Source: Plantibacter flavus | GTDB lineage: Bacteria > Actinomycetota > Actinomycetes > Actinomycetales > Microbacteriaceae | DNA: 64,000 nucleotides | NCBI RefSeq assembly: GCF_002024505.1 | Contig: NZ_CP019402.1 | Coordinates: 248,001-312,000, forward strand | Direction: 5' to 3' | Notes under the pieces: model-generated | The model's input: only the letters and a program-made list of their open reading frames with translations | Database searches by the model: none | Told to the model about the DNA's origin: nothing | Position numbers and translations under genes: made by a program | In this document: positions 1 through 64,000 of the stretch, in pieces | Layout: each line of letters opens with the position of its first letter | How positions within the stretch are numbered: position 1 is the stretch's first letter

Positions 1-710
1 CAGGACCTCGGCTTGCACGGTCACATCGAGCGCGGTGGTGGGCTCGTCGGCGATGATGATGTCCGGGTCCGTCGAGACGGCGCCGGCGATGAGCACACGC
101 TGCGCCATACCGCCCGAGACCTCGTGCGGGAATGCGGCGAAGGTGCGCTTGGGGTTCGGGATGCCGACCCGCTCGAGCAGGGCGAGTGCCTTGTCCGTCG
201 CCTCCTTCTTGCTGAGGCCGAGGGTGACGCGCAGGGGTTCGACGAGCTGGCTGCCGATCGTGAACGCCGGTCGAGGTTCGACATCGGCTCCTGCGGGATG
301 TAGCCGATGCGCTTGCCGCGGATGGCCGTGTACTCGCGCTCCCCGAGGGTGTCGAGCCGGGTGCCCTCGTAGCGGATCGTCCCGTCGGTGACCCGACCGC
401 CGCGCGGCAGGAGCCGAGGACACCCCACGCGTCTGGGTCTTGCCCGAGCCGGACTCGCCGATGAGGCGTGACCTCGCCCTTGCGGATGTCGAGGTCGACG
501 CCGTGGACGACCTCGGTCACGCGCCCGCCCTCCTGGTCGTAGCGACGCGGAGGTCGCGACGCTGAGGACGAGCTCCTCGGCGCGGACGGCGGCGCGGCGT
601 CGTCGTCGTGGCGGATGGGCGGGACACCGACGATCTCGTCCTCACTGATCCCGGAGGTGCTGATCGACTGCGTGACGATCGTGTTCGAGCCCGTCTTCGA
701 ACGTCGTCAC
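1..710 (-). pseudogene. Oligopeptide/dipeptide ABC transporter ATP-binding protein, partial and frameshifted
   Basis: Nucleotide-binding subunit of a peptide (Dpp/Opp) importer, cut by the window start. The reading frame must be stitched from several frames. Recognisable pieces in order are a Walker A region (GESGSGKT), the family motif YIPQEPMSNLD, a signature region (HEVSGGMAQRV) and a Walker B region (DIIIADEPTTALD). The likely start is GTG at 710, overlapping the stop of the upstream permease (TGA at 707-709), which is the usual operon arrangement. At least three single-base losses are needed to explain the frame changes, at about 690, 465 and 270. No motif is missing once frames are joined, so the gene may be intact in the organism and damaged only in this sequence. 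Confidence 0.8.
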
Positions 711-1589
711 GATCTTGCGACGGCGCGACGGACGGACACGGTGCGCTCGAGCTCGTCGCGCATCGCGTTGGCGAGCAGGGTGAGCGCGATGCAGGTGAGC
801 GCGATCGCGAGCGACGGCCAGACCATGAGGATCGGTGCCTTGTAGATGTTCGTGAAGCCGTCGTTGAGCATCGAGCCCAGGTCGGCACCGACAGGTCGCC
901 GAGACCGAGGAACTCGAGGCCGGACTGGATCGCGATGGCGATGCCCGCGATGATCGCCGACTGGATGATGATCGGTGCGCGGACGACGGAGAGGATGTGC
1001 CTGCCGATGATGCGCGGGTCGCTGAGTCCCGAGACCCGGCGGCGTCGACGTAGAGCTCCGAGCGGACGGCCGTGACCGCCGCGTAGACGAGCGGAAGTAG
1101 GAGGGCGAGAGCAGGATGCCGAAGATCGCCATCGAGATCCAGACGACGGGCCGAGGACGGCGCGGCGGCCAGCAGGACGACGATGCCGGGCAGCGCCATG
1201 ATGAGGCCGTGAACCACGAGGACACGGAGTCGAACCACCCCTGGTAGTACCCGGCGATCAGTCCGGCGACAACCCCGATGACGATCGCGACGACGAGGGC
1301 GAGAGTGCTGCGGCGACGCTGATCTGGGTGGCGGCGAGCAGGCGGGAGAACACGTCGCGCCCGGCGCTGTCCGCTCCGAGGAGGTGTCGGCACTCGGTGG
1401 CGCAAGGACCTGCTGCAGGGACGCGAGGTTCGGTCCTGCGGGGCGATGAGCGGTCCGAAGATCGCGACGACCCCGATGAGCACGAGGAACACGAGGGACG
1501 CGCGCCGATCGGGCGCTTGAGGAGCCGGCGCAGGAGGTTGACGCGGACCTGCGGGGTCGGACGGTGAGCGGGGTTTCGATGGCGGTCAT
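707..1589 (-). pseudogene. Peptide ABC transporter permease (DppC-type), multiply frameshifted
   Basis: Inner-membrane permease of the peptide importer. The start ATG (1587-1589) overlaps the stop of the preceding permease in a TCATGA junction. The expected DppC sequence can be followed through all three frames: LVLIGVVAIFGPLIAPQD, then GRDVFSRLLAATQISVAA, then VVAIVIGVVAGLIAGYYQG, then VVWISMAIFGILLSPSYF, and finally SMLNDGFTNIYKAPILMVW near the C-terminus. About ten frame changes occur in 880 bases, each explained by loss of one base, often in a run of C or G. That density is far above what gene decay without stop or missense damage would give, so sequence error is the simplest reading. Confidence 0.8.
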
Positions 1590-2526
1590 GACAGTCGCAC
1601 CTTCGGGTTGAGCGCAGCCTGCGCGAGGTCGATGAGCAGGTTGACGACGACGACGATGATGGCCGTCGCAATGACGACCCCCATGACGATGGGGATGTCG
1701 CCCTGGGTCGTGGCCTGCACGGCGAGTTGACCGATGCCCGGGAGGGCGAAGATCTGCTCGATGATGACGGCGCCGCCGAGGAGGCCGATGAACTGCACGG
1801 CGAGGACGGCGAGGGCGGGGCCGCCGGCGTTCCGCAGCACGTGCTTGTAGATGACGCGGCCCGTACCGAGCCCGCGGCTGCGGAGCGTCCGGACGTAGTC
1901 CTTCGACATCGCGTCGACGACGGAACCGCGCACCTGCTGCGAGACCGTCGCGATGGCGCCGATCGCGAGGGCGATGATCGGCAATGTCACCGAGGCGACC
2001 CAGCCGGAGAAGGACGTGGTGATCGGGATGTACCCGGTGGCTTTGAACAGGCGGAGGTTGATCGCGAAGGTGATGACGAGCACGAGCGCGATGAGGAAGC
2101 TGGGGATCGCGAAGCCGATGACGGAGATGAACTGGACGACGTTGTCGATCCATCCACCGCGACGGGCGGCGAGGACACCGAGGATGACGGACACGATCGC
2201 GGCGATGATGGTCGCGCCGAGCACGATCGAGAGGGTGACGGCGAGGCGGCCGGTGACGCCGAGGACACGAGCTGGCCGGTGAACCACGAGCGGCCGAGGT
2301 CGCCCTGGAAGGCGGAGGCGATCCAGTCGAGGTACTGCACCGGCAACGGGCGGTCGAGGCCGAGTTCGGCGGCCTTCTTCGCGACGGTCTCGGTGGTGGC
2401 GCTCTGGCCGAGGATCCGGCGGGCGATGTCGCCGCCGCCGAGGTAGAGGAGGGAGTACGCGATCACGGAGATCACGAAGATGAGGACGACGCCGGACACC
2501 AGGCGTCTGAGGATGAATCCGAGCAT
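1586..2526 (-). pseudogene. Peptide ABC transporter permease (DppB-type), one frameshift
   Basis: First permease of the peptide importer, about 313 residues when repaired. It starts MLGFILRRLVSGVVLIFV with a GGAG ribosome site seven bases upstream, and carries the family LGLDRPLPVQYLDW loop. The frame changes near 2262, after SWFTGQL, and resumes as VTGRLAVTLSIVLGA through the permease core (DYVRTLRSRGLG, the EAA-type loop, then HVLRNAGGPAL) to the stop at 1586. A single lost base restores the whole protein. It lies about 200 bases downstream of the binding-protein gene, separated by palindromic repeats. Confidence 0.85.
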
Positions 2527-2627
2527 GGGTCACTCCAGGAAGTGGGTGAGTGAGGGGTGTTGGGGCCGGCCCGCCCGAGCGCTGGACACTCTGGCGGGCC
2601 GGGGTCGATACGACACGTGCGACCGGT

Positions 2628-2726
2628 CGGTCCCGGTCCCGGAGCCTGTCGACGGCCGGCCTGCGACGGGTTCCGGTTCCGGTCCCTGAGCCTGTCGAAG
2701 GGCGGACCCGCGACAGGCTCAGGACC
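2628..2726. repeat. Cluster of CTTCGACAGGCTCAGGGACC-type palindromic repeats
   Basis: Three copies of a short repeat whose core is CCTGAGCCTGTCGAAGGG or its complement: about 2634-2652, 2681-2705 and 2711-2726, the last inverted relative to the others. They can pair into a stem. They lie between the binding-protein and permease genes of the peptide importer. The same element recurs at 7006, 12369, 15872, 17560, 49004, 50548 and 57300. Confidence 0.85.
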
Positions 2727-2732
2727 AGCGGA

Positions 2733-4251
2733 CTACTTCGGCTGGATGTCGTAGATGGACGGGTACGCGTTCGTCGGGATCATCTTGACGGTCGTGTTGG
2801 CGTCCGTCGCGAAGCTGCCCTGCACCCGGTAGAACGGGGCGAACCACGCCTGCTCGACGATGTACTGGTTCAGTTCCTTCGCGACCTTGCCCTGCGTCGC
2901 CTCATCGCCGTACTGGATCTGCTTGATGTACTCGTCGACCTTCGGGTCGTCGTACTTGAAGGGGTTGAAGACGGCGTTCGGGGCGATCATGAACTGGATG
3001 AGCTGCCAGTCCGGGTTCTGCTCCAGCGCCATGAAGGAGACCGGGAACTTCGGGGCCAGGAGGTCGGCGATGAAGTTGTTGCCCGGGTCCGTGTACTCGG
3101 CGGTGATCCCGACGTCGGCCAGCTGCTGCGAGATCAGCGTGTAGGTGGTGCGCCGAGCACCGTGGAGGACGGCATCGAGAGCGTCAGACCGTCGGCGTAA
3201 CCCGCCTCGGCGAGCAGCTCCTTGGCCTTCTCGGGGTCGTAGCCGTAGCGGTCGTCGAGCGACTTGTCGAAGGCGGGGAGTTCTCCGGGAAGACCTGACC
3301 CGTGACCGTGCCGTTGTCGTTCTGCAGCGCCTTGAGCAGAGCCGGGCGGTCGAACGCGTAGTTGATGGCCTGACGGACGCGGACGTCGGCGATCGCCGGG
3401 TTCATCGTGCCGGCGCGGTCGAGGAGCAGCATGCCCTGGAAGTCGAGCTCGTTGGCGTTGACGGTCCAGCCGGCGCCCTCGACCTCGGCGAGGTTGTCGT
3501 TGTTCGCGAGCTTGATGCCGTTGACCTCGCCCGACTTGACGGCGTTCAGGCCGGCGGTCGCGTCTTGGAGGACGTTGATGGTCAGCTTGTCGTAGTGCTG
3601 CCAGTCCTTGTTCCAGTAGTCGGGGTTCGCGGTGTAGCTGTAGCTCGTGCCGGTGACGGTCGCGGCCGTGTCGAGCACGTACGGTCCGGAGCCGACCGGG
3701 TTGGTGGCGAGGTCGGGGCTGTCGAACGACTCCGCGCTGGCGATCAGGCCGGGGTCGCGGGTGAGGTAGTTGAGCATGGCCGGGTCCGGCGCGCTCAGGG
3801 TGATGACCACGGTGGTGTCGTCGGGCGCCTCGACGGAGGCGACACCCGCGAAGTAGCCGGCGTCGGGGGAGGTGCCGGTCTTGAAGCGCTCGAGGTTCTG
3901 CTTGACGACGTCGGCGGTGAGCTTCGACTTGTCGGTGAAGGTGACGTCGTCGCGGATCTTGAGGGTCAGGACGGTGTTGTCGTCGTTGTACTCGTAGGAG
4001 GTCGCGAGCGACGGCACGATCTCGCCGTCGGCTGTGGCGACGAGCAGGGTGTCGAAGACGGCCTGGTAGAAGGGCGAGCGGTTGCCCCATTCGGAGCCGG
4101 CCGGGTCGAACGTGGTGGGGGGAGTGATCGCACCCAGGATCAGGGTGCCACCGGAGCCGCTGTCAGAGCCGGAGGTGCTACCGGAGCATCCGGTGAGCAC
4201 GAGTGCAGCAGCGGTGACCGCGACGGCTGCGGTCGTCTTCCATCGGAACAT
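2733..4251 (-). pseudogene. Peptide ABC transporter substrate-binding lipoprotein (SBP family 5), two frameshifts
   Basis: Extracellular solute-binding lipoprotein that delivers peptides to the permeases encoded downstream. It has a signal peptide with lipobox LTGC (lipidated Cys at residue 22) and family 5 features such as NPVGSGPYVLD and VRQAINYAFDRPALLKAL. The frame shifts near 3285, after GQVFPENSP, to AFDKSLDDRYGYDPEKAKEL, and again near 3150 before the C-terminal part ending YPSIYDIQPK. Repaired length is about 506 residues, close to the family norm. Its start is divergent from the TetR gene at 4433. Substrate is not evident from sequence; heme, nickel and antimicrobial-peptide importers share this fold. 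Confidence 0.85.
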
Positions 4252-4320
4252 CTTTGTCCATTCGCTGTGAGCAATCCCTCATCGGATCGCTGGTGATTGA
4301 GGACGCTAGCACGAAAGCCG

Positions 4321-4330
4321 AGTGGTCACT
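4321..4330. promoter_or_regulatory. Possible TetR operator in the divergent importer/regulator gap
   Basis: AGTGGTCACT has perfect 4-base arms around GT, within a looser GCTAG...CTAGC frame that starts near 4306. It lies in the 181-base gap between the divergent binding-protein and TetR genes, the usual place for an operator. The arms are short, so this is weak evidence. Confidence 0.25.
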
Positions 4331-4432
4331 AGCTTTTTGTTTTCGACCATGTCACAGTTGGATCACGACCAGGCCGCGGCGTTCGACGGGGAACGCGCTA
4401 TCGTGAAGCCGTCCGAAGGGGGAGGTCGTCCG

Positions 4433-5058
4433 ATGACATCGGTCAAGACCGGGAACAAGCCGCAGGGGAAGCCCCGCGGTGCATATGCGAAAACCGGTAT
4501 GAAGCGCGTCGCGATCCTCGACGCCGCGCTCGCCGTCTTCGCCAACGGGGATATCGCGCGGGTTCGCTTCGGGAGGTGGCCGCGCAGGTGGGGATGAGCG
4601 AGGCAGGACTCCTGCACCACTTCCCGAACAAGAGCGCGCTGCTCGCCGCCGTGCTGTCCCACCGCGACGACCTCTCGGCGACGCTCGTCCCGATGGACGG
4701 CGACGACCCGATCGAGACGCTCCGGGGGCTGGTCGCACTCGCCCGGTACAACGCTTCCGTGCCCGGCGTGGTCGCGCTCTACTGCACGCTCTCGGCGGAG
4801 GCGACCTCGCCCGACCACCCGGCGCACGACTACTTCGTCGAGCGCTACGAGGGCACGCGCGCGCGGCTCGAGCGCACCTTCGGGTTGCTCGTCTCCGCAG
4901 GACGCGTGCGGGCCGGCTTCCCCACCACCAGCGCGGCCTTCATGACCCTCGCGCTCATGGACGGCCTGCAGGTGCAGTGGCTGCTCGCGCCGGAGTCGGT
5001 CGACATGGCGGACGAGCTCCACGCCTTCCTGTCGGGGCTCCTCGGTACCGAGCTCTAG
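4433..5058 (+). pseudogene. TetR/AcrR family regulator, one frameshift
   Basis: DNA-binding repressor-type protein, about 208 residues when repaired. The start chosen is ATG 4433 because AAGGGGGAGG sits about seven bases upstream; an ATG at 4322 lacks a site. The helix-turn-helix is split. The first part ends AILDAALAVFANG, then a base is missing in a run of G near 4547, after which the frame continues GYRAGSLREVAAQVGMSEAGLLHHF, the TetR recognition helix, into a ligand-binding domain ending at 5058. It is divergent from the peptide importer and probably controls it. The deletion in a homopolymer suggests a sequence error. Confidence 0.8.
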
Positions 5059-5154
5059 GCGCCGAGCGGCCGGCGCGGCACCAGGAGGTCCGCCCCTGGG
5101 CAGGAGCCTTCGAGCGAGTGGGTCCTGCTGCGGCGCTGATCTCCTGCTGTCGCG

Positions 5155-6285
5155 CTACGGCGTCGTCGCCCGTGCGTCGCGCAGGTCCGCGCCGACGGAG
5201 ACGTACGAGACGCCGCGGCGGTGCCGGGTGAACGGTACGGAGACGACGGCCGTGGCGACGATGACGAAACTGAGGATCCCGATGATCCCGACGATCGTCT
5301 GCGTGAGGCCGCTCGTGGCGTCGGGTATCTGCGCGGCGGTCGTCGTGGCGATGTACGGCAGGGCCACGACGGACCCGCGGTAGAGGCGCCGCGCCGCCGA
5401 TCCGCGTCCGTCCGGCCACTGCGGAGCGAGCCAGACGAGGCGCTGCCCGAGCGACGCACCGCTCCCGATGAGCGCCGGCAGCACGATCACGAGGACGACC
5501 GTGCCCGCACCGATGCTGAGCACCTCGGGCAGCGTCGGGTCGTTGGCGGTCCCGGTCGCACCCGTGAGCAGGACGCGTGGGACGACGAACACGAGCGACA
5601 GCACCGTGATCGACAGGTTCACGGCGAACGCGTCGAGGACCATGCCGAACCAGCGTCGCCAGACGGTGATGGGTCGCGCCCGGTCGCGGGTGGCGCGCAG
5701 GGCTCGCGCGCTCGGCATCCACCCGAGGACGATCGGGGCGATGAGTGCTCCGATCGCGGCCCCGGCCGTGTTCGTGATCACGTCGTCGACGTCGGCCACC
5801 CGGTAGGCGCATTCGTACAAACCCCAGATGCCCGTGTACTGCGTCGACTCGATCAGCAGGGAGACGAGCGCCCCGAGCAGGATGGAGACACCGAGCCCAC
5901 GGTTCCAGTACCGCCGCGCGATGGCGCCGAACGGGATGAAGAGGATCACGTTCAGGACGACCTGCAGGAACGCGTGGCTCGTCAGGGTGCTCAGGACCGA
6001 GAGCCCGGCGGTCTCCCGTGCGATGTCCGCGATCGAGTGACCGGGGATCAGCTCGAGCGCCCCGTGGGCCGTGCTGCAGTTCGCGCGCTCATCGGGCAGT
6101 GGCAGCAGCGTGTAGGCGACGAGGGCCACCGCGTAGACACTGACCGCCGCAGCACCGATCACCCGGGGAAGCGACATCTGGCCGTAGCGACGGACTTGAA
6201 CGAGCAGGATCGGACCGAGGACGGCGAAGAAGATCACCGTGCCGCCGACGAGTCCGACCCACGCCTGCCATGTCCACCCGCTCAT
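5155..6285 (-). CDS. VanZ family protein with C-terminal RDD-like domain
   Basis: Polytopic membrane protein of 376 residues. The N-terminal half is VanZ-like: hydrophobic helices, a YTLLPLP motif, an amphipathic segment with HAFLQVVLNVILFIPFG, and LLIESTQYTG followed by RVADVDDVITNTAGAAIG, the hallmark acidic loop. The C-terminal half resembles an RDD domain: WRRWFGMVLDAFAVNL, then GSGASLGQRLVWLAP before two more helices. VanZ proteins are linked to low-level teicoplanin resistance and envelope functions, but biochemical roles are poorly known. It stands alone, convergent with the TetR gene. The family call is firm; function is not. Confidence 0.8.
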   Translation of the reverse strand: MSGWTWQAWVGLVGGTVIFFAVLGPILLVQVRRYGQMSLPRVIGAAAVSVYAVALVAYTLLPLPDERANCSTAHGALELIPGHSIADIARETAGLSVLSTLTSHAFLQVVLNVILFIPFGAIARRYWNRGLGVSILLGALVSLLIESTQYTGIWGLYECAYRVADVDDVITNTAGAAIGALIAPIVLGWMPSARALRATRDRARPITVWRRWFGMVLDAFAVNLSITVLSLVFVVPRVLLTGATGTANDPTLPEVLSIGAGTVVLVIVLPALIGSGASLGQRLVWLAPQWPDGRGSAARRLYRGSVVALPYIATTTAAQIPDATSGLTQTIVGIIGILSFVIVATAVVSVPFTRHRRGVSYVSVGADLRDARATTP

Positions 6286-6402
6286 TCCGACAACTGTAGG
6301 GCGCTCGCCGCGCCGGCGGCATCAGTCGGCGGACGGACCCCGGTCATCCTGCAGAGGGTGCCGAACGGCGGATCCCGCGCTCGATGCAGGCGATGATGGA
6401 GT

Positions 6403-7002
6403 GTGCCGACGCTCATCGTGACCACCCATCCCGACCCCGACTCCCTCACCCATCACCTCGCCCAGCGGCTCGCGCAGGAGCTGCGCTCGACCTCGGACCC
6501 GGCCGGCGTCGAGGTCGCGGACCTGGCTGCGGAGGGCTTCGACCCGCGGTACACGCTCGCGGACCGCCACACCTACCGCGTCGGCGGGGACTTCACCCCG
6601 GACGTGGCCGCCGAGCAGGAGCGGCTCGACCGGGCCACCGACCTCGTGCTCGTGTTCCCGGTGTACTGGTGGTCGACGCCCGCGCTCCTCAAGGGCTGGT
6701 TCGACCGCGTCTTCGTCAACGGCTGGGCGTTCGGCCTCGACGCGGACGGCGGGATCGTCCGGAAGCTCGACCGCCTGCGCGTGCACCTCGTGCCGATCGC
6801 GGGCGACGACGCCGGGGTCTACGACCGCCACGGCTACGAGCAGGCGATGCGGACGCAGCTCGAGCACGGCATCGTCGACTTCTGTGGCGCTCGCCGCGGC
6901 GTGACGACCTTCCTCCATGACTCGGAGGGCGAGGACGCCGACGCGCGAACGCGCGCGGTCGAGGCCGCGGTGGACGCGGTCGTCGAGGCGATCCGCGCCT
7001 GA
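6403..7002 (+). CDS. NAD(P)H-dependent oxidoreductase, flavodoxin-like fold
   Basis: Cytoplasmic flavoprotein of 199 residues, related to the MdaB/quinone-reductase group that transfers electrons from NAD(P)H to quinones or electrophiles. The N-terminus MPTLIVTTHPDPDSLTHHLA is the phosphate-binding loop of the fold. The motif LVFPVYWWSTPALLKGWFDR is the family signature around the FMN site and dimer interface. GTG at 6403 is the start; there is no strong ribosome site. It is followed at once by palindromic repeats, then by the convergent GntR gene. Substrate unknown. Confidence 0.85.
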   Translation: MPTLIVTTHPDPDSLTHHLAQRLAQELRSTSDPAGVEVADLAAEGFDPRYTLADRHTYRVGGDFTPDVAAEQERLDRATDLVLVFPVYWWSTPALLKGWFDRVFVNGWAFGLDADGGIVRKLDRLRVHLVPIAGDDAGVYDRHGYEQAMRTQLEHGIVDFCGARRGVTTFLHDSEGEDADARTRAVEAAVDAVVEAIRA

Positions 7003-7005
7003 CCG

Positions 7006-7093
7006 CCCTTCGACGGGCTCAGGGACCGGGACTCGGTCACTGACCCGAACCCCGGTCACTGAACCGAACTCCGGTCACTGAGCCTGTCGAAGT
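7006..7093. repeat. Palindromic repeat pair (CTTCGACGGGCTCAGGGACC type)
   Basis: One arm reads CCCTTCGACGGGCTCAGGGAC at 7006-7026 and the opposite arm CGGTCACTGAGCCTGTCGAAG at about 7072-7092. Short CCGGTCACTGA-like units lie in between. The arms are inverted, so the block could form a hairpin between the convergent oxidoreductase and GntR genes and might end transcription from both sides. Confidence 0.8.
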
Positions 7094-7094
7094 G

Positions 7095-7832
7095 CTACGC
7101 CGTGAGGGTGCGGTTGAGGCGCTCGGTCGCGGTGTCCATGTGGTGCTGCATCGCAGCCGTGGCCGCCGCGGGGTCGCCCGACATGATCGCCTCGTAGACG
7201 GCCTCGTGCTCCTCGAAGGCGCGCTGGGCGTCGACGTCCTCGTGGATGCCGCGCTCCACCCAGATGCGGAGGAGCGAGCGGATGCTCTGCAGGAGGTCGG
7301 AGAGCACGCGGTTCCCGGTGGCCGAGGCGAGCTCCAGGTGGAACTTCAGGTCGGCCTCGATGAACTTGGTGCGATTGGCGCCCGCCTCGCTCATGGCGGT
7401 GAGGTGGTTGCGCAGCCGGTTGCGTGCCATGTCGTCCATGCGCGTCGCGGCGAGGCCGGCAGCGAAGACCTCCAGCTGACCGCGCACCTCGATGAGTTCG
7501 CGGGTCCGCGGCTCGCCGAGCATGAGGCCCCAGCTGAGCGTCTCGGGGAGGAGTTCGGAGACGCTGCCGCGGAGGTAGGTGCCGCTGCCCGGGCGGACGT
7601 CGACGACGCCGAGGATCTCGAGCGCCGCCAGGGCCTCGCGGACGGCGGACCGCCCGATGCCGAGGGACGCGGCGAGCTGACGCTCCGGTGGGAGGCGGGT
7701 CCCCGGGGCGATCTCACCGCTCGTGAAGTGGTCGAGCAGGCGCTTCGCGACGGCGGAGACGGCGGATCCCACGGCGACCGGTCCGAGGCTGGACGAGATG
7801 TCGTCGGTCGGCCGATCCGGGAACGCAGGCAT
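7095..7832 (-). CDS. GntR family (FadR/FCD subfamily) regulator of the apiose/apionate locus
   Basis: Transcriptional repressor of about 245 residues. The N-terminal winged helix carries GTRLPPERQLAASLGIGRSAVREAL and GVVDVRPGSGTYL. The C-terminal all-helical FCD domain keeps likely metal and ligand residues (EADLKFHLELA, EEHEAVYEAIMSGD, MQHHMD). The start at 7832 (MPAFPDR) is preferred over 7874, which would place the regulator inside the divergent promoter. It faces the transporter operon, and a perfect TCAACC-GGTTGA palindrome lies in the gap, recurring upstream of the dehydrogenase at 14325. I infer it senses an apionate-pathway intermediate or erythrulose derivative. Confidence 0.88.
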   Translation of the reverse strand: MPAFPDRPTDDISSSLGPVAVGSAVSAVAKRLLDHFTSGEIAPGTRLPPERQLAASLGIGRSAVREALAALEILGVVDVRPGSGTYLRGSVSELLPETLSWGLMLGEPRTRELIEVRGQLEVFAAGLAATRMDDMARNRLRNHLTAMSEAGANRTKFIEADLKFHLELASATGNRVLSDLLQSIRSLLRIWVERGIHEDVDAQRAFEEHEAVYEAIMSGDPAAATAAMQHHMDTATERLNRTLTA

Positions 7833-7877
7833 GGGTTCACTGTATCGCGGCGGGTCGGCATGCCCGGAGCCCACTGC

Positions 7878-7906
7878 TTGAATTGGTCAACCGGTTGATG
7901 TATCGT
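7878..7906 (+). promoter_or_regulatory. Promoter with embedded GntR operator, apiose/apionate operon
   Basis: TTGAAT at 7878-7883 and TATCGT at 7901-7906 are separated by exactly 17 bases. The spacer contains the perfect 12-base palindrome TCAACCGGTTGA (7887-7898). A repressor bound there would block polymerase directly. The next gene begins 66 bases further on. Confidence 0.65.
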
Positions 7907-7972
7907 TCATTCCGGTCCGGCCCGGACCACGCCCTGCCCGCGGCATCGATGCCGCCCACCCGAGGAGTCATA

Positions 7973-9352
7973 GTGGACACCACCGCCCCCGCGGCCAACC
8001 CGGCTGTCGAGCGATCAGCCATCCGGAAGGTCTCGATCCGTCTCGTGCCGTTCGTGGCGCTGATGTTCTTCATCAACTACCTGGACCGCACCGCGATCGG
8101 CTTCGCCGCCCCCAACGGCATGAACGAGGACCTCGCGCTCTCCGCCGCCCAGTTCGGCTTCGCGTCCGGCGTCTTCTTCATCGGCTACATCCTGCTCGAG
8201 GTGCCCAGCAACCTCGCGCTCAACAAGTTCGGTGCCCGCCGCTGGCTCGCCCGCATCATGGTCACCTGGGGTATCGTCGCGGTCCTGTTCACCTGGGTCG
8301 CCAACTTCGAGCAGCTCGCGATCCTCCGCTTCGTGCTCGGTGTCGCCGAAGCCGGTTTCTTCCCCGGAGCGATCCTCTTCCTGAGCCTCTGGGTCCCGGC
8401 CAAGCACCGCAGCAAGATCCTCGCCCTCTTCTACCTGGCGCAGCCGCTCACCACCGTCATCGGCGCACCCCTCGCCGGGTGGCTCATCGGTCAGCACGGC
8501 GTGTTCTTCGGTCTCGAGGGCTGGCGCTTCATGTTCCTCGGCGTCGGACTCCCGGCCATCCTCATCGGTGTCATCGCCTGGTTCTACCTGAAGGACCGTC
8601 CGTCCGAGGCCAAGTGGCTCACCCCCGAGGAGCAGACCTGGCTCACCGCGGCTCTCGCACACGAGAAGGCCACCACGGAGCAGAAGCAGGGCCACGTCAG
8701 CCTCAAGCACGCGTTCACGAGCGGTCGCGTCTGGATGCTCGCGTTCATCTACTTCGGCTTCATCTACGGCCTCTACGCGCTCGGCTTCTTCCTCCCCACG
8801 ATCATCGAGGGCTTCCAGGAGACGTTCGGAACCGAGTTCAACGTCATGCAGAAGGGCCTCATCACGGCGATCCCGTACGTGCCGGCCGCCATCGCCCTGT
8901 ACTTCTGGTCTCGTGATGCGACGCGCCGTGGCCTGAAGACCTGGCACATCGTGATCCCCGCGATCGTCGGTGCCGTGAGCATCCCGCTCGCGCTCTTCGC
9001 CAACTCGCCCGCCCTCACCATCGCGGTCATCGCGGTCACCGCCATGGCGATCTTCGCCGCGCTGCCGAACTTCTGGACGCTGCCCACGCAGTTCCTCACC
9101 GGTGCGGCAGCGGCCGCTGGTATCGCGCTCATCAACACGGTCGGCAACCTCGCCGGGTTCTCGGCGCCGTACATCACCGGTGCCGTCGCGGACCTCACCA
9201 AGGTCGGCGACACCCCGCAGTACGTCGTCCCGATGTTCATCGTCGGTGGCTTCATGATGATCTCCGCCACGCTCATGGTGATCCTCTCGAAGCAGCGGAG
9301 CTCTCGCGAGCTGCGCGTCTCGCACGACGACCTCACGGGTAAGACCCGATGA
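7973..9352 (+). CDS. MFS transporter, anion:cation symporter type (probable apionate or sugar-acid uptake)
   Basis: Integral membrane transporter of 459 residues with 12 predicted helices. FFINYLDRTAIGFAAP at the first helix and EVPSNLALNKFGARRWLARIM in the loop between helices 2 and 3 are typical of the anion:cation symporter family that carries hexuronates, glucarate, phthalate and similar acids. GTG at 7973 is chosen because GAGGAG lies seven bases upstream; an in-frame GTG at 7883 would fall within the promoter. Its stop overlaps the kinase start by four bases. A transporter of this acid-specific family fits import of D-apionate, though free apiose or erythrulose cannot be excluded. Confidence 0.85.
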   Translation: MDTTAPAANPAVERSAIRKVSIRLVPFVALMFFINYLDRTAIGFAAPNGMNEDLALSAAQFGFASGVFFIGYILLEVPSNLALNKFGARRWLARIMVTWGIVAVLFTWVANFEQLAILRFVLGVAEAGFFPGAILFLSLWVPAKHRSKILALFYLAQPLTTVIGAPLAGWLIGQHGVFFGLEGWRFMFLGVGLPAILIGVIAWFYLKDRPSEAKWLTPEEQTWLTAALAHEKATTEQKQGHVSLKHAFTSGRVWMLAFIYFGFIYGLYALGFFLPTIIEGFQETFGTEFNVMQKGLITAIPYVPAAIALYFWSRDATRRGLKTWHIVIPAIVGAVSIPLALFANSPALTIAVIAVTAMAIFAALPNFWTLPTQFLTGAAAAAGIALINTVGNLAGFSAPYITGAVADLTKVGDTPQYVVPMFIVGGFMMISATLMVILSKQRSSRELRVSHDDLTGKTR

Positions 9353-11133
9353 CGCGCCTCTTCAACGACCCGGCGGACTTCGCCGACGAGATGATCGACG
9401 GCTTCGTCGCCGCGAACCGTGACCAGGTCCGGCGCGTGACCGGTGGTGTCGTCCGGAGCACCCGGACGCCCGAGGGCACGGTCGCGCTCGTTATCGGCGG
9501 TGGCTCCGGCCACTACCCGGCGTTCGGCGGCATCGTCGGCCAGGGCCTCGCGCACGGTGCGGCGATGGGCAACCTGTTCGCGTCGCCGTCCGCCCATCAG
9601 GTCGAGTCGGTCGCGAAGGCGGCGCAGCGCGGGGGCGGCGTCCTCCTCAGCTACGGCAACTACGCGGGCGACGTGCTCCACTTCACCCAGGCGCAGGACG
9701 CGCTGAATGCAGCGGGCATCCCCACCCGGAGCGTCGCCGTCACCGACGACATCTCGAGCGCGCCCGTCGCTGAGAAGCACAAGCGTCGCGGTATCGCGGG
9801 CGACCTCACCGTCTTCAAGTCGGCCGCCGCCGCGGCCGAGGCGGGCTACGACCTCGACGAGGTCGTCCGCGTCGCCACCCACGCGAACGAGCGCACCCGG
9901 TCCTTCGGCGTCGCGTTCAGCGGCTGCACCCTGCCGGGCGCGACCGAGCCGCTGTTCACCGTGCCCGAGGGGCGCATGGCGGTCGGCATGGGCATCCACG
10001 GCGAGCCCGGCATCGACGAGACCGACGTGCCGACGGCCGATGAACTCGCCACCCTGCTCGTCTCCTCGCTGCTCGCGGAACTGCCCGAGGGCGTCTCCGA
10101 GGCCACCGGCGCTCGCGTCGGCGTCATCCTCAACGGCCTCGGCTCGGTGAAGTACGAGGAACTGTTCGTCGTCTACCGTGCGGTCGCCGCGCAGCTCGAG
10201 GCCGCAGGGGTGGAGATCGTCGACCCCGAGGTCGGCGAGCTCGTCACGAGCTTCGACATGGCCGGCGTCTCGCTCACGCTCTTCTGGTTGGACGAGGAGC
10301 TCGAGGGCTTCTGGGCTGCCGGTGCCGACACCCCCGCCTACCGCAAGGGCGTCGTCGCAGCGGCCGAGCAGCTCGACCCCTCGGAGCTCGTCGCCGAGAC
10401 GGCTGCCGAGATCCCCGCCGCCTCCGACGCGTCCCGGGCCGCCGCCGCGGTCGTGGTCGAGGCCCTCGACGCGCTCGTCCAGGTCATCGACACGAACGTC
10501 GAGGAGCTCGGCCGGATCGACGCCGTCGCGGGTGACGGCGACCACGGCATCGGCATGCAGCGCGGTGCTCGTGCCGCCGTCACCGCCGCACACGCCGCCG
10601 CCGATGCCGGGGCCGGTGCCCACACCGTCCTGCACCTGGCCGGCGACGCCTGGGCGGACCGCGCCGGCGGCACGTCCGGTGCCCTGTGGGGACTCGCGCT
10701 CCGCTCGGTCGGAACCGCCCTCGGTGACGAGGTCGCACCCGACCGCACCGACGTCGCGACCGGCGTGCAGGCCGCGGTCGACGGCATCATGTCGTTCGGC
10801 AAGGCCGAGGTCGGACAGAAGACGATGGTCGACGCGCTCGTGCCGTTCACCACCACGTTGCGTGCAGCCGTCGCCGACGGTTCCGACCTCGTCTCCGCTT
10901 GGACGACCGCCGCTGCGGCTGCCTCGACCGCTGCCGCTGAGACGGCGGACCTCCTGCCGAAGATGGGCCGCGCCCGTCCGCACGCCGAGAAGAGCCTCGG
11001 TACCGTCGACGCCGGTGCCTACTCGTTCGGCCTGATCGTCACGGCGATCGTCCCCGTCCTCGAGCGCGCCACCGGCACCACTGCACCGGACGGCTCCACC
11101 AGCACCACCACCAACGAAGGAGTACACGCATGA
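9349..11133 (+). CDS. lerK: Dihydroxyacetone kinase family protein, probable L-erythrulose kinase
   Basis: ATP-dependent ketose kinase of 594 residues with both DAK domains in one chain. DAK1 (about 1-330) has the [15 protein letters not shown] loop and the His in GMGIHGEPG (residue 217) that forms the covalent hemiaminal with the substrate carbonyl. DAK2 (about 370-575) has the nucleotide/Mg loop GDGDHGIGM (from residue 395). In characterised actinobacterial tetritol and apiose pathways this family phosphorylates L-erythrulose to L-erythrulose 1-phosphate, and it always sits with a TIM-like and an RpiB-like isomerase, as here. Overlaps both neighbours by ATGA. D-erythrulose or dihydroxyacetone are the alternatives. 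Confidence 0.85.
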
Positions 11134-11600
11134 CCGATCAGCTGCGCATCGTCATCGGCTCGGATGACGCCGGGTTCGACTACAAGGAGATCGTCAAGCG
11201 CGACCTCGAGCAGCACGACGGCGTCGCCTCGCTCGTCGACGTGGGCGTGGACGCCGACGGCCACACCGCCTACCCGCGGGTCGCCATCGCCGCTGCCGAG
11301 CTCGTCGCGTCCGGCCAGGCCGACCGCGCGCTCCTCTTCTGCGGCACCGGCCTGGGCGTCGCGATCGCCGCCAACAAGGTCGCCGGCATCCGCGCCGTCA
11401 CGGCACACGACAGCTTCTCCGTCGAGCGCGGTGTCCTCAGCAACAACGCGCAGGTCCTGACGATGGGCCAGCGCGTCATCGGCATCGAGCTCGCCCGCCG
11501 CCTCGTCCGCGAGTGGCTCACCTACCGCTTCGACGAGACCAGCGCGAGCGCCGAGAAGGTCGCCGTCATCGGTGAGTACGAGGCGACGGGCTCCTGCTGA
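11130..11600 (+). CDS. derI: RpiB/LacAB family isomerase, probable D-erythrulose 4-phosphate isomerase
   Basis: Aldose-ketose phosphate isomerase of 156 residues, RpiB fold. It shows the N-terminal [11 protein letters not shown], the active-site loop [17 protein letters not shown] with the catalytic Cys, and the phosphate-binding stretch [19 protein letters not shown]. Next to a DAK-type kinase and a TIM homolog, the characterised role is conversion of D-erythrulose 4-phosphate to D-erythrose 4-phosphate, which enters central metabolism. Ribose 5-phosphate isomerase activity remains possible. Its stop overlaps the next start by one base (TGATG). Confidence 0.85.
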
Positions 11601-12427
11601 TGACCGCCTCCCCGTCGACCGCGAGCACGTCGACCGCGCCCCGCGTGGTCGGTGTGAGTCTGAAGATGTACTTCGGCCATGCGCAGACCCTCGAGTGGAT
11701 CGAGCAGGTGGGCGCCTTGGCCCGTCGGCACGAGGCCGTGGTCGATGGTCGCGTGCGACTGTTCGTCATCCCCGGCTACCTCGCGGTCGCGCCGTCGGTG
11801 GCGGCCCTCGCCGGGACGGGCGTGCTGGTCGGAGCACAGGACCTCGCGAGCGCGGACCGTGGCGCGTTCACCGGTGAGGTCGGCGGCCCCGAGCTCGCCG
11901 AGGTCGGCGTCGCCGTGGTCGAGGTCGGCCACGCGGAGCGTCGTTCGCTCTTCGGCGAGACCGACGAGGTCGTCGCCGAGAAGACCGCCGCGGCCCTCCG
12001 CAACGGACTCTCACCGGTCCTCTGCATCGGCGAGGTCGAGCGCACGACGCCCGAGGCGGCTGCGACGGAGTGCGTGCGCCAGCTGGACTCCGCGCTCGCC
12101 GATGCCGTGGCTGGGCCGGTGATCGTCGCGTACGAGCCCGTGTGGGCGATCGGTGCGGCTGAACCCGCGTCTGCCGAGTACGTGCGAGCTGTCGGCGCGA
12201 TCCTGAAGCGATCGATCGCCGAGCGCGCCGACCGGGTCGGTAGCTCCGTCATCTACGGCGGCAGTGCGGGCCCCGGTCTGCTGACCGCGCTCGGTGACGA
12301 CGTCGACGGTGTGTTCCTCGGACGCTTCGCCCACGACGTCGCGGCGCTCGAGGCCGTGCTCGACGAGGCCCTTCGACAGGCTCAGGATGGCACCCTTCGG
12401 CAGGCTCAGGGACCGAGGACAGCATGA
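11600..12427 (+). CDS. lerI: Triosephosphate isomerase family protein, probable L-erythrulose 1-phosphate isomerase
   Basis: TIM-barrel isomerase of 275 residues. The catalytic residues of the family are present: Lys in SLKMYF, His in VEVGHAERR and Glu in IVAYEPVWAIG, with the phosphate-binding YGGSAGP near the end. A variant N-terminal motif (SLKMYF rather than GNWKMN) separates it from glycolytic TIM and matches the erythrulose-phosphate group. It would convert L-erythrulose 1-phosphate to D-erythrulose 4-phosphate, between LerK and DerI. The last 19 residues (LRQAQDGTLRQAQGPRTA) are encoded by two copies of a dispersed DNA repeat and are probably a recent extension. Confidence 0.85.
   Translation: MTASPSTASTSTAPRVVGVSLKMYFGHAQTLEWIEQVGALARRHEAVVDGRVRLFVIPGYLAVAPSVAALAGTGVLVGAQDLASADRGAFTGEVGGPELAEVGVAVVEVGHAERRSLFGETDEVVAEKTAAALRNGLSPVLCIGEVERTTPEAAATECVRQLDSALADAVAGPVIVAYEPVWAIGAAEPASAEYVRAVGAILKRSIAERADRVGSSVIYGGSAGPGLLTALGDDVDGVFLGRFAHDVAALEAVLDEALRQAQDGTLRQAQGPRTA
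12369..12415. repeat. Two direct copies of the palindromic repeat inside the 3' end of lerI
   Basis: CCCTTCGACAGGCTCAGG (12369-12386) and CCCTTCGGCAGGCTCAGGGACCG (12393-12415) lie in the coding sequence and give the tail LRQAQDGTLRQAQGPR. Repeat spread into a tolerant C-terminus is the likely origin. Confidence 0.9.
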
Positions 12428-13221
12428 TCGGCTTCGGCACCTACACCTTCTTCTGGGAGGGCTCCGAGCTCGCTCCCGAGCGCTTGAGCGTCATCGGCAT
12501 GATCGAGCGCACGGCCGACGCCGGCGTCGAGCTCTTCCAGATCTGCGACGACGCCCGCATCGAGGCGATGTCCGACGATGAACTGCGCCGGATCGCCGAG
12601 GTCGCCCGCGAGCGCGGGGTCGCCCTCGAACTCGGGACGAAGGGGATCGCGGTCGCGCACCTCGAACGCTTCCTCCACATCGCCACCGTGCTGGGTGCGA
12701 AGCTCCTGCGCAGCATGGTCACCTCCGGCGACGACCGGCCGTCACACACGGACGCCGTCGATCGTCTCCGCGCGGTGCTCCCGGCGTTCGAGGCGGCCGG
12801 CGTGACGATCGCACTCGAGACCTACGAGCAGCTGTCGTCGCAGGAGCTCGTCGACCTCGTGACCGCCGTCGACCACCCGAACCTCGGCATCTGCCTCGAC
12901 CCCGCCAACACCGTCGCCCGGCTCGAGCACCCGAGTGACGTCATCGAGCGCACCGCTCCGTACGTCCGCAACATCCACGTCAAGGACTTCGCGTTCACCC
13001 GCCGGGGCGGCTGGGTCGGCTTCACCCTCGAGGGTGCCCCGCTCGGCACCGGCCTGCTCGACTACCCAGCCCTCACCGCCGTCGTCCGACCGGACGAGCG
13101 CGGTGTCAACCAGATCATCGAACACTGGCTCCCGCTCGGCGACTCCATCACGGAGACGATCGAACTCGAGCGCACGTGGACCGCACACAACCTGCAGTAC
13201 CTGAGAGAAGGAAGATCATGA
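12424..13221 (+). CDS. oiaX: Xylose isomerase-like TIM-barrel protein, probable 3-oxo-isoapionate decarboxylase
   Basis: Metal-dependent TIM-barrel enzyme of 265 residues (sugar phosphate isomerase/epimerase superfamily). Four metal ligands can be picked out: Glu in IALETYEQ, Asp in GICLDPAN, His in NIHVKDF and Glu in QIIEHW. In known apiose catabolism a member of this fold, OiaX, decarboxylates 3-oxo-isoapionate to L-erythrulose. That activity would link the upstream oxidoisomerase with the erythrulose kinase in this operon. The assignment rests on context plus fold; plain epimerase activity is the alternative. Overlaps its neighbours by four bases on both sides. Confidence 0.7.
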   Translation: MIGFGTYTFFWEGSELAPERLSVIGMIERTADAGVELFQICDDARIEAMSDDELRRIAEVARERGVALELGTKGIAVAHLERFLHIATVLGAKLLRSMVTSGDDRPSHTDAVDRLRAVLPAFEAAGVTIALETYEQLSSQELVDLVTAVDHPNLGICLDPANTVARLEHPSDVIERTAPYVRNIHVKDFAFTRRGGWVGFTLEGAPLGTGLLDYPALTAVVRPDERGVNQIIEHWLPLGDSITETIELERTWTAHNLQYLREGRS

Positions 13222-14090
13222 CCGACACCACCACCGTCGCGGACCAGCTCACCATCGCCGTCATCGGCGCGGGCGGCAAGATGGGCATGCGCGTCTCCAA
13301 CAACCTCGTGAAGACCAACCACACCGTCTTCTACAGCGAGGTGTCGCCCGCCGGCCAGGAGCGTGTGACCGAGACCGGCCGCGAGCTCACCGAGACCGAC
13401 GCGGCCGTCACCGACGCCGACGTCGTCATCCTCGCCGTCCCGGACCTCGCCCTGAAGGCCGTGTCCGCCGGCGTCGTCCCGCTCATGAAGTCGGGCGCCG
13501 TGCTCCTCACGCTCGACCCGGCCGCCGCGTACGCGGGTCTGCTGACGCGTCGCGACGACGTCATCCAGGCCGTCACGCACCCCTGCCACCCGTCGGTCTT
13601 CGTCGAGCGCCACACGCCCGAGGAGTACGCGGACACCTTCGGTGGCATCGCCGCCCTCCAGGACGCCATCGCGGCGATCGAGTCCGACGACGCTGAGAAG
13701 CAGGCGCAGGTCGAGGCCGTCGTCCGGGCGATCTTCGCCCCCGTCGGTGAGGTCCACTGGGTCACGGTCAAGCAGCTCGCGCAGCTCGAGCCGACCCTCG
13801 TGGAGACGATCGCCTGCATGATCGGCGCGCTCCTCAAGGAGTCGCTCGACGAGGCCGTCAACACCATGGGTGTGCCGGAGCCGGCCGCCCGCGCGATCCT
13901 CCTCGGCCACACGCAGGTCGCCCTCGCGAACTCGCTCAAGGGCGACAACCCGTTCTCCGACGCGTGCCTCATCGCGATGGACTACGGCCGCAGCGCGATC
14001 ATCAAGGACGACTGGAAGAAGGTCTTCCAGGACGACGAGCTCGACAAGAACCTCGCCGCCATGCTCCACCTCGACAAGATCGAGCGGTAG
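13218..14090 (+). CDS. apnO: 6-phosphogluconate dehydrogenase-like protein, probable D-apionate oxidoisomerase
   Basis: NAD(P)-dependent oxidoreductase of 290 residues. It has an N-terminal Rossmann motif (IAVIGAGGKMGMRVSNNL), the variable loop VVILAVPDLALK and a C-terminal helical domain like that of phosphogluconate dehydrogenases (HPCHPSVF, QLEPTLVETIACMIG). Start at 13218 follows an AGAAGGAAG ribosome site; it overlaps oiaX by four bases. ApnO of known apiose pathways belongs to this type and oxidises and rearranges D-apionate to 3-oxo-isoapionate. The company of OiaX-, LerK-, LerI- and DerI-like genes supports that role. It is the last gene of the first transcription unit, ending just before a 17-base inverted repeat. 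Confidence 0.7.
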   Translation: MTDTTTVADQLTIAVIGAGGKMGMRVSNNLVKTNHTVFYSEVSPAGQERVTETGRELTETDAAVTDADVVILAVPDLALKAVSAGVVPLMKSGAVLLTLDPAAAYAGLLTRRDDVIQAVTHPCHPSVFVERHTPEEYADTFGGIAALQDAIAAIESDDAEKQAQVEAVVRAIFAPVGEVHWVTVKQLAQLEPTLVETIACMIGALLKESLDEAVNTMGVPEPAARAILLGHTQVALANSLKGDNPFSDACLIAMDYGRSAIIKDDWKKVFQDDELDKNLAAMLHLDKIER

Positions 14091-14105
14091 CCCGCTTCCC
14101 CAACT

Positions 14106-14192
14106 GTTCGCAATTCAGGACGTGCCCGGCGCGTCGGCCCGCTCCCTCCCCCGATCCGGGTCGGCGCGCCGCGGCCGTCCTGAATTGCGAAC
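14106..14192. repeat. Long inverted repeat, 17-base perfect arms
   Basis: GTTCGCAATTCAGGACG (14106-14122) is perfectly inverted at 14176-14192, with a 53-base GC-rich loop containing further complementarity (GGCGCG near 14129 and GCGCGCC near 14164). It lies 15 bases after apnO and before the next operator. It could act as an intercistronic terminator or be a mobile palindrome. Confidence 0.75.
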
Positions 14193-14203
14193 GTCACATG
14201 CGG

Positions 14204-14214
14204 TCAACCGGTTG
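14204..14214 (+). promoter_or_regulatory. Second GntR operator, upstream of the SDR gene
   Basis: GGTCAACCGGTTG repeats 11 of 12 bases of the palindrome found in the transporter promoter (TCAACCGGTTGA). The only visible copies are at these two start regions, which ties the dehydrogenase-lactonase unit to the same regulator. TAGGCT about six bases downstream could be a -10 element. Confidence 0.6.
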
Positions 14215-14324
14215 TGCCGGATAGGCTGCAGACGACCCGATGTCGCACCCGCGACAGCCATTGCGACACCCGAGACGACACCCGCGACACCACCCCCGCA
14301 ACACCGCACGAGAGACAGGCGACG

Positions 14325-15077
14325 ATGACTGGACGACTTGCAGGAAAGACCGCGCTCGTGACGGGTGCCGGATCGGGGATCGGACGTTCGGTCGCCGAGC
14401 GGTTCGCTCGTGAGGATGCCGCCGTCGTCTTCTCCGACCGCGACATCCAGGCCGCCCGTGATGCGGCGGCACCCTTCCCGACCGCTATCGCCGTGCGACT
14501 CGACATCGCCGACGAAGCGAGCGTCGAGGCCGCCTTCGCGGTCATGGACGCCGCCGGCAAGACCCCGGACGTCGTCGTCGCGAACGCCGGCGTACAGCTC
14601 TTCGGCCAGGACGCGAAGATCGCCGACCTCGACCTCGAGGTCTGGCAGCGCACGGTCGACATCAACCTCACCGGCACCTTCCTCACGACCAAGCACGCCG
14701 TCCGCGCCATGCTCGGCCGCGGCGGCTCGATCATCCTCACGGGCAGCCCGACCGGGCTCAACGGCGAGGGCGCCGACTTCACGGCATACAGCTCCACGAA
14801 GGCCGGGATCCACGGCCTCGGCCGGACCGTCGCCGCGGCCTACGCCGATCAGGGCATCCGCGTGAACACCGTCGTCCCCGGCTACACGGAGACCCCGCTC
14901 GTCACCGCGATCTCCGGCGACCCGGAGTCGCGTGCCGCCATCGTCGGGCGCATCCCGCTCGGTCGTCCCGGCCAGGCCTCGGACGTCGAGGGCATCATGG
15001 TGTACCTCGCCAGCGACGAGTCGAGCTTCGCCACCGGAGCGACCTTCCGGGTCGACGGCGGCATGACGAGCCTCTGA
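14325..15077 (+). CDS. SDR family NAD(P)-dependent dehydrogenase, probable sugar (apiose) 1-dehydrogenase
   Basis: Classical short-chain dehydrogenase of 250 residues: cofactor motif TGAGSGIG, structural NAG, the catalytic Ser (ILTGSP) and YSSTKAG with the Tyr and Lys, and the GATFRVDGG C-terminus. It is followed after ten bases by the lactonase-like gene and carries its own copy of the GntR operator. Known apiose dehydrogenases (ApsD) are Gfo/Idh/MocA proteins; none is present in this window, so the SDR may fill that step by producing D-apionolactone. Oxidation of a tetritol to erythrulose, as SDR threitol dehydrogenases do, is the main alternative. ATG 14325 is chosen by homology of the N-terminus; the ribosome site is weak. 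Confidence 0.8.
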   Translation: MTGRLAGKTALVTGAGSGIGRSVAERFAREDAAVVFSDRDIQAARDAAAPFPTAIAVRLDIADEASVEAAFAVMDAAGKTPDVVVANAGVQLFGQDAKIADLDLEVWQRTVDINLTGTFLTTKHAVRAMLGRGGSIILTGSPTGLNGEGADFTAYSSTKAGIHGLGRTVAAAYADQGIRVNTVVPGYTETPLVTAISGDPESRAAIVGRIPLGRPGQASDVEGIMVYLASDESSFATGATFRVDGGMTSL

Positions 15078-15087
15078 GCCGACGATC

Positions 15088-17019
15088 ATGACCTCGCGTT
15101 CGGGAACCGCCTTCCGCGTCGCATCCGACCTCCTGCTCGACCGCGAGCGTGACGCCCTCGCCGTCGGCCGGGGGCCCTGGTCGGCCTCGCTCCGCGGCTC
15201 GGAGCTCGACGACATCGCCTTCGACGGCGAGCCCGTGCTGCGCAGCATCCGCTTCGTCGTCCGCGACCAGGACTGGAAGACACTGCCCGTCATCGTCGAC
15301 GCGGTCGACCGCACGACGAGCGGCCTGGCCCTGCGCGGCCGGGTCGGCGACGATGGCGAGACCGTCGCCTGGTCCCTGTCGGTCGACCTCGGAGCGTCGA
15401 CACTGCGGGTCGCCGTCCGGGCCGAGGTGACCGCCGCGTTCCGGCGCGCGCGCATCGGTCTCATCGTGCTGCAGTCACCGGCGCTCGCCGGCACCGAGCT
15501 CGTCGTCGGCCACCCGGAGGGGTCCACGACGACCGTGCGCCTCCCGGAGCACGTCGCTCCGCATCAGCCGGCGATCCGCATCGGGTCCCTCGCCTGGACC
15601 GGCGACCGCGTCGCGACCACGGTCCGCTTCAGCGGTGACGTCTTCGAGATGGAGGACCAGCGCAACTGGACCGACGCCTCGTTCAAGACCTATTCGACGC
15701 CCCTCTCGCTGCCGTTCCCCGTCGCACTGGCGGTCGGTGACGTCGTGGAGCAGTCCGTCGAGGTCAGCTGTGCACGGGTCGGCGCTGCCGAGCCAGCCGA
15801 CGCCCCACTGGCGACGCCGCTCGCCGTCACCGTCGTGTCCGAGACAGAGCTCGCGGGGCAACGAGAGGACCCGGTCCCTGAGCCTGTCGAAGGGCGGATC
15901 GGCGCACCACTCGACGGCACCATCCCCACGATCTGGACCTCGGTGTCGAGTGACGCCGACGGCGGCCGCGCGGGCGCCGAGATCCCGGACACGATCACCG
16001 GGATCCTCGTGGAGATCGACCCGACGAACCAGGACTGGCCGGCCATCCTCGATCGCGCCGTGCGCCAGGCCGGCGGCGGGCCCCTCGACCTCCGACTCGT
16101 GCTCGGGACGGGCGAGGAGGCCGAGCCGGTGCTGCGGCGGCTGCGTGACGCGGCCGTGCCCGTCGTGCGCGTCGGGGCGTTCCATCGCCGGACCCACCTC
16201 TCGGAGGTCACGCTGTTGACCGCGCTCGGCGAGGTCCTGCGAACCCTGTGGGCCGAGGTCCCGACGCCGCAGCCCGAGCTCGTCGGCGGCACGCGCGCGC
16301 ACTTCACGGAGCTCAACCGCAACCACGCGCGTCTCGAGCGCTGGGTGGGCCCGGTGGCCTTCAGCATCACGCCGTTCATGCACGACCGTGGCGGGCACCA
16401 GCTCGTCGAATCGCTCGGCATGCAGGCGGTCGTCGTGGCGGACGCCGTGAGGATCGCCGATGGCCGCCCGCTGCACGTCGGGCCGGTCACGCTCGGCGCC
16501 CGCTACAACGCGGTCGCGACCACGCGGGCCAGCGCCGGTGACTCCCGCGACTCGGAACTCCGCGCGGGCTTCGGTGCCGAGCACGTACCCGGCGCGACGG
16601 ATTGTCGGCAGTCGGCGGAGGCGCTCGGTGCCTGGGTCGTCGGCAGTGTCGCGGCGCTGGCCGTCTCCGGGGTCGAATCGTTGTCGTACTTCGAGGCGAC
16701 CGGACCGCGTGGGCTCGTCGCGGCCGACGGGACGCTCACGGCTGCCGGCCGGGTGCTCGGGTGGATCGCCGAGCTCAGCGGACGGCAGCGCGTCGCGGTC
16801 GAGATCGGCGGGGTGTCGCTCGGTGCCGGGTCGTCCGTCTCGCCGGCAGGTGTGACCGCGATCGCCGCCGTCGACGCCGCAGGCGAGACCGTCGTGATCC
16901 TCGGCAACCTCGGCGAGACACCGGTCCGGGTCGTCTTGACCGGTGCATCCGAGCCGCACACCGCGGAACTCGCCGCGGGTGCGGTCGCCCGGGTCGTGAT
17001 CGCCCGTTCGGGTTCGTAG
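15088..17019 (+). CDS. apnL: ApnL-like protein, probable D-apionolactone lactonase
   Basis: Cytoplasmic protein of 643 residues, no signal peptide. The N-terminal third is beta-rich with the striking stretch FSGDVFEMEDQRNWTDAS (about residues 180-200). The rest looks like an alpha/beta barrel domain, ending in a small beta domain. It does not match a common lactonase fold. I assign it to the ApnL family (hydrolysis of D-apionolactone to D-apionate) on length, this motif as I remember the family, and the surrounding apionate genes; the family call is the least certain of the locus. Residues about 259-270 (EDPVPEPVEGR) come from an inserted copy of the dispersed repeat, in frame, so the protein tolerates a loop there. 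Confidence 0.6.
   Translation: MTSRSGTAFRVASDLLLDRERDALAVGRGPWSASLRGSELDDIAFDGEPVLRSIRFVVRDQDWKTLPVIVDAVDRTTSGLALRGRVGDDGETVAWSLSVDLGASTLRVAVRAEVTAAFRRARIGLIVLQSPALAGTELVVGHPEGSTTTVRLPEHVAPHQPAIRIGSLAWTGDRVATTVRFSGDVFEMEDQRNWTDASFKTYSTPLSLPFPVALAVGDVVEQSVEVSCARVGAAEPADAPLATPLAVTVVSETELAGQREDPVPEPVEGRIGAPLDGTIPTIWTSVSSDADGGRAGAEIPDTITGILVEIDPTNQDWPAILDRAVRQAGGGPLDLRLVLGTGEEAEPVLRRLRDAAVPVVRVGAFHRRTHLSEVTLLTALGEVLRTLWAEVPTPQPELVGGTRAHFTELNRNHARLERWVGPVAFSITPFMHDRGGHQLVESLGMQAVVVADAVRIADGRPLHVGPVTLGARYNAVATTRASAGDSRDSELRAGFGAEHVPGATDCRQSAEALGAWVVGSVAALAVSGVESLSYFEATGPRGLVAADGTLTAAGRVLGWIAELSGRQRVAVEIGGVSLGAGSSVSPAGVTAIAAVDAAGETVVILGNLGETPVRVVLTGASEPHTAELAAGAVARVVIARSGS
15872..15895. repeat. Palindromic repeat copy within the apnL coding sequence
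   Basis: CGGTCCCTGAGCCTGTCGAA followed by GGGC inserts PVPEPVEG into the middle of the lactonase-like protein without breaking the frame. It is the only copy in the interior of a gene here. Confidence 0.85.
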
Positions 17020-17026
17020 ATCCTTT

Positions 17027-17542
17027 TCAGGCGAGCGTGCGGCGCAGGATGGCGAGGTCGAGCCAGCGGCCGAACTTCGTCCCGACCTCCGGCAGCAGGC
17101 CGACCTGCTCGAACCCGAGCTTCGTGTGCAGGGCGATCGATGCGGTGTTCTCGGCCTCGATGAGGGCGAGCATGACGTGGTGGCCGTCGGCCGTGGCGCG
17201 TTCCAACAACTCGACCATGAGCGCCTTGCCGAGGCCGCGCCCCTGTGCGTCCGGGTGCACGTACACGGAGTTCTCGACGGTGTGGCGGTACCCGTCCTTC
17301 GCGGCGTACGGACCGTAACTGCCGTAGGCGAGGACGTCACCCTCGGGGAGCGCGTCGTCGGGGCCGTCGGCGATGGCGACGAGCGCGACCCGGCCCGGCT
17401 CCTGGTGGCGGGCGAGCCATGCCTCGCGCTCGGCGAGGTCGGGTGTGACCTCGGTCCAGATCGCCACACCGTTCGCGACGGCGTCGGTGTGGATGGCGAG
17501 GACGCCAGGCAGGTCGGCGGGTTCGGCGATACGGATGCGCAT
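17027..17542 (-). CDS. GNAT family N-acetyltransferase, phosphinothricin acetyltransferase-like
   Basis: Acetyl-CoA-dependent N-acetyltransferase of 171 residues. The N-terminal MRIRIAEPADLPGVLAIH, the central HTVENSVYVHPDAQGRGLGKALM (acetyl-CoA pyrophosphate loop QGRGLG) and LHTKLGFEQVG at the end are typical of the Pat/Bar and methionine sulfoximine acetyltransferase group. Such proteins are usually housekeeping acetylators of methionine sulfone or similar amino acids and need not confer herbicide resistance. Convergent with apnL, eight bases apart. Confidence 0.85.
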   Translation of the reverse strand: MRIRIAEPADLPGVLAIHTDAVANGVAIWTEVTPDLAEREAWLARHQEPGRVALVAIADGPDDALPEGDVLAYGSYGPYAAKDGYRHTVENSVYVHPDAQGRGLGKALMVELLERATADGHHVMLALIEAENTASIALHTKLGFEQVGLLPEVGTKFGRWLDLAILRRTLA

Positions 17543-17559
17543 ACATCGATCGTAGAGCG

Positions 17560-17670
17560 CCCTTCGACAAGCTCAGGGACCGGTGGTGTTGGGCTCAGGG
17601 ACCGGTGATGCCGGGTTCAGGGGGTCGGCCGTGGGGCGCCAGGGTGCCCTTCGACGAGCTCAGGGACCGG
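17560..17670. repeat. Palindromic repeats upstream of the GNAT gene
   Basis: CCCTTCGACAAGCTCAGGGAC at 17560-17580 and CCCTTCGACGAGCTCAGGGACC at 17647-17668, with two degenerate GGGCTCAGGGACCGGTGATG-like units between them. The two main copies are in direct orientation. Confidence 0.85.
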
Positions 17671-17718
17671 CGGTGTCGGGCTCGGGGGCCTGGCGCCCGC
17701 GACGGGTAGATTCGAGGC

Positions 17719-17997
17719 ATGTCCTCCTCCACTCCGCTCCCGATGGAGCAGCTCACCGCCGTCCTGAACGCCGAAGTCGCCCGCTACGCCGCGCGCGGTT
17801 GGACGGTGTCGTCGGTGCAGGGCCAGCAGGCCGTGCTGCAGCGACAGAAGCGCATCGGTTGGTTCTGGAACCTGATCCTGACGCTCCTCCTCGGCGGGCT
17901 CTGGCTCATCGTCGTGATCATCCGCGTCGTGAACCGCAAGGTCGAGTCGCTCATCGTGACGGTCGACGCCTACGGTCGCATCTCCACGCGACGCTGA
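17719..17997 (+). CDS. Small membrane protein, unknown function
   Basis: Protein of 92 residues. The first 50 residues are soluble (a helix, then a short beta stretch RGWTVSSVQGQQAVLQRQKR). One hydrophobic segment, WFWNLILTLLLGGLWLIVVIIRVV, follows, then a basic tail with LIVTVDAYGRIS. Such proteins occur widely in actinobacteria as hypothetical. It precedes the MFS gene by ten bases and is probably co-transcribed with it. Confidence 0.65.
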   Translation: MSSSTPLPMEQLTAVLNAEVARYAARGWTVSSVQGQQAVLQRQKRIGWFWNLILTLLLGGLWLIVVIIRVVNRKVESLIVTVDAYGRISTRR

Positions 17998-18007
17998 CGG
18001 TCGGAGC

Positions 18008-19336
18008 ATGGGCGAGCGCGGAGAGAGCGATTCCCGGGATTCCGACGCCAGAGCTGCCATCGCCGCCGAGCGAGCCCGCGTCCAGCGGCGGACACTCACG
18101 GTCGTCGTCATCAGCCAGGTCCTCGGCGGCGCCGGTCTCGCCGCCGGGGTGACGGTCGGGGCGCTCCTCGTGCAGGACGTCCTCGGCAGCATGAGCCTCG
18201 CGGGCGTCGCAGCCGCGCTCCTCACCCTCGGCTCCGCGCTCACCGCCTTCCTCGTCGGGCGCGTCACCCAGCGGCTCGGCCGGCGCATCGGGCTCGGACT
18301 CGGATTCGCGGCGGGCGGCGTCGGTGCGATCGGAGTGGTCGTGGCCGCCACCACCGCACTGGTGCCGCTGCTCTTCCTGTCGCTCTTCGTCTACGGCGCT
18401 GGCACGGCCACCAACCTCCAGGCGCGCTACGCCGGCACCGACCTCGCGACCCCGGCCCGACGTGGTTCGGCGATCAGCGTCGCGATGGTGTCGACGACAC
18501 TCGGCGCCGTCGCCGGACCCAACCTCGTCGAGCCGTTGGGGGCGTTCGCGACCGGCCTCGGACTGCCGTCGCTCGCCGGGCCGTTCCTGCTCGCCGCGGT
18601 CGCCTACGTCGCGGCCGGGACGGCGTTGCTCGTGCTGCTCAGACCCGACCCGTTCCTCCTCGCCCGCCGTCTCGACGCCGAGCTCGCGCAGCTGGAGGTG
18701 GAGCAGACCGCCGCGGAGCAGGCGGGGTCGAAGCAGGCATCTCCGACGACCGCCGCACGCCCGCGTCCCGGCGTCGGTGCCTACGTCGGCGCCGCGGTCA
18801 TGGTGGTCACGCAGATCGCCATGGTGGCGGTGATGACCATGACCCCGGTGCACATGCGCGCCCACCACCACGGCCTCGGCGAGGTCGGACTCGTGATCGG
18901 GATCCACATCGCCGCGATGTACCTCCCCTCGCTCGTGACCGGTGTCCTCGTCGACCGGATCGGCCGCACCCCGATGGCGATCGCCGCCGGCGTGACCCTC
19001 CTGCTCGCCGGTGTCACGGGAGCACTCGCGCCGGCGGACTCGCTCGGCCTCCTCATCCTGGCGCTCGCCCTCCTCGGACTCGGCTGGAACTTCGGGCTCA
19101 TCGCGGGCACCGCGCTCGTCGTCGACCACACGGTGCCCGCCAACCGGGCACGCACCCAGGGCACGCTCGACGTCCTCATCGCGCTCGCCGGTGCCGGAGC
19201 CGGCGTCATGTCCGGCGTCGTGATGGCGGGTGTCGGCTACGGCGCGCTGTCGATCGCGGGAGGCGTGCTGGCCCTCCTGCTCATCCCCGTGCTGCTCTGG
19301 GCCCGGCGGGTCACCCCACGCACAGCGGTGAGCTGA
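18008..19336 (+). CDS. MFS transporter
   Basis: Membrane transporter of 442 residues with two six-helix halves joined by a charged loop (residues about 215-255, rich in Glu, Gln and Ala). The helix 2-3 loop reads GRVTQRLGRRIGLGLG and the equivalent loop in the second half is VLVDRIGRTPMAIAAG, both MFS signature motifs. GTKNLQ-type export motifs are not clear, so substrate and direction are unknown. TNLQARYAGTDLATPARRG in the fourth-fifth helix region resembles drug or arabinose efflux families. Confidence 0.85.
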   Translation: MGERGESDSRDSDARAAIAAERARVQRRTLTVVVISQVLGGAGLAAGVTVGALLVQDVLGSMSLAGVAAALLTLGSALTAFLVGRVTQRLGRRIGLGLGFAAGGVGAIGVVVAATTALVPLLFLSLFVYGAGTATNLQARYAGTDLATPARRGSAISVAMVSTTLGAVAGPNLVEPLGAFATGLGLPSLAGPFLLAAVAYVAAGTALLVLLRPDPFLLARRLDAELAQLEVEQTAAEQAGSKQASPTTAARPRPGVGAYVGAAVMVVTQIAMVAVMTMTPVHMRAHHHGLGEVGLVIGIHIAAMYLPSLVTGVLVDRIGRTPMAIAAGVTLLLAGVTGALAPADSLGLLILALALLGLGWNFGLIAGTALVVDHTVPANRARTQGTLDVLIALAGAGAGVMSGVVMAGVGYGALSIAGGVLALLLIPVLLWARRVTPRTAVS

Positions 19337-19347
19337 GGGCGCGCGAG

Positions 19348-20358
19348 CTACTCCGCTGCGGCCGGAACGCGGACGGTGAGGGCACCCGGCTCGATCCAGG
19401 TGTTGATCGCGATGGCCTTACCGAAGCCGTCGCCGTCGAGTTCGATCTCCTCCGGCTTCGACATCCGGGCGACGAACCGCTTCGCCGTGCCGTACTGGAG
19501 GTCGTCGTCGTCCTTCTTCTTGCCGGCCAACGCCCGGCCGGTCTTCGTCCGTCGCAGGACACCGTTCACCCACGCGACCTTCGCCCAGATGCGGATCCAG
19601 CCGAGGATCCCACCGGGGCGCATGAACATGAGGTCGAACAGTCCGTCGTCGACGACCGCGTCCGGCAGCAGCAGGATGTTGGCGGGCAGCGAGCCGCAGT
19701 TGCCGATGATGACGGTGTGCACGGTGGCGCGCACCTGCGGCTCGTCGTCGATCCGGAACCGGAGGTGCAGCTCGTCCGGATCGCGCAGCGACTTCACGAT
19801 CGCGTCGACGTAGGCGGCCCAGCCGGCCTTCGCCTTGAGGTCGTCGTCGGTGTTCTTGATCATCTTCGCGTCGATGCCCATGCCGGCCATGACGACGAAC
19901 ACGTGGCGGTCGCGTGAGTGGTCGGCGCGCTCGATGTCGATGACACCGAGGTCGATCGCCTTGTCCTCGCCGGTGAACGCCGCGATGACGGAGCCGGGCA
20001 GGTCGTTGAGGGTGAGGTCGAGGTTGCGCGCGAGCAGGTTGCCGGTGCCGGACGGCAGCAACGCGAGAGGGATGTCGCTCCCGCGCAGGGCCTCCGAGAC
20101 CGCGCGGACCGTGCCGTCGCCGCCGGCCGCGATGACGAGGTCGACCTTCGCGGCGATCGCCTCGGCGGTGACGCCCTGGCCCACATCCTCCACCGACGTC
20201 TCGAACCAGAGCGACTCGCCCCAGCCCGCATCGGCGGCGGACCGTTCGACCGATTCGCGGAGCACGTCGAGGTCGACCTTCACGGGGTTGTAGATGACGG
20301 CGGCGATCTTGGTCGCCGTCGTGTCGCTCGGCGCGGTCGTGCTCTCAGGTGTCGTCAT
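19348..20358 (-). CDS. Diacylglycerol/lipid kinase family protein
   Basis: Soluble kinase of 336 residues, DAGK catalytic domain. The N-terminal IAAVIYNPVK, the nucleotide loop AAGGDGTVRAV (about residue 80) and the LLPSGTGNLLARNLDL motif are diagnostic, as is the later DDGLFDLMFMRP. Members phosphorylate diacylglycerol, sphingosine-like or other lipids, for example in phosphatidylinositol mannoside or phospholipid recycling. Start at 20358 (MTTPEST) avoids an upstream extension with no kinase character. Convergent with the MFS gene. Confidence 0.85.
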   Translation of the reverse strand: MTTPESTTAPSDTTATKIAAVIYNPVKVDLDVLRESVERSAADAGWGESLWFETSVEDVGQGVTAEAIAAKVDLVIAAGGDGTVRAVSEALRGSDIPLALLPSGTGNLLARNLDLTLNDLPGSVIAAFTGEDKAIDLGVIDIERADHSRDRHVFVVMAGMGIDAKMIKNTDDDLKAKAGWAAYVDAIVKSLRDPDELHLRFRIDDEPQVRATVHTVIIGNCGSLPANILLLPDAVVDDGLFDLMFMRPGGILGWIRIWAKVAWVNGVLRRTKTGRALAGKKKDDDDLQYGTAKRFVARMSKPEEIELDGDGFGKAIAINTWIEPGALTVRVPAAAE

Positions 20359-20528
20359 CCGATCAGCATAGGAGCGGAGGCAGGCGCGAGGGGGATCCGG
20401 TCCGTGGGTTGACGTGGCACGTGGGTTCTGCAGGCGGCGGAAGAGTATCGTTGAGTCCTTGCAGGCACCGTCCATGCCCGCCACGAACGCAGTGTCCGCG
20501 GCGGCCTCCCCATCGTGATTGCGACATC

Positions 20529-21377
20529 GTGAAGATCCTCTCCATCCAGTCAGCCGTGGCCTACGGGCACGTCGGCAACTCCGCGGCCGTGTTCCCCCTC
20601 CAGCGCATCGGCGTCGAGGTGATCCCGGTCAACACGGTGAACTTCTCGAACCACACCGGGTACGGCGCGTGGCGCGGCCCGCTCATCTCGCCCGAGCAGG
20701 TCGGCGAGGTCATCACGGGTGTCGAGGAGCGCGGAGCGTTCCCGCAGATCGACGTCGTGCTCTCGGGCTACCAGGGCGGCGTCGGCATCGGCGACGTCAT
20801 CGTGGATGCGGTGCAGCGCGTCAAGGCGGCGAACCCCGAGGCGCTGTACGCGTGCGACCCGGTCATGGGCAACGCGAAGTCCGGCTGCTTCGTCGCCCCG
20901 GAGATCCCCGACCTGCTGCGCGACCGCGTCGTGCCGAACGCCGACATCATCACGCCGAACCAGTTCGAGCTGGGTTTCCTCACGGGCACCGAGCCCGCTT
21001 CGCTCGAGTCCACGTTGGCGTCGGTCGAGTTGGCCCGCGCGATGGGCCCGTCGGTCGTCCTCGTGACGAGCGTCGAGCGTCCCGACCGCGACCCCGAGAC
21101 GATCGAGATGCTCGTCGTGGACGACGCCGGTCGGTGGATCGTCCAGACGCCGCTGCTGCCGTTCAAGGCGAACGGTTCCGGTGACGTCACGGCGGCGCTG
21201 TTCGCCGCGCACTACGGCGAGACCCGCGACGCGAAGCTCGCCCTGGAGCGCACGGCGTCGAGTGTGTTCGACCTCGTCGAGCTCACGTACCGCTCGGGCC
21301 AGCGCGAGTTGCAGCTCGTCGAGGCACAGGAGTTCTACGCGAACCCGCGGATGCAGTTCACCGCGACGGCGGTCTGA
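20529..21377 (+). CDS. pdxY: Pyridoxal kinase
   Basis: Ribokinase-fold kinase of 282 residues that phosphorylates pyridoxal to pyridoxal 5-phosphate in the salvage pathway. SIQSAVAYGHVGNSAAVFPL, VNFSNHTGYG, SGYQGGV and YACDPVMGN form the substrate site, and FKANGSGDVTAALF carries the catalytic Asp and anion hole. The start is GTG 20529, fixed by the conserved N-terminus (MKILSIQS). Divergent from the lipid kinase gene and followed by a 60-base repeat right after its stop. Confidence 0.9.
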   Translation: MKILSIQSAVAYGHVGNSAAVFPLQRIGVEVIPVNTVNFSNHTGYGAWRGPLISPEQVGEVITGVEERGAFPQIDVVLSGYQGGVGIGDVIVDAVQRVKAANPEALYACDPVMGNAKSGCFVAPEIPDLLRDRVVPNADIITPNQFELGFLTGTEPASLESTLASVELARAMGPSVVLVTSVERPDRDPETIEMLVVDDAGRWIVQTPLLPFKANGSGDVTAALFAAHYGETRDAKLALERTASSVFDLVELTYRSGQRELQLVEAQEFYANPRMQFTATAV

Positions 21378-21382
21378 GCCGC

Positions 21383-21442
21383 TGAGTCGCCCGGATCTGT
21401 TCGGATCCGGGCGATCTCCGTGCAGTTCTGGGCGACTCAGCG
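21383..21442. repeat. 60-base repeat, family 2 (TGAGTCGCCCGGA...GGGCGACTCAGCG)
   Basis: Ends are inverted (GAGTCGCCC and GGGCGACTC) and an inner hairpin CGGATC...GATCCG is present. About 40 of 60 positions match the copy at 35576. It starts six bases after the pdxY stop and ends before the convergent regulator, so it may serve as a terminator. Confidence 0.75.
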
Positions 21443-21450
21443 ACCCACGC

Positions 21451-22959
21451 TCACCGCACGGCGCGGCAGGCGAGGTGGAGCGCGAGGCGCACCTCCGGGT
21501 CCGCCATGTCGACGCCGAGGAGCTCCTGCGCGCGAGTGATCCGCGTCGCGACGGTGTTGCGGTGCAGCCCGAGTGCGGCCGCCGTCGGCGCGACCGCGGA
21601 CTCGTGGTCGAGGTAGGCCGACAGCGTCGTCAGCAGCTCGCCGTTGCCGGTCTGCAACGGGGCGAGGAGCGAGCGTGCCGCCGGGACGAAGGTGTCGTTG
21701 CCGGTCCACGCGAGCAGCAGCTGTTCCAGGCCGAGGCCATCCACCCGCACGAACCAGCCCGTCGTCGACCGGTTCGCGGCGATGCGCACCGCGTCGGACG
21801 CCTCCCCGAGTGACGACGTCAAGCCCGCCGATCCGCTCGCCAGCGACCCGACGGCCGTCGCGACGTTGAACGAGCGCCGCGCCTCAACGTGCAGGTCGCG
21901 GAGCGCGGCGATGTACCGCTCGATCTGCGGCGGCTCCGGCGGTTCGGCGAAGGTCAGCCAACCGCTCACCCCGCGCCCGCTCGTCGTCGCGTGGGAGTCC
22001 ACGGCGATCCGACCGAGCGCGCCGGTGACGAAGCGGAGGAGTTGCAGGGCGTCCACCCGGCTCCGGCCGACGATGCGGAACGCGAGGTGGTAGCCGGTCG
22101 TCCGCCAGCCCCGCTCGAGCATGCGACGTTCGACGTCGGGGTCGGGGCGGCCTCGGAGGTCCACGAAGTCCCGCAGGACGCCGGACGACACGGACGCGTC
22201 ACTGACCTCGGCCACCTCGTCGATGAGGATCCGCGCCGCGACGGCGGGCATGGCGACCTCGGCGGCGACCGCGAGCGCACTCAGCTGTCGGTCGTCGAGT
22301 CCGTCCCCGAAGAACGCGACCCGGAGGCCCTCCCGACTCGGGCTGTCCACCCGGACCGATGCCGCCGCGCTACGCCCGGCCTTCGTCAGGTCGACCCAGG
22401 GGCCGAAGTCGATCGCCGCGTGCACCTCGGACGGCAGCCGCCCGCCGGCCTCGAGCAGGACCCCCTCACCGTCGATGAGGGCGATCCCGTGGCCGATACT
22501 CGTCGAGAGGTGGCGGAGCAGGTCGGCGAGGCCCTCGGCGTGGTACTCGATGGACTGCGCGACCTTGCGGACGTACCCGAGGGTCAGGGAGTCGCGGGCC
22601 TCGACGAGCTGCCAACACGCCTTCGCGAGCAGCATCGGTCGGTCGACGTGCAGGAGCGAGAAGCCGAGTCGGTCGGCGAGCGCGCGCGTCCCCGCGCCGA
22701 AGCCGTCGGCCTCCGGGATCGCCAGGGCGAGGAAGCCACGATCCCGGGTGCGACGGACGAGCGCATCCTGCTGCCACGGCCTCGTGGGTGGGACGCCGGT
22801 CACCACGGCGAGTCGACCGGCGCCGTCCTCGGGGAGGGCCGCCTCGTTCGTCTCGACCACCACGCCGGCCCAATTGGCGTCGGCCGGGCCGGCGACGAGC
22901 CGCACGCCACCATTGTCGGGGTGGGCGAGGAGCGCGCCCAGCTGCAGGCGATCGCTCAT
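21451..22959 (-). CDS. PucR family transcriptional regulator
   Basis: Regulator of 502 residues. The N-terminal PucR-type sensor domain (GVRLVAGPADANWAGVVVE) is followed by a GGDEF-like middle domain. The C-terminal PucR helix-turn-helix reads YLDHESAVAPTAAALGLHRNTVATRI. The family regulates purine, GABA and related nitrogen catabolism, often as an activator. Start at 22959 overlaps the stop of the adjacent DUF917 gene by four bases, so it belongs to the permease-HyuA-DUF917 operon and probably autoregulates it. Confidence 0.88.
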   Translation of the reverse strand: MSDRLQLGALLAHPDNGGVRLVAGPADANWAGVVVETNEAALPEDGAGRLAVVTGVPPTRPWQQDALVRRTRDRGFLALAIPEADGFGAGTRALADRLGFSLLHVDRPMLLAKACWQLVEARDSLTLGYVRKVAQSIEYHAEGLADLLRHLSTSIGHGIALIDGEGVLLEAGGRLPSEVHAAIDFGPWVDLTKAGRSAAASVRVDSPSREGLRVAFFGDGLDDRQLSALAVAAEVAMPAVAARILIDEVAEVSDASVSSGVLRDFVDLRGRPDPDVERRMLERGWRTTGYHLAFRIVGRSRVDALQLLRFVTGALGRIAVDSHATTSGRGVSGWLTFAEPPEPPQIERYIAALRDLHVEARRSFNVATAVGSLASGSAGLTSSLGEASDAVRIAANRSTTGWFVRVDGLGLEQLLLAWTGNDTFVPAARSLLAPLQTGNGELLTTLSAYLDHESAVAPTAAALGLHRNTVATRITRAQELLGVDMADPEVRLALHLACRAVR

Positions 22960-24011
22960 GCCGGGACCTCGTCGGTTCGGACCTCGTCGAGCTCGTCCAG
23001 GCCGTAGGCGGACGGGAGCACATGGCGGAGTCGCTCCGGGGAGCCGGACCACCAGTCCGGACCGTCGACCCGGATGACGGCGACGTGCCTCGCCATCGAG
23101 AACGCCGTGACCTCGAGGATGTCCCGGGAGACCGCGTCGACCACGACGATGAGGTCCGGCGCGGCGGCTTCGAGTCGTCCGTCCGTCATGAACGCGAGCG
23201 TCTCGGAGCGGGCGACGAGGCGGTGCAGCGCGCCACTGCTCCCGTCAATCCCGAAGGTGAGGACGTGCGGGTCCCGTGAGTCCGGCTCGATGCTGCTGAC
23301 CCGACCCTCCGCGAGGAGCCGTCCACCCAGCGACTCGGCCAGTGCGGTCAGCGGGCCGTCGATCCGCGCGAGGAACGCTCCGCCCAGCTCGAGTGCCCGG
23401 GCGGCGTTCCCGACGATGGCGTGCGCTCGGAGGTCGCCGACCGTGAAGCCCGCGAACACCATGCCGCCGCTCCCACCGGCCTGCACGATCGCCGCGCGGA
23501 CGACGCGTTCGATGTCGAGGGCCCGCTCGGTCTCGACGAGGGCGACCCCGCCGGCACCGGTGTCGCAGGTGACGACGATGCCCGGGACCTCGTCCACGAG
23601 GATCGACATCTGGTCGAGCGAGGGGACGGCACGTCCGGTCAGGTCAGCGTCGACGATGGTCCGCCCCGCGGCGAACGCGAAGGGGGTGAGTCCGTTGACG
23701 CCGCCACCCTCCAGCGAGCAGATGGCCGGGATACGGTGTCCGAGCCAGCGTTCCGCAGCTCCGATCAGCCGCCCGAACGGATCCGTGCCGGGGAGGCGCT
23801 CGCTGAGCAGCATCGTGGAACCGACGAAGCCGACGGCGAGACACGGGGTCTCCGGGTCGAGGTCGTCGACGCTGTGGAGGTCGAACGGCCAGGCGCGCTC
23901 GTCGCGGAGCGCCAGCTCGAGCATCGTCGTCGCGCCGCCACCTCCCGAGCCCAGGATCGCGAACCCCGTCGCCAGGGCGGGGAGGCGATCGCGCTCGAGG
24001 AGGGTCGGCAT
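22956..24011 (-). CDS. DUF917 family protein, divergent third copy
   Basis: Protein of 351 residues, DUF917 (S-methyl-thiohydantoin desulfurase-like) family. It keeps the N-terminal glycine loop as LGSGGGGATTMLEL, against GTGGGGDPYIG in its two neighbours, and the central region as EGGGVNGLTPFAFAA and VDADLTGRAVPSLDQM where they have ADGMGRAFPELQM. The DPYIG and GMGRAFPE residues are therefore changed. It may be a regulatory or substrate-shifted partner rather than a redundant enzyme. It overlaps the PucR gene by four bases and follows the second copy after nine bases. Confidence 0.8.
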   Translation of the reverse strand: MPTLLERDRLPALATGFAILGSGGGGATTMLELALRDERAWPFDLHSVDDLDPETPCLAVGFVGSTMLLSERLPGTDPFGRLIGAAERWLGHRIPAICSLEGGGVNGLTPFAFAAGRTIVDADLTGRAVPSLDQMSILVDEVPGIVVTCDTGAGGVALVETERALDIERVVRAAIVQAGGSGGMVFAGFTVGDLRAHAIVGNAARALELGGAFLARIDGPLTALAESLGGRLLAEGRVSSIEPDSRDPHVLTFGIDGSSGALHRLVARSETLAFMTDGRLEAAAPDLIVVVDAVSRDILEVTAFSMARHVAVIRVDGPDWWSGSPERLRHVLPSAYGLDELDEVRTDEVPA

Positions 24012-24020
24012 GCCCTCAGC

Positions 24021-25169
24021 CTAGGCTCGGACCGCCTGACCCGCGGCGAACGTATCCGCGGCTTCCGCAGCCGCCGCCTCGCCCTCGACCGGGACGAACG
24101 GCTCCGTGAGCCCGAACGCGCTCGGCCCGAACGCGCGCAGTGCGTCCGGCGTGCGCATGAGTGCCGGCGTCGAGATCCCGAGGACCCGCACGCGTTGGCC
24201 GTAGCGGAGGCCCTCCGTGGTGATCGGCTCGGCGGTCTCGTGGTCGACGATGCAGATGAGGTCCGGCACGATCGCGACGACCTCGCCGTTCCATCGGGCG
24301 ATGAGGTTCTCGTTCTGGAACGAGATCTCGAGGCGTTCGGAGCTCGACGGGTCGGCCGACCAGATGACGGCCGTGCCCTTGGCGAAGCCCTCGGTGGTGC
24401 GGCGCTCGACGTCGGCCACCTTCCCGACGAACAGCTCCCGGACGTGGGAGTAGAGCGTCGTGGACAGGGTGTCGGCGATGGCGGCGAACGGCGAACGGTG
24501 TTCCTCGCGGGCGATCCGGATCGCCCGGCCGAGGGCCAGCGCCATCGAGATCGTCCGCGGTACCGCGGTGCGGCGCACGTCCGCCCCGCTCATCGCGTAC
24601 TCGGCGATGTGGGCGACGCCGCCGAGGCGGATCGCGATGCCGCGCGCCAACCACTCCATCTGCCGGTCGTCGTCGCCGGTGTCGATGATCACGCGCTCGC
24701 CGCGTTCCCCGGCGATGGCGAGCGGCGAACCGTGCACGCCGTAGACCGCGAAGGTCTCCATGGAGAGCTCCGGGAAGGCCCGGCCCATGCCGTCGGCGTC
24801 GACGACCGGCAGCCCGGTCTCGGCGGCCACGATGAGCGGGATCATCGAGTTGATGCCACCGCACTCGATCGGCATGGTCGCGTCGGCGGTGCGCCCGAGG
24901 TGCTCCTCGAGCGTCCGTAGGGCGAGGGTCGGTTCGAAGCCGGCCGGGATCTTCTCGACCATGACCGTCGGAGCGCCCATCTGCGCGGTGGGGATGACGA
25001 AGAGGTCGTCGGCGAGCTCGTCGGGGTCGAGGATCGTGATGGAGCGGTCGCCGAGCACCTGTTTCACGAGCATCATGCCGATGTACGGGTCGCCTCCGCC
25101 GCCGGTCCCGAGGAGGGTGGCGCCTCGGGCGAGGTCGGGCAGGTCGTCCGCGGTCAGCGTCCAGCTCAT
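24021..25169 (-). CDS. DUF917 family protein, second copy
   Basis: Protein of 382 residues. Canonical family motifs: LARGATLLGTGGGGDPYIG at the N-terminus, MVEKIP, IECGGINSMIPLIVA, VDADGMGRAFPELSM and the C-terminal TTEGLRYGQRVRVLGIS. The family includes a thiohydantoin desulfurase; other members accompany HyuA-type hydantoinases and cytosine/allantoin permeases, as here. It shares much of its layout with the first copy but is clearly diverged, so a duplication was not recent. Overlaps the first copy by four bases. Confidence 0.85.
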   Translation of the reverse strand: MSWTLTADDLPDLARGATLLGTGGGGDPYIGMMLVKQVLGDRSITILDPDELADDLFVIPTAQMGAPTVMVEKIPAGFEPTLALRTLEEHLGRTADATMPIECGGINSMIPLIVAAETGLPVVDADGMGRAFPELSMETFAVYGVHGSPLAIAGERGERVIIDTGDDDRQMEWLARGIAIRLGGVAHIAEYAMSGADVRRTAVPRTISMALALGRAIRIAREEHRSPFAAIADTLSTTLYSHVRELFVGKVADVERRTTEGFAKGTAVIWSADPSSSERLEISFQNENLIARWNGEVVAIVPDLICIVDHETAEPITTEGLRYGQRVRVLGISTPALMRTPDALRAFGPSAFGLTEPFVPVEGEAAAAEAADTFAAGQAVRA

Positions 25170-26269
25170 GCGGCGACCTCCGGCGAGTCAGGCGCAGGCG
25201 TCTCGGCTGTGCCGTCGAAGCGGTGCGACGGCACCTCGTACCCGAAGTACCCCGGCCCGACCATCGCGAGCGCCTCGGGGCTGTGCCAGCGGTCGTCACT
25301 CGGTGCCGAGATCACGCGGACGCGCTGCCCGTAGCGGAGCCCCTCGGTGGTGATGGGCTCGCCGGAATCGTGCTCGAGCACCATGATGAGGTCGGGCGTC
25401 GTCACGAGGGTGACGCCGTCGAGTGCCGCCATGAGGTGCTCGTTCTGGAACGACAGTTCCAGGCTCGCGTCGACGCCGTCGATGCGGGCTCGACCGCGGG
25501 CGAACCCGGTGGTGGTCGCGCGCTCGACGTCGACGACCTTGCCGGAGAACAGCTCGCGACCGCCGAGCAGCCGCACGGTCCGATCCACAGGGTCGGCCTT
25601 CTCGGCTCGGGCCGCTTCGATGCCGTCGCCGATCTCGCGGCACAGCGACAGCGAATCGGCTACGAGCGCCTCGCGCGCCTGCGCACCGGACATCGGGAAG
25701 CCGGAGATCATGACCGAGCAGCCCATCTCGACACAGGCGACGCGGGCGATGCGTTCCGTCCAGCTGTTGTCGACGGTCGTGAGGACGCCCGTGTTCCCCT
25801 TCTCGTCGCTGAACGCGAGCGGGGAGGCGTCGATCCCGTACAGGGTCGGGAGCACCATCTGCAGCTCGGGGAAGGCCCGCCCCATCCCGTCGGCGTCGAT
25901 GAGGGGGAGTCCGAGCGCTGCGGCCGCGGCGATCGGGATGGTCGAGTTCACGCCGCCGACCTCGGCGCACGCGATGTGCGTGACCGGGCGACCGAGGGAC
26001 GCGCTGAGGGCGTGGACCGGTGCGACGACCTCGGTGAGGCTCGGCAGCTTCTCGACCATGACGGTCGGGGCGCCCATCATCGCGACGGTGAGGACGAGCG
26101 CGTCGTCGGGGACCTCGTCGAGGGTGACGACGGTGACGTCGCCGTGCTCGCGGAGCGCCTGCGCGGCGAGGAGCGCGCCGATGTACGGGTCGCCGCCGCC
26201 GCCGGTCCCGAGGACGGCCGCGCCACGGGCGAGGCCGGGGATGAGCTCGGCCGAGATGGTCCAACTCAT
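25166..26269 (-). CDS. DUF917 family protein, first copy
   Basis: Protein of 367 residues with LARGAAVLGTGGGGDPYIGA, MVEKLPS, CAEVGGVNSTIPIAAAA, IDADGMGRAFPELQM and TTEGLRYGQRVRVISAP. In two-gene systems HyuA and a single DUF917 protein are encoded side by side with four-base overlap, which is the arrangement at this junction (26266-26269). I infer that this copy and HyuA act together on a cyclic amide or hydantoin-like ring. Actual reaction unknown. Confidence 0.85.
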   Translation of the reverse strand: MSWTISAELIPGLARGAAVLGTGGGGDPYIGALLAAQALREHGDVTVVTLDEVPDDALVLTVAMMGAPTVMVEKLPSLTEVVAPVHALSASLGRPVTHIACAEVGGVNSTIPIAAAAALGLPLIDADGMGRAFPELQMVLPTLYGIDASPLAFSDEKGNTGVLTTVDNSWTERIARVACVEMGCSVMISGFPMSGAQAREALVADSLSLCREIGDGIEAARAEKADPVDRTVRLLGGRELFSGKVVDVERATTTGFARGRARIDGVDASLELSFQNEHLMAALDGVTLVTTPDLIMVLEHDSGEPITTEGLRYGQRVRVISAPSDDRWHSPEALAMVGPGYFGYEVPSHRFDGTAETPAPDSPEVAA

Positions 26270-27819
26270 CGGAGGCCTCCCATGTCGAGGTCGCCGACGG
26301 CCTTCACCCGGATGCGCGTGGCGTTCCCCGGGAGATAGGGGATCGGGACCTCGTCGAAGTCGACGATCGCGACCGACGCGGGGGAGGCGCCGGCCGCGAT
26401 CGCCTTGTCGATCGCCTCGGCACGGACCTCGGCGATCGCCTCCTCACGCCGGCCGGGTTCGATGGCGTAGACCTTGTCGATCTCGCCCCCGACCTGCGCG
26501 ATGGAAGCACCGATGGCATTGGCCACGGCGTAGTTGTCGGGCCGGTGGACGGCGCCGAAGATGGGGAGTTCGTCGGAGAGCAGGATCGACCCGCCGCCGA
26601 CCGCCACCACGGGGATCGGCTCTGGGGAGGTCCGCATGCGGTCGACGGCCTCGGCGATGCGTTCGCCGATCCGCTCGAGGACGCGCTCCACGAAGGCCGG
26701 GTCGAGGTGCGCGACCTTCGACGCGTCACCGATCGACGCGCGACCGGCGGCCACGGCGATGTCCGTCGCCGTGAGGGTGCTGCCGCCGAAGACGAGGGCC
26801 TCGGTCATGAGCTTGTACCCGACGGACGCCGGCCCGACCTCGGCGGTCTCCTCGTCGACGATGCTGCCGCCGCCGATCCCGATGGACAGGACGTCGGGCA
26901 TGCGGAAGTTGGTGCGGATGCCGGCGACCTTGACCTCGTTCGCCGTCTCGCGAGGGAAGCCGTTGATGAGCAGCCCGATGTCCGCCGTGGTGCCGCCGAT
27001 GTCGACGACCGCGCAGGTCGCGAGTCCGCTCGTCAGTGCCGCCCCGCGCATCGAGTTGGTGGGGCCTGAGGCGAAGGTCGCGACCGGGTAGAGGCGCACG
27101 TAGTCCTCGTCCATGAGCGTGCCGTCGTTCTGGCTGAGGAAGATGGGCGCCTCGATGCCCTGCTTCCGGACGGCGGCGGTGAGCCCATCGACGATCTCCG
27201 AGGCGAGCTCGCGCAGGGCTGCGTTGATGATCGTCGCGTTCTCGCGTTCCAGGAGGCCGATGCGCCCGATCTCGTGCGAGAGCGAGATGGCGACGTCCGG
27301 GCCGAGGACCTCGCCGACGATCCGCGCCGCCTCGACCTCGAGGTCGTGGTTGACGGGGCTGAAGACGGAGGAGATCGCGACGGAGCGGATGCCGTTCGCA
27401 CGCATGTCCTCGGCGTGTGCCCGCAGCTCGTCGGGGTCGATCGGCGAGATGGGGCGTCCGTCGAACTCGTAGCCGCCGTGCGCGAGGTAGCTGCGTGCAC
27501 TGATCGCCTCGACGAGCTCGGCCGGCCAGTCCACGAGGGGCGGCAACGCGCGGGTCGCCGGGAGCCCGAGCCGCAGTGCCGCGGTGGGTGCGAGCCGCTT
27601 GGCCTGCACGAGGGCGTTGATGAAGTGCGTCGTGCCGATCATCACCGCGGTGATCTGATCACCGTCGAAGTGGTGGCCGCTCCGCAGTTCGCCGATCGCC
27701 TGGACGATCCCGTCGGTCACGTCCGGGGTGGTCGCGTGCTTGACGGCCGCCAGGGTGGTGGTGCCGTCCATGAGCACGGCGTCGGTGTTGGTGCCGCCGA
27801 CATCGATACCGATGTGCAT
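26266..27819 (-). CDS. Hydantoinase/oxoprolinase family protein (HyuA type)
   Basis: ATPase-fold enzyme subunit of 517 residues. The phosphate motifs of the actin-like fold are IGIDVGGTNTDAVLMDG at the N-terminus and VVDIGGTTADIGLL centrally; the typical GIGGGSIVD and VAVGGGSILL loops follow. Full HyuA proteins hydrolyse ATP while opening hydantoin, oxoproline or related rings, usually with a HyuB partner. No HyuB gene occurs here, and the DUF917 proteins take its place. Start at 27819 is well fixed by the first motif. The permease gene lies 81 bases upstream. Confidence 0.88.
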   Translation of the reverse strand: MHIGIDVGGTNTDAVLMDGTTTLAAVKHATTPDVTDGIVQAIGELRSGHHFDGDQITAVMIGTTHFINALVQAKRLAPTAALRLGLPATRALPPLVDWPAELVEAISARSYLAHGGYEFDGRPISPIDPDELRAHAEDMRANGIRSVAISSVFSPVNHDLEVEAARIVGEVLGPDVAISLSHEIGRIGLLERENATIINAALRELASEIVDGLTAAVRKQGIEAPIFLSQNDGTLMDEDYVRLYPVATFASGPTNSMRGAALTSGLATCAVVDIGGTTADIGLLINGFPRETANEVKVAGIRTNFRMPDVLSIGIGGGSIVDEETAEVGPASVGYKLMTEALVFGGSTLTATDIAVAAGRASIGDASKVAHLDPAFVERVLERIGERIAEAVDRMRTSPEPIPVVAVGGGSILLSDELPIFGAVHRPDNYAVANAIGASIAQVGGEIDKVYAIEPGRREEAIAEVRAEAIDKAIAAGASPASVAIVDFDEVPIPYLPGNATRIRVKAVGDLDMGGLR

Positions 27820-27900
27820 ATGAGGGGTTCGCTTTCTGTTGGTGCGGTGGAGCGGTGTGCGGTGGAACGGTCTGACGGGGTGGAACGGGCGTCCCCCGGG

Positions 27901-29253
27901 TCAGCTCGAGGCGGTGGCGGGGCTGTCCGTCGTCACATCCGCCTCGATCTGCGAGGTGTGGGCGACGCCGACACCTCGGACCAGGCCGAGCTTGCCGGCG
28001 GCGATGTACAGCACCATCGAGAGGATGAGCGACAGGACGGCGGGGATGCCCCAGGTGACGAAGTAGCCGGTGATCGCGGACACGGCCCAGATGATGATGG
28101 TCGCCGGGACGATGCGCGGGGCGGTCGTGGGGAGGCGGCCCGAGGCGCGCGTCTCGTCGAGCTCGCCGCGCCAGCGCTTCACGATGAAGTACTCGGCGAC
28201 CATGATGCCGGCGATGGGCGGGAAGGCGACGCCGAGGATGATGAGGAAGCCGGAGAACTGCCCGAGGATGCCGACCGCCGCGAGGATGGAGCCGACCACA
28301 CCGAGCACGATGGTGGTGGTCACGCGGTTGAGGTTCTTGCCGAACGCGGTCGAGATGAAGTTGACCAGGCCGAGCGTCGACGAGTACAGGTTCCAGTCGT
28401 TGATCTTGAGCGTCCCGGTGATGACGATGATGAGGCCGATGAGGCCGACCGAGGACGTCACGATCGCGACGACGTTGCCAGAGGCGGCGGCGTGGGCGAG
28501 CAGGACGCCCGAGAGGCCGATGACGAACTCACCGAGCGAGACGCCGACGACGGTCTGCTTGATGACGTCGGCGCGGGACCGGTTGAAGCGGGTCATGTCG
28601 GCGGTGATGATGGCGCCGACGATGAGGCCGCCCGCGACGATGCCGGTGCCGGCCCAGACGCTCATGGTGGGGCCGGGTGCCGGGCCGGTGACGAGTTCCA
28701 TGAAGTCGTGCTGGGTGAGTTCGCTGATGATCGACCAGCCGACGAGGATGAGGAACAGCGGGACGGTGATGTTCGCGAGCCACTGCATGCCCTTGAACCC
28801 GTAGGCGACGATGGCGGTGACGGCGAGGCCGAAGATGAGGCTCCAGGCCCAGACCGGCATGAAGCCGGGGAGAAGGGCGTCGAGCGATTCGGCGGAGATC
28901 GCGCTCTGGATGCCGAACCAGCCGATGAGGCTGATGCCGATCGCGAGTCCGACGAGGGAGGCCCCGACCTCTCCGAAGCCGGTCCAGCGGGCGAGGAGGG
29001 CGGTGTTGAGGCCCTCCTTCTGGCCGATGATGCCGACGATGCACATGATCACCTCGAGGATGATCGAGCCGAGGAGCAGGGCGAGGAACGCCTCACCGAA
29101 GGTCATGCTGTAGCCGAGGGTGGCGCCGAGGAGGAACTGGGACAGGGCCGACACCTGTCCGAAGCGCTGGACGGCGATGCCGAACCAGGGCTTCTGTGCG
29201 TCGGGACGGACGCGGGACAGGGCGAAGTCGTCTGCGTGTGCCATGCGAGCCAT
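27901..29253 (-). CDS. NCS1 family permease (cytosine/hydantoin-type)
   Basis: Membrane transporter of 450 residues, about 12 helices. The N-terminal PWFGIAVQRFGQVSALSQFLLGATLGYSM matches the CodB branch of the nucleobase:cation symporter-1 family, which also contains the hydantoin transporter Mhp1. The loop TADMTRFNRSRADVIKQ is the family signature between helices 5 and 6. Start at 29253 has GGAG seven bases upstream. It leads the minus-strand operon permease-HyuA-DUF917x3-PucR and probably brings in the ring substrate. Confidence 0.88.
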   Translation of the reverse strand: MARMAHADDFALSRVRPDAQKPWFGIAVQRFGQVSALSQFLLGATLGYSMTFGEAFLALLLGSIILEVIMCIVGIIGQKEGLNTALLARWTGFGEVGASLVGLAIGISLIGWFGIQSAISAESLDALLPGFMPVWAWSLIFGLAVTAIVAYGFKGMQWLANITVPLFLILVGWSIISELTQHDFMELVTGPAPGPTMSVWAGTGIVAGGLIVGAIITADMTRFNRSRADVIKQTVVGVSLGEFVIGLSGVLLAHAAASGNVVAIVTSSVGLIGLIIVITGTLKINDWNLYSSTLGLVNFISTAFGKNLNRVTTTIVLGVVGSILAAVGILGQFSGFLIILGVAFPPIAGIMVAEYFIVKRWRGELDETRASGRLPTTAPRIVPATIIIWAVSAITGYFVTWGIPAVLSLILSMVLYIAAGKLGLVRGVGVAHTSQIEADVTTDSPATASS

Positions 29254-29328
29254 GCTGGTCTCCAGAAGTGGGGGAGGGAGCGGTGCGGGTGGCGGCAACG
29301 TTACTGACGGGCCGCCCGCAGCAGAATG

Positions 29329-29339
29329 TGCATGATGCA
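29329..29339. promoter_or_regulatory. Candidate operator upstream of the NCS1 permease operon
   Basis: TGCATGATGCA is a perfect 11-base palindrome (5-base arms around G) 76 bases before the permease start and the only marked symmetry in that gap. It is a candidate PucR site; the binding motif of this regulator is not known to me. Confidence 0.35.
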
Positions 29340-29392
29340 GGAATTCGATCCTCGAACCGGCACTCTGCACAAGTGCTCCTGTCCGCTGGCGC

Positions 29393-30121
29393 TCAGAGCG
29401 AGGCCTGGATCACCTCGAAGGTCCGTGCCCCGTCGAGCGCCGCCATGTCGTGGCGGATCCCCGGGAACCGCGTGACGGTCCAGCCCAGCTGTTCGTAGCG
29501 AGGGACGTGGCTGCTCGGAAGGACGAGCTTCGCGTCGTCCGACAACACCAGCGTCGAGGGGACGGTCGGCGCCGCCGGGGTCACCGGACTCGCTGCGACG
29601 TCCTGCAGCACCTCCGCGACCATCGAGCGGTCCCACGCGGCATGGGCGGCCTCGGCGAGCGCGACGTTCGCGGGACCCGTCGCGGGATCCGTGCGGTCGT
29701 ACAGCCAGGCCAAGAGCCGCGGCAGCCCGGGGATGCTCCAGAACAGTCGTGCGCCGAGGCCTCGGCCCGGCAGTTTCAGGCCGAACCCGGGATCGAGATA
29801 GATCGCGTGCGCCGGGCGGAGGGGGCCGACGATGTCGATGACGAGCCGCCCGCCGAGGGAATGGCCGACGATCGCGTCGAGGCCGGTCGGCAACGTCTCG
29901 ACGAGGTCGGCCGCCAGCGAGGCGATGTCGTACCGCTCACCCCGGGTGCGATCGGCGCGTGGGCTGGAGCCGTGACCGCGCAGGTCGACGAGCAGGAACG
30001 TGTACCGCTCCGGGTCGGACGCTGCGACGACGTCGGTCCAGGCGGCCCCGTCGGCCAGGAACCCGTGGATGAGGGCGATCCGGACCGGTCCGTGACCGTG
30101 TTCCTCGACGTGCAGTCGCAT
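29393..30121 (-). CDS. Alpha/beta hydrolase
   Basis: Cytoplasmic hydrolase of 242 residues. Oxyanion-hole region LIHGFLADGAAW, nucleophile elbow GHSLGG, acid in LVLSDDAK and catalytic His in GIRHDMAA are all in order. It has a lid insertion around residues 115-160. Ester or lipid hydrolysis is likely; substrate unknown. It ends head-on beside the permease promoter and has no obvious operon partners. Confidence 0.85.
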   Translation of the reverse strand: MRLHVEEHGHGPVRIALIHGFLADGAAWTDVVAASDPERYTFLLVDLRGHGSSPRADRTRGERYDIASLAADLVETLPTGLDAIVGHSLGGRLVIDIVGPLRPAHAIYLDPGFGLKLPGRGLGARLFWSIPGLPRLLAWLYDRTDPATGPANVALAEAAHAAWDRSMVAEVLQDVAASPVTPAAPTVPSTLVLSDDAKLVLPSSHVPRYEQLGWTVTRFPGIRHDMAALDGARTFEVIQASL

Positions 30122-30183
30122 AGCCCTCCTCCGTCGGCGCTGGGGACGACTCTACGCGGCGACGCCGCGCTGCGTCGCTGCAC

Positions 30184-30471
30184 TCAGGAGTGCACGAGCA
30201 ACCAGGCGAACGCGGCGAACGACACGAGTCCGAGTGCTCCGCCGACGATCGACCCGATGAGGCTGAAGGTGGGCCAGGGCGCTCCGGGTTGGCGACTCAT
30301 CCTGATGCCCTGGGCGGCGAACAGCAGCGGCACGAAGCAGGCGAGCACCGAGAACGTCCATGAACCGCCGTCTCTCGCCGTCGCGGCGACGAGGTAGATG
30401 GAGAACGCGGCGATGGCGATACTGAGGATCGCGCACGCGCGCGCCGAGATCGGTTCGTTCTTCGCAGCCAT
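30184..30471 (-). CDS. Small membrane protein, three predicted helices
   Basis: Protein of 95 residues: AILSIAIAAFSIYLVAA, WTFSVLACFVPLLFAAQGI and IGSIVGGALGLVSFAAFAWLLV are hydrophobic segments. The start at 30471 (MAAKNEPIS) gives a plausible cytoplasmic N-terminus. No recognised family. It lies between the hydrolase and the divergent acetyltransferase. Confidence 0.6.
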   Translation of the reverse strand: MAAKNEPISARACAILSIAIAAFSIYLVAATARDGGSWTFSVLACFVPLLFAAQGIRMSRQPGAPWPTFSLIGSIVGGALGLVSFAAFAWLLVHS

Positions 30472-30524
30472 GGGCTCAGGGTATCGAGTGGGGCAGCCGT
30501 CGACCAGACCGCAGAATGGAAGGC

Positions 30525-31082
30525 ATGACCGACGCGACGCCGCCGACCCTGACGGAACGACTGACGCTCGCCCGCCCCACCGAGCGCGACCTGCCGGAGC
30601 TCCACGAGCTCCATGCCGACCCCGCGGTCTGGACGCACCTGCCGTCCGCCCGACACACGGCGCTCGCCGAGACCCGCGACCTGATCGAGCGGTACCAGGC
30701 CGGCTGGGAGGCGAACGGCCTCGACGTGTGGGTGGCGCGCGACACCACGACGGGTGCCCTGGTCGGCATCGGTGGCCCGAGCCTGCGGGGAGGGCTCGCC
30801 TGGAACCTCTACTACCGTCTGGCGCCCGCGGCCTGGGGGCGCGGGTACGCACAGGAGCTCATCGCGGCCGCGCGAGCCGCGGCATCGGCGTCGGCACCGG
30901 ATCTGCCCGTGGTGGCGTTCCTCCTGGAGCACAACGAGGGATCACGACGGGCTGCCGAACGCGCGGGGTTGGAGGTCGTCTGGCGTGGCCCCGACGCGGG
31001 CAACCCGGATCCCGATGCCGTGCGCCTCGTGTTCGCCGACCGGGCGCTCAGCGACGAGGCGCTCCGCGTGTTCGTGGGCTGA
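30525..31082 (+). CDS. GNAT family N-acetyltransferase (RimJ/RimL-like)
   Basis: Acetyltransferase of 185 residues. LTERLTLARPTERDLPELHELHADPAVWTHLP is typical of the RimJ/RimL branch, and the acetyl-CoA loop reads AAWGRGYAQEL. A second in-frame ATG lies at 30516; neither has a well-placed ribosome site, and a leaderless start is possible. Target (protein N-terminus or small molecule) unknown. Confidence 0.82.
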   Translation: MTDATPPTLTERLTLARPTERDLPELHELHADPAVWTHLPSARHTALAETRDLIERYQAGWEANGLDVWVARDTTTGALVGIGGPSLRGGLAWNLYYRLAPAAWGRGYAQELIAAARAAASASAPDLPVVAFLLEHNEGSRRAAERAGLEVVWRGPDAGNPDPDAVRLVFADRALSDEALRVFVG

Positions 31083-31224
31083 ACGATCGTTGCGCTCGCT
31101 CTCCGAGCATCTCGAAGGACGCCACTTCCGGGCGCGACCGGGTATTTTCGGGCAAGTGGCCGTGAAACGCAAGGAGCGTGCGCAGTCTGTTCACCGACTG
31201 CATTCCTCGATACGGTTGGAAGAT

Positions 31225-31455
31225 ATGTCAGCCACCGTCGAGATGGAACACATGAGTCAGGTAGAACGCGAACGCCCGCTCCTGCGCAAGGGGAGTGAGG
31301 CGAGTTTCGTCCGGTGGGCCTTCGACGGTCGGTCCTGGTGCGCCGACCTCGTGAGCGGACAGTACCGAGGCGCGACGAAGACCGGTTGGCTCTTGCAGAC
31401 CGAGAACGAGCAGCGGGAACTCTCCAACCAGGAGTGGGCTCCCTGCATGGCGTGA
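31225..31455 (+). CDS. Hypothetical small protein
   Basis: Open frame of 76 residues with no recognised domain, charged at the N-terminus and containing FVRWAFDGRSWCADLVSG and KTGWLLQTENEQRE. GGAAG stands two bases before ATG 31225; ATG 31252 is an alternative start. It sits 46 bases upstream of the MetE-like gene. Codon usage is G/C-ending as in its neighbours, which favours a real gene, but evidence is thin. Confidence 0.45.
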   Translation: MSATVEMEHMSQVERERPLLRKGSEASFVRWAFDGRSWCADLVSGQYRGATKTGWLLQTENEQRELSNQEWAPCMA

Positions 31456-31501
31456 GCGTGCCGTCCACATCGACCTGCGCCACGCACCGAGGAGCTCACG
31501 C

Positions 31502-32689
31502 ATGACCGACCGCATCCTGACCACGCACGCCGGGAGCCTGCCGCGCACGCCCGAGTTGACCCGGTTGCTCGTGGCGCGCGACCAGCGGCGGCCGTTCGAC
31601 GTGGCCGAGCTGGAGGAGGTCACGGCAGATGCGGTGGCCTCGACGGTCGCCGCGCAGCTCGCCACCGGTCTCGATCTCATCAACGACGGCGAGGTCCCTC
31701 GCGTCGGGTTCTCGACCTACGTCCTCGAACGCATCGAGGGGTTCGGCGGTGCAGGACACCGCAAGCCGACGCTCGACTCCGTGCGATTCCCGGACTATGC
31801 GGCGTTCCAGGCGAAGCAGATCGTCGAGGGTGCGGACGTCGCGCGGGTGTGGGATCCGCCGATGGCTCAGGGGCAGCTCGTGTACGACCCCACGCTCGCC
31901 GGCATCACCGCCGATCTGGACGGCTTCGAGCGGGAGCTCGCCGTGCAGGCGGACCAGGGACGCACACCTGCCGGCACCTTCTTCTCGGCGGCGACGCCCG
32001 GAATCGTGTCGACCACGCTGCTGCTCGATGCCGCGAACCCCTTCTACGGCGACGACCGCGCCTACGTGTTCGCGCTCGCCGAGCAACTGCGGATCGAGTA
32101 CGAGGCGATCGTCGCCCGAGGTCACGTCCTGCAGCTCGACGCCCCGGACCTCGCCATGGAGCGGGTCATCCAGTTCGGTGACGCGACGCTCGAGGAGTTC
32201 CTCGCGGCCGTGGACCTGCACGTCGACGCGCTCAACCACGCCATCCGGAACATCCCCCGCGAGCAGGTCCGGCTCCACGTCTGCTGGGGCAACTGGCAGG
32301 GCCCACACCAGGACGACGTCCCGGTCGACGTGCTCCTCCCGCACCTATACCGGGCACGGGTCGGTGCGTTCAGCATCCCGCTCGGCAACCCGCGGCACCA
32401 GCATGAGGCGCCGGCGTTCCGCGAGCATCCGCTCCCCGAGGGCGCGCTCCTCATCCCGGGGGTCGTCGACGTGACCACCAACTACCTGGAGCACCCGCAG
32501 GTCATCGCGAACCGCATCGTGGAGGTCGCCGAAGCGGTCGGTGATCCGACGCGCGTCATCGCGGGCACCGACTGCGGGCTCTCCACCTTCGCGAGTTACG
32601 AGTTCGTCGCGACCGACGTCGCGTGGGCGAAGCTCGGTGCGCTCGTCGAGGGCGCTGCGGTCGCGTCGAAGCGGCTGTTCGGCGCCTGA
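31502..32689 (+). CDS. Cobalamin-independent methionine synthase family protein (MetE C-terminal domain type)
   Basis: Protein of 395 residues comprising only the catalytic barrel of MetE. The entry motif TTHAGSLPRT, GLDLINDGEVPR and the zinc site, His and Cys in LHVCWGNW with the distal Cys in GTDCGL, are present. Full MetE has about 750 residues; stand-alone barrels of this group transfer methyl or alkyl groups between thiols and other donors, and their substrates vary. GAGGAG lies eight bases upstream of ATG 31502. No methionine riboswitch or folate gene was seen nearby, so true methionine synthase activity is doubtful. Confidence 0.82.
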   Translation: MTDRILTTHAGSLPRTPELTRLLVARDQRRPFDVAELEEVTADAVASTVAAQLATGLDLINDGEVPRVGFSTYVLERIEGFGGAGHRKPTLDSVRFPDYAAFQAKQIVEGADVARVWDPPMAQGQLVYDPTLAGITADLDGFERELAVQADQGRTPAGTFFSAATPGIVSTTLLLDAANPFYGDDRAYVFALAEQLRIEYEAIVARGHVLQLDAPDLAMERVIQFGDATLEEFLAAVDLHVDALNHAIRNIPREQVRLHVCWGNWQGPHQDDVPVDVLLPHLYRARVGAFSIPLGNPRHQHEAPAFREHPLPEGALLIPGVVDVTTNYLEHPQVIANRIVEVAEAVGDPTRVIAGTDCGLSTFASYEFVATDVAWAKLGALVEGAAVASKRLFGA

Positions 32690-32710
32690 GTCCTCGGTTC
32701 GGCGTCGCGC

Positions 32711-33619
32711 TCAGACGGTGATCGACGGCTCGTCGCTCACCGAGAGCGTGAGCACGGCCTTGCCGATGAGGTCGTCCTGCTCGAGGTCACCCTCGAGACG
32801 GCGGAGCTGGCGCGCGACGTCGTTCTCACGGTCGTCACCGACGAGGTCGACCGACGCGACGAGGAAGAGGCGTTCCGGCCCGCTGAACTCGAGGTACAGC
32901 GCCGTGACCCGTTCGATCTCCGGGTGTGACAGGAGCGCGGTGACGGTCTGTGCGCGGTACGCGGGGCTCGGTGAGGCTCCGAGGAGATAGCGCCGGTTGC
33001 GGTTGATGAGCAGCAGCGCGACCCCGCCGAGCAGGACACCGATCGCGATCGAGCCGATCGCATCCCACACCGGGTCGCCGGTCACCTGGTGGAGGCCGAT
33101 GCCGGTACCCGCGATGATGAGGCCGAGCAGTGCTGCCGAGTCCTCGAAGAACACCGAGCGGAGCGTCGTGTTGGAGCCGTTCACGATGTAGTCGAAGAAG
33201 CCGCGGCCGTACTTCCTCGCCGTGCGCCGGCCCTCGAGGATCGACTGGGTGAAGGAGAAGCCCTCCAGGAGGAAGGCGACGCCCAGCACGAGGTAGCTGA
33301 GGGCGTAGTCCTCCATCGCCTCCGGTGCGGTGAGGCTCTGGATACCGTGCTGGATCGAGACGACCGCGCCGACGGTGAAGATCCCGAAGGCGGCGAACAG
33401 CGAGAAGATGTACGCGTCACGGCCGTAGCCGAGCGGATGTGCGGCGTCGCGTCGCTTGTCGGCCCGTTTGTCGGCGATGAGGAGGAAGATCTCGTTCCCC
33501 GCGTCGGCCCACGAGTGCGCGGCCTCGGCCAGCATCGACGCCGACCCGGTGAGCGCGGCGACGATGGACTTGGCGATGGCGACGATGACGTTGGCCAGGA
33601 AGGCGATCACGACGGTCAT
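32711..33619 (-). CDS. Cation diffusion facilitator family transporter
   Basis: Membrane metal/proton antiporter of 302 residues with six helices. The first metal site is SMLAEAAHSWADAGNE (His and Asp one turn apart) and the second SVFFEDSAALLGLIIA. A cytoplasmic ferredoxin-like C-terminal domain follows from about residue 215. The AHSWAD first site and overall length point to the Zn/Fe/Mn efflux branch. There is no His-rich loop. Regulation not visible. Confidence 0.88.
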   Translation of the reverse strand: MTVVIAFLANVIVAIAKSIVAALTGSASMLAEAAHSWADAGNEIFLLIADKRADKRRDAAHPLGYGRDAYIFSLFAAFGIFTVGAVVSIQHGIQSLTAPEAMEDYALSYLVLGVAFLLEGFSFTQSILEGRRTARKYGRGFFDYIVNGSNTTLRSVFFEDSAALLGLIIAGTGIGLHQVTGDPVWDAIGSIAIGVLLGGVALLLINRNRRYLLGASPSPAYRAQTVTALLSHPEIERVTALYLEFSGPERLFLVASVDLVGDDRENDVARQLRRLEGDLEQDDLIGKAVLTLSVSDEPSITV

Positions 33620-33687
33620 GCGCCAACGCTACGCCCAGCCGGGGTGCGCCGCGTACGCCCCGACATCCGACGACCGCGGTCAGGGCC

Positions 33688-33900
33688 TCAGGATTTCAGG
33701 ACGCGCAGCGCGGAGCCCTTGTGGGCGGCCTTCGCGCCGGTCTTCTCGGACTCCACGATGAACGCGGGCTCGTCCTTCGACGCCGTGAAGTGCTGGCCGT
33801 CGAACTGGAAGTCCGCGGTCTTCCGCTCGACGACCTTCCCCTGCGTCCGCCCCTGCGAGGTGCCCCACGACACGCGGTCGCCCACTCGTACGTCTGCCAT
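33688..33900 (-). CDS. DUF2945 / HVA1-type TUDOR domain protein
   Basis: Small protein of 70 residues with the complete family pattern: VRVGDRVSWGTSQGRTQGKV near the start, then an Asp/Glu-rich middle and ALRVLKS at the end. It is a single SH3-like barrel. The family is widespread and poorly characterised. Start 33900 has GGAGG five bases upstream. Confidence 0.85.
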   Translation of the reverse strand: MADVRVGDRVSWGTSQGRTQGKVVERKTADFQFDGQHFTASKDEPAFIVESEKTGAKAAHKGSALRVLKS

Positions 33901-34046
33901 GCTGCCTCCTCGGCGCTCCACGCCGCGCGCGAGCGGCGTGTGAGCGACGATGCCAGCGTGACGGCGGCCGCACAAGCGCTTGCGTCGCGCGAGGGAAAGG
34001 GGATATCCCCCGGGCTCCGCGAGCCCCGCAGGTCTAGCGTGTCCCC

Positions 34047-34253
34047 ATGGCCTCGTTCACCCCGGGAAGACCCCGACTCGCGCTCGGCATCGGCATCGTC
34101 GGAGTCGTACTCGGGGTGGCACTCATCCCGGTCGCCGTCGCGAACGCCCACGGCGAGTACGGCTTCCATTTCTGGTGGATCGTCATCGTCCCGATCCTCG
34201 CCGGCCTGTACTTCGGTGTGGCCGGAGCCGTCGCGCTCCGCAACCGCCGCTGA
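34047..34253 (+). CDS. Small membrane protein
   Basis: Protein of 68 residues with two hydrophobic segments, LALGIGIVGVVLGVALIPVA and WWIVIVPILAGLYFGVAGAVAL, and a basic tail RNRR. No recognised family. It stands 51 bases upstream of the ThrE-type exporter and may share its transcript. Confidence 0.6.
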   Translation: MASFTPGRPRLALGIGIVGVVLGVALIPVAVANAHGEYGFHFWWIVIVPILAGLYFGVAGAVALRNRR

Positions 34254-34303
34254 GGTCCGCGGCGGCCCCAGGCGTCCCTGGAATCTCGCGTACCGTTGGC
34301 GGG

Positions 34304-35578
34304 ATGAGTGACGACGCCGCGACCGATGAGCACCGCAGGACGGCTGCGCACGCCTACAGCGCGCTCGGCTGCCTCCTCCTCGACGCCGGTACCTCCGTCA
34401 CCGACGTCCGGGACTCCCTGGAGCGCGCCACGGTCGCATCGGGCGACGAGGGTCTGGCCTTCTCGGTGCTGCCGCAGCTCATCATCGTGAACGACGTGCG
34501 CACCGGTGCGGTGCTCGCGGCTGGCAACACCCACGGCGAGCTGTCGTTCCGCGGCGCGGCGCGGGCGAACCGGCTCATGCGCGAGCTCGAGCTCGGACAC
34601 TGGCCGGTCGGTGACCTGCCGGCCCGCATCCAGTCGATTCGGGAGACGCCGCGCCCGCATGCGTCGATGCACTGGGTGGTCGGGAACCTGCTGCTCGCGG
34701 GAGGGCTCGCGCTGCTGTTCCGCTGCCCATGGTGGGCGATCGTCGCATCGATGCTCGTCGGCGCCTTCGTCGGCCTGGTCATCACCCTGCTGGCGCGGTG
34801 GCGGGGAGCCGTCGCGATCGCCCCGTTCGTGACGGCGTTCGTGTCGACGACGCTCGTCGGGACGCTCGCATCGGCGATGGATCTCGGCCCCGTGCCGCTG
34901 TTCGCCGTCTGCGCGCCGATCGCGATCCTCGTACCCGGTGCGCTCATCACCAACGCCCTGCTGGAGTTGACGGCGACGGACATCGTGACGGGCTCGGCGC
35001 GCCTGATGTACGGGCTCATCGTGCTGGCATTCATGGCGGCCGGGATCTCGGCCGGGGCGCTGCTCACCGGCCTGTCGATCGACCCCGAATCGACGGCGCT
35101 CGTCGGTCAGGTCGTCCGTGGGAGCTCGGACCTGGTCGGGTGGGAGTCGGTCCCGCCGCTGTGGTTCACGTGGATCGGCGTCGTGATGCTCGCGGCCGGG
35201 ATCGGGATCGCGTTCGGCTCGGGCCGCTCCCTGACGCTGCTGACCATCTGCGTGATGGCGCTGACCTACGCGGGCATCGTCCTGTTCGCCCCGCTCGTGG
35301 GGAACGCGGTCGCGACGGGGCTGACCGCCGGGCTCGTGTTCGTCGTCGCTCGCATCGTCGAGCGGTACTCGGCGGCGGTGCCGTCCAACGTCACGTTCCA
35401 GCCGGCCCTCCTCATGCTCGTGCCGGGCACCGTGGGACTCGTGTCGCTCGCGACGCTCGAGGGCTCAGCGGTCACGGCGGCGCTGACGGTCTTCATCAGC
35501 CTCTGCGTCGGCGTCAAGACGGCGGCGGTCCTGACGGGGGTCGTCATCCCGCCGGTGCGTGCGACCGCCCGTCCCTGA
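34304..35578 (+). CDS. thrE: Threonine/serine exporter family protein (ThrE type)
   Basis: Membrane exporter of 424 residues. The soluble N-terminal DUF1212 part (about 1-120) holds LLLDAGTSVTDVRDSLERA and the repeated GNTHGELSFRGAARANRLM region; about ten helices follow, including the second, DUF3815-like half. ThrE proteins export threonine and serine. The start ATG 34304 sits close behind TACCGT, suggesting a nearly leaderless transcript. Its stop codon is the first three bases of a 60-base repeat. Confidence 0.82.
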   Translation: MSDDAATDEHRRTAAHAYSALGCLLLDAGTSVTDVRDSLERATVASGDEGLAFSVLPQLIIVNDVRTGAVLAAGNTHGELSFRGAARANRLMRELELGHWPVGDLPARIQSIRETPRPHASMHWVVGNLLLAGGLALLFRCPWWAIVASMLVGAFVGLVITLLARWRGAVAIAPFVTAFVSTTLVGTLASAMDLGPVPLFAVCAPIAILVPGALITNALLELTATDIVTGSARLMYGLIVLAFMAAGISAGALLTGLSIDPESTALVGQVVRGSSDLVGWESVPPLWFTWIGVVMLAAGIGIAFGSGRSLTLLTICVMALTYAGIVLFAPLVGNAVATGLTAGLVFVVARIVERYSAAVPSNVTFQPALLMLVPGTVGLVSLATLEGSAVTAALTVFISLCVGVKTAAVLTGVVIPPVRATARP

Positions 35579-35634
35579 GTCGCCCGGAATGGTCCGAAAC
35601 GGTGCCGAATTCGTGCAGATTCGGGCGAGTCAGC
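35576..35634. repeat. 60-base repeat, family 2, starting on the thrE stop codon
   Basis: TGAGTCGCCCGGAATGGTCC up to GGGCGAGTCAGCGG matches the copy at 21383-21442 at about two thirds of positions, including both ends and the internal GTGCAG. The first TGA is the stop codon of the exporter gene. It lies between convergent genes. Confidence 0.75.
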
Positions 35635-36718
35635 GGCTCCGCGCTGCCCTCGCCCGCGCCTTGATCGCGAGGATGACCTCGGTCTTCGCATCGGCGTAGT
35701 CGTTCATGTCGTCCCAGGGCCTCCCGAGCAGCTCCCGCTTGGTGCGCTCGTACAGCGCGCGGTCGTCGGCGTCGGACCGCAGATGGTCGCGGAGGAGGAG
35801 GTACTCGTCGATCTCCGGCGCGCCCTGCTCGTAGAGGTGCACGTGGACGTCGCGCTCCGGCGTCCGCACCATCCGATGGCGGGGCTCACGGACGCGCAGC
35901 ACGTAGCCGGCGGCCAGCAGGGGGTCGAGGTAGTCCTCCTCGGCCGCGATGTCCTCCACGGCGACCACGATGTCCACGATCGGCTTCGCCGCGAGTCCGG
36001 GCACCGAGGTCGAGCCGATGTGCTCGATCACGACGGCACTGGTCCCGCCCGCGCTCGTTCCAAGGGCCTCGATGATCCGCTGCTGGTGCTCACGGTACCG
36101 TTCGGGCCACCCCGGGTCGGCGTCGTGCAGCTCGACCCGGACCGGCTCGGGGCCTCCGACCAGCTCGAGCGTCGTGACATCCGGGCGGCGGGGGCGTCGG
36201 CGCAAGCCGCTCTGGATGGCACGGATGTTGTCGCCGAGCACCCCCGAGGCCAGCAGCCCGGTGCCGAGTGGACCCGAGGAGTCCGTGCCGAGTGCCGGCA
36301 GGAGGCGGAGCGCCGACCGGACCGGGGCACTCACGTGGTCGAGCTGCCAGGCGATCTCGGCGGCGCCGGCTCCGGCCTGATGCAGCTCGGCGGCCTTCAC
36401 CGCGTAGGCGGCGGCGCCGAGCGCGTGGGCTCCCATGTGCGCGACACCCGCGGCCTGCCCGGCCGACCACGCGGCGGCCTTGGCGGCGGGTGAGGACACC
36501 GCCTGCGAGGCCCGGTTGGCGACGAAGCGTCGGCGGATCTCCCCGGCGGTGTCGAGGTCGCCGGCTGCGAACGCGCGGGCGCGGGCGATCGCGTCACGTG
36601 GGCGATCGTCGTCCGGTGCCTCCGCTTCGAACAGCGGCAGGACCCGCTCGGCGCAATCGGCGGCCCACGAGGCGACGAGACGGCGGTCGGCTTCACTGAG
36701 TGACTGCGGCGAGAGCAT
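35630..36718 (-). CDS. Imm5-like immunity domain fused to a GrpB nucleotidyltransferase-fold domain
   Basis: Protein of 362 residues with two halves. The N-terminal 170 residues match the 'putative immunity protein' Imm5 pattern: LSEADRRLVASWAADCAERVLPLFEAE, DDRPRDAIARARAFAAGD, then an Ala-rich helical region with HMGAHALGAAAYA. The C-terminal half, from about residue 190, is GrpB: VELHDADPGWPERY, VIEHIGSTSVPGLAAKPIVDIVV and DVHVHLYEQG. Start 36718 has GAGGGTGG upstream; 36742 is possible. No toxin gene is adjacent. Function unknown; the fusion suggests the two domains act together. Confidence 0.78.
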   Translation of the reverse strand: MLSPQSLSEADRRLVASWAADCAERVLPLFEAEAPDDDRPRDAIARARAFAAGDLDTAGEIRRRFVANRASQAVSSPAAKAAAWSAGQAAGVAHMGAHALGAAAYAVKAAELHQAGAGAAEIAWQLDHVSAPVRSALRLLPALGTDSSGPLGTGLLASGVLGDNIRAIQSGLRRRPRRPDVTTLELVGGPEPVRVELHDADPGWPERYREHQQRIIEALGTSAGGTSAVVIEHIGSTSVPGLAAKPIVDIVVAVEDIAAEEDYLDPLLAAGYVLRVREPRHRMVRTPERDVHVHLYEQGAPEIDEYLLLRDHLRSDADDRALYERTKRELLGRPWDDMNDYADAKTEVILAIKARARAARSR

Positions 36719-36777
36719 GTTCCACCCTCGCACACCCGCCACGTTCGCCGTGTGGGCTGCCGGGCTAGCGTAGAGGG

Positions 36778-37362
36778 ATGGCCTCCTTGAACCTGCCTGT
36801 GATCTCCTGCAGCCTCGATCCGGCGAGTCGGAGCCGGACCCTCGCTTCGGCGAGCAGCGAGCTCCTGCGCGAGCAAGGTCATGACTCGTCCGTCATCGAT
36901 CTGGCCGAGATGGAACTGCCGCCGTTCGACAACGACCGGGTCTTCGAGAGCCCTGCGTTCCGTCGGCTGCATGCGTTGATCACGGCTGCCGACGGCGTCG
37001 TCCTCGCCTTCCCGGTCTACAACTGGGCACCGGCCGCGACGGTGAAATCGCTCATCGAGGCGACCGGCGCGACCGGCGAGGACGGCAGGGTCGCCGCCTG
37101 GTTCGACAAGGTCGTGACCTTCGTCTGCGCCGCCGGCCTGCCGCACAGCTACATGGCGACAGCCACGCTCGGGCAGTCGCTCATGCTGGACTTCAAGTGC
37201 GTCATCAACCCCTACACGGCCTACCTGTCGGAGCGGGACTGGGAGGCGGCCGGCGTGCTGACAACGGATCGTGCCGAGCGGCTCGCCAAGACGATGACCG
37301 TGCACGCGGAGCTGTCGGGGCTCCTCGCCGAGCGGAGCTACCGCTCGGTCTGGGAGGTGTGA
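36778..37362 (+). CDS. NADPH-dependent FMN reductase
   Basis: Flavodoxin-fold reductase of 194 residues. The N-terminal SCSLDPASRSRTLA is the FMN phosphate loop, MELPPFDN a typical following segment, and VLAFPVYNWAPAATVKSLIE the central motif. It likely reduces flavins, quinones or chromate. It stands alone, convergent with the MDR dehydrogenase and divergent from the Imm5-GrpB gene. Confidence 0.85.
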   Translation: MASLNLPVISCSLDPASRSRTLASASSELLREQGHDSSVIDLAEMELPPFDNDRVFESPAFRRLHALITAADGVVLAFPVYNWAPAATVKSLIEATGATGEDGRVAAWFDKVVTFVCAAGLPHSYMATATLGQSLMLDFKCVINPYTAYLSERDWEAAGVLTTDRAERLAKTMTVHAELSGLLAERSYRSVWEV

Positions 37363-37387
37363 GGGCCGAGCGGCACGGTCCCGCGTC

Positions 37388-38503
37388 TCACAACCGCACG
37401 ACGAGCTTGCGGGCTGAGACGCCGCCGTGGAGGCGGTCGAGGGCCGGCTGGATCGCCTCGAGGCCTTCGCCGACCACCTCGGGAGCGGGCGCGCAGAGGT
37501 GTCGTCCGGCGGCGAGCGCACCAGGCAGGTAGTCCTCCCACAGCATCGGCCCGACCTCGTTGGTCATGAGCGAGCTGCCCCACACGTACCGTGCCGAGAT
37601 CCCCGCCCGACGGGCACGCACCTGGAGGGCGACGTTGGCCGCCACGAGTCGGGTCATGGTGCGGATGAACGTCAGACTCGGGCCGGCCCGACGAGGCAGG
37701 GACCCGAACGACACCGACGGGCTCGCGAGCGCGACGCGGCGTGCCCCGGTGGCGGTGGCGACGGCGAGGGCTGGTTCTGCGGAGCCGGTCCCGACGGCGA
37801 GGACCCCGACGACCGAGGAGCCATGGAGGGCGCTGACGAGATCCGCCACGACGGTCGGGCTGCGGTAGTCGAACACGAGGTCGGCACCGAGCTCGCGCAT
37901 CCGGTCGTGGTTGTGCGGCGAGGCCGTGGTCGCGACCCGGTGGCCGGAGGCGACCGCGAGCTGGATGGCGTTGCTCCCCACGCTCGTCGCGCCGCCCCAG
38001 ACGACGACGGTGGTCCCGGTGGGGGTGGGGTGCTCCGAGGGGTGGGGGAGCGCGAGGTGGTCTCGTTGGAAGAGGGCGGTCGCGGCCGTGGAGATCCCGA
38101 GCGGCAGGACGACGGCCTCCTCGTCTCGGAGACCGTCCGGGATCGGGGCGGCGAGGTCCGCCCGCACGACGGTGAACTGCTGGAACCCGCCCTCGGCGTC
38201 ATGGCGCCGACCGCGCTCCATGCCGACCGCGTACGCCACGACGCGGTCGCCGACCGCGAAGCGACGGACATTCGACCCGACGGCGACGACCTCGCCCGCG
38301 ACGTCCTCACCGAGCACGGCGGGTACCGGCAGCCACCGGTACATGAGGTTCCCGGTCTGCTGCTTGACGTCGTCGAGCGGGTTCACCGCGACCGCACGGT
38401 TCCGGATGAGGAGTTCGCCCGGGCCGGGTTCGTGCATCGCAGCGGGACCGACGACGAGGTCTGCGCGGGGTGCTGGCAGCCAGGCTGCGGTGTTCGTCGG
38501 CAT
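37388..38503 (-). CDS. MDR superfamily zinc-independent dehydrogenase / enoyl reductase
   Basis: NADPH-dependent oxidoreductase of 371 residues, medium-chain fold. N-terminal GELLIRNRAVAVNPLD and VLGEDVAGEVVAVG, then a cofactor motif VVVWGGATSVGSNAIQLA. Zinc ligands of alcohol dehydrogenases are absent, as in quinone or trans-enoyl reductases (fungal ToxD-like group). Start 38503 has GGAG six bases upstream. It is divergent from a TetR gene with two palindromes between them, so it is the probable target of that regulator. Confidence 0.82.
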   Translation of the reverse strand: MPTNTAAWLPAPRADLVVGPAAMHEPGPGELLIRNRAVAVNPLDDVKQQTGNLMYRWLPVPAVLGEDVAGEVVAVGSNVRRFAVGDRVVAYAVGMERGRRHDAEGGFQQFTVVRADLAAPIPDGLRDEEAVVLPLGISTAATALFQRDHLALPHPSEHPTPTGTTVVVWGGATSVGSNAIQLAVASGHRVATTASPHNHDRMRELGADLVFDYRSPTVVADLVSALHGSSVVGVLAVGTGSAEPALAVATATGARRVALASPSVSFGSLPRRAGPSLTFIRTMTRLVAANVALQVRARRAGISARYVWGSSLMTNEVGPMLWEDYLPGALAAGRHLCAPAPEVVGEGLEAIQPALDRLHGGVSARKLVVRL

Positions 38504-38540
38504 GAGATCTCCAAGGGTGTTGCGGATTGGCGTGGCGATG

Positions 38541-38597
38541 ATGACACGGTGTGCCATCACTCTACACCTGACGACACGACGTGTCATCGGCTATCCT
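38541..38597. promoter_or_regulatory. Two TetR operators and promoter between MDR and TetR genes
   Basis: ATGACACGGTGTGCCAT (38541-38557, symmetrical except for one pair and the centre) and GACACGACGTGTC (38573-38585, perfect arms) share a GACAC/GTGTC half-site. CTGACG (38568) and TATCCT (38592) lie 18 bases apart and overlap the second site; the TetR ATG follows six bases later, so this transcript is nearly leaderless. Confidence 0.55.
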
Positions 38598-38603
38598 GAT
38601 CGC

Positions 38604-39170
38604 ATGGCACGCTGGGCACCCGACGCCGCTCTCCGACTCGAGAGCGCTGCGATGGCGCGGTTCGCCGAGCGGGGCTTCACGGCGACGACCGTCCCGGAGA
38701 TCGCCGAAGCCGCCGGGCTCACCACCCGCACGTTCTTCCGTCACTTCGCCGACAAGCGCGACGTGCTCTTCCTCCGCGAGCGCGAGCTCCCGACCGTGGT
38801 CGGACGGCTGGTCGCTGCGGCGCCACCAGGACTCGACGCGCTCGCGCTCGTGATGTCCGGCCTCGAGACCGTGGCTGCCGGCGAGCTGCAGCGCTGGCGG
38901 GACGACATCGCCGCCCGCCGCGCCGTCGTCCGGTCGGAACCGCAGCTGCGCGAGCGGGAACGGCTGAAGTCGGCGGTCCTCACCGACGCGATGCGCGACG
39001 CCCTCGTGGAGAGTGGTGTCACGTCAGCCGACGCGGCGCTCGCCGCGTCCATCGGTTCGGCACTCTTCGACGCCTCCCTCGAGCAGTGGCTCGCCGGACC
39101 CGACGACGTGCTCCTCGTCGACGTGCTCCGCGCGATGCGCGTCCGCCTCGGTGACCTCGCGGGTAGCTAG
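38604..39170 (+). CDS. TetR/AcrR family regulator
   Basis: Regulator of 188 residues. The helix-turn-helix reads MARFAERGFTATTVPEIAEAAGLTTRTFFRHFADKRDVLF, complete and canonical. The ligand domain is short and helical. It is divergent from the MDR dehydrogenase, with paired operator-like palindromes in the 100-base gap, so it probably represses both itself and the dehydrogenase and responds to an electrophile or quinone-like compound (inference). Confidence 0.87.
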   Translation: MARWAPDAALRLESAAMARFAERGFTATTVPEIAEAAGLTTRTFFRHFADKRDVLFLRERELPTVVGRLVAAAPPGLDALALVMSGLETVAAGELQRWRDDIAARRAVVRSEPQLRERERLKSAVLTDAMRDALVESGVTSADAALAASIGSALFDASLEQWLAGPDDVLLVDVLRAMRVRLGDLAGS

Positions 39171-39293
39171 GGCCGGTCCCGGCTCCGCGTCTGCTTCTCC
39201 GGGAGCCTGACCTGCCACGGGATGGACGCCACCGCGCTGCAGACCGCGATCGCAGCGACCCGAGCAGAGAGGCTGCCGCGGGTGAACGGGTCC

Positions 39294-39563
39294 TCAGTCG
39301 CCGCCGCCCCCACCGCCCCCGTCTCCTCCGCCGCCGGAGTCGCCACCACCGCCGCCGTCCCAACCGCCGGAGTCGGAGCCGCCGTGGTGGCCACCGCCGT
39401 GGTGACCGTCGCCGCCGACGATGAACGGCATGCCGGAGTCCGACGGCGTACCACCGCGATGCTTCGACCCGCCGGCACGTCGTCCGGCCTGCACGGTGAT
39501 CGTGACGACGATGACCGCGACGACGGCGAGGACCGCGATCATGACGACGGTTGAGGTGTCCAT
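39294..39563 (-). CDS. Small membrane protein with Gly/His-rich tail
   Basis: Protein of 89 residues: one N-terminal helix (VVMIAVLAVVAVIVVTITV), a basic linker, then a tail with GHHGGGHHGGSDSGGWDGG and a run of glycine to the end. The tail is low complexity and is encoded by GGC/GGT-rich DNA. Such proteins are common, unassigned and fast-evolving; the His-Gly part might bind metal. It lies between the TetR and LacI genes. Confidence 0.55.
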   Translation of the reverse strand: MDTSTVVMIAVLAVVAVIVVTITVQAGRRAGGSKHRGGTPSDSGMPFIVGGDGHHGGGHHGGSDSGGWDGGGGGDSGGGGDGGGGGGGD

Positions 39564-39633
39564 GGCTCGACCGTAGCGATGTCCGACGGCTGTCGCATCA
39601 CCCGCGCGGCGAGTATCGGGGTCAGGCCGGACC

Positions 39634-40680
39634 TCAGCGCCTCGGGATCGTGGAACCGCGGAGGACGAGGCGGCCCGGCAGGTACTCGACACCCTGCGCG
39701 ACGTCCGTGCCCTCGATCGCCTCGAAGATGCGGGTGGCGGCGAGTCGGCCGAGCTGTTGCAGGTTCGCGTCGATCGACGACAGCTCCGGCCGCGAGTTGG
39801 TGGCCAGGATCTCCCAGTTGTCGAAACTGACGACGGCTACGTCGTTCGGGACGTCCCGCCCGAGGTCGCGGACGGTGTCGAGCACGCCGCGGGCGATCTG
39901 GTCGGATCCGGCCACGATGCCGTCGATCTCGGGGTGCTGGGCGAGGAGCATGGCCGCCGCATCCCGACCCCAGTGCTCGGTCCACTCCGAGAACATCGGG
40001 GTGCCGACGAGGTCCAGACCCGCCGCGGCGAGGGCGTTCTGCACGCCCGTCACGCGGTCCCTGGCCGCCGCGTACTGCGGTTCACCCGTGATCATCGCGA
40101 TGCGGGAACGCCCGCACGCGATCAGGTGCTCGACGGCGAGGCGCCCGCCGTCGCGGTTGTCGGGGGTGATCGACACGTCGGTCGGGTCGTCGGACGGCGC
40201 GTAGGCGTAGACGACCGGGACGGGCAGTTTGTGGCCGAGTGAGGGGCGTGGGTCCGTCGTGCGACCCACGACGATGATGCCGTCGACGCGCCGGGTGAGG
40301 AGGGCGTTCAGATGGTGCTGCTCGCGGATGGCGTCCCCGCGGGCGTCGCACAGGAACACGTTCACCTGCCCGGCGCCGAACGCGTCCTCGGCGCCCATGA
40401 GGATGGGGATGACGAAGCGGCCCTCGAGGTCGCTCGTCAGGAGGCCGACGGTGCCGGTGCGCCCGTTGATCAGGCTCCGGGCGAGTTCGTTGGGGGTGAA
40501 GGCGACCTCCTTCGCGGCGTCGAGCACCCGCTGCCGGGTCTTCGGGGCGACCTCGCTCCGTCCGTTGATGGCCTTTGAAGCGGTGGCCATCGAGACGCCT
40601 GCGATCCGGGCGACGTCGCCCAAGGTCGCCGCTCGGCCGGGGGTACCGGTTGCCGAAGCACCGACATCACTGTCTGGCAT
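39634..40680 (-). CDS. LacI family regulator of the arabinoside locus
   Basis: Repressor of 348 residues. Helix-turn-helix and hinge are complete: ATLGDVARIAGVSMATASKAINGRSEVAPKTRQRV and then NELARSLINGRTGTVG. The sugar-binding core follows with the usual IIVVGRTT, VVYAYAPSDDP and DVAVVSFDNWEIL segments. It is divergent from the ABC importer with GH127 gene and has three operator-like palindromes in the gap, so it very likely controls that operon in response to an arabinofuranoside or its product. Confidence 0.9.
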   Translation of the reverse strand: MPDSDVGASATGTPGRAATLGDVARIAGVSMATASKAINGRSEVAPKTRQRVLDAAKEVAFTPNELARSLINGRTGTVGLLTSDLEGRFVIPILMGAEDAFGAGQVNVFLCDARGDAIREQHHLNALLTRRVDGIIVVGRTTDPRPSLGHKLPVPVVYAYAPSDDPTDVSITPDNRDGGRLAVEHLIACGRSRIAMITGEPQYAAARDRVTGVQNALAAAGLDLVGTPMFSEWTEHWGRDAAAMLLAQHPEIDGIVAGSDQIARGVLDTVRDLGRDVPNDVAVVSFDNWEILATNSRPELSSIDANLQQLGRLAATRIFEAIEGTDVAQGVEYLPGRLVLRGSTIPRR

Positions 40681-40693
40681 TGCTCCCCCTCTT

Positions 40694-40782
40694 CGTTTCC
40701 GAAACGTTACCGGACTTCGCTCTTGACGCTACACCGATCCCAGGCTAGCTTTACCGAAAGGCGTTTCGACAGTTTCGAAAAC
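40694..40782. promoter_or_regulatory. Promoter with three LacI operator candidates
   Basis: TTGACG (40723-40728) and TAGCTT (40746-40751) are 17 bases apart and read toward the ABC operon. Palindromes flank the promoter: CGTTTCCGAAACG (40694-40706, perfect), CGAAAGGCGTTTCG (40755-40768) and GTTTCGAAAAC (40772-40782, central CG). All share a GTTTCG/CGAAAC half-site, a good sign of a common repressor. Confidence 0.65.
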
Positions 40783-40839
40783 CTCCCATGTACCGCCGGG
40801 CCCGACCGGTCCGCTCAACGATGAGTCAGAGGAGTCACC

Positions 40840-42135
40840 ATGCGCAGCACGCACACCAGACGGATGCAGCGGGTCGGAGGGGTGTTGGCCGCCAGCGCCC
40901 TCCTCGTCGGCCTCGCCGCCTGTTCCTCCGGGGGCGGTGGCAGTTCCCCACTCGCCAGCGCCGGGCCCGAGGGCGTCGACGACGGCTCCGAGCTCACGCT
41001 CTGGACCCGCGCCCCACTCGAGAAGCAGGCGAAGCTCCTCGTCGAGGCCTACAACGCCTCGCACGAGAACCAGGTGAAGCTCACCGTGGTCCCGAACGAC
41101 GACTACGTCGCGAAGGTCGGTGCGGCGGCCGGCTCCGACAGCCTCCCCGACCTGTTCGCCGCCGACATCGTGTACGTCCCGAACTGGGTCGAACAGGGCC
41201 TCTTCCAGGACCTCACCGCGAACATCGACGGGCTCGACTTCAAGGACGAGATCAACCAGGGCCACCTCGCCGCCGGCACCGCGGACGGCAAGGAGCACGT
41301 CCTGCCGTTCGTCCTCGACCTCTCGATGCTGTTCTGGAACAAGGAGCTCTACAAGGAAGCCGGGCTCGACCCCGAGCAGGGCCCGACCACACTGGCCGAG
41401 TTCGCCGAGGACGCGAAGGCCGTCCAAGCTCTGAACAAGCCCGACACCTACGGCACCGCGACCGGCCTCAACTGCGGCGGTTGCCTCGTCTTCACCTGGT
41501 TCCCCAGTGTGTGGGCCGACGGCGAGCAGGTCATGAACGAGGAGGGCACCGAGTCCCTCCTCGCCGAGGACGGCGCCAAGGAGGTCTACAGCACGTGGGC
41601 CGACCTCTGGAAGTCGGGCGCCGTGCTCCCGTCCTCGAAGGACGAGGCCGGACCCACCTGGACCGCCGGCTTCACCGAGGGCAAGGTCGGCGTCATGCCG
41701 TACCCGGCGACGCTGCTCTCATCCACCCCGTTCGACGTGGGCGTGTCCGGCATCCCGGGCCCGAAGGGCGGCGACTCGACCTTCGTCGGCGGTGACGGGA
41801 TCGGCGTCTCGAAGGACAGCAAGAAGGCCGCACAGTCGTGGAACTTCCTCAGCTGGCTGATGTCCGAGGACGCGCAGGTCGGTGTCCTCGCGAAGGACAA
41901 CGACGTCGTCTCCCGCTCCGACCTCGCCGAGAACGAGTACTCGAGCAAGGACCCGCGCCTCGTCACGATCAACGAGGTCGCCTCGAAGGGCGACACCCCG
42001 TACTCGCTGAACTTCCAGGAGGCCTTCAACTCGCCGACCAGCCCGTGGCTGACGCTCGTGCGGAACGCGGTCCTCGAGGGCTCCGACACGGTCGACGCCG
42101 ACAACGACGCGATCACGGACGTGCTCTCGCAGTAG
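40840..42135 (+). CDS. ABC transporter sugar-binding lipoprotein (arabinoside locus)
   Basis: Family 1 solute-binding lipoprotein of 431 residues. Signal peptide with lipobox GLAACSSG (Cys 28). ELTLWTRAPLEKQAKLLVEAYN begins the mature fold, and VLPFVLDLSMLFWNKELYKEAG is the conserved hinge region. GAGGAG stands six bases before the ATG. With two permeases and GH127 downstream, it probably binds arabino-oligosaccharides. A stem-loop after its stop separates it from the permease genes. Confidence 0.88.
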   Translation: MRSTHTRRMQRVGGVLAASALLVGLAACSSGGGGSSPLASAGPEGVDDGSELTLWTRAPLEKQAKLLVEAYNASHENQVKLTVVPNDDYVAKVGAAAGSDSLPDLFAADIVYVPNWVEQGLFQDLTANIDGLDFKDEINQGHLAAGTADGKEHVLPFVLDLSMLFWNKELYKEAGLDPEQGPTTLAEFAEDAKAVQALNKPDTYGTATGLNCGGCLVFTWFPSVWADGEQVMNEEGTESLLAEDGAKEVYSTWADLWKSGAVLPSSKDEAGPTWTAGFTEGKVGVMPYPATLLSSTPFDVGVSGIPGPKGGDSTFVGGDGIGVSKDSKKAAQSWNFLSWLMSEDAQVGVLAKDNDVVSRSDLAENEYSSKDPRLVTINEVASKGDTPYSLNFQEAFNSPTSPWLTLVRNAVLEGSDTVDADNDAITDVLSQ

Positions 42136-42143
42136 TCCGATCC

Positions 42144-42185
42144 GCCGGTGCGCCGCCGCATCCATCACCGCGACGGCGCACCGGC
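42144..42185 (+). other. Intercistronic stem-loop between binding-protein and permease genes
   Basis: GCCGGTGCGCCG (42144-42155) pairs perfectly with CGGCGCACCGGC (42174-42185) over an 18-base loop. It begins nine bases after the lipoprotein stop. There is no T run, so full termination is unlikely; the likely role is to protect the upstream message or attenuate the downstream one. Confidence 0.7.
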
Positions 42186-42211
42186 ATCCACTCGTCTTGA
42201 AAGGTCCACCC

Positions 42212-43129
42212 ATGAGTACCACCCTCGCCAGACGAGGCCCGACGGACTCGGTCGGTGCCAGGAAGCGTCGCGCCGTGCACGCCCGCACCGGCTGGTTGTT
42301 CGCGCTCCCCACCGCCGTGTTCGTCATCCTCCTGTTCCTCGTCCCGCTCGGTCTCGTGTTCCAGATGGCCGCCTCCGACTGGCCGCTCCTCGGTGGCAAC
42401 CAGGGGTGGAACCTCCCCGAGAACTTCCCCAAGGCGATCGACAACCGGTTCTTCCTCGACTCGGTGGTCTTCACACTCAAGTACACGGCCATCGCGACGG
42501 TCCTGCTCATCGGCCTCGGCCTCGGCCTCGCGCTCCTCGTGCAGGAGTCCAGCCGGTGGAAGGGCTTCCTCCGCACCGCGTTCCTCATCCCGAGCGCCCT
42601 CGGCCTCGCCTCGGCGTCGCTCCTCTTCTACGTGCTGTATTCGCCGATCGCGGGGCCCTTCGCCGACCTCACGAAGGCCATGGGCTTCACCTTCCTCGGG
42701 ACCCCGGACGCGGCGCTCTGGTCGACGGTGTTCCTCATCGTCTGGCGCTTCGCCGGGTTCTACATGCTGCTCATGCTCGTGGGCCTGCAAGGCATCCCGG
42801 AGGAGGTCTACGAGGCGGCGCGCATCGACGGCGCGTCACGCTGGCAGACCTTCCGCGACATCACCGTCCCGCTGCTGAAGCCGACGCTCGCACTCACGAC
42901 GGTGATGTGCGTCACCGGTTCGCTGCTCGCGTTCGAGCAGTTCTACATCCTCACCAAGGGCGGGCCCGACAACAGCACGATCACCATCGTCCAGCTCATC
43001 TACAACGTGGCGTTCCAGGGCCCGAACAACCTCGGCGTCGCCGGCGCGCTGTCGGTCATCGTGCTCGCCGCGCTCATCGTCATCAACATCGTGCAGATCC
43101 GCGCGTTCAGCAAGAAGGTCGAGGACTGA
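42212..43129 (+). CDS. ABC transporter permease (MalF type), arabinoside locus
   Basis: Sugar importer permease of 305 residues with six helices. The EAA loop, which docks the ATPase, reads VYEAARIDGASRWQTFRDITVPLL. Start ATG 42212; an upstream in-frame TTG at 42197 lies within the ribosome-site region (TTGAAAGG). Three bases separate its stop from the next permease start. Confidence 0.88.
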   Translation: MSTTLARRGPTDSVGARKRRAVHARTGWLFALPTAVFVILLFLVPLGLVFQMAASDWPLLGGNQGWNLPENFPKAIDNRFFLDSVVFTLKYTAIATVLLIGLGLGLALLVQESSRWKGFLRTAFLIPSALGLASASLLFYVLYSPIAGPFADLTKAMGFTFLGTPDAALWSTVFLIVWRFAGFYMLLMLVGLQGIPEEVYEAARIDGASRWQTFRDITVPLLKPTLALTTVMCVTGSLLAFEQFYILTKGGPDNSTITIVQLIYNVAFQGPNNLGVAGALSVIVLAALIVINIVQIRAFSKKVED

Positions 43130-43131
43130 GC

Positions 43132-44055
43132 ATGACCATCACCCGAAAGGAACCGGCCACCGTCACCTCGACGATGCCCGACGTCCGTGGTCACGGGCGC
43201 ACGCGCGGCCGCGGACGCGACGGGAAGCCGACGAACGTCTTCGGTATCGCCATCCGGATGCCGTTCTGGATCTTCACCGCGGCGCTCGCCGTGATCTTCC
43301 TCTACCCGCTCGTCTGGACGGCCATCCGTTCGGTGTCGCCGCTCGCCGGTACGAACCAGACCGAGGGGTGGGGGCTCGGCAACTACATCACCCTCGCCGG
43401 GTACCAGGACGGCATCCTGCAGTACATCGGCAACTCGGTGTTCGTCTCGTTGCTGACCGTGATCCTCACGCTCGTCATCTCGCTGTTCGGCGGGTACGCG
43501 TTCGCGAGGTTCCAGTTCCGAGGCAAGAACGCCCTGTTCCTCGCCACCATCGCGATCCTGATGGTCCCGTACGCGACGCTGCTCATCCCGCTCTACGTGC
43601 TGCTCAACCTGGTCGGGCTCTCCAACTCGCTCGTCGGCGTGGCGCTCGTGCTCACCATGTTCCAGCTGCCGTTCTCGACCTTCATGATGCGGATCGCGTT
43701 CGAGTCGATCCCGAAGGAGCTCGACGAGGCCGCGATGGTCGACGGCTGCACGTCCTGGAGCGTGCTGTGGAAGGTCCTCGTGCCGGCCGTGAAGCCAGGG
43801 CTGATCACGGTCGGCCTGTTCGCGTTCCTCGCGGCGTGGAACGACTTCATGGCGCCACTCATCCTCATCAACGACTCGGCGAAGATGACCCTGCCGCTCG
43901 CGGTCTCGAACCTGCGCGGCCAGGTCCAGGGCGTCGTCGACTACGGCGCGACCGAAGCCGGCGTCGTGGTCCTCGCGCTGCCGTGCATCCTCCTCTTCCT
44001 CATCCTCCAACGTCACTACGTGCGCGGCTTCATGTCCGGCGCCTTCAAGGGGTAA
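43132..44055 (+). CDS. ABC transporter permease (MalG type), arabinoside locus
   Basis: Partner permease of 307 residues. Features include FIYPLVW-like entry (VIFLYPLVWTAIRS), YAFARFQFRGKN, and the EAA loop LDEAAMVDGCTSWSVLWKVLVPAVKPGL, in which the usual AARIDGA is AAMVDGC. An Arg/Gly-rich cytoplasmic N-terminus (about 35 residues) precedes helix 1. No ATPase gene follows, so a shared MsiK-like ATPase is expected from elsewhere in the genome. Confidence 0.88.
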   Translation: MTITRKEPATVTSTMPDVRGHGRTRGRGRDGKPTNVFGIAIRMPFWIFTAALAVIFLYPLVWTAIRSVSPLAGTNQTEGWGLGNYITLAGYQDGILQYIGNSVFVSLLTVILTLVISLFGGYAFARFQFRGKNALFLATIAILMVPYATLLIPLYVLLNLVGLSNSLVGVALVLTMFQLPFSTFMMRIAFESIPKELDEAAMVDGCTSWSVLWKVLVPAVKPGLITVGLFAFLAAWNDFMAPLILINDSAKMTLPLAVSNLRGQVQGVVDYGATEAGVVVLALPCILLFLILQRHYVRGFMSGAFKG

Positions 44056-44057
44056 CC

Positions 44058-46034
44058 ATGAGCACCACCACCAGCACCACGCCCACGACGCCAACGACGT
44101 CGGTGACCGTCGCAGCCCCGGTCGTCCCCACCACCGGCGCGCTCACGCCGCTCGGCCTCGACGAGGTGCGCATCACCGACGGCTTCTGGGCCGACCGCCA
44201 GCAGGTCAACGGCACGGCGACGCTGCCGCACGTCGAGCACTGGCTCGAGCGGGAGGGGTGGCTCCGCAACTTCGACCTCGCCGCCGCCGGGACCCTTCCG
44301 GAGGGGCGCCGCGGACGCGAGTTCGCCGACTCCGAGGTCTACAAGTACCTCGAGGCCGTCGCGTGGGAGCTCGGACGGCTCGGCGGTGATGAAGCGCTCG
44401 AGTCGCGGTTCCGCGCGATCGTCGACCGGGTCGCCGCCGCGCAGGAGGCCGACGGGTACGTGAACACCCGCTTCGGTCGCCCGGGTCAGGGTGAGCGCTG
44501 GTCGGATCTCGAGTGGGGGCACGAGCTGTACTGCCTCGGCCACCTCTTCCAGGCGGCCGTCGCCCGGGAGCGGACGAGCCCGGGCTCCGACGACGGGCTC
44601 CTCGGGATCGCGACGCGGGCTGCGGACCTCATCTGCGAGGTCTTCGGCACCGACGGCATCCAGTCCGTGTGCGGGCACGCCGAGGTCGAGGTGGGGCTCG
44701 CAGAGCTGTCACGGGTGACGGGCGAGCCGCGCTACCTCGAACTCGCGTCGCTGTTCGTCGAGCGTCGCGGCACCGGCGTGCTCCAGGACATCGAGTGGGG
44801 CCGCGCGTACTTCCAGGACGACGTGCCGATCCGCGAGGCGGAGGCGTTGCGGGGCCATGCGGTCCGCGCGAACTACCTCGCGGCCGGTGCCACCGACATC
44901 GCGGTCGAGCACGGCGACGACGGCCTGCTCGACGCGCTCCGCGGCCAGTGGGGCCGGACGATCGCGCGCCGCACCTACCTGACCGGCGGCCAAGGATCGC
45001 ACCACCAGGACGAGGCGTTCGGCGAGGACTTCGAGCTGCCGTCCGACCGCGCGTACTCCGAGACCTGTGCGGGCATCGCATCGATCATGTTCAGTTGGCG
45101 GCTGCTGCTCGAAGACCGCGACGTCCGCTACGCCGACCACATCGAGCGCGTCCTGTACAACGTCGTCGCGACCTCGCCGTCGGCCGCCGGCACCGCGTTC
45201 TTCTACGCCAACACCCTGCACCAGCGCACGCCGGGGGAGTCGAGTCCGGACGACGAGGTTTCGCCGCGGGCGTCGTCCTCCGAGCGTGCGCCGTGGTTCG
45301 ACGTGTCGTGCTGTCCACCGAATGTGGCTCGGACGCTCGCGAGCCTGGCGGCGTTCGTCGCCACGAGCGACGACCACGGCGTGCAGATCCACCAGTTCGC
45401 GTCGGCGACGATCGACACGGTCATCGACGGCGAGCACGGAGGGCGCTTCCGTGCGGAACTCGCGACGGACTATCCGCGATCCGGCGTCGTCACCGTGCGC
45501 ATCGTGGAGGCGCCGAGCGGACCGGTGACCGTCTCGCTGCGCGTGCCGTCGTGGGCTGATGACGCGGTGGTGACCGTCCGACCCTTCGACGGTGCCTCCG
45601 TGGATCGTGCCGTCACCCCTGGTTACGCCGACGTCGAGCGGTCCTTCGTCCCCGGTGACGTCGTGGAGCTGACGTTCAGCGTCCGTCCGAGGGTCACCCT
45701 GCCGGATCCTCGCGTGGACGCCATCCGTGGCAGCGTCGCGATCGAGCGCGGACCCGAGGTCTACTGCGTCGAGTCGGTGGACCTCCCGGGCGGTGACGAG
45801 ACGATCGCCCGCATCGAGGTGGGGGAGGGTGTCGTCCCCGTCGAGGACGCGGACGGTCGGCTGTCGATCGAGCTGCGCACCCGGAGTCTCGCCGACACCG
45901 CCTGGCCGTACGGCGACGCCTTCGTCGCGACGGGAGCCGACGAGACGTTCACCGCGAGCATCGCGCCGTACCATTCCTGGGCCGAGCGCGGGCCGTCCAC
46001 GATGCGTGTCTGGATCCCGATCGCCCGGGCGTGA
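44058..46034 (+). CDS. Glycoside hydrolase family 127, beta-L-arabinofuranosidase
   Basis: Intracellular glycosidase of 658 residues; no signal peptide, only a Thr-rich leader. The (alpha/alpha)6 barrel starts at ITDGFWADRQQV. GH127 uses a cysteine nucleophile held by zinc; the matching ligands are visible as Glu335 and Cys337 in SETCAG and Cys418-Cys419 in VSCCPPN. The C-terminal part is beta-sandwich (VSLRVPSWADDAVV, AIRGSVAIERGPEVYCVE). It removes terminal beta-L-arabinofuranose from hydroxyproline-linked arabinans or pectin side chains after uptake by the adjacent ABC importer, two bases upstream. Confidence 0.9.
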   Translation: MSTTTSTTPTTPTTSVTVAAPVVPTTGALTPLGLDEVRITDGFWADRQQVNGTATLPHVEHWLEREGWLRNFDLAAAGTLPEGRRGREFADSEVYKYLEAVAWELGRLGGDEALESRFRAIVDRVAAAQEADGYVNTRFGRPGQGERWSDLEWGHELYCLGHLFQAAVARERTSPGSDDGLLGIATRAADLICEVFGTDGIQSVCGHAEVEVGLAELSRVTGEPRYLELASLFVERRGTGVLQDIEWGRAYFQDDVPIREAEALRGHAVRANYLAAGATDIAVEHGDDGLLDALRGQWGRTIARRTYLTGGQGSHHQDEAFGEDFELPSDRAYSETCAGIASIMFSWRLLLEDRDVRYADHIERVLYNVVATSPSAAGTAFFYANTLHQRTPGESSPDDEVSPRASSSERAPWFDVSCCPPNVARTLASLAAFVATSDDHGVQIHQFASATIDTVIDGEHGGRFRAELATDYPRSGVVTVRIVEAPSGPVTVSLRVPSWADDAVVTVRPFDGASVDRAVTPGYADVERSFVPGDVVELTFSVRPRVTLPDPRVDAIRGSVAIERGPEVYCVESVDLPGGDETIARIEVGEGVVPVEDADGRLSIELRTRSLADTAWPYGDAFVATGADETFTASIAPYHSWAERGPSTMRVWIPIARA

Positions 46035-46086
46035 GGGCGAAGCGCGTCATACTGGTGTCTCGTCGACCAGCGATCCGGAAGCAGCC

Positions 46087-46752
46087 ATGACGTATCCTCC
46101 GAACCCTCAGGTCCCTTCTGGCCAGCCGCCGTATGGCCAGGCACCCTACGGCCAGGCGCCGTACGGCCAGGCGCCGTACGGCCAGGCGCCGTACGGCCAG
46201 CCGCAGTGGGTCGCGCCCCCGCCCCGGGGCGCCAGCTCGCCGGACGACCTGACGCTGCCGCTCTACGGGGCGACGTTCCGTCAGGCGACCAAGCGGTTCT
46301 TCAAGCAGTACGCGAACTTCTCGGGTCGTGCATCGCTCAGTGAGTACTGGTGGAGTTCGCTGCTGACGACGCTCCTGATGCTCGTCCCGACGCTGCTGAT
46401 CACCGTCGGCGCGATCATGACCGCTGTCTCCGCGGCAGCGGCCGCTGCAGAGGAGCGAGACCTGTCGGGGAGCGGATACGACTTCGCGGACCCTGGGCCC
46501 ATGGGGTTCGGCGTGCGCGTCCTGCTCATCGCCGGCGTCGTGCTGCTGCTCGTCGCCTGGGTGGCGCTCATCGTGCCGAGTCTGGCGATCGCCTGGCGGC
46601 GCCTGCACGATGCAGGGTTCCCCGGCCCCTACTACTTCCTCACCCTCGTGCCGTCGGTCGGGAGCATCATCGTCCTCGTCCTCATGCTGCTGCCGTCGAA
46701 GCCCGAGGGGCAGCGCTTCGATCGTCCGGCGCAGGTGCCGTCCGCGCACTGA
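46087..46752 (+). CDS. DUF805 family membrane protein with Pro/Gln/Tyr-rich N-terminus
   Basis: Protein of 221 residues. Residues 12-40 are repeats of GQAPY. The DUF805 part has FFKQYANFSGRASLSEYWWSSLL, long hydrophobic helices, and the closing ARRLHDAGF-like motif (IAWRRLHDAGFPGPYYF). The family is common and its role unknown. It does not belong functionally to the arabinoside operon, from which it is separated by 52 bases. Confidence 0.82.
   Translation: MTYPPNPQVPSGQPPYGQAPYGQAPYGQAPYGQAPYGQPQWVAPPPRGASSPDDLTLPLYGATFRQATKRFFKQYANFSGRASLSEYWWSSLLTTLLMLVPTLLITVGAIMTAVSAAAAAAEERDLSGSGYDFADPGPMGFGVRVLLIAGVVLLLVAWVALIVPSLAIAWRRLHDAGFPGPYYFLTLVPSVGSIIVLVLMLLPSKPEGQRFDRPAQVPSAH
46120..46206 (+). 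repeat. 15-base tandem repeat (GGCCAGGCGCCGTAC)
   Basis: Five complete units plus a partial one, the third to fifth identical, encode GQ(A/P)PY in the DUF805 protein. Unit number is likely to vary between strains by slippage. Confidence 0.9.
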
Positions 46753-46770
46753 CGCCGCAGCAGACGAGCC

Positions 46771-46914
46771 TCACTGCGGTAGTGCGGCGACCTTCCGCAG
46801 CAGGACCTCACGCTCGCGGTCGTTCGCTGCGAGGTGCGCGGCGGTCAGGAGGTCCGAGCGCGCCTCCTCGTCGTCGTCCTCCGCGCCGGTGCCGGTCCTG
46901 CCGGCGCCGGTCAT
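46771..46914 (-). pseudogene. Possible C-terminal remnant of an ECF sigma factor
   Basis: Open frame of 47 residues ending LLTAAHLAANDREREVLLRKVAALPQ. This tail resembles the C-terminus of the SigJ-like ECF sigma factors that commonly follow a YCII gene in actinobacteria, and it lies 22 bases downstream of one. The conserved sigma regions are missing. It could be a decayed remnant or a true small gene. Confidence 0.3.
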
Positions 46915-46936
46915 GTCCGTCTCGCGCCGGTCGTGC

Positions 46937-47380
46937 TCAGGCCGGGTCGACCGCCGGCTTCGCCGCACCTTCCTGCGCCCGCCACTCCTTCTCCTTCTGG
47001 AGGTACTCGTTGTCTGCGTGGTCGGCGAAGTCCGTCTCGTCGGTCACGCGGCGCACCTCGATCTTGTTACCGGGGCCGAGCGGAGCGCGGCTCGCCCATT
47101 CGATGGCCTCCTCGCGCGTGGCGACGTCGATGGTCCAGAACCCGTTGAAGAGCTCGTGGAGTTCGCCGTAGGGGCCGTCGGTGACGATCGGCGCCTCGGT
47201 CGTGAACTCGACGACGGCACCCTGCGCGGCATCGGTGAGTCCGTCGCCGCCGACCATCACGCCGGCGTTGATCATCGACTCGTTGTAGGCGCCCATCGCG
47301 TTGATGACCGCTTCGAAGTCCATGTCCTCGGGTTTCTCGACGGACCCGCTGTTGCGCATGATGAGCATGTATCTCGACAT
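46937..47380 (-). CDS. YCII-related domain protein
   Basis: Protein of 147 residues, PhnB/YCII (DGPF) type: SRYMLIMRNSG start, ITDGPYGE-like motif (VTDGPYGELHELFNGFWTI) and WASRAPLGPGNKIEVRRV end. The family is usually paired with a SigJ-type ECF sigma factor; here only a short possible remnant follows. Enzymatic role not established. Confidence 0.85.
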   Translation of the reverse strand: MSRYMLIMRNSGSVEKPEDMDFEAVINAMGAYNESMINAGVMVGGDGLTDAAQGAVVEFTTEAPIVTDGPYGELHELFNGFWTIDVATREEAIEWASRAPLGPGNKIEVRRVTDETDFADHADNEYLQKEKEWRAQEGAAKPAVDPA

Positions 47381-47594
47381 CGTCTTCTCCAGTCGTCAGG
47401 GGCGCCGATCGCCCGCCTCACTCTGACGTCGAACGGCGAACACGGAGATCGACATCACGGTCAGAATATCCTCGGCGGGTACCCGACGGGGAGGGTGAAC
47501 GGAGCGCGGCGGTCAGGTGTCCGGCCGGAGAACAGCGGCGGACGGACGTCGAAGTTCACAGCCCAGGCAACAACTGTGGGTCGATACTGGGTCC

Positions 47595-47798
47595 ATGGCA
47601 ACTGAGATCGACCACGAAGAGATCATCCGTCAGCTCACCGCGAAGTTGAGCGAGAAGTACTCGGGGGTCGATTCCGCTCGGATCGGTGAGCTCGTGCGCG
47701 AAGAGGTCAGCGCGCTCGCCGAGCGTCCGGTCCAGGATTACGTGACCGTCCTCGCCGAGCGTGCGGTCAAGAAGTCGCTCAAGCGCTCCGAGAAGTAG
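47595..47798 (+). CDS. Three-helix bundle dimerization domain protein
   Basis: Protein of 67 residues. HEEIIRQLTAKLSEKYSGVD and ARIGELVREEVSALAERPV are the two amphipathic helices typical of the short actinobacterial three-helix bundle family, and a basic helix VLAERAVKKSLKRSEK ends it. No other domain. Alone, function unknown. Confidence 0.7.
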   Translation: MATEIDHEEIIRQLTAKLSEKYSGVDSARIGELVREEVSALAERPVQDYVTVLAERAVKKSLKRSEK

Positions 47799-47818
47799 CG
47801 GTCCCGGCTCGAGTCGGA

Positions 47819-48007
47819 CTACGGCCGGTCGGGTCTGCTCGTCAGCGCCTCGATCGCGACCACGATGACGATGCAGACGACGAGCAGGGTGAACACGTTC
47901 GGGTTCAGGGTCAGCGCGTAGAGGACGACGGCGATCAGAACGAGGACACCCATGATGACGATCGCGCGGCGTGGTGATCTCCGCCTCGTCCGGTCCAGGT
48001 CTGCCAT
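47819..48007 (-). CDS. Small membrane protein
   Basis: Protein of 62 residues: basic N-terminus MADLDRTRRRSPRRA, then IVIMGVLVLIAVVLYALTL and FTLLVVCIVIVVAIEALTS. GAGGGGGC precedes the ATG. No recognised family. Convergent with the three-helix bundle gene. Confidence 0.6.
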   Translation of the reverse strand: MADLDRTRRRSPRRAIVIMGVLVLIAVVLYALTLNPNVFTLLVVCIVIVVAIEALTSRPDRP

Positions 48008-48104
48008 GGTGCCCCCTCGCTGATGGTCGGTCGAATCTCCAGACGATGAGTGCCCGGCCACTCGCGCGTCCAGTCTCAGTCGGTAGACTCACCTCGGGTA
48101 CTTT

Positions 48105-48120
48105 TGTCGACGAGTCGACA
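48105..48120. promoter_or_regulatory. Palindromic operator candidate upstream of the TIM-barrel isomerase
   Basis: TGTCGAC-GA-GTCGACA has perfect 7-base arms. It lies 74 bases before the isomerase start, in the gap to a divergent small gene. No regulator gene is adjacent, so control would come from elsewhere. Confidence 0.45.
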
Positions 48121-48194
48121 GAAGCGGTTCCGTGCCGTGTAGACAGGTGGGGAAGCGCCCGTCGGTGCCCGCCCGAAGCTACGAAGGAGTACCC

Positions 48195-48995
48195 ATGAGC
48201 GCACCGTCCGTGCAGCTGTACACCGTCCGCGACGCCATCGCCGAGGACCTGCAGGGCGCCGTCGCCCGCATCGCCGAGATCGGTTTCACGAAGGTCGAAC
48301 CCTATGCGTTCGTCGAGCGCGCGGCCGAGTTCGAGGCCGCCTTCGCCGCCGCCGGTGTCACGGCCCCGTCCGGCCACGCGCCCGTCATCGACGCCGCCGA
48401 CCCGGCGGTCGCGTTCGACGCGGCGTCGCGGCTCGGGATCGGGACGGTCATCGACCCGTTCATCCCCACCGACCGCTGGCAGACCGCCGACGACGCCGCA
48501 CGTCTCGCCGAGCGCGTCAACGAGCTCGCCGTCCAGGCGGCGGCGTCCGGCCTGAAGTTCGGTTACCACAACCACAACTGGGAGTTCTCGACCCACGTCG
48601 ACGGGCGCCCGATCTTCGAGCTCTTCGTCGAGCAGCTGTCGCCCGAGGTCGTTCTCGAGATCGACACCTTCTGGTCGACGGTCGGCGGAGCGGACACCCC
48701 GGCGTTCCTCCGTTCGCTCGGGGACCGCGTGCAGTTCCTGCACATCAAGGACGGCATCATCTCCGGTGACATCGCCACCGCGCTGCCGAGCAGCGAGAGC
48801 GCGCTCGTCGTGCCTGACGCGCTCGCCCAGGCGTTCGCGAACCAGCAGCCCGCGGGTCAGGGCCAGGTCGACATCCCGGCGATCCTCGCCGCCGCACCGC
48901 ACGCGACGCGTGTCGTGGAGTTCGACGGCTACAGCAAGGAGATCTTCGGCGGCGTCGCCGAGTCCTACGCCTGGCTCGCCGAGAACGACAAGTAG
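48195..48995 (+). CDS. Sugar phosphate isomerase/epimerase, TIM barrel
   Basis: Xylose isomerase-like barrel of 266 residues. Metal ligands are seen as GYHNHNWEF, EIDTFWSTVGG, FLHIKDG and VVEFDGY (Glu, Asp, His, Glu in order). Such proteins epimerise or isomerise sugars or inositols. It is not part of an operon, and its substrate cannot be read from context. AAGGAG lies eight bases before ATG 48195. Confidence 0.82.
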   Translation: MSAPSVQLYTVRDAIAEDLQGAVARIAEIGFTKVEPYAFVERAAEFEAAFAAAGVTAPSGHAPVIDAADPAVAFDAASRLGIGTVIDPFIPTDRWQTADDAARLAERVNELAVQAAASGLKFGYHNHNWEFSTHVDGRPIFELFVEQLSPEVVLEIDTFWSTVGGADTPAFLRSLGDRVQFLHIKDGIISGDIATALPSSESALVVPDALAQAFANQQPAGQGQVDIPAILAAAPHATRVVEFDGYSKEIFGGVAESYAWLAENDK

Positions 48996-49003
48996 GCGCG
49001 CGG

Positions 49004-49146
49004 CACCTCGACAGGCTCGGTGACCGGGGGCCCGTTCCCTGAGCTGCGCCGCACTGAGCCTGTCGAGGTGTCGAAGGGCCCGCGGGGATGCGTGTTCTAG
49101 GCGTGGACGAGTGTTCGGGGCACTTCGACAAGCTCAGTGACCGGGG
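49004..49146. repeat. Palindromic repeat cluster (CACTTCGACAAGCTCAGTGACCGG type)
   Basis: Copies at 49004-49027, 49052-49080 (inverse orientation) and 49121-49146, each of the variant with CAGTGACC in place of CAGGGACC. The block fills the space between the convergent isomerase and HNH genes. Confidence 0.85.
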
Positions 49147-49165
49147 TCGGTTCGGCGGCCGGCAC

Positions 49166-50454
49166 TCAGAACGGCGGAACTGATTCCGGTTCCGTGCGGT
49201 GTCGCTTGCCGTCGGGTGTGGTCCACTCGAGGACGCCATCGGGTCGATGGTCGAGCGACCACCCGGGCAGATGCTTCAGTCGGTGGTGATGCCGGCAGAC
49301 GCACGCCAGATTGCCGACACTCGTGGTGCCGCCGTCGGCCCAGGCGACGGAGTGATCGAGATCGCACGCCCGAGACCGTCTCCCGCAACCCGGTGCGCGA
49401 CAGGTGACGTCGCGCAGGCGGACCGCTCGCTGCAGATCTGCCGGCACGCGGTACTGCTGCCGCCCGACCGAGACCACCGCACTCGTCTCCGGGTGCGTGA
49501 GCACCCTCGTCATCGAGGGGCGTTGACCGCGAGCCGCGCCGCGGTCTCGGGGTCGATCGGGCCGTAGCCGTCGAGGGTCGCCGGGGCCTCGCTCAGCCCC
49601 AGGAGGCTGAGCACGGGCACGGTGAGGTTCACCGTGGGCTGGATGTCGTCGAGCACCTCCACCGGCCGGGCGATCGGTGAGCGCCGGCCCTCGGGGTCGG
49701 TCTGGTCGGCCGAGGTGGTGCCGCTGATGCAGAGCGAGCCGAGCGCGTCGGCGCGCAGCTGTTGACAGGTGCGGTCGTCGTCCGTCAGGTGGGCGGCACC
49801 GACGAGCGCGTCGAGGCGTTCTCCGATCGCGACGGCGACGGGCGCCGTGGTGAACAGATGAACCCACGCCATGCCGTCTGCTGCAGGCTCGATCTCCACC
49901 CGACGGTCGGCCTCCGACCTGGCCGCCCGCACGGTGATGGACTCCGGGTGCAGGCGCTCGCGGAGGGTGCGGGCCTGGTGTTGCAGTCGTGCGACGGTGG
50001 ACTGCTCCGCGATGGAGAGGACCGTTTCGAGGAACGCGGCTCGCCCGTGCACCGGGATGTCTTGGAGTTGGTCGGTGATGGTCCGCGCGTGCCGGCTCGA
50101 GATGCGACCGTCCTCCAGCGCACGGAGGACGGCCGGGGCATCGGCGACGAGCCGCTCGGCATCGCCGGTGGCTCGATGCAGGGTCTGCTCGGAGGCACGC
50201 GTCGCCATGGCGAGCGTTGCACAGGTGGAACGACGGATGAGCGCCTTCCGCTGTGCGGGCGTCTCGTCGTGCGACACGAGGCTGTCCGCCATGGCGTCGG
50301 CCAGGGCTGCCGACCTCGCGAGGAGACGAGCCTCCCGGGCGTCGAGTGCTGCACGCTCGCGCGCGATGCCGGCGAACTCGTCGGACAATTGCGCGAGGCG
50401 CTCTTCGAAGACGTCCACCGCGCGCAGCGGGAGCGTGGTGGAGGTCTCGGTCAT
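49166..50454 (-). pseudogene. HNH endonuclease with DUF222 domain (13E12 family), frameshifted
   Basis: About 429 residues when repaired. The first 315 residues are the DUF222 domain (ERLAQLSDEFAGIARERAALDAREARLLARS, then SSRHARTITDQL and the MTVPVLSLLG-like region). The frame stops at 49510 after DPETAARLAVNAP, and the neighbouring frame carries on with SMTRVLTHPETSAVVSVGR and the HNH motif CDLDHSVAWADGGTTSVGNL followed by CRHHHRLKH. Loss of one C in a run near 49518 explains it. The family is multicopy in actinobacteria and its targets are unknown. Confidence 0.85.
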
Positions 50455-50547
50455 GACTCCAGTCCACCACGGACCACTGACATTCGAGATGGTCAGTGAC
50501 GAGGGCCCGACGGATTCGACGAGCGGTCTGGATGTGGAGCGGGGTCG

Positions 50548-50664
50548 CACTTCGACAGGCTCAGTGACCGGTTGTGTGGCTCAGTGAGCGGGACCCCGGT
50601 CCCTGAGCTTGTCGACGGGCGCGATTGGTGACCGGGAATCCGGTCCCCGAGCCTGTCGACGGGC
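50548..50664. repeat. Palindromic repeat cluster downstream of GH42
   Basis: CACTTCGACAGGCTCAGTGAC (50548-50568) faces CGGTCCCTGAGCTTGTCGAC (50597-50616) and CGGTCCCCGAGCCTGTCGAC (50641-50660). The last two are direct repeats with a GGGCG tail, inverted to the first. A hairpin is possible between the HNH promoter side and the end of the GH42 gene. Confidence 0.85.
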
Positions 50665-50683
50665 GCCCGAGCCCGCTCCTCGC

Positions 50684-52720
50684 TCAGCCGCCGAGCGGGG
50701 TCCGGATCACGCGGAACGCACCCGCCGGGATGACCACCGCACCCGAGACCACCGGCTCGCCCGTCAGGAGCTCGACCGCACCGGTCGTCGTGAGCTGCGC
50801 ATCCTCGTCGCCATGGTTGATCGCGATCGTGAACGAAGCCTCCTCGCCCCAGCGGGTCACGATCTCCAGCCCGAGCGGCGGTACCGGCGGCGCGTCGACG
50901 GCTGCCTGCTCCAAGGCTTCGGACAGCAGCTCCGACAGTCCGGCCTCATCGAGCTTCGTGGAGACGTACCAGGCGGTGCCGGCGCCGAACCGGTTGCGGG
51001 TCACCGCGGGCTGACCGGCGGCTGGGCCGGTGATGTAGCCCGACACGACCTCGGCTCCCTCGAGCACGATGTCGTCGCTCCAGCTCGAGCCGGTCCGTCC
51101 GTCGTCCAGCTGGACGGTCTCGCCCTCGTGCAACGGCAGGAACTCCGGGACCGAGAGGCCCAGCACGCGACGGAACGCTCCCGGCGCGCCACCCTCCCAG
51201 ACGGCGTCGTGCTCGTCGACGACGCCCGAGAAGTACGACACGACGAAGGCGCCGCCGCCCTCGACGTACGCGGTGAGGTTCTCGGAGGTCTCGCGGTCCG
51301 CCAGGTACAACGACGGGGCGAGGACGAGGCGGTAGCCGCTCAGGTCGTCGTGCGGGTGCACGAAGTCGACGGTGACGCCAGCCCGCCAGAGGGCGGCGTA
51401 ATAGGCCTCGACGCGCTCGCGATGGTCGAGCTCGACCGACGGGCGCCACTCGAGGTCCTGGGCCCAGAACGACTGCACGTCCCAGAGGATCGCGACCTCG
51501 CTGCGCACCCGGGAGCCCACCAGCTCGTCCAGTTTGCCGAGGTCGTGACCGAGCGCCATGACCTCACGCCAGATGCGACTCTCCGTGCCGGCATGGGGGA
51601 GCATCGCCGAGTGGAACTTCTCCGCGCCGTATCGCGAGGCGCGGAACTGGAAGTAGAGGATCGCGTCGGCCCCGCGGGCCAGGTGGCTGGCGCTGTTGCG
51701 GGCGAGTTCGCCTGCGCGTTTCGCGATGTTGCGCGGCTGCCAGTTCACCGCCGAGGTGGAGTGCTCCATGAGGATCCACGGGTCGCCGCCGGCGAGCGAG
51801 CGGGTGAGGTCCGAGTCGAGCGCGAGCAGGATGTGGTTGTCCTCCCGCTCCGCGACGAGGTAGTAGTCGTTGGCGACGATGTCGACCTCGCGGCTCCAGG
51901 CCCAGTAGTCGATCGAGCGGCAGTTCGTGGCCATGAAGTTCGTCGTCACCGGGGTCTCCGGTGCGTACCGCCTGATGATGTCGCGCTCGGCGACGTAGCA
52001 CTCGAGCAGGATGTCCGAGGTGTAGCGGGCGAAGTCGAGTCGCTGCGTCTGGTTGACGACGGAGGCCGAGACGCGCGGTGCGTCGATCTCGTCCCACTCG
52101 CCGTAGTCCTGGCCCCAGAAGCGGGTGCCCCAGGCGGCGTTGAGTGCCTCGAGCGAGCCGTAACGCCGCTGCAACCACGTCCGGAAGGCGAGCACCGAGC
52201 CGTCGGAGTAGTCCTCGCTGATCGGTGCGCCGTACTCGTTGTGCACGTGCCAGAGGACGACAGCCGGGTGCGATCCGTAGCGGGCGGCGAGCTGCTCGGT
52301 GATCGCGGCTGCAGCGCGACGGTAGGCGGGGGAGCTGGGGCTCGCGATGCCGCGTGAGCCGTGGCCGAGCCGCAGTCCCTCGCGGGTGACCGGGTGAGCC
52401 TCGGGGTGGCGCTTCCAGAACCAGGCCGGTGGCACCGTCGTCGGCGTCGCGAGGTCGACCGAGATGCCGGCCTCGTGCAGCAGACCGATGATGTCGTCGA
52501 GGAAGCTGAAGTCGTATTCGCCCTCGCGCGGTTCGAGGACCGCCCAGGAGAAGATCCCGACGCTCACGAGGTCGACACCGGCCGCCTGCATGAGGGCGAT
52601 GTCCTCGAGCCAGGTCTCCCGCGGCCATTGCTCGGGGTTGTAGTCGCCGCCGTAGCGGAGGCCGGTGGTGCCGGGGATCCAGGTGGCCCGTGCGGTGAGC
52701 GGGTCGAGCTCGATGGTCAT
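50684..52720 (-). CDS. Glycoside hydrolase family 42 beta-galactosidase
   Basis: Intracellular beta-galactosidase of 678 residues, no signal peptide. Starts ...LRYGGDYNPEQWPRETWLEDI, the GH42 signature. Acid/base Glu162 lies in LWHVHNEYG and nucleophile Glu319 in WILMEHSTSAVNW. The trimerisation domain (from about residue 390) and a small C-terminal beta domain follow. Start 52720 has AGGAGA 9 bases upstream; it is divergent from an ABC sugar importer with a shared gap containing operators. Beta-galactans or arabinogalactan fragments from plant cell walls are the probable substrates. Confidence 0.9.
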   Translation of the reverse strand: MTIELDPLTARATWIPGTTGLRYGGDYNPEQWPRETWLEDIALMQAAGVDLVSVGIFSWAVLEPREGEYDFSFLDDIIGLLHEAGISVDLATPTTVPPAWFWKRHPEAHPVTREGLRLGHGSRGIASPSSPAYRRAAAAITEQLAARYGSHPAVVLWHVHNEYGAPISEDYSDGSVLAFRTWLQRRYGSLEALNAAWGTRFWGQDYGEWDEIDAPRVSASVVNQTQRLDFARYTSDILLECYVAERDIIRRYAPETPVTTNFMATNCRSIDYWAWSREVDIVANDYYLVAEREDNHILLALDSDLTRSLAGGDPWILMEHSTSAVNWQPRNIAKRAGELARNSASHLARGADAILYFQFRASRYGAEKFHSAMLPHAGTESRIWREVMALGHDLGKLDELVGSRVRSEVAILWDVQSFWAQDLEWRPSVELDHRERVEAYYAALWRAGVTVDFVHPHDDLSGYRLVLAPSLYLADRETSENLTAYVEGGGAFVVSYFSGVVDEHDAVWEGGAPGAFRRVLGLSVPEFLPLHEGETVQLDDGRTGSSWSDDIVLEGAEVVSGYITGPAAGQPAVTRNRFGAGTAWYVSTKLDEAGLSELLSEALEQAAVDAPPVPPLGLEIVTRWGEEASFTIAINHGDEDAQLTTTGAVELLTGEPVVSGAVVIPAGAFRVIRTPLGG

Positions 52721-52833
52721 GCTGCGTCTCCTGTGACTCAGTGGGCCGAGAGCGGATCCATTCGATCGCCTGGCTGTGTGCGCTCCCAGTTCTATCACAG
52801 ACTCGGACAACAGGTTTCGCAGGATTTTCGATG

Positions 52834-52875
52834 TTGACAACGTGAAACGGTTGTGAATAACTGTAACCGCTCACA
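52834..52875 (+). promoter_or_regulatory. Promoter and LacI-type operator upstream of the second sugar importer
   Basis: TTGACA (52834-52839) is followed 18 bases later by TAACTG (52858). TGTAACCGCTCACA (52862-52875) is an imperfect palindrome with central CG, related to the classical TGTGAGCGGATAACA. ACAACGTGAAACGGTTGT (52838-52855) forms a second, weaker symmetry across the spacer. A LacI regulator gene ends this operon. Confidence 0.5.
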
Positions 52876-52948
52876 GGTACAACGGCGTTCTCCATCGAAA
52901 CGTCGCTGCCCCGCACCAGAGCGCCCCAGCTTTCGACAAGGAGGACGA

Positions 52949-54250
52949 ATGCGCAGCACGCTTCGCCACATCGGCATCGCCACGGTCGCCACGACGGCTC
53001 TACTGCTCTCCGGATGCTCGGCATCCTCGGGCGGCACGGAGTCCGGCCCCGTCAAACTCACCTACTGGGCCTGGGCGCCCAACCTCGAGCAGGTCGTGGA
53101 GCTGTGGAACGAGGACCACCCCGACATCCAGGTGGTCGTGCAGAAGCAGGACGGCGGCGACCCCGCCATCACCAAGCTGCTCACGGCCATCAAGGCCGGC
53201 AGTGGCGCTCCCGACCTCATCCAGGCCGAGTACCAGAAGATCCCGACGCTCGTGGCGTCCGACGCGCTCGCCGACATCTCGAAGCAGGGCGCAGCCGATC
53301 TCAAGGACGACTTCTCCGACGGCGTGTGGAACTCGGTCACGCTCGGTGGCGATGCGGTCTACGCCGTCCCGCAGGACTCCGGCCCCATGATGGCCTACTA
53401 CCGCACCGACATCCTCGACAGCCTCGGCCTCAGCGTGCCGACGACGTGGGACGAGTACGCACAGGTCGCCCGGGCCGTCCACCAGGCCGACCCGACGAAG
53501 TACCTCGGCACCTTCTCCGCGAACGACGCCGGCTGGTTCGCCGGACTCGCGCAGCAGGCGGGTGCTTCGTGGTGGTCGATCGACGGCGACAGCTGGGGAG
53601 TCGACATCGACGCCGGCCCGACCGAGCAGGTCGCCTCGTACTGGGGCGGACTCGTCGAGGAGGGTGCGATCGACAACAGACCGATGTACACGCCCGAGTG
53701 GAACGCCGGGCTGAACGACGGTTCGCAGGTCGGTTGGATCTCCTCCGTCTGGGCACCCGGCGTCCTCGGCGGCAACGCCCCCGACACGGCCGGCAAGTGG
53801 ACCGCGGCCGAGCTGCCGCAGTGGGACGCCTCGAAGCCCTCCAACGGCAACTGGGGTGGGTCGTCCACCGCGGTGACGACTCAGTCGAAGCACGCCGAAG
53901 CCGCGGTCGAATTCGCCACCTGGTTGAACACCGACCCGAAGGCCGTCGCCGCGCTCGCCGACGTGTCCGGGGTCTACCCGGCCGCGACGAAGGTCGCCGC
54001 CGACGCCCTGAAGACGTCGCCCGAGTTCTTCAGCCAGCAGAGCGACTTCTACGACATCGCGTCGAAGGCCTCCGAGACCGTCGCGCCGTTCACCTACGGC
54101 CCGAACGTCAACGTCGCCTTCAGCGCGTACAACGACGAGTTCGCGAAGGCGGCCGAGGCGAAGACCGCACAGGCGTTCTCCGACGCCGTCGCCGCGATGC
54201 AGTCCATCACCATCGACGACCTGAAGAAGAGCGGCTTCTCGGTCAAGTAG
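52949..54250 (+). CDS. ABC transporter sugar-binding lipoprotein (galactoside locus)
   Basis: Family 1 solute-binding lipoprotein of 433 residues, lipobox LLSGCSAS (Cys 23). VKLTYWAWAPNLEQVVELWNEDHPD opens the mature fold; the aromatic-rich WSIDGDSWGVDID and GNWGGSST loops suggest an oligosaccharide site. AAGGAGG is placed five bases before the ATG. It is divergent from the GH42 gene and followed by two permeases and a LacI gene. Substrate inferred as a beta-galactoside. Confidence 0.88.
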   Translation: MRSTLRHIGIATVATTALLLSGCSASSGGTESGPVKLTYWAWAPNLEQVVELWNEDHPDIQVVVQKQDGGDPAITKLLTAIKAGSGAPDLIQAEYQKIPTLVASDALADISKQGAADLKDDFSDGVWNSVTLGGDAVYAVPQDSGPMMAYYRTDILDSLGLSVPTTWDEYAQVARAVHQADPTKYLGTFSANDAGWFAGLAQQAGASWWSIDGDSWGVDIDAGPTEQVASYWGGLVEEGAIDNRPMYTPEWNAGLNDGSQVGWISSVWAPGVLGGNAPDTAGKWTAAELPQWDASKPSNGNWGGSSTAVTTQSKHAEAAVEFATWLNTDPKAVAALADVSGVYPAATKVAADALKTSPEFFSQQSDFYDIASKASETVAPFTYGPNVNVAFSAYNDEFAKAAEAKTAQAFSDAVAAMQSITIDDLKKSGFSVK

Positions 54251-54256
54251 TCCCAC

Positions 54257-54281
54257 GGGGCCGGCTCATCGAGCCGGCCCC
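54257..54281 (+). other. Intercistronic stem-loop between binding-protein and permease genes
   Basis: GGGGCCGGCTC (54257-54267) pairs perfectly with GAGCCGGCCCC (54271-54281) over ATC. It starts seven bases past the lipoprotein stop and lacks a T run. Same position and probable role as the stem-loop at 42144. Confidence 0.75.
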
Positions 54282-54310
54282 GCTCCCCGCCCTCGACCCA
54301 AGGAATCGGC

Positions 54311-55297
54311 ATGGCTGCACCATCCGCGCTGGACACGATCCGGCCCACCCAGGATCCACCGACGGGCTCGCGCCCGCCGGCCCGATCGCGCAAGAACCTG
54401 AAGAGTCGGGTCCTCATCCCGTACGCGATGCTCGCCCCCGGCATCATCCTGTTCCTGGTGTTCATGGCGGCGCCCATCGTCTACACGCTGTTCCTGAGCT
54501 TCCAGAAGAAGCAGGTCACGGGGCTCGGCCTCGGCTCCGGGGCGCGCACGACCGCCTTCGCGGGCTTCGAGAACTACCTCGGCGCATTCAACGACCCGGA
54601 GTTCGCGGCGAGTGTCGGACGCGTGCTGCTGTACGGCCTCATCCTCATCCCGTGCATGCTCGGACTCGCCCTGCTCTTCGCCCTGCTGCTCGACTCCCGT
54701 CGCACCCGGGCGGTCTCGTTCTCGCGCATCTCGATCTTCCTGCCGTACGCGGTGCCCGCGGTGATCAGCTCGCTGCTCTGGGGCTTCCTCTACCTCCCGG
54801 CTGTGAGCCCCTTCTACGCGATCTTCGACAGCCTCGGCTGGGACGCCCCGGAGATCCTGTCCTCGGGGACCATCATCTTCGGCATCGCGAACATCGCCCT
54901 CTGGGGTGGCGTCGGCTTCAACATGATCGTCATCTACACCTCGCTGAAGGCCGTGCCGAGTGAGATCTACGAGGCCGCCCGCATCGACGGCGCGAGCGAG
55001 ATCCAGATCGCACTGCGGATCAAGATCCCGATCGTCGCCCCAGCGCTCGTCATGACGGCCCTGTTCTCGATGGTCGCCACCCTGCAGGTGTTCGCCGAGC
55101 CGACGACGTTGCGGCCGCTCACGAACAGCCTCTCCACGAGCTGGTCGCCGCTCATGCTCGTCTACCGCGACGCGTTCACCCGTGACGACATCTACTCGGC
55201 CGCCGCGACCTCGATCATCATCGCCGTCGCCACCTTCATCGTCTCCTTCCTCTTCCTCCGGGTCGTGCAGAAGCGAGCCTTCGGTCAGGAGGACTGA
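54311..55297 (+). CDS. ABC transporter permease (MalF type), galactoside locus
   Basis: Sugar importer permease of 328 residues. Helix 1 is in PYAMLAPGIILFLVFMAAPIV and the EAA loop in IYEAARIDGASEIQIALRIKIPIV, both canonical. A Pro/Arg-rich cytoplasmic leader of about 35 residues precedes. AAGGAAT lies six bases upstream of ATG 54311. Confidence 0.88.
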   Translation: MAAPSALDTIRPTQDPPTGSRPPARSRKNLKSRVLIPYAMLAPGIILFLVFMAAPIVYTLFLSFQKKQVTGLGLGSGARTTAFAGFENYLGAFNDPEFAASVGRVLLYGLILIPCMLGLALLFALLLDSRRTRAVSFSRISIFLPYAVPAVISSLLWGFLYLPAVSPFYAIFDSLGWDAPEILSSGTIIFGIANIALWGGVGFNMIVIYTSLKAVPSEIYEAARIDGASEIQIALRIKIPIVAPALVMTALFSMVATLQVFAEPTTLRPLTNSLSTSWSPLMLVYRDAFTRDDIYSAAATSIIIAVATFIVSFLFLRVVQKRAFGQED

Positions 55298-55301
55298 CAC
55301 C

Positions 55302-56204
55302 ATGACCACGCTTCGACTCGACCGACCCGCCGGTGCGCGACGCCGCGAACGCGCCGGCAGCACGACCATGCGCTCCGACCGTCCCAGCGGCATCTCGACG
55401 GGCATCCTCATCCTCGGCGCGATCTACTGCCTCTTCCCCGTCTTCTGGGTGCTCATGGCCTCCACGAAGAGCAGCGGCGAACTGTTCTCCACCTTCACGC
55501 TCGTGCCGAGCACCCATCTGTTCGACAACATCGTCGAGCTGACCCAGTACCGCGACGGACTCTTCTGGCGCTGGATGGTGAACACCGCGCTCTACGCGGG
55601 CATCGGTGCGATCGCCTCCACCTGGGTCTCCGCGATCTCGGGCTACGTGCTCGCCAAGTTCGACTTCCCTGGCAAGCGCACCGTCTTCAGCATCCTGCTC
55701 ATGGGCGTGCTCGTGCCGGGCGTCATCCTCGCGATCCCGCAGTACTTCCTGCTGGCGAACGTCGGGCTGACGAACACCTTCTGGGGTGTGCTCCTGCCGC
55801 AGATCATCAGCCCGTACGGCATCTACCTCGCCCGCATCTACGCGGCCGCAGCGGTGCCGACCGACGTCATCGAGGCGGCCCGGACGGAGGGCGCGGGCGA
55901 GTTCCGCATCTTCGGACGCATCGCGATGCCGATGATGCTGCCCGGACTCGTGACGATCTTCCTGTTCCAGTTCGTCGCCATCTGGAACAACTTCATGCTG
56001 CCGTACATCATGCTCGGCGACGACTCGCTGTTCCCGATCACCGTCGGCCTCAACGGGCTGCTCAACCAGGGCGCCTCCGCCCCCGCGCTGTACACCCTCG
56101 TGATCACGGGTGCCCTGCTCGCCATCGTGCCGCTCATCCTGATCTTCCTCATCCTGCAGCGCTTCTGGCGGGTGGACCTCGCGGCCGGTGCCGTGAAGGC
56201 ATGA
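55302..56204 (+). CDS. ABC transporter permease (MalG type), galactoside locus
   Basis: Partner permease of 300 residues: ILGAIYCLFPVFWVLMAS, YVLAKFDFPGKR and the EAA loop VIEAARTEGAGEFRIFGRIAMPMM, in which the usual DGA is EGA. Four bases separate it from the upstream permease stop, with AGGAGG overlapping that gene's end. No ATPase gene nearby. Confidence 0.88.
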   Translation: MTTLRLDRPAGARRRERAGSTTMRSDRPSGISTGILILGAIYCLFPVFWVLMASTKSSGELFSTFTLVPSTHLFDNIVELTQYRDGLFWRWMVNTALYAGIGAIASTWVSAISGYVLAKFDFPGKRTVFSILLMGVLVPGVILAIPQYFLLANVGLTNTFWGVLLPQIISPYGIYLARIYAAAAVPTDVIEAARTEGAGEFRIFGRIAMPMMLPGLVTIFLFQFVAIWNNFMLPYIMLGDDSLFPITVGLNGLLNQGASAPALYTLVITGALLAIVPLILIFLILQRFWRVDLAAGAVKA

Positions 56205-56277
56205 GCCGCCGTGGCCCGCACGGTGGCAGCAGAAGGTGCCGCCGTCGTGCGCGAAGCCTCAGCACTAGGCTGACGGG

Positions 56278-57291
56278 ATGACCACCGTCCCGTCCCGTCG
56301 GCGCCCGACGATCGACGACGTCGCGGAGGCCGCGGGTGTCTCCCGCGGCACGGTGTCGCGGGTGCTGAACGGCGGGCGTTGGGTCAGCCAGGACGCGAAG
56401 GCGGCGGTGGACGCGGCGATCCGGAAGACCGGCTACCGCGTGAACCCGCACGCGCGGAGCCTCGCGACGAACCGCACCGGATCGGTCGCGTTCCTCCTCA
56501 CCGAGGACCACCAGCTGCTCTTCGAGGACCCGAACTTCTCGATGCTGCTGACGGGGGCCGCGCAGGCGCTCGCCGAACGGCAGCTGTCGCTCGTGCTCAT
56601 CATGGCGGGCAGCGCTGCCGAGCAGGAGCGCGCGCTCGCCTACATCGAGGCGGGTCACGTCGACGGCGTGCTGCTCGTCTCGGCGCACAGCGGACAGCGG
56701 CTCATCAGCGACATCGTGGACTCGAAGGTCCCGGCCATCGCGTGCGGCATCCCGCTCGGGTTCCAGAAGCGCCTCGGGTACGTGGCCGCGGACGACCTCG
56801 AGGGCGCCCGCGAGATGGTGGCGCACCTGCGTGGGCTCGGCCGGACGCGGATCGCGACGATCGCCGGACCCGAGGACACCCCGGGCGGTGTCACGCGGCT
56901 CGAGGGCTACCGGCTCGAACTCGGCGAGGCGTACGACGACCGGCTCGTCCGGCACGGCGACTACGGCCGCGCGAGTGGTGAAGCGGCGATGCGCGAGCTG
57001 CTCGAGGCCGACCCGACGATCGACGCCGTCTTCGTGGCCAACGACCGCATGGCCGCCGGCGCCATCGACGCTCTGCGAACCGCCGGCCGACGCGTGCCGG
57101 AGGACGTCGCCGTCGGCGGCTTCGACGACTCGAGCATCGCGGTCGGCACCGATCCCGCCCTCACGACGATGCGTCAGCCGTTCGAGCGGATCAGCGCCGA
57201 GATGGTGCGCCTGCTCCTCCAGGTCATCGAGGGCGAGCGGCCCGCGGCGATCACGCTCCCGACGGAACTCGTGGTCCGCGACTCGGCCTGA
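56278..57291 (+). CDS. LacI family regulator of the galactoside locus
   Basis: Repressor of 337 residues. Complete helix-turn-helix PTIDDVAEAAGVSRGTVSRVLNGGRWVS and hinge VNPHARSLATNRTGSVA, then the periplasmic-binding-like core with IDAVFVANDRMAAGAIDAL and VAVGGFDDSSIA. TAGGCT ends seven bases before ATG, so it may be transcribed leaderless from its own promoter as well as from the operon. It likely represses the importer and GH42 genes through the sites near 52862. Confidence 0.9.
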   Translation: MTTVPSRRRPTIDDVAEAAGVSRGTVSRVLNGGRWVSQDAKAAVDAAIRKTGYRVNPHARSLATNRTGSVAFLLTEDHQLLFEDPNFSMLLTGAAQALAERQLSLVLIMAGSAAEQERALAYIEAGHVDGVLLVSAHSGQRLISDIVDSKVPAIACGIPLGFQKRLGYVAADDLEGAREMVAHLRGLGRTRIATIAGPEDTPGGVTRLEGYRLELGEAYDDRLVRHGDYGRASGEAAMRELLEADPTIDAVFVANDRMAAGAIDALRTAGRRVPEDVAVGGFDDSSIAVGTDPALTTMRQPFERISAEMVRLLLQVIEGERPAAITLPTELVVRDSA

Positions 57292-57299
57292 GCGGATCT

Positions 57300-57323
57300 G
57301 TCCGGGAGCTTGTCGAGGGGCGC
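57300..57323. repeat. Degenerate palindromic repeat copy
   Basis: GTCCGGGAGCTTGTCGAGGG (57300-57319) is a diverged copy of GTCCCTGAGCCTGTCGAAGGG, eight bases after the LacI stop. Confidence 0.6.
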
Positions 57324-57375
57324 CCGCCTGCGCAACCCCGAGCGTCTCGCGGCTCCGTCCATGAGGATTGAGTGC

Positions 57376-58812
57376 ATGAGCGACCAGTCCGACACCACCA
57401 CCCAGCCCGATCCCGACACCGTACCCGGCATCCCGGACGCGGAGTCGCTGGAACCGACGAAGCGCACCATCGCGATCCTGGGTGCCAACGGCGACCTGGC
57501 CAAGCGGCTCCTGATCCCCGGCCTCGGCGAGGTCGTCGACGCCGCACGCGACATCTCGCTACAGATCATCGGTGCCGCCCGCACGCCGCAGCCGAACGAG
57601 GAGTGGCGTGCGACCGTCCGCGCCAGCCTCGAGGACGCCGGGATCGGGGCCCGGACCGTCGACGCGCTGGTGTCGACGACGGAGTTCATCCCGACCGACG
57701 CCTCCGACCCCGACGAACTGCGTGCACTGCTCGACGCCTGCACCGGCTCACCGATCCTCTACATCGCGCTCCCGCCGTCCGCCGGGCGCAAGGTCGCCGA
57801 GGCGCTCGCGCAGATCGACCTGCCCGACGACCTCCTCATCGCCATCGAGAAGCCCTTCGGCGACGACCTCGCCGACGCCCAGGCGCTCAACGCGGCGCTC
57901 GCCGACGTCGTGCCGGAGGAGCGTCTGTGGCGCATCGACCACTTCCTCGGCAACGCGACCGTCCTCGGGATGCTCGGCCTCCGCTTCGGCAACCGACTCC
58001 TCGAGGCGGGCTGGAACGCGGAACAGATCGAGAAGGTGGAGATCCTCTACGACGAGGAGCTGGGGCTCGAGGGTCGTGCGGCGTTCTACGACCAGACCGG
58101 CGCGCTCCGCGACATGCTGCAGAGCCACCTGCTGATGGTCCTCGCGCTCACCGCGATGGAGCGGCCGGACGCGGTGACGCCGACCGACGTCCACGACCGC
58201 ATCGCCGAGGTCCTCGGCGCCGTCCGGTTGTGGAAGGACGACCCGTCGACCGCCCGTCGCGCCCGGTACACCGAGGGTCGGGTCGGCGACCGGCTCTTCC
58301 CCTCCTATGTGGACGAGCCCGACGTCGACGCCTCCCGTGAGACGGAGACGCTCGCACAGCTCCTGCTCCAGGTCGACACCCCGCGCTGGCAGGGGGTGCC
58401 GTTCGTCCTGCGCTCCGGCAAGGGGATCGGCGACCCGCGCCGCGAGGTCGCCGTCCACTTCCGCCGCTCGGCCGCGCCGACGGGGCTCGACGCTCCCGAC
58501 GGACACGCCGACACCGTCCTCCGGATGTCACTCAAGGGCGGTGCGGTGCACCTCGACCTCATCGTGACCGGGGCCGATGACGTCGACGGCCTGCGCCGGG
58601 TCGAGCTCGAGGCGGACCCTGGTGCCGCGACCCTGAGTGCCTACGCGCAGGTGCTCGCCGGCCTCCTGCAGGAGAACACGCTGCTGTCGGTGCGCGGCGA
58701 CATCGCCGAGCAGTGCTGGCGCATCGTCACCCCGGTCGTCACCGCCTGGGCCGCCGGCGAGACGCCGCTCGAGGAGTACGAGGCGGGGAGCGCCGGTCCG
58801 ACGGACTGGTGA
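57376..58812 (+). CDS. Divergent glucose-6-phosphate dehydrogenase family protein
   Basis: Protein of 478 residues with G6PDH architecture: N-terminal Rossmann motif ILGANGDLAKRLLIPGL, AIEKPFG, the active-site segment RIDHFLGNATV and QSHLLMVLALTAMERP, which keeps the catalytic His. Two residues that contact the substrate phosphate in canonical enzymes are changed: RIDHYLGKE here reads HFLGNAT (Lys to Asn), and DLAKRKL reads DLAKRLL (Lys to Leu). A different sugar substrate is likely. No opcA, gnd or zwf partners are adjacent. Start 57376 versus 57361 is uncertain. Confidence 0.82.
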   Translation: MSDQSDTTTQPDPDTVPGIPDAESLEPTKRTIAILGANGDLAKRLLIPGLGEVVDAARDISLQIIGAARTPQPNEEWRATVRASLEDAGIGARTVDALVSTTEFIPTDASDPDELRALLDACTGSPILYIALPPSAGRKVAEALAQIDLPDDLLIAIEKPFGDDLADAQALNAALADVVPEERLWRIDHFLGNATVLGMLGLRFGNRLLEAGWNAEQIEKVEILYDEELGLEGRAAFYDQTGALRDMLQSHLLMVLALTAMERPDAVTPTDVHDRIAEVLGAVRLWKDDPSTARRARYTEGRVGDRLFPSYVDEPDVDASRETETLAQLLLQVDTPRWQGVPFVLRSGKGIGDPRREVAVHFRRSAAPTGLDAPDGHADTVLRMSLKGGAVHLDLIVTGADDVDGLRRVELEADPGAATLSAYAQVLAGLLQENTLLSVRGDIAEQCWRIVTPVVTAWAAGETPLEEYEAGSAGPTDW

Positions 58813-58848
58813 CCGGGCTCTGACGCACTGCTGACCGCCTGACATGAG

Positions 58849-58883
58849 ACGACCCGCGCCGAATGATCGGCGCGGGTCGTTTC
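58849..58883. terminator. Bidirectional Rho-independent terminator
   Basis: ACGACCCGCGCCGA (58849-58862) pairs over all 14 bases with TCGGCGCGGGTCGT (58867-58880) around the tetraloop ATGA, followed by TTTCGT. It stands between the ends of two convergent genes. Confidence 0.9.
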
Positions 58884-58896
58884 GTACAGTGGGCGG

Positions 58897-60078
58897 TTAC
58901 GCCGACGGCTTCAGGACGACCTTGATGCAGCCGTCCTCCTTCTTCTGGAAGGTCTCGTACATCGCCGGAGCCTCGGCGAGCGGCACGCGGTGGGTCGCGA
59001 GGTCGAGCACGCCGAGCGGGTCGGTGCTGTCCTCGACGAGGGGGAGCAGCGTCGGGATCCAGCGGGCGACGTTGCACTGACCCATCCGGAGCGACACCTG
59101 CTTGTCGAACATCGACTTCATCGGCATGATGTCGGCCTCACCGGCGTAGACGCCGCTCAGGGACACGACGCCGCCACGGCGGACGAGCTCGAGCGCGGTG
59201 TGCAGGGCGGCGAGCCGGTCGATGCCGGCGTGCTCCATGGCCGGTCGCGCGAGCGCGTCGGGCAGCACGCCGACGGCCGTCTGTGCCGCAGCCGCGATCG
59301 GTGACCCATGGGCCTCCATGCCGACGGCGTCGACGACCCCGTCCGGGCCGCGTCCACCGGTGGCGTCGCGGAGCTCCGCGACCAGGTCGTCCGAGAGGTC
59401 GAGGGCACGGATGCCGTGGCGCTCGGCGAGGGCACGGCGCTCCGGCACCGGGTCCACGGCGAAGACCTCGAGACCGCGGTGCTTGGCGATGCGAGCCGCG
59501 AGCTGGCCGACCGGGCCCAGGCCGAGCACGGTGATCGAGCCGCCGTCCGGCACCCCGGCGTATTCGACGCCCTGCCAGGCGGTCGGGAGGATGTCACTCA
59601 GGTAGAGGTAGGACTCGTCGGGCAGGTCGCGACCGACGACGATGCAGTTCGCGTCTGCGAGCCGGACCTGCAGGAACTCGGCCTGTCCGCCCGGCACCTG
59701 GCCGTAGAGCTTCGTGTAGCCGTACAGGGAGGCGCCGCTGCCGTGCTCCTTCACCTGGGTCGTCTCGCACTGCGACTGCAGCCCGTTGCGACACATGAAG
59801 CACTCGCCGCACGCGATGGTGAAGGGGATGACGACCCGGTCGCCGACCGCGACGCGGGTGACCTCGGAGCCGACGGCCTCGACGACACCCATCGTCTCGT
59901 GGCCGAGGACGTCACCGCGGTCGAGGAACGGGCCGAACAGTTCGTAGAGGTGGAGGTCGGAGCCGCAGATGGCTGCCGAGGTGACACGGATGATCGCATC
60001 GGTGGGGGCGGTGATCGCGGGGTCCGGGACGGTCTCGACCGACACCGACCGGCGACCCTGGTACGTGAGTGCGCGCAT
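58897..60078 (-). CDS. Zinc-dependent alcohol dehydrogenase (formaldehyde dehydrogenase-like)
   Basis: Medium-chain dehydrogenase of 393 residues. Catalytic zinc ligands appear in AAICGSDLHLY and GHETMGVVE; the structural zinc cysteines are in CGECFMCRNGLQSQC. The cofactor motif is GLGPVGQLAARIAK. The extended insert after residue 240 (DGVVDAVGMEAHGSP) is typical of glutathione-independent formaldehyde or threonine-like dehydrogenases. It reads away from the LysR gene and ends at the shared terminator. Confidence 0.87.
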   Translation of the reverse strand: MRALTYQGRRSVSVETVPDPAITAPTDAIIRVTSAAICGSDLHLYELFGPFLDRGDVLGHETMGVVEAVGSEVTRVAVGDRVVIPFTIACGECFMCRNGLQSQCETTQVKEHGSGASLYGYTKLYGQVPGGQAEFLQVRLADANCIVVGRDLPDESYLYLSDILPTAWQGVEYAGVPDGGSITVLGLGPVGQLAARIAKHRGLEVFAVDPVPERRALAERHGIRALDLSDDLVAELRDATGGRGPDGVVDAVGMEAHGSPIAAAAQTAVGVLPDALARPAMEHAGIDRLAALHTALELVRRGGVVSLSGVYAGEADIMPMKSMFDKQVSLRMGQCNVARWIPTLLPLVEDSTDPLGVLDLATHRVPLAEAPAMYETFQKKEDGCIKVVLKPSA

Positions 60079-60168
60079 GGATGCTCCTTCGTCGTTGTCC
60101 GTCCACCCTGCGCCTCCCTGGCGTCGGGCGACTGGGGGTGGACGTCTCGTCGGAGGGCTGATACGAGC

Positions 60169-61092
60169 TCAGCGTGCCGCGTCGGCGGCCACGCGCTGGA
60201 GACTGGCGAGCACCGACCGGACCGCGGACCGCGCCATCGCCTCCGGTCTGGCCAGGACGTCGACGTGCCGGACGAGGACCGCGCCGGCGACCGGTCGGAG
60301 GATCATGCCGTCGACGGCCAACGGCGCCGCCGTGGTGCGCGGCATGACGGCGATCGCAGCTCCGGTGCGGACGACCTGGGCGGCGACCGAGAACTCGTTG
60401 ATGCGGTGGTCGATCCGCGGCGCCCGTCCGCTCAGTGCGCCCAGCTGGTGGAGGACGCCGGCGAGCGGGAACCCTTCGTGCGTCGAGATCCAGCGTTCGT
60501 CCCGCAGATCCTCCGGCCGTACCTCCGATTGTGCGGCCAGCGGATGCGTCTCGTGCATCGCGATGTCCAGGGGCTCGACGAGCAGCGGCGTCACGACGAG
60601 GCGGTCGAGCGGCCACGCCGGCTCGTGCGGGAGGCGGTGGGCGATGACGAGGTCGTAGTCGGCGGTGAGACCGGCGAAGCGGTCCTGCGCGACGTCGGCG
60701 TCGGCGAGGAGGAGCCGCGGAACCGGGCCGGTCGCATCGACTCCGGGGACGGGACCGCCCGCGAGCAGCGGTCCGAAGAACGCCAGCCCAGCGCTGTGGA
60801 ACGCGGAGACGCTCACGGGGCGCTGCTCGTGCTGGAGGAAGGAGTCCACGGCGTCCCTCGCCTCGGCGAGTGCCTCCTCCACGCGCGCGGCGGCGATGGC
60901 GAGGGCTTCGCCGGCCTCGGTGAGGACGAGGCGACGCCCGTGCTTCTCGGTGAGGGGCACCGGCATGGTGGCCTGCAGCGCGGCGAGCTGTTGCGACACG
61001 GCCGAGGCGCTGACGTGCATGGCCGCGGCGACCGCAGCGACGCTCCCGCGGTCGCCGAGTTCGCGGAGGAGCCGGAGGCGGGCAGGATCCAT
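60169..61092 (-). CDS. LysR family regulator
   Basis: Regulator of 307 residues. The winged helix holds LRLLRELGDRGSVAAVAAAMHVSASAVSQQLAALQA, and a LysR effector-binding domain follows from about residue 90. AAGGAA lies seven bases before ATG 61092, which is preferred to 61107. It is divergent from an EamA transporter, the usual arrangement for control of an amino-acid or metabolite exporter. Confidence 0.88.
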   Translation of the reverse strand: MDPARLRLLRELGDRGSVAAVAAAMHVSASAVSQQLAALQATMPVPLTEKHGRRLVLTEAGEALAIAAARVEEALAEARDAVDSFLQHEQRPVSVSAFHSAGLAFFGPLLAGGPVPGVDATGPVPRLLLADADVAQDRFAGLTADYDLVIAHRLPHEPAWPLDRLVVTPLLVEPLDIAMHETHPLAAQSEVRPEDLRDERWISTHEGFPLAGVLHQLGALSGRAPRIDHRINEFSVAAQVVRTGAAIAVMPRTTAAPLAVDGMILRPVAGAVLVRHVDVLARPEAMARSAVRSVLASLQRVAADAAR

Positions 61093-61164
61093 AAGTGATT
61101 CCTTCATCGTCGATCCAGACACTGGCCGTTGTTCTATCGTGTCCGTCTCCTGGAGAGTAGCGGC

Positions 61165-62103
61165 ATGGCCCGCCGCGCACCCTCCGAACGCATCGTCGAC
61201 GTGTTGCTCGTCGGGGTCGCAGCGGTCTGGGGCGCCAGCTTCCTCGCGGCGAAGGACCTCGCGGCCGTCACCGGTGTGCCGGCCGCGGTCGCCCTGCGCT
61301 TCCTGGTGGCGGTGATCGCCATCGGGCTCATCTGCCTCGTGCGGAGGGAGCGCCTCCCGCGCGGACGGGGCCTGCTGATCGCGGCGGCACTCGGCTGCTC
61401 GCAGGCCGCGATCATCGGCCTCGAGACGTGGGGCGTGCACCTGACCTCGGCGACGAACGCCGGGCTGCTCATCAGCCTCGCGCTCGTCATGACGCCGGTG
61501 CTCGACGGTGTCGCCTCGCGGTCCTGGCTCCCGAGGTCCTACTTCGTCGCCGCGGTCGCGGCCGTGGTCGGTGTCGCGCTGCTCGTGTCGGACGGCGGCC
61601 TCCGCGCACCCACCGCGGGCGACGCGCTCGTGATCGCCGCCGCCGTCGTCCGCGCGGTGCACGTGACGTCGAGCGCGCACCTGACCCGAGGCCGCACCGA
61701 CAGCACGCTCGGCGTGGTCTTCGTCCAGATGCTCGTGTGCGCCGGCGCGTTCAGCCTCATCGCCGGTGACGGGCTCGCCGTGGCCGTCACCCGGCTCGAC
61801 GTGCGCGCATGGCTGGACGTGCTGTTCCTCGGTCTCCTGTGTTCGGTGTTCGCCTTCGTCGTGCAGCTGTGGGCGGTGCGGCGGACCTCGGCGTCGCGCG
61901 CCAGCATCCTCATGGGGACGGAACCCGTCTGGGCGCTCCTCGTCGGCGTGCTCATCGCGGGGGAGGTGATCGGCCCGCTGGGTGCGCTCGGTGCGGCGCT
62001 GATCATCGTGGCGAGCTATGTCGGCCAGGCGATCGAACGCCGCCACCGCGCGCGGACGACCGGCAACGCGCCGACCGTGCAGCAGGAGCCGGCGCCCGTC
62101 TGA
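61165..62103 (+). CDS. EamA family (DMT) transporter
   Basis: Membrane transporter of 312 residues with ten helices in two EamA repeats. The first repeat has VGVAAVWGASFLAAKD and the second ends MGTEPVWALLVGVLIAGE, the family signature. A His/Arg/Thr-rich tail follows. Probably an exporter of amino acids or related metabolites, controlled by the divergent LysR protein; the substrate is unknown. Confidence 0.87.
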   Translation: MARRAPSERIVDVLLVGVAAVWGASFLAAKDLAAVTGVPAAVALRFLVAVIAIGLICLVRRERLPRGRGLLIAAALGCSQAAIIGLETWGVHLTSATNAGLLISLALVMTPVLDGVASRSWLPRSYFVAAVAAVVGVALLVSDGGLRAPTAGDALVIAAAVVRAVHVTSSAHLTRGRTDSTLGVVFVQMLVCAGAFSLIAGDGLAVAVTRLDVRAWLDVLFLGLLCSVFAFVVQLWAVRRTSASRASILMGTEPVWALLVGVLIAGEVIGPLGALGAALIIVASYVGQAIERRHRARTTGNAPTVQQEPAPV

Positions 62104-62109
62104 CGGGGT

Positions 62110-62493
62110 CTACAGCGTTGTCGCCGCGCCGGTGAGCGGCGTTCCCGGCGGTGCTGCGTCCTCGATCCGGCACACGCGGACGTCGATCTCATGGATCGCC
62201 GTCCCCTCCATCGACGTCGCGAGCACTCCGCGGATCGCATCGCCGACGAGACGGAGGGTCGCCGGGACCGGAGCCCCATCGGTCACGCCGATCGTCGCGC
62301 CGATCGTCAGCGCGCCGTCGGCTCCACGACCGACGGCCACCTTCGCGGATGTCTCGTCGTCAGGGCCGATCGCATCGGCGACGGTCCGCAGGACCACACG
62401 GATCGGCGACCCGGTCGCGTAGACCGTCGTGACCCCCGGTGTCGATGCGACGACCGCGGTGAGCTGCTGCGAGAGTGCGGCATCGGTGTCCAT
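62110..62493 (-). CDS. Asp23/Gls24-like small protein
   Basis: Protein of 127 residues. VVLRTVADAIGPDDETSAKVAVGRG and TIGATIGVTDGAPVPATLRLVGDAIRGVL recall the beta-strand and helix pattern of the Asp23 fold. It is read from the same transcript as the longer Asp23-type gene, overlapping it by one base (TGATG at 62491-62495). Weak family match; role unknown. Confidence 0.6.
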   Translation of the reverse strand: MDTDAALSQQLTAVVASTPGVTTVYATGSPIRVVLRTVADAIGPDDETSAKVAVGRGADGALTIGATIGVTDGAPVPATLRLVGDAIRGVLATSMEGTAIHEIDVRVCRIEDAAPPGTPLTGAATTL

Positions 62494-63110
62494 CAGGAGT
62501 CCTCCGGCCGGGCGACGCGCTGCGTGTGGATGTCGATGATCGTGACGTCGACGGCGACCACGTTGAGTTCGGTGTGCGTGGAGAGTTCCGCGACGACGCG
62601 ATCCCGGATGAGCTGCGACAGTCGCTCGAGGTTGTTGCCGAACGCGGCCGAGGCGGTGATCGACACCGTGATGGGCGCGTCCAGGGTCGTCACATCGCCG
62701 TCGAGGCGGACCCGACCGACGATGACCCCGCCGACGCTGTCGCCCACCCCACGGATCAGGGTGCGGACGGAGCCTTCCGTGATGCGCAGGTGCACCTCGG
62801 GGTCCGGATGCCTGAGCGGGATGTCCCGACCGGCGTGCGCCTCGAGCGAGATGTTCTGGAGCACCGCGTGCATCCAGGAGCGGTCCTGCTCGGAGTGCGT
62901 CGCGGCCTCCGACTTGAGCAGCGCCCAGGTCTGGGTGCGCAGCCGGAGGAGGGCGTCGAGGGCGAGTTGGCAGCCGGGGGAGGCTTCGATGTCGGGGTCG
63001 AGGGGCTCGCGGCCGCTGTCGAGGTAGTCGGAGAGCTCGTCGATGGTGTGCCCGTCGAGGTCGGCACCTGCCAGACCGTCGAGCATGGACTCGTGGTCGT
63101 CGTCGTTCAT
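62493..63110 (-). CDS. Asp23/Gls24 family protein with anti-sigma-like N-terminus
   Basis: Protein of 205 residues. The C-terminal part is the Asp23/Gls24 envelope-stress domain (VRLDGDVTTLDAPITVSITASAAFGNNLERLSQLIRDRV). The N-terminal 70 residues (DGHTIDELSDYLDSGREPLDPDIEASPGCQLALDALLRLR) look like the helical sigma-binding domain of ECF anti-sigma factors but keep only one of the zinc cysteines. The start overlaps the sigma factor gene by four bases. I infer it inhibits or tethers that sigma factor. Confidence 0.72.
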   Translation of the reverse strand: MNDDDHESMLDGLAGADLDGHTIDELSDYLDSGREPLDPDIEASPGCQLALDALLRLRTQTWALLKSEAATHSEQDRSWMHAVLQNISLEAHAGRDIPLRHPDPEVHLRITEGSVRTLIRGVGDSVGGVIVGRVRLDGDVTTLDAPITVSITASAAFGNNLERLSQLIRDRVVAELSTHTELNVVAVDVTIIDIHTQRVARPEDS

Positions 63111-63658
63111 CGCCAGACCTCCATCTCCCGCAGGACGGTCTGTCTGGCCCGCGCGAGCTGCCCGCGCACCGTCGACGCCGGGACCCCGAGCGACTCGGCG
63201 ATCTCGACGTACGACAGCCCGCCCGTCTCCTTCAGCATCCAGCACTCACGCTGCATGGCGGGGAGTCGGTCCAGGACCGAAGCGAGTGCGCTCATCTGCA
63301 TGCGCACCTCGACGACCCGTTCCGGGGATTGATGGGACGGGGCGGGTGCATTCCAATCCTCGATCTCGCTGTGTTCGCGGCGGCGCCTGATGCGGTCGAT
63401 CGCCCGGTTCGAGACCATGCGCATCAGCCAGGACTTCACCGCGTTCGGGTCGTTCAGTCGGTCCAGCTGACCCCAAGCCTGGATGAGGACGTCCTGTACG
63501 ACGTCCTCCGCCTCCGACTGGTTGCCCAGCACGCGGACGGCGTAGGCGCGCATGAGGGAACCGTGCCGGAAGACGAGGACTTCGAAGGCGGTGGCGTCTC
63601 CGTCGGCCGCGCGCTCGGCGAGGATGCCGTCCGAGAGGACCTCGAGCGAGCGCTTCAC
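63107..63658 (-). CDS. ECF-type RNA polymerase sigma factor
   Basis: Sigma factor of 183 residues. Region 2 holds FRHGSLMRAYAVRVLGNQSEAEDVVQDVLIQAW and WLMRMVSNRAIDRIRRRR, region 4 CWMLKETGGLSYVEIAESLGVPASTVRGQLARARQ. The start is GTG 63658, eight bases after the stop of the upstream membrane protein. The downstream gene is its probable partner or regulator. No promoter consensus for its own recognition was identified. Confidence 0.88.
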   Translation of the reverse strand: MKRSLEVLSDGILAERAADGDATAFEVLVFRHGSLMRAYAVRVLGNQSEAEDVVQDVLIQAWGQLDRLNDPNAVKSWLMRMVSNRAIDRIRRRREHSEIEDWNAPAPSHQSPERVVEVRMQMSALASVLDRLPAMQRECWMLKETGGLSYVEIAESLGVPASTVRGQLARARQTVLREMEVWR

Positions 63659-63665
63659 GGTGTGG

Positions 63666-63968
63666 CTAGAGGACGGCGAACGCGGTGAAGGCGACGGCGG
63701 TCGCGGACACGATCGCGGACGCGGCGACCGTGGCGACGTACGGAAACTGGAGCGTCCTCGCCGGGCCGTTCTCCACCGCCTCCTTGGCACGGAGCAGGGA
63801 GACGAAGACCCCGAGGTCCTTACCAGTGCTCGAGGCGGCGACGAAGCGGCCGTCCCGGAACTCGACCATGCCGGCGTACTCGCCGTCGATCGAGGCGACC
63901 CAGAGGGTCGCGTCCGGCTCAGCCCAGGCGACCGTGGTCGTCGTGCCTCGCTCCAACACCGTGCTCAT
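63666..63968 (-). CDS. Small membrane-anchored protein, first gene of the sigma operon
   Basis: Protein of 100 residues. A soluble N-terminal beta-rich part (TTVAWAEPDATLWVASIDGEYAGMVEFRDGRFVAAS) is followed by a helix and a C-terminal hydrophobic segment VATVAASAIVSATAVAFTAFAVL. AAGGAGAA stands four bases before the ATG. No family is recognised. It may be a sensor or an effector of the envelope-stress regulon. Confidence 0.6.
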   Translation of the reverse strand: MSTVLERGTTTTVAWAEPDATLWVASIDGEYAGMVEFRDGRFVAASSTGKDLGVFVSLLRAKEAVENGPARTLQFPYVATVAASAIVSATAVAFTAFAVL

Positions 63969-64000
63969 GACTTCTCCTTGCTCAACCGTCGTGTTGTTAG

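Follow-up and report, generated by a model that had tools for sequence, protein, structure and literature searches.

Apiose is an unusual branched sugar of plant cell walls and plant glycosides, and oxidative D-apiose pathways with a Gfo/Idh/MocA dehydrogenase, OiaK, a RuBisCO-like protein and ABC transport were reportedly described by Carter et al. in 2018. RuBisCO-like steps of apiose pathways are cited in PMC6302742. In this study we analyzed a window of 64,000 nt, by which we mean the whole stretch of DNA, where an earlier note had placed a regulator, an MFS transporter, a DAK kinase, RpiB, TIM, a TIM barrel, a 6PGDH-like oxidoreductase, an SDR and an ApnL-like protein in one block of overlapping genes. 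All nine ORFs were confirmed at positions 7095-17019 by ORF and Pfam/NCBIfam profile searches, with their families matched, and the nine-gene block is real. Most likely it encodes an actinobacterial version of the oxidative D-apiose/D-apionate pathway in a plant-associated, Plantibacter-like bacterium, in which the steps are known ones but the first enzyme differs and the regulatory switch is its own. The features of the window are as follows:

1..4251, minus strand: ABC transporter genes of the Dpp type, with broken frames in this assembly copy (SBP_bac_5 and BPD_transp_1 in the L009 copy)
4576..5058, plus strand: TetR regulator beside the Dpp-type transporter, 5' part outside the ORF (TetR_N in the L009 copy)
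7095..7874, minus strand: GntR/FCD transcriptional regulator, predicted repressor of the locus (PF00392, 65.5 bits; PF07729, 98 bits)
7883..7902, no strand: predicted operator 1, TTGGTCAACCGGTTGATGTA, flanked by the divergently oriented regulator and MFS genes
7973..9352, plus strand: MFS transporter, predicted D-apionate importer (PF07690, 172 bits)
9349..11133, plus strand: single-chain Dak1-Dak2 kinase, candidate L-erythrulose kinase of the LerK type (NF011049, 748 bits versus a cut-off of 492)
11130..11600, plus strand: RpiB-like isomerase, DerI candidate (LacAB_rpiB; TIGR02133 RPI_actino, 203.1 bits, above its cut-off of 168.2)
11600..12427, plus strand: TIM-like isomerase, LerI candidate (PF00121, 178 bits)
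12424..13221, plus strand: AP_endonuc_2 TIM barrel, candidate 3-oxo-isoapionate decarboxylase of the OiaC type (PF01261, 86.6 bits)
13218..14090, plus strand: PGDH_C oxidoreductase, candidate D-apionate oxidoisomerase ApnO (PF16896, 190.7 bits)
14200..14219, no strand: predicted operator 2, GCGGTCAACCGGTTGTGCCG, in the gap between the PGDH_C and SDR genes, 105 bp before the SDR start
14325..15077, plus strand: SDR, predicted NAD-dependent D-apiose 1-dehydrogenase replacing the Gfo/Idh/MocA enzyme ApsD (PF13561, 200.7 bits)
15088..17019, plus strand: candidate divergent ApnL-like D-apionolactone hydrolase (NF049900, E 1.9e-52, 178.6 bits; no Pfam match)

The genes overlap by 4 bp or 1 bp from the MFS-DAK junction (9349) through the junction of the TIM barrel and PGDH_C genes (13221), and a 234-bp gap separates the latter gene from that of the SDR. 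Likely starts are at 7832 for the regulator (ATG), 7973 for the MFS protein (GTG, preceded by GAGGAG, in a listed ORF that opens at 7883), 13218 for the PGDH_C protein and 14325 for the SDR. The block was considered to be more than chance because these genes cluster together in many genera and all nine are present in Plantibacter flavus L070, in the same order and at 90-100% identity. Positions 1-9590 of the window fall in the second copy of a tandem near-duplicate of 17.1 kb in the assembly, which is probably an untrimmed assembly overlap (99.1% identical overall, with 12 mismatches and 115 gap openings; 0 mismatches and 35 one-base gaps in the portion within the window). The repeat terminates at 9590, within the DAK gene, and the DAK ORF is intact in the window.

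We read the block, with considerable confidence, as a locus of two modules that break down D-apiose and D-apionate and are regulated via a palindrome, TTGGTCAACCGGTTGACCAA. The front end comprises the SDR and ApnL genes, and the acid module comprises the MFS, DAK, RpiB, TIM, TIM barrel and PGDH_C genes; the acid module occurs without the front end in Pantoea, Erwinia and some actinobacteria. In the front end, the NAD-dependent SDR would convert D-apiose to D-apionolactone, the ring of which would be opened by the ApnL-like enzyme, and external D-apionate would enter the acid module through the MFS protein. The ApnO-type PGDH_C enzyme would then turn D-apionate into 3-oxo-isoapionate by oxidation and hydroxymethyl migration, the OiaC-type metal-dependent TIM barrel would decarboxylate this to L-erythrulose, and the LerK-, LerI- and DerI-type DAK kinase, TIM-like and RpiB-like isomerases would carry L-erythrulose to D-erythrose 4-phosphate. 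Both modules would be repressed by the GntR/FCD protein acting on the palindrome. What was computed comprises protein families, the conservation of catalytic residues and of operator-like sites, co-occurrence and gene order; all substrates and reactions, NAD use, the direction of regulation, the identity of the regulator at the site and the origin of the sugar in glycosides are inferred from these. The earlier suggestion of an apiose/apionate locus with a candidate for every step from the lactone to erythrose 4-phosphate holds in part: it is well supported by the families, catalytic residues, co-occurrence and gene order, and fails at the identity of OiaX, the ApnL cut-off and the DerI model.

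The SDR, to which the earlier note gave no step, is probably the most informative gene of the block. Its residues N114, S141, Y155, K159 and D38 are conserved in at least 97% of 56 sequences. In a survey of 80 named loci, 67 actinobacterial and 13 others (identity thresholds of 57% for the SDR and 30% for Gfo), the SDR adjoined ApnL in 55 of the 67 and in none of the 13, and a Gfo/Idh/MocA dehydrogenase of the rhizobial kind (at least 30% identity) was found in 7 of the 13 and in none of the 67, two of which had weaker matches below that threshold. Among 248 genomes of the order, the SDR (E up to 1e-80) was present in 19 of the 25 that are ApnL-positive and in 0 of the other 223. Given that in these genomes it occurs only where ApnL does and that it adjoins ApnL in most actinobacterial loci, the SDR is likely the apiose dehydrogenase. 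ApsD was rejected as the front-end enzyme of the block; no Gfo/Idh/MocA protein lies beside ApnL, and the SDR holds that place. It is possible, if doubtful, that the SDR catalyzes another step, for example as a side-product reductase, and that the sugar is oxidized by an unlinked enzyme, as the SDR fold does not give the substrate, an adjacent SDR was absent from 12 of the 67 actinobacterial ApnL loci, and several loci of Microbacterium and Ruania carry an extended SDR close to ApnL. Against this, the SDR occupies the position beside ApnL that Gfo/Idh/MocA has in three alphaproteobacterial loci, the two never occur together in any of the 80 loci at the above thresholds, acid-only loci lack both SDR and ApnL, and two genomes (G031 and G047) carry the SDR unlinked. 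In four loci (L085, L125, L129 and L133) ApnL stands without any of its eight partner genes in the flank examined, and in one genome with ApnL (G183) the PGDH_C, TIM barrel and SDR proteins were not found.

Predicted operator 1 contains an exact TCAACCGGTTGA at 7887-7898, and predicted operator 2 contains TCAACCGGTTGT at 14204-14215, with one mismatch and with identical letters in P. flavus L070; the consensus of the aligned operator-like sites is nTGGnnAACCGGTTGACCAA. In the locus survey the palindrome tends to precede both modules, as a site lies upstream of 35 of 42 actinobacterial regulator genes (absent from 7), 21 of 38 separately transcribed front-end units (absent from 17) and 13 of 567 control ORFs. 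The 30 genomes with the module have 32 sites genome-wide, 23 of them within 10 kb of the module (10 sites for the reversed control pattern), and in 8 of the 30 no site was found even at three mismatches. In the window's genome the 14-bp pattern occurs at 69 places when up to two mismatches are allowed, against 17 for its reversed control, which makes operator 2 weak when taken alone; the same search found no palindrome site in the glycosidase cluster of this genome. The palindrome could instead be the operator of a LacI-type regulator, since AACCGGTT cores are common in LacI operators and a LacI gene adjoins the site in two loci (L120 and L127), but this is unlikely in view of the site upstream of most FCD regulator genes and its retention with the FCD regulator in three loci that lack ApnL (L150-L152).

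The remaining enzymes of the preferred D-apiose/D-apionate reading vary in how closely they match described ones. The curated NF049900 (ApnL) cut-off is 750 bits, far above the score of the window protein, which matters for annotation; R. bangladeshense scores 1052 and passes, R. daejeonense scores 502, and the model is therefore narrow. What holds of the ApnL-like lactonase proposed earlier is its kinship and the invariant residues it shares, in the alignment, with the model-passing R. bangladeshense protein (L067). Its AlphaFold2 model has a mean pLDDT of 92.1, and the annotation of each of the three plasmid loci read gives the ApnL product as a hypothetical protein. The PGDH_C protein is 58% identical to that of Pantoea At-9b and has 5t57 as its best PDB match (205 bits). 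We take ApnO to belong to the PGDH_C family, and this is supported by the presence of a PGDH_C protein in the L067 locus. The TIM barrel, a type for which OiaC is presumably the name of the 3-oxo-isoapionate decarboxylase, has putative metal ligands (E132, D159, H185 and E233) conserved in at least 97% of 48 sequences; PGDH_C was found in 30 of the 248 genomes, the TIM barrel in 31 and both in 30. No curated model for ApnO or OiaC matched the window proteins in the NCBIfam profile search, and so these assignments are based on family and context. The earlier equation of the TIM barrel with OiaX was rejected, as OiaX is the 3-oxo-isoapionate-4-phosphate decarboxylase, a RuBisCO-like protein, and annotated OiaX carries the RuBisCO_large fold (248.7 bits); no such protein is among the nine block genes, and OiaX relatives occur in 1 of the 67 actinobacterial and 4 of the 13 other loci. 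The best NCBIfam model for the MFS protein is TIGR00893, of D-galactonate type (276.8 bits, below the cut-off of 395), and it is 61-66% identical to the MFS proteins of acid-only cassettes (Pantoea, Erwinia and L150).

Degradation of another branched or linear aldonate or lactone by the same chemistry (oxidoisomerase, decarboxylase and tetrulose phosphorylation) would fit the low identities to the Rhizobium L067 proteins (just 25% for ApnL and 43% for PGDH_C) and an SDR unrelated to ApsD. We consider it quite improbable, given the 27 invariant ApnL columns over 48 relatives, the H121, P122, H124, P125 and other PGDH_C residues kept in 58 sequences that include the Rhizobium and Pantoea proteins, the joint occurrence of ApnL and PGDH_C with enzymes of the tetrulose-phosphate type both in this block and in an annotated apiose locus, and the linked apiosidase-like and rhamnosidase genes. 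Because of the latter genes, our analysis of the sequences suggests plant glycosides as the source of the sugar. The apiosidase-like family PF13204 was found in 13 of the 25 ApnL-positive genomes versus 18 of the other 223, and the linked protein is a weak match to it (44.8 bits, DUF5060/DUF5605 type). The Dpp-type transporter genes are possibly part of a linked glycoside-use region; relatives of the solute-binding protein lie near ApnL in 3 of the 80 loci (L077, L102 and L113), and TetR relatives are present in 10.

For the LerK, LerI and DerI candidates named in the earlier note, the kinase passed NF011049, a family wider than LerK, and the RpiB-like protein fell below the DerI model NF051858 (144.3 bits versus 240). 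The catalytic residues K22, H111 and E179 of the TIM-like isomerase are conserved in at least 97% of 36 sequences; its best PDB match, 3s6d (162.6 bits), is named only as a putative TIM, and its second, 11ef (125.6 bits), is an L-erythrulose-1-phosphate isomerase. These three genes do not by themselves identify the pathway, since the same genome holds a further DAK-RpiB-TIM cassette elsewhere (62, 78 and 64% identical), accompanied by a GntR gene and with MFS and SDR genes a few kb away. Tetritol pathways also contain DAK-RpiB-TIM and an SDR, yet a tetritol (erythritol/threitol) or erythrulose locus with the SDR as tetritol dehydrogenase is very improbable, as that route requires no lactonase, oxidoisomerase or decarboxylase, the SDR accompanies ApnL (at E up to 1e-80 none of the 248 genomes had it alone), and the second cassette, which lends the idea some support, is itself the better tetritol candidate.

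On balance, we lean towards the broader view that Actinobacteria evolved their own apiose entry, in which an SDR-type D-apiose 1-dehydrogenase and a deeply divergent lactonase were grafted onto a widely shared apionate cassette, and one FCD regulator with a 20-bp operator joins the oxidation of the sugar to the breakdown of the acid and, in some Arthrobacter, also to the import of glycosides and an apiosidase-like hydrolase as one regulon. If so, apiose use would be predicted across many plant-associated Microbacteriaceae and Arthrobacter-like bacteria, a new and testable group of sugar dehydrogenases would track one lactonase, and the short operator could locate further regulon members, including apiose-releasing glycosidases.

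Among known systems, the Mycobacterium smegmatis tetritol pathways resemble the block in their kinase and two isomerases (LerK, LerI and DerI), but they start from tetritol dehydrogenases and, unlike the block, are not known to include a lactonase, oxidoisomerase or decarboxylase. The plasmid cassettes of Pantoea sp. At-9b (L064) and Erwinia sp. E602 (L065) share the MFS-DAK-TIM-TIM barrel-PGDH_C order, together with a divergent RpiB, at 46-66% identity; they differ in a sugar-binding regulator and the absence of the palindrome beside the cassette, and the stretches read contain neither an SDR like that of the window nor ApnL. The plasmid locus of Rhizobium bangladeshense (NZ_CP071619.1) has ApnL, PGDH_C, TIM, RpiB and dihydroxyacetone-kinase proteins as in the block, whereas its annotated OiaX, four-carbon-acid-sugar kinase, ribose-type ABC transporter, Gfo/Idh/MocA gene overlapping ApnL by 4 bp and two-subunit DhaK/DhaL set it apart. 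Relative to the pathways said to have been described by Carter et al. in 2018, the block has an SDR in place of the Gfo/Idh/MocA dehydrogenase, an MFS rather than an ABC transporter for the acid and a divergent ApnL, contains neither OiaK nor a RuBisCO-like protein, and shares with them an ApnL-like lactonase, a PGDH_C oxidoisomerase and the enzymes leading from L-erythrulose to erythrose 4-phosphate.

All nine open reading frames that an earlier note had described at window 7095-17019 were found on the strands it gave, and matches to family models bore out the family of each: regulator, MFS transporter, DAK kinase, RpiB, TIM, TIM-barrel protein, PGDH_C protein, SDR and ApnL. The observation of the nine-gene block is sound. 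Successive genes from MFS through PGDH_C overlap by 4 bases (RpiB and TIM by 1), a gap of 234 bp then separates PGDH_C from SDR (open frame from 14316, ATG at 14325), and 10 bp lie between the end of SDR and the start of ApnL. The window spans C1:248001-312000 of a genome of 4.21 Mb, and its closest relative among the matches listed, Plantibacter flavus VKM Ac-2504, carries nine of nine genes in unchanged order at 90-100% identity. The reading of the block as an apiose/apionate locus was right in substance, apart from the label OiaX for the TIM barrel, which was wrong: the annotated OiaX of a Rhizobium bangladeshense locus is a RuBisCO-like protein (RuBisCO_large, 248.7 bits), and the proper name for the window's protein is therefore, we presume, OiaC. 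The most novel interpretation, which we hold to be probable with considerable room for doubt, is that actinobacteria have their own entry for apiose, in which an SDR-type dehydrogenase and a divergent lactonase have been set upon a shared apionate cassette with an FCD-regulated operator.

The genes from MFS to PGDH_C make up what we call the acid module. PGDH_C, the candidate ApnO, is 58% identical to a Pantoea protein and 43% identical to a protein of the R. bangladeshense apiose locus, and scored 205 bits against PDB 5t57. Four likely metal ligands of the TIM barrel are retained in at least 97% of 48 sequences, K22, H111 and E179 of TIM are conserved, and RpiB matched the RPI_actino model and not the rhizobial DerI model. 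A tetritol locus was considered because another DAK-RpiB-TIM cassette lies near C1:3576422 in the window's genome (8371-11396 of the stretch C1:3568001-3588000; 62, 78 and 64% identical), accompanied by a GntR gene, with MFS and SDR genes a few kb further; for the window's block this was rejected, as such a locus would make no use of ApnL, PGDH_C or the TIM barrel. Given the second cassette, which is perhaps a candidate for tetritol use, the DAK-RpiB-TIM trio alone cannot name the substrate. PMC6302742 gives 3-oxo-isoapionate-4-phosphate as the substrate of RuBisCO-like proteins, and PMC11747546 describes a D-apiose cluster with a kinase and a 4-phosphate decarboxylase, with reported growth on D-apiose. 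Near an actinobacterial-type locus of Microbacterium rhizomatis (L109), genes for RuBisCO-like (41%) and OiaK-like (46%) proteins lie at 19.7-21.5 kb, and both routes may perhaps occur there in one place.

The start of the block lies in a repeat. C1:223452-240556 recurs at 240557-257590 as a 17.1-kb tandem near-duplicate, the second copy of which ends at window 9590, within the DAK gene, and the DAK reading frame of the window is intact despite this. Between the copies, the whole repeat shows 12 mismatches and 115 gap openings at 99.1% identity, and its portion in the window (1-9590) has 0 mismatches and 35 one-base gaps, 21 of them in runs of at least 3. Because gaps far exceed mismatches, the repeat most likely arose where unpolished contigs overlap and were left untrimmed, and a true tandem duplication is less likely. 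Such an overlap accounts for a broken Dak1 fragment at C1:240372, the apiosidase-like letters directly after that fragment and a solute-binding-protein gene that is split at window 2733-4251. Transporter reading frames are broken at window 1586-4251, in the repeat copy; all frame-broken genes were left as assembled.

The SDR is the predicted D-apiose 1-dehydrogenase. Named genomes were scanned with an ApnL alignment, and the best 80 of at least 582 relatives were kept, 67 of them actinobacterial and 13 other or unassigned, as judged by record title. Among these best 80, 55 of the 67 actinobacterial loci (50 on the same strand) and 0 of the 13 others had an SDR of at least 57% identity no more than 1.5 kb from ApnL, and a Gfo/Idh/MocA protein with at least 30% identity to three alphaproteobacterial seeds was found anywhere in the locus in none of the 67 and in 7 of the 13, both identity thresholds having been chosen after inspection of the locus tables. 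Weaker Gfo/Idh/MocA matches (28 and 23%) occurred in two actinobacterial loci of this set, both SDR-bearing. The mutual exclusion is strong but incomplete, since the Gfo search used three seeds within the fetched flanks and 12 of the 67 loci lack an adjacent SDR, among them L131, which ends at 3.7 kb, and L108, which has only a short 57% match. The SDR conserves N114, S141, Y155 and K159, together with the acidic D38 after strand 2; an acidic residue at this place is the usual mark of NAD use. Several Microbacterium and Ruania loci have an extended SDR gene and a LacI gene close to ApnL (L053:5657-6544 and relatives); a role of the extended SDR as a substitute dehydrogenase where the SDR is missing was unsupported, as it is also present alongside the SDR.

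The window's ApnL is divergent, scoring 178.6 bits against a model cut-off of 750 (R. bangladeshense 1052, R. daejeonense 502), with identities of 25 and 30% to these two proteins. An alignment of 48 relatives has 27 invariant columns, including F186, E187, E189-W194, D196, S198, K200 and Y202. The AlphaFold2 model (mean pLDDT 92.1, pTM 0.92) suggests a beta-sandwich, a beta/alpha barrel and a second beta-sandwich, with the near-invariant E408 and E536 after or at the end of apparent barrel strands 4 and 7. Kinship with clan GH-A glycosidases remains a guess, because sequence and profile searches of ApnL against PDB chains gave no match and profile comparisons with the apiosidase-like and a GH42-like protein found nothing. 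Nucleoside-hydrolase-like IU_nuc_hydro genes lie near ApnL in three lineages (L127:12889-13992, L048:19166-19999 and L059:8243-9160), the first with an operator-like site at its start.

Across 248 genomes of the order, with counts inflated by kinship among them, ApnL relatives were present in 25 (23 at E <1e-20) and the SDR in 19 (E up to 1e-80; 7 of 86 genera); at E up to 1e-20, PGDH_C was present in 30 genomes and the TIM barrel in 31. All 30 PGDH_C genomes are contained in the 31 TIM-barrel genomes, and all 19 SDR genomes fall within the 25 with ApnL, the SDR being found in 0 of the 223 others. Among the 23 strong-ApnL genomes, PGDH_C is missing from one (G183) and the SDR from four; neither is present in the two weak-ApnL genomes (G013 and G206). 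PGDH_C and the TIM barrel occur in eight genomes that lack both ApnL and SDR. Two actinobacterial acid-only loci (L150 and L151) comprise the regulator and MFS-DAK-RpiB-TIM-TIM barrel-PGDH_C, ending where the window's SDR-ApnL begins, and a third (L152) differs in gene order. Conversely, loci of Agreia, Glaciihabitans, Brachybacterium, Frigoribacterium, Rathayibacter and Arthrobacter keep SDR-ApnL separate from the acid module as far as the flanks examined reach. The acid module and the sugar front end are therefore separable, which fits an MFS that imports the acid itself; we infer this acid to be D-apionate.

Upstream of the FCD regulator, AACCGGTT was found in 36 of 43 cases (42 loci from the best 80 of at least 582, plus the window) against a background of 0.018 per 320 bp over the 80 loci, and the aligned consensus of the predicted operator is nTGGnnAACCGGTTGACCAA. 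Two predicted operators lie in the window:

Window 7887-7898: predicted operator 1, an exact 12-bp match
Window 14204-14215: predicted operator 2, in the PGDH-SDR gap, one mismatch

Shuffled windows gave at least 3 matches at two mismatches in 14 of 100 shuffles, and the genome has 69 places within 2 mismatches of a 14-bp version of the pattern (reversed control, 17), so the argument for operator 2 is its location and the fact that P. flavus conserves it, rather than any rarity of the pattern. Among the 67 actinobacterial loci of the best 80 of at least 582, with a site defined as lying within 350 bp of the gene at up to 3 mismatches (thresholds fixed after the tables were viewed), sites were found at 35 of 42 regulator genes, at 21 of 38 front-end units not closely after PGDH (17 of 33 loci), at 0 of 34 closely after it and at 13 of 567 control ORFs, some being transporter or LacI genes. 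In Arthrobacter sp. Soil736 a site is followed by a same-strand run of genes for an ABC transporter, an apiosidase-like protein, ApnL and the SDR; L120 is similar. A genome-wide scan covered 30 of the 33 ApnL or acid-module genomes, leaving out the window's own and the two weak-ApnL genomes. With the 20-bp consensus at up to 3 mismatches, this set, which partly overlaps the genomes from which the motif was derived, gave 32 sites in 22 genomes and none in eight; 23 sites (20 genomes) were within 10 kb of a module and nine elsewhere (reversed control, 10 sites). Two AACCGGTT-type palindromes at C1:205394-205407 and 205461-205474, 67 bp apart and about 15 kb from the glycosidase genes, looked LacI-like by eye.

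As to the source of the sugar, the apiosidase-like family PF13204 was present in 31 of the 248 genomes, comprising 13 of the 25 with ApnL versus 18 of the 223 lacking it (one-sided Fisher p = 2.8e-7); counted by genus it was 5 of 7 versus 9 of 79 (p = 0.001). The gene was on the ApnL contig, 1-55 kb distant, in 10 of 13 genomes with both. Upstream of the block in the window's genome, GH20, apiosidase-like, GH78 rhamnosidase, GH3 and Dpp-type transporter genes stand in a row (L008:12262-19998 and L009:2-7222), the apiosidase-like gene (C1:222564-224306) about 23 kb from ApnL with the repeat discounted. Relatives of that gene occur in 16, and of the GH78 gene in 11, of the 80 loci kept as the best of at least 582 ApnL relatives. 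Its product carries DUF5060 and DUF5605 and a weak PF13204 match (44.8 bits), with the putative glycoside hydrolase 4n0r as its best PDB match; to our knowledge, this subfamily has no known activity. At window 22956-27819, three alike proteins with glycine-rich starts and a hydantoinase-like gene were seen in a row by eye.

The pathway itself is already known; what this analysis adds is the pairing of SDR with ApnL as a front end, the modular layout and the predicted operator. Among the papers listed, our literature search found none on apiose use by Actinobacteria, although Carter 2018 may report more and we do not claim the SDR as unreported; the Ler/Der names were not found in the text of PMC12780249. 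Plasmids of Pantoea sp. At-9b and Erwinia sp. E602 carry MFS-DAK-TIM-TIM barrel-PGDH_C and a divergent RpiB at 46-66% identity to the window, but this SDR and ApnL, both present in the window, are absent from the stretches examined. In two Rhizobium loci and one Rhodobacteraceae locus a Gfo/Idh/MocA gene overlaps ApnL by 4 bp, whereas in the window it is the SDR gene that adjoins ApnL.
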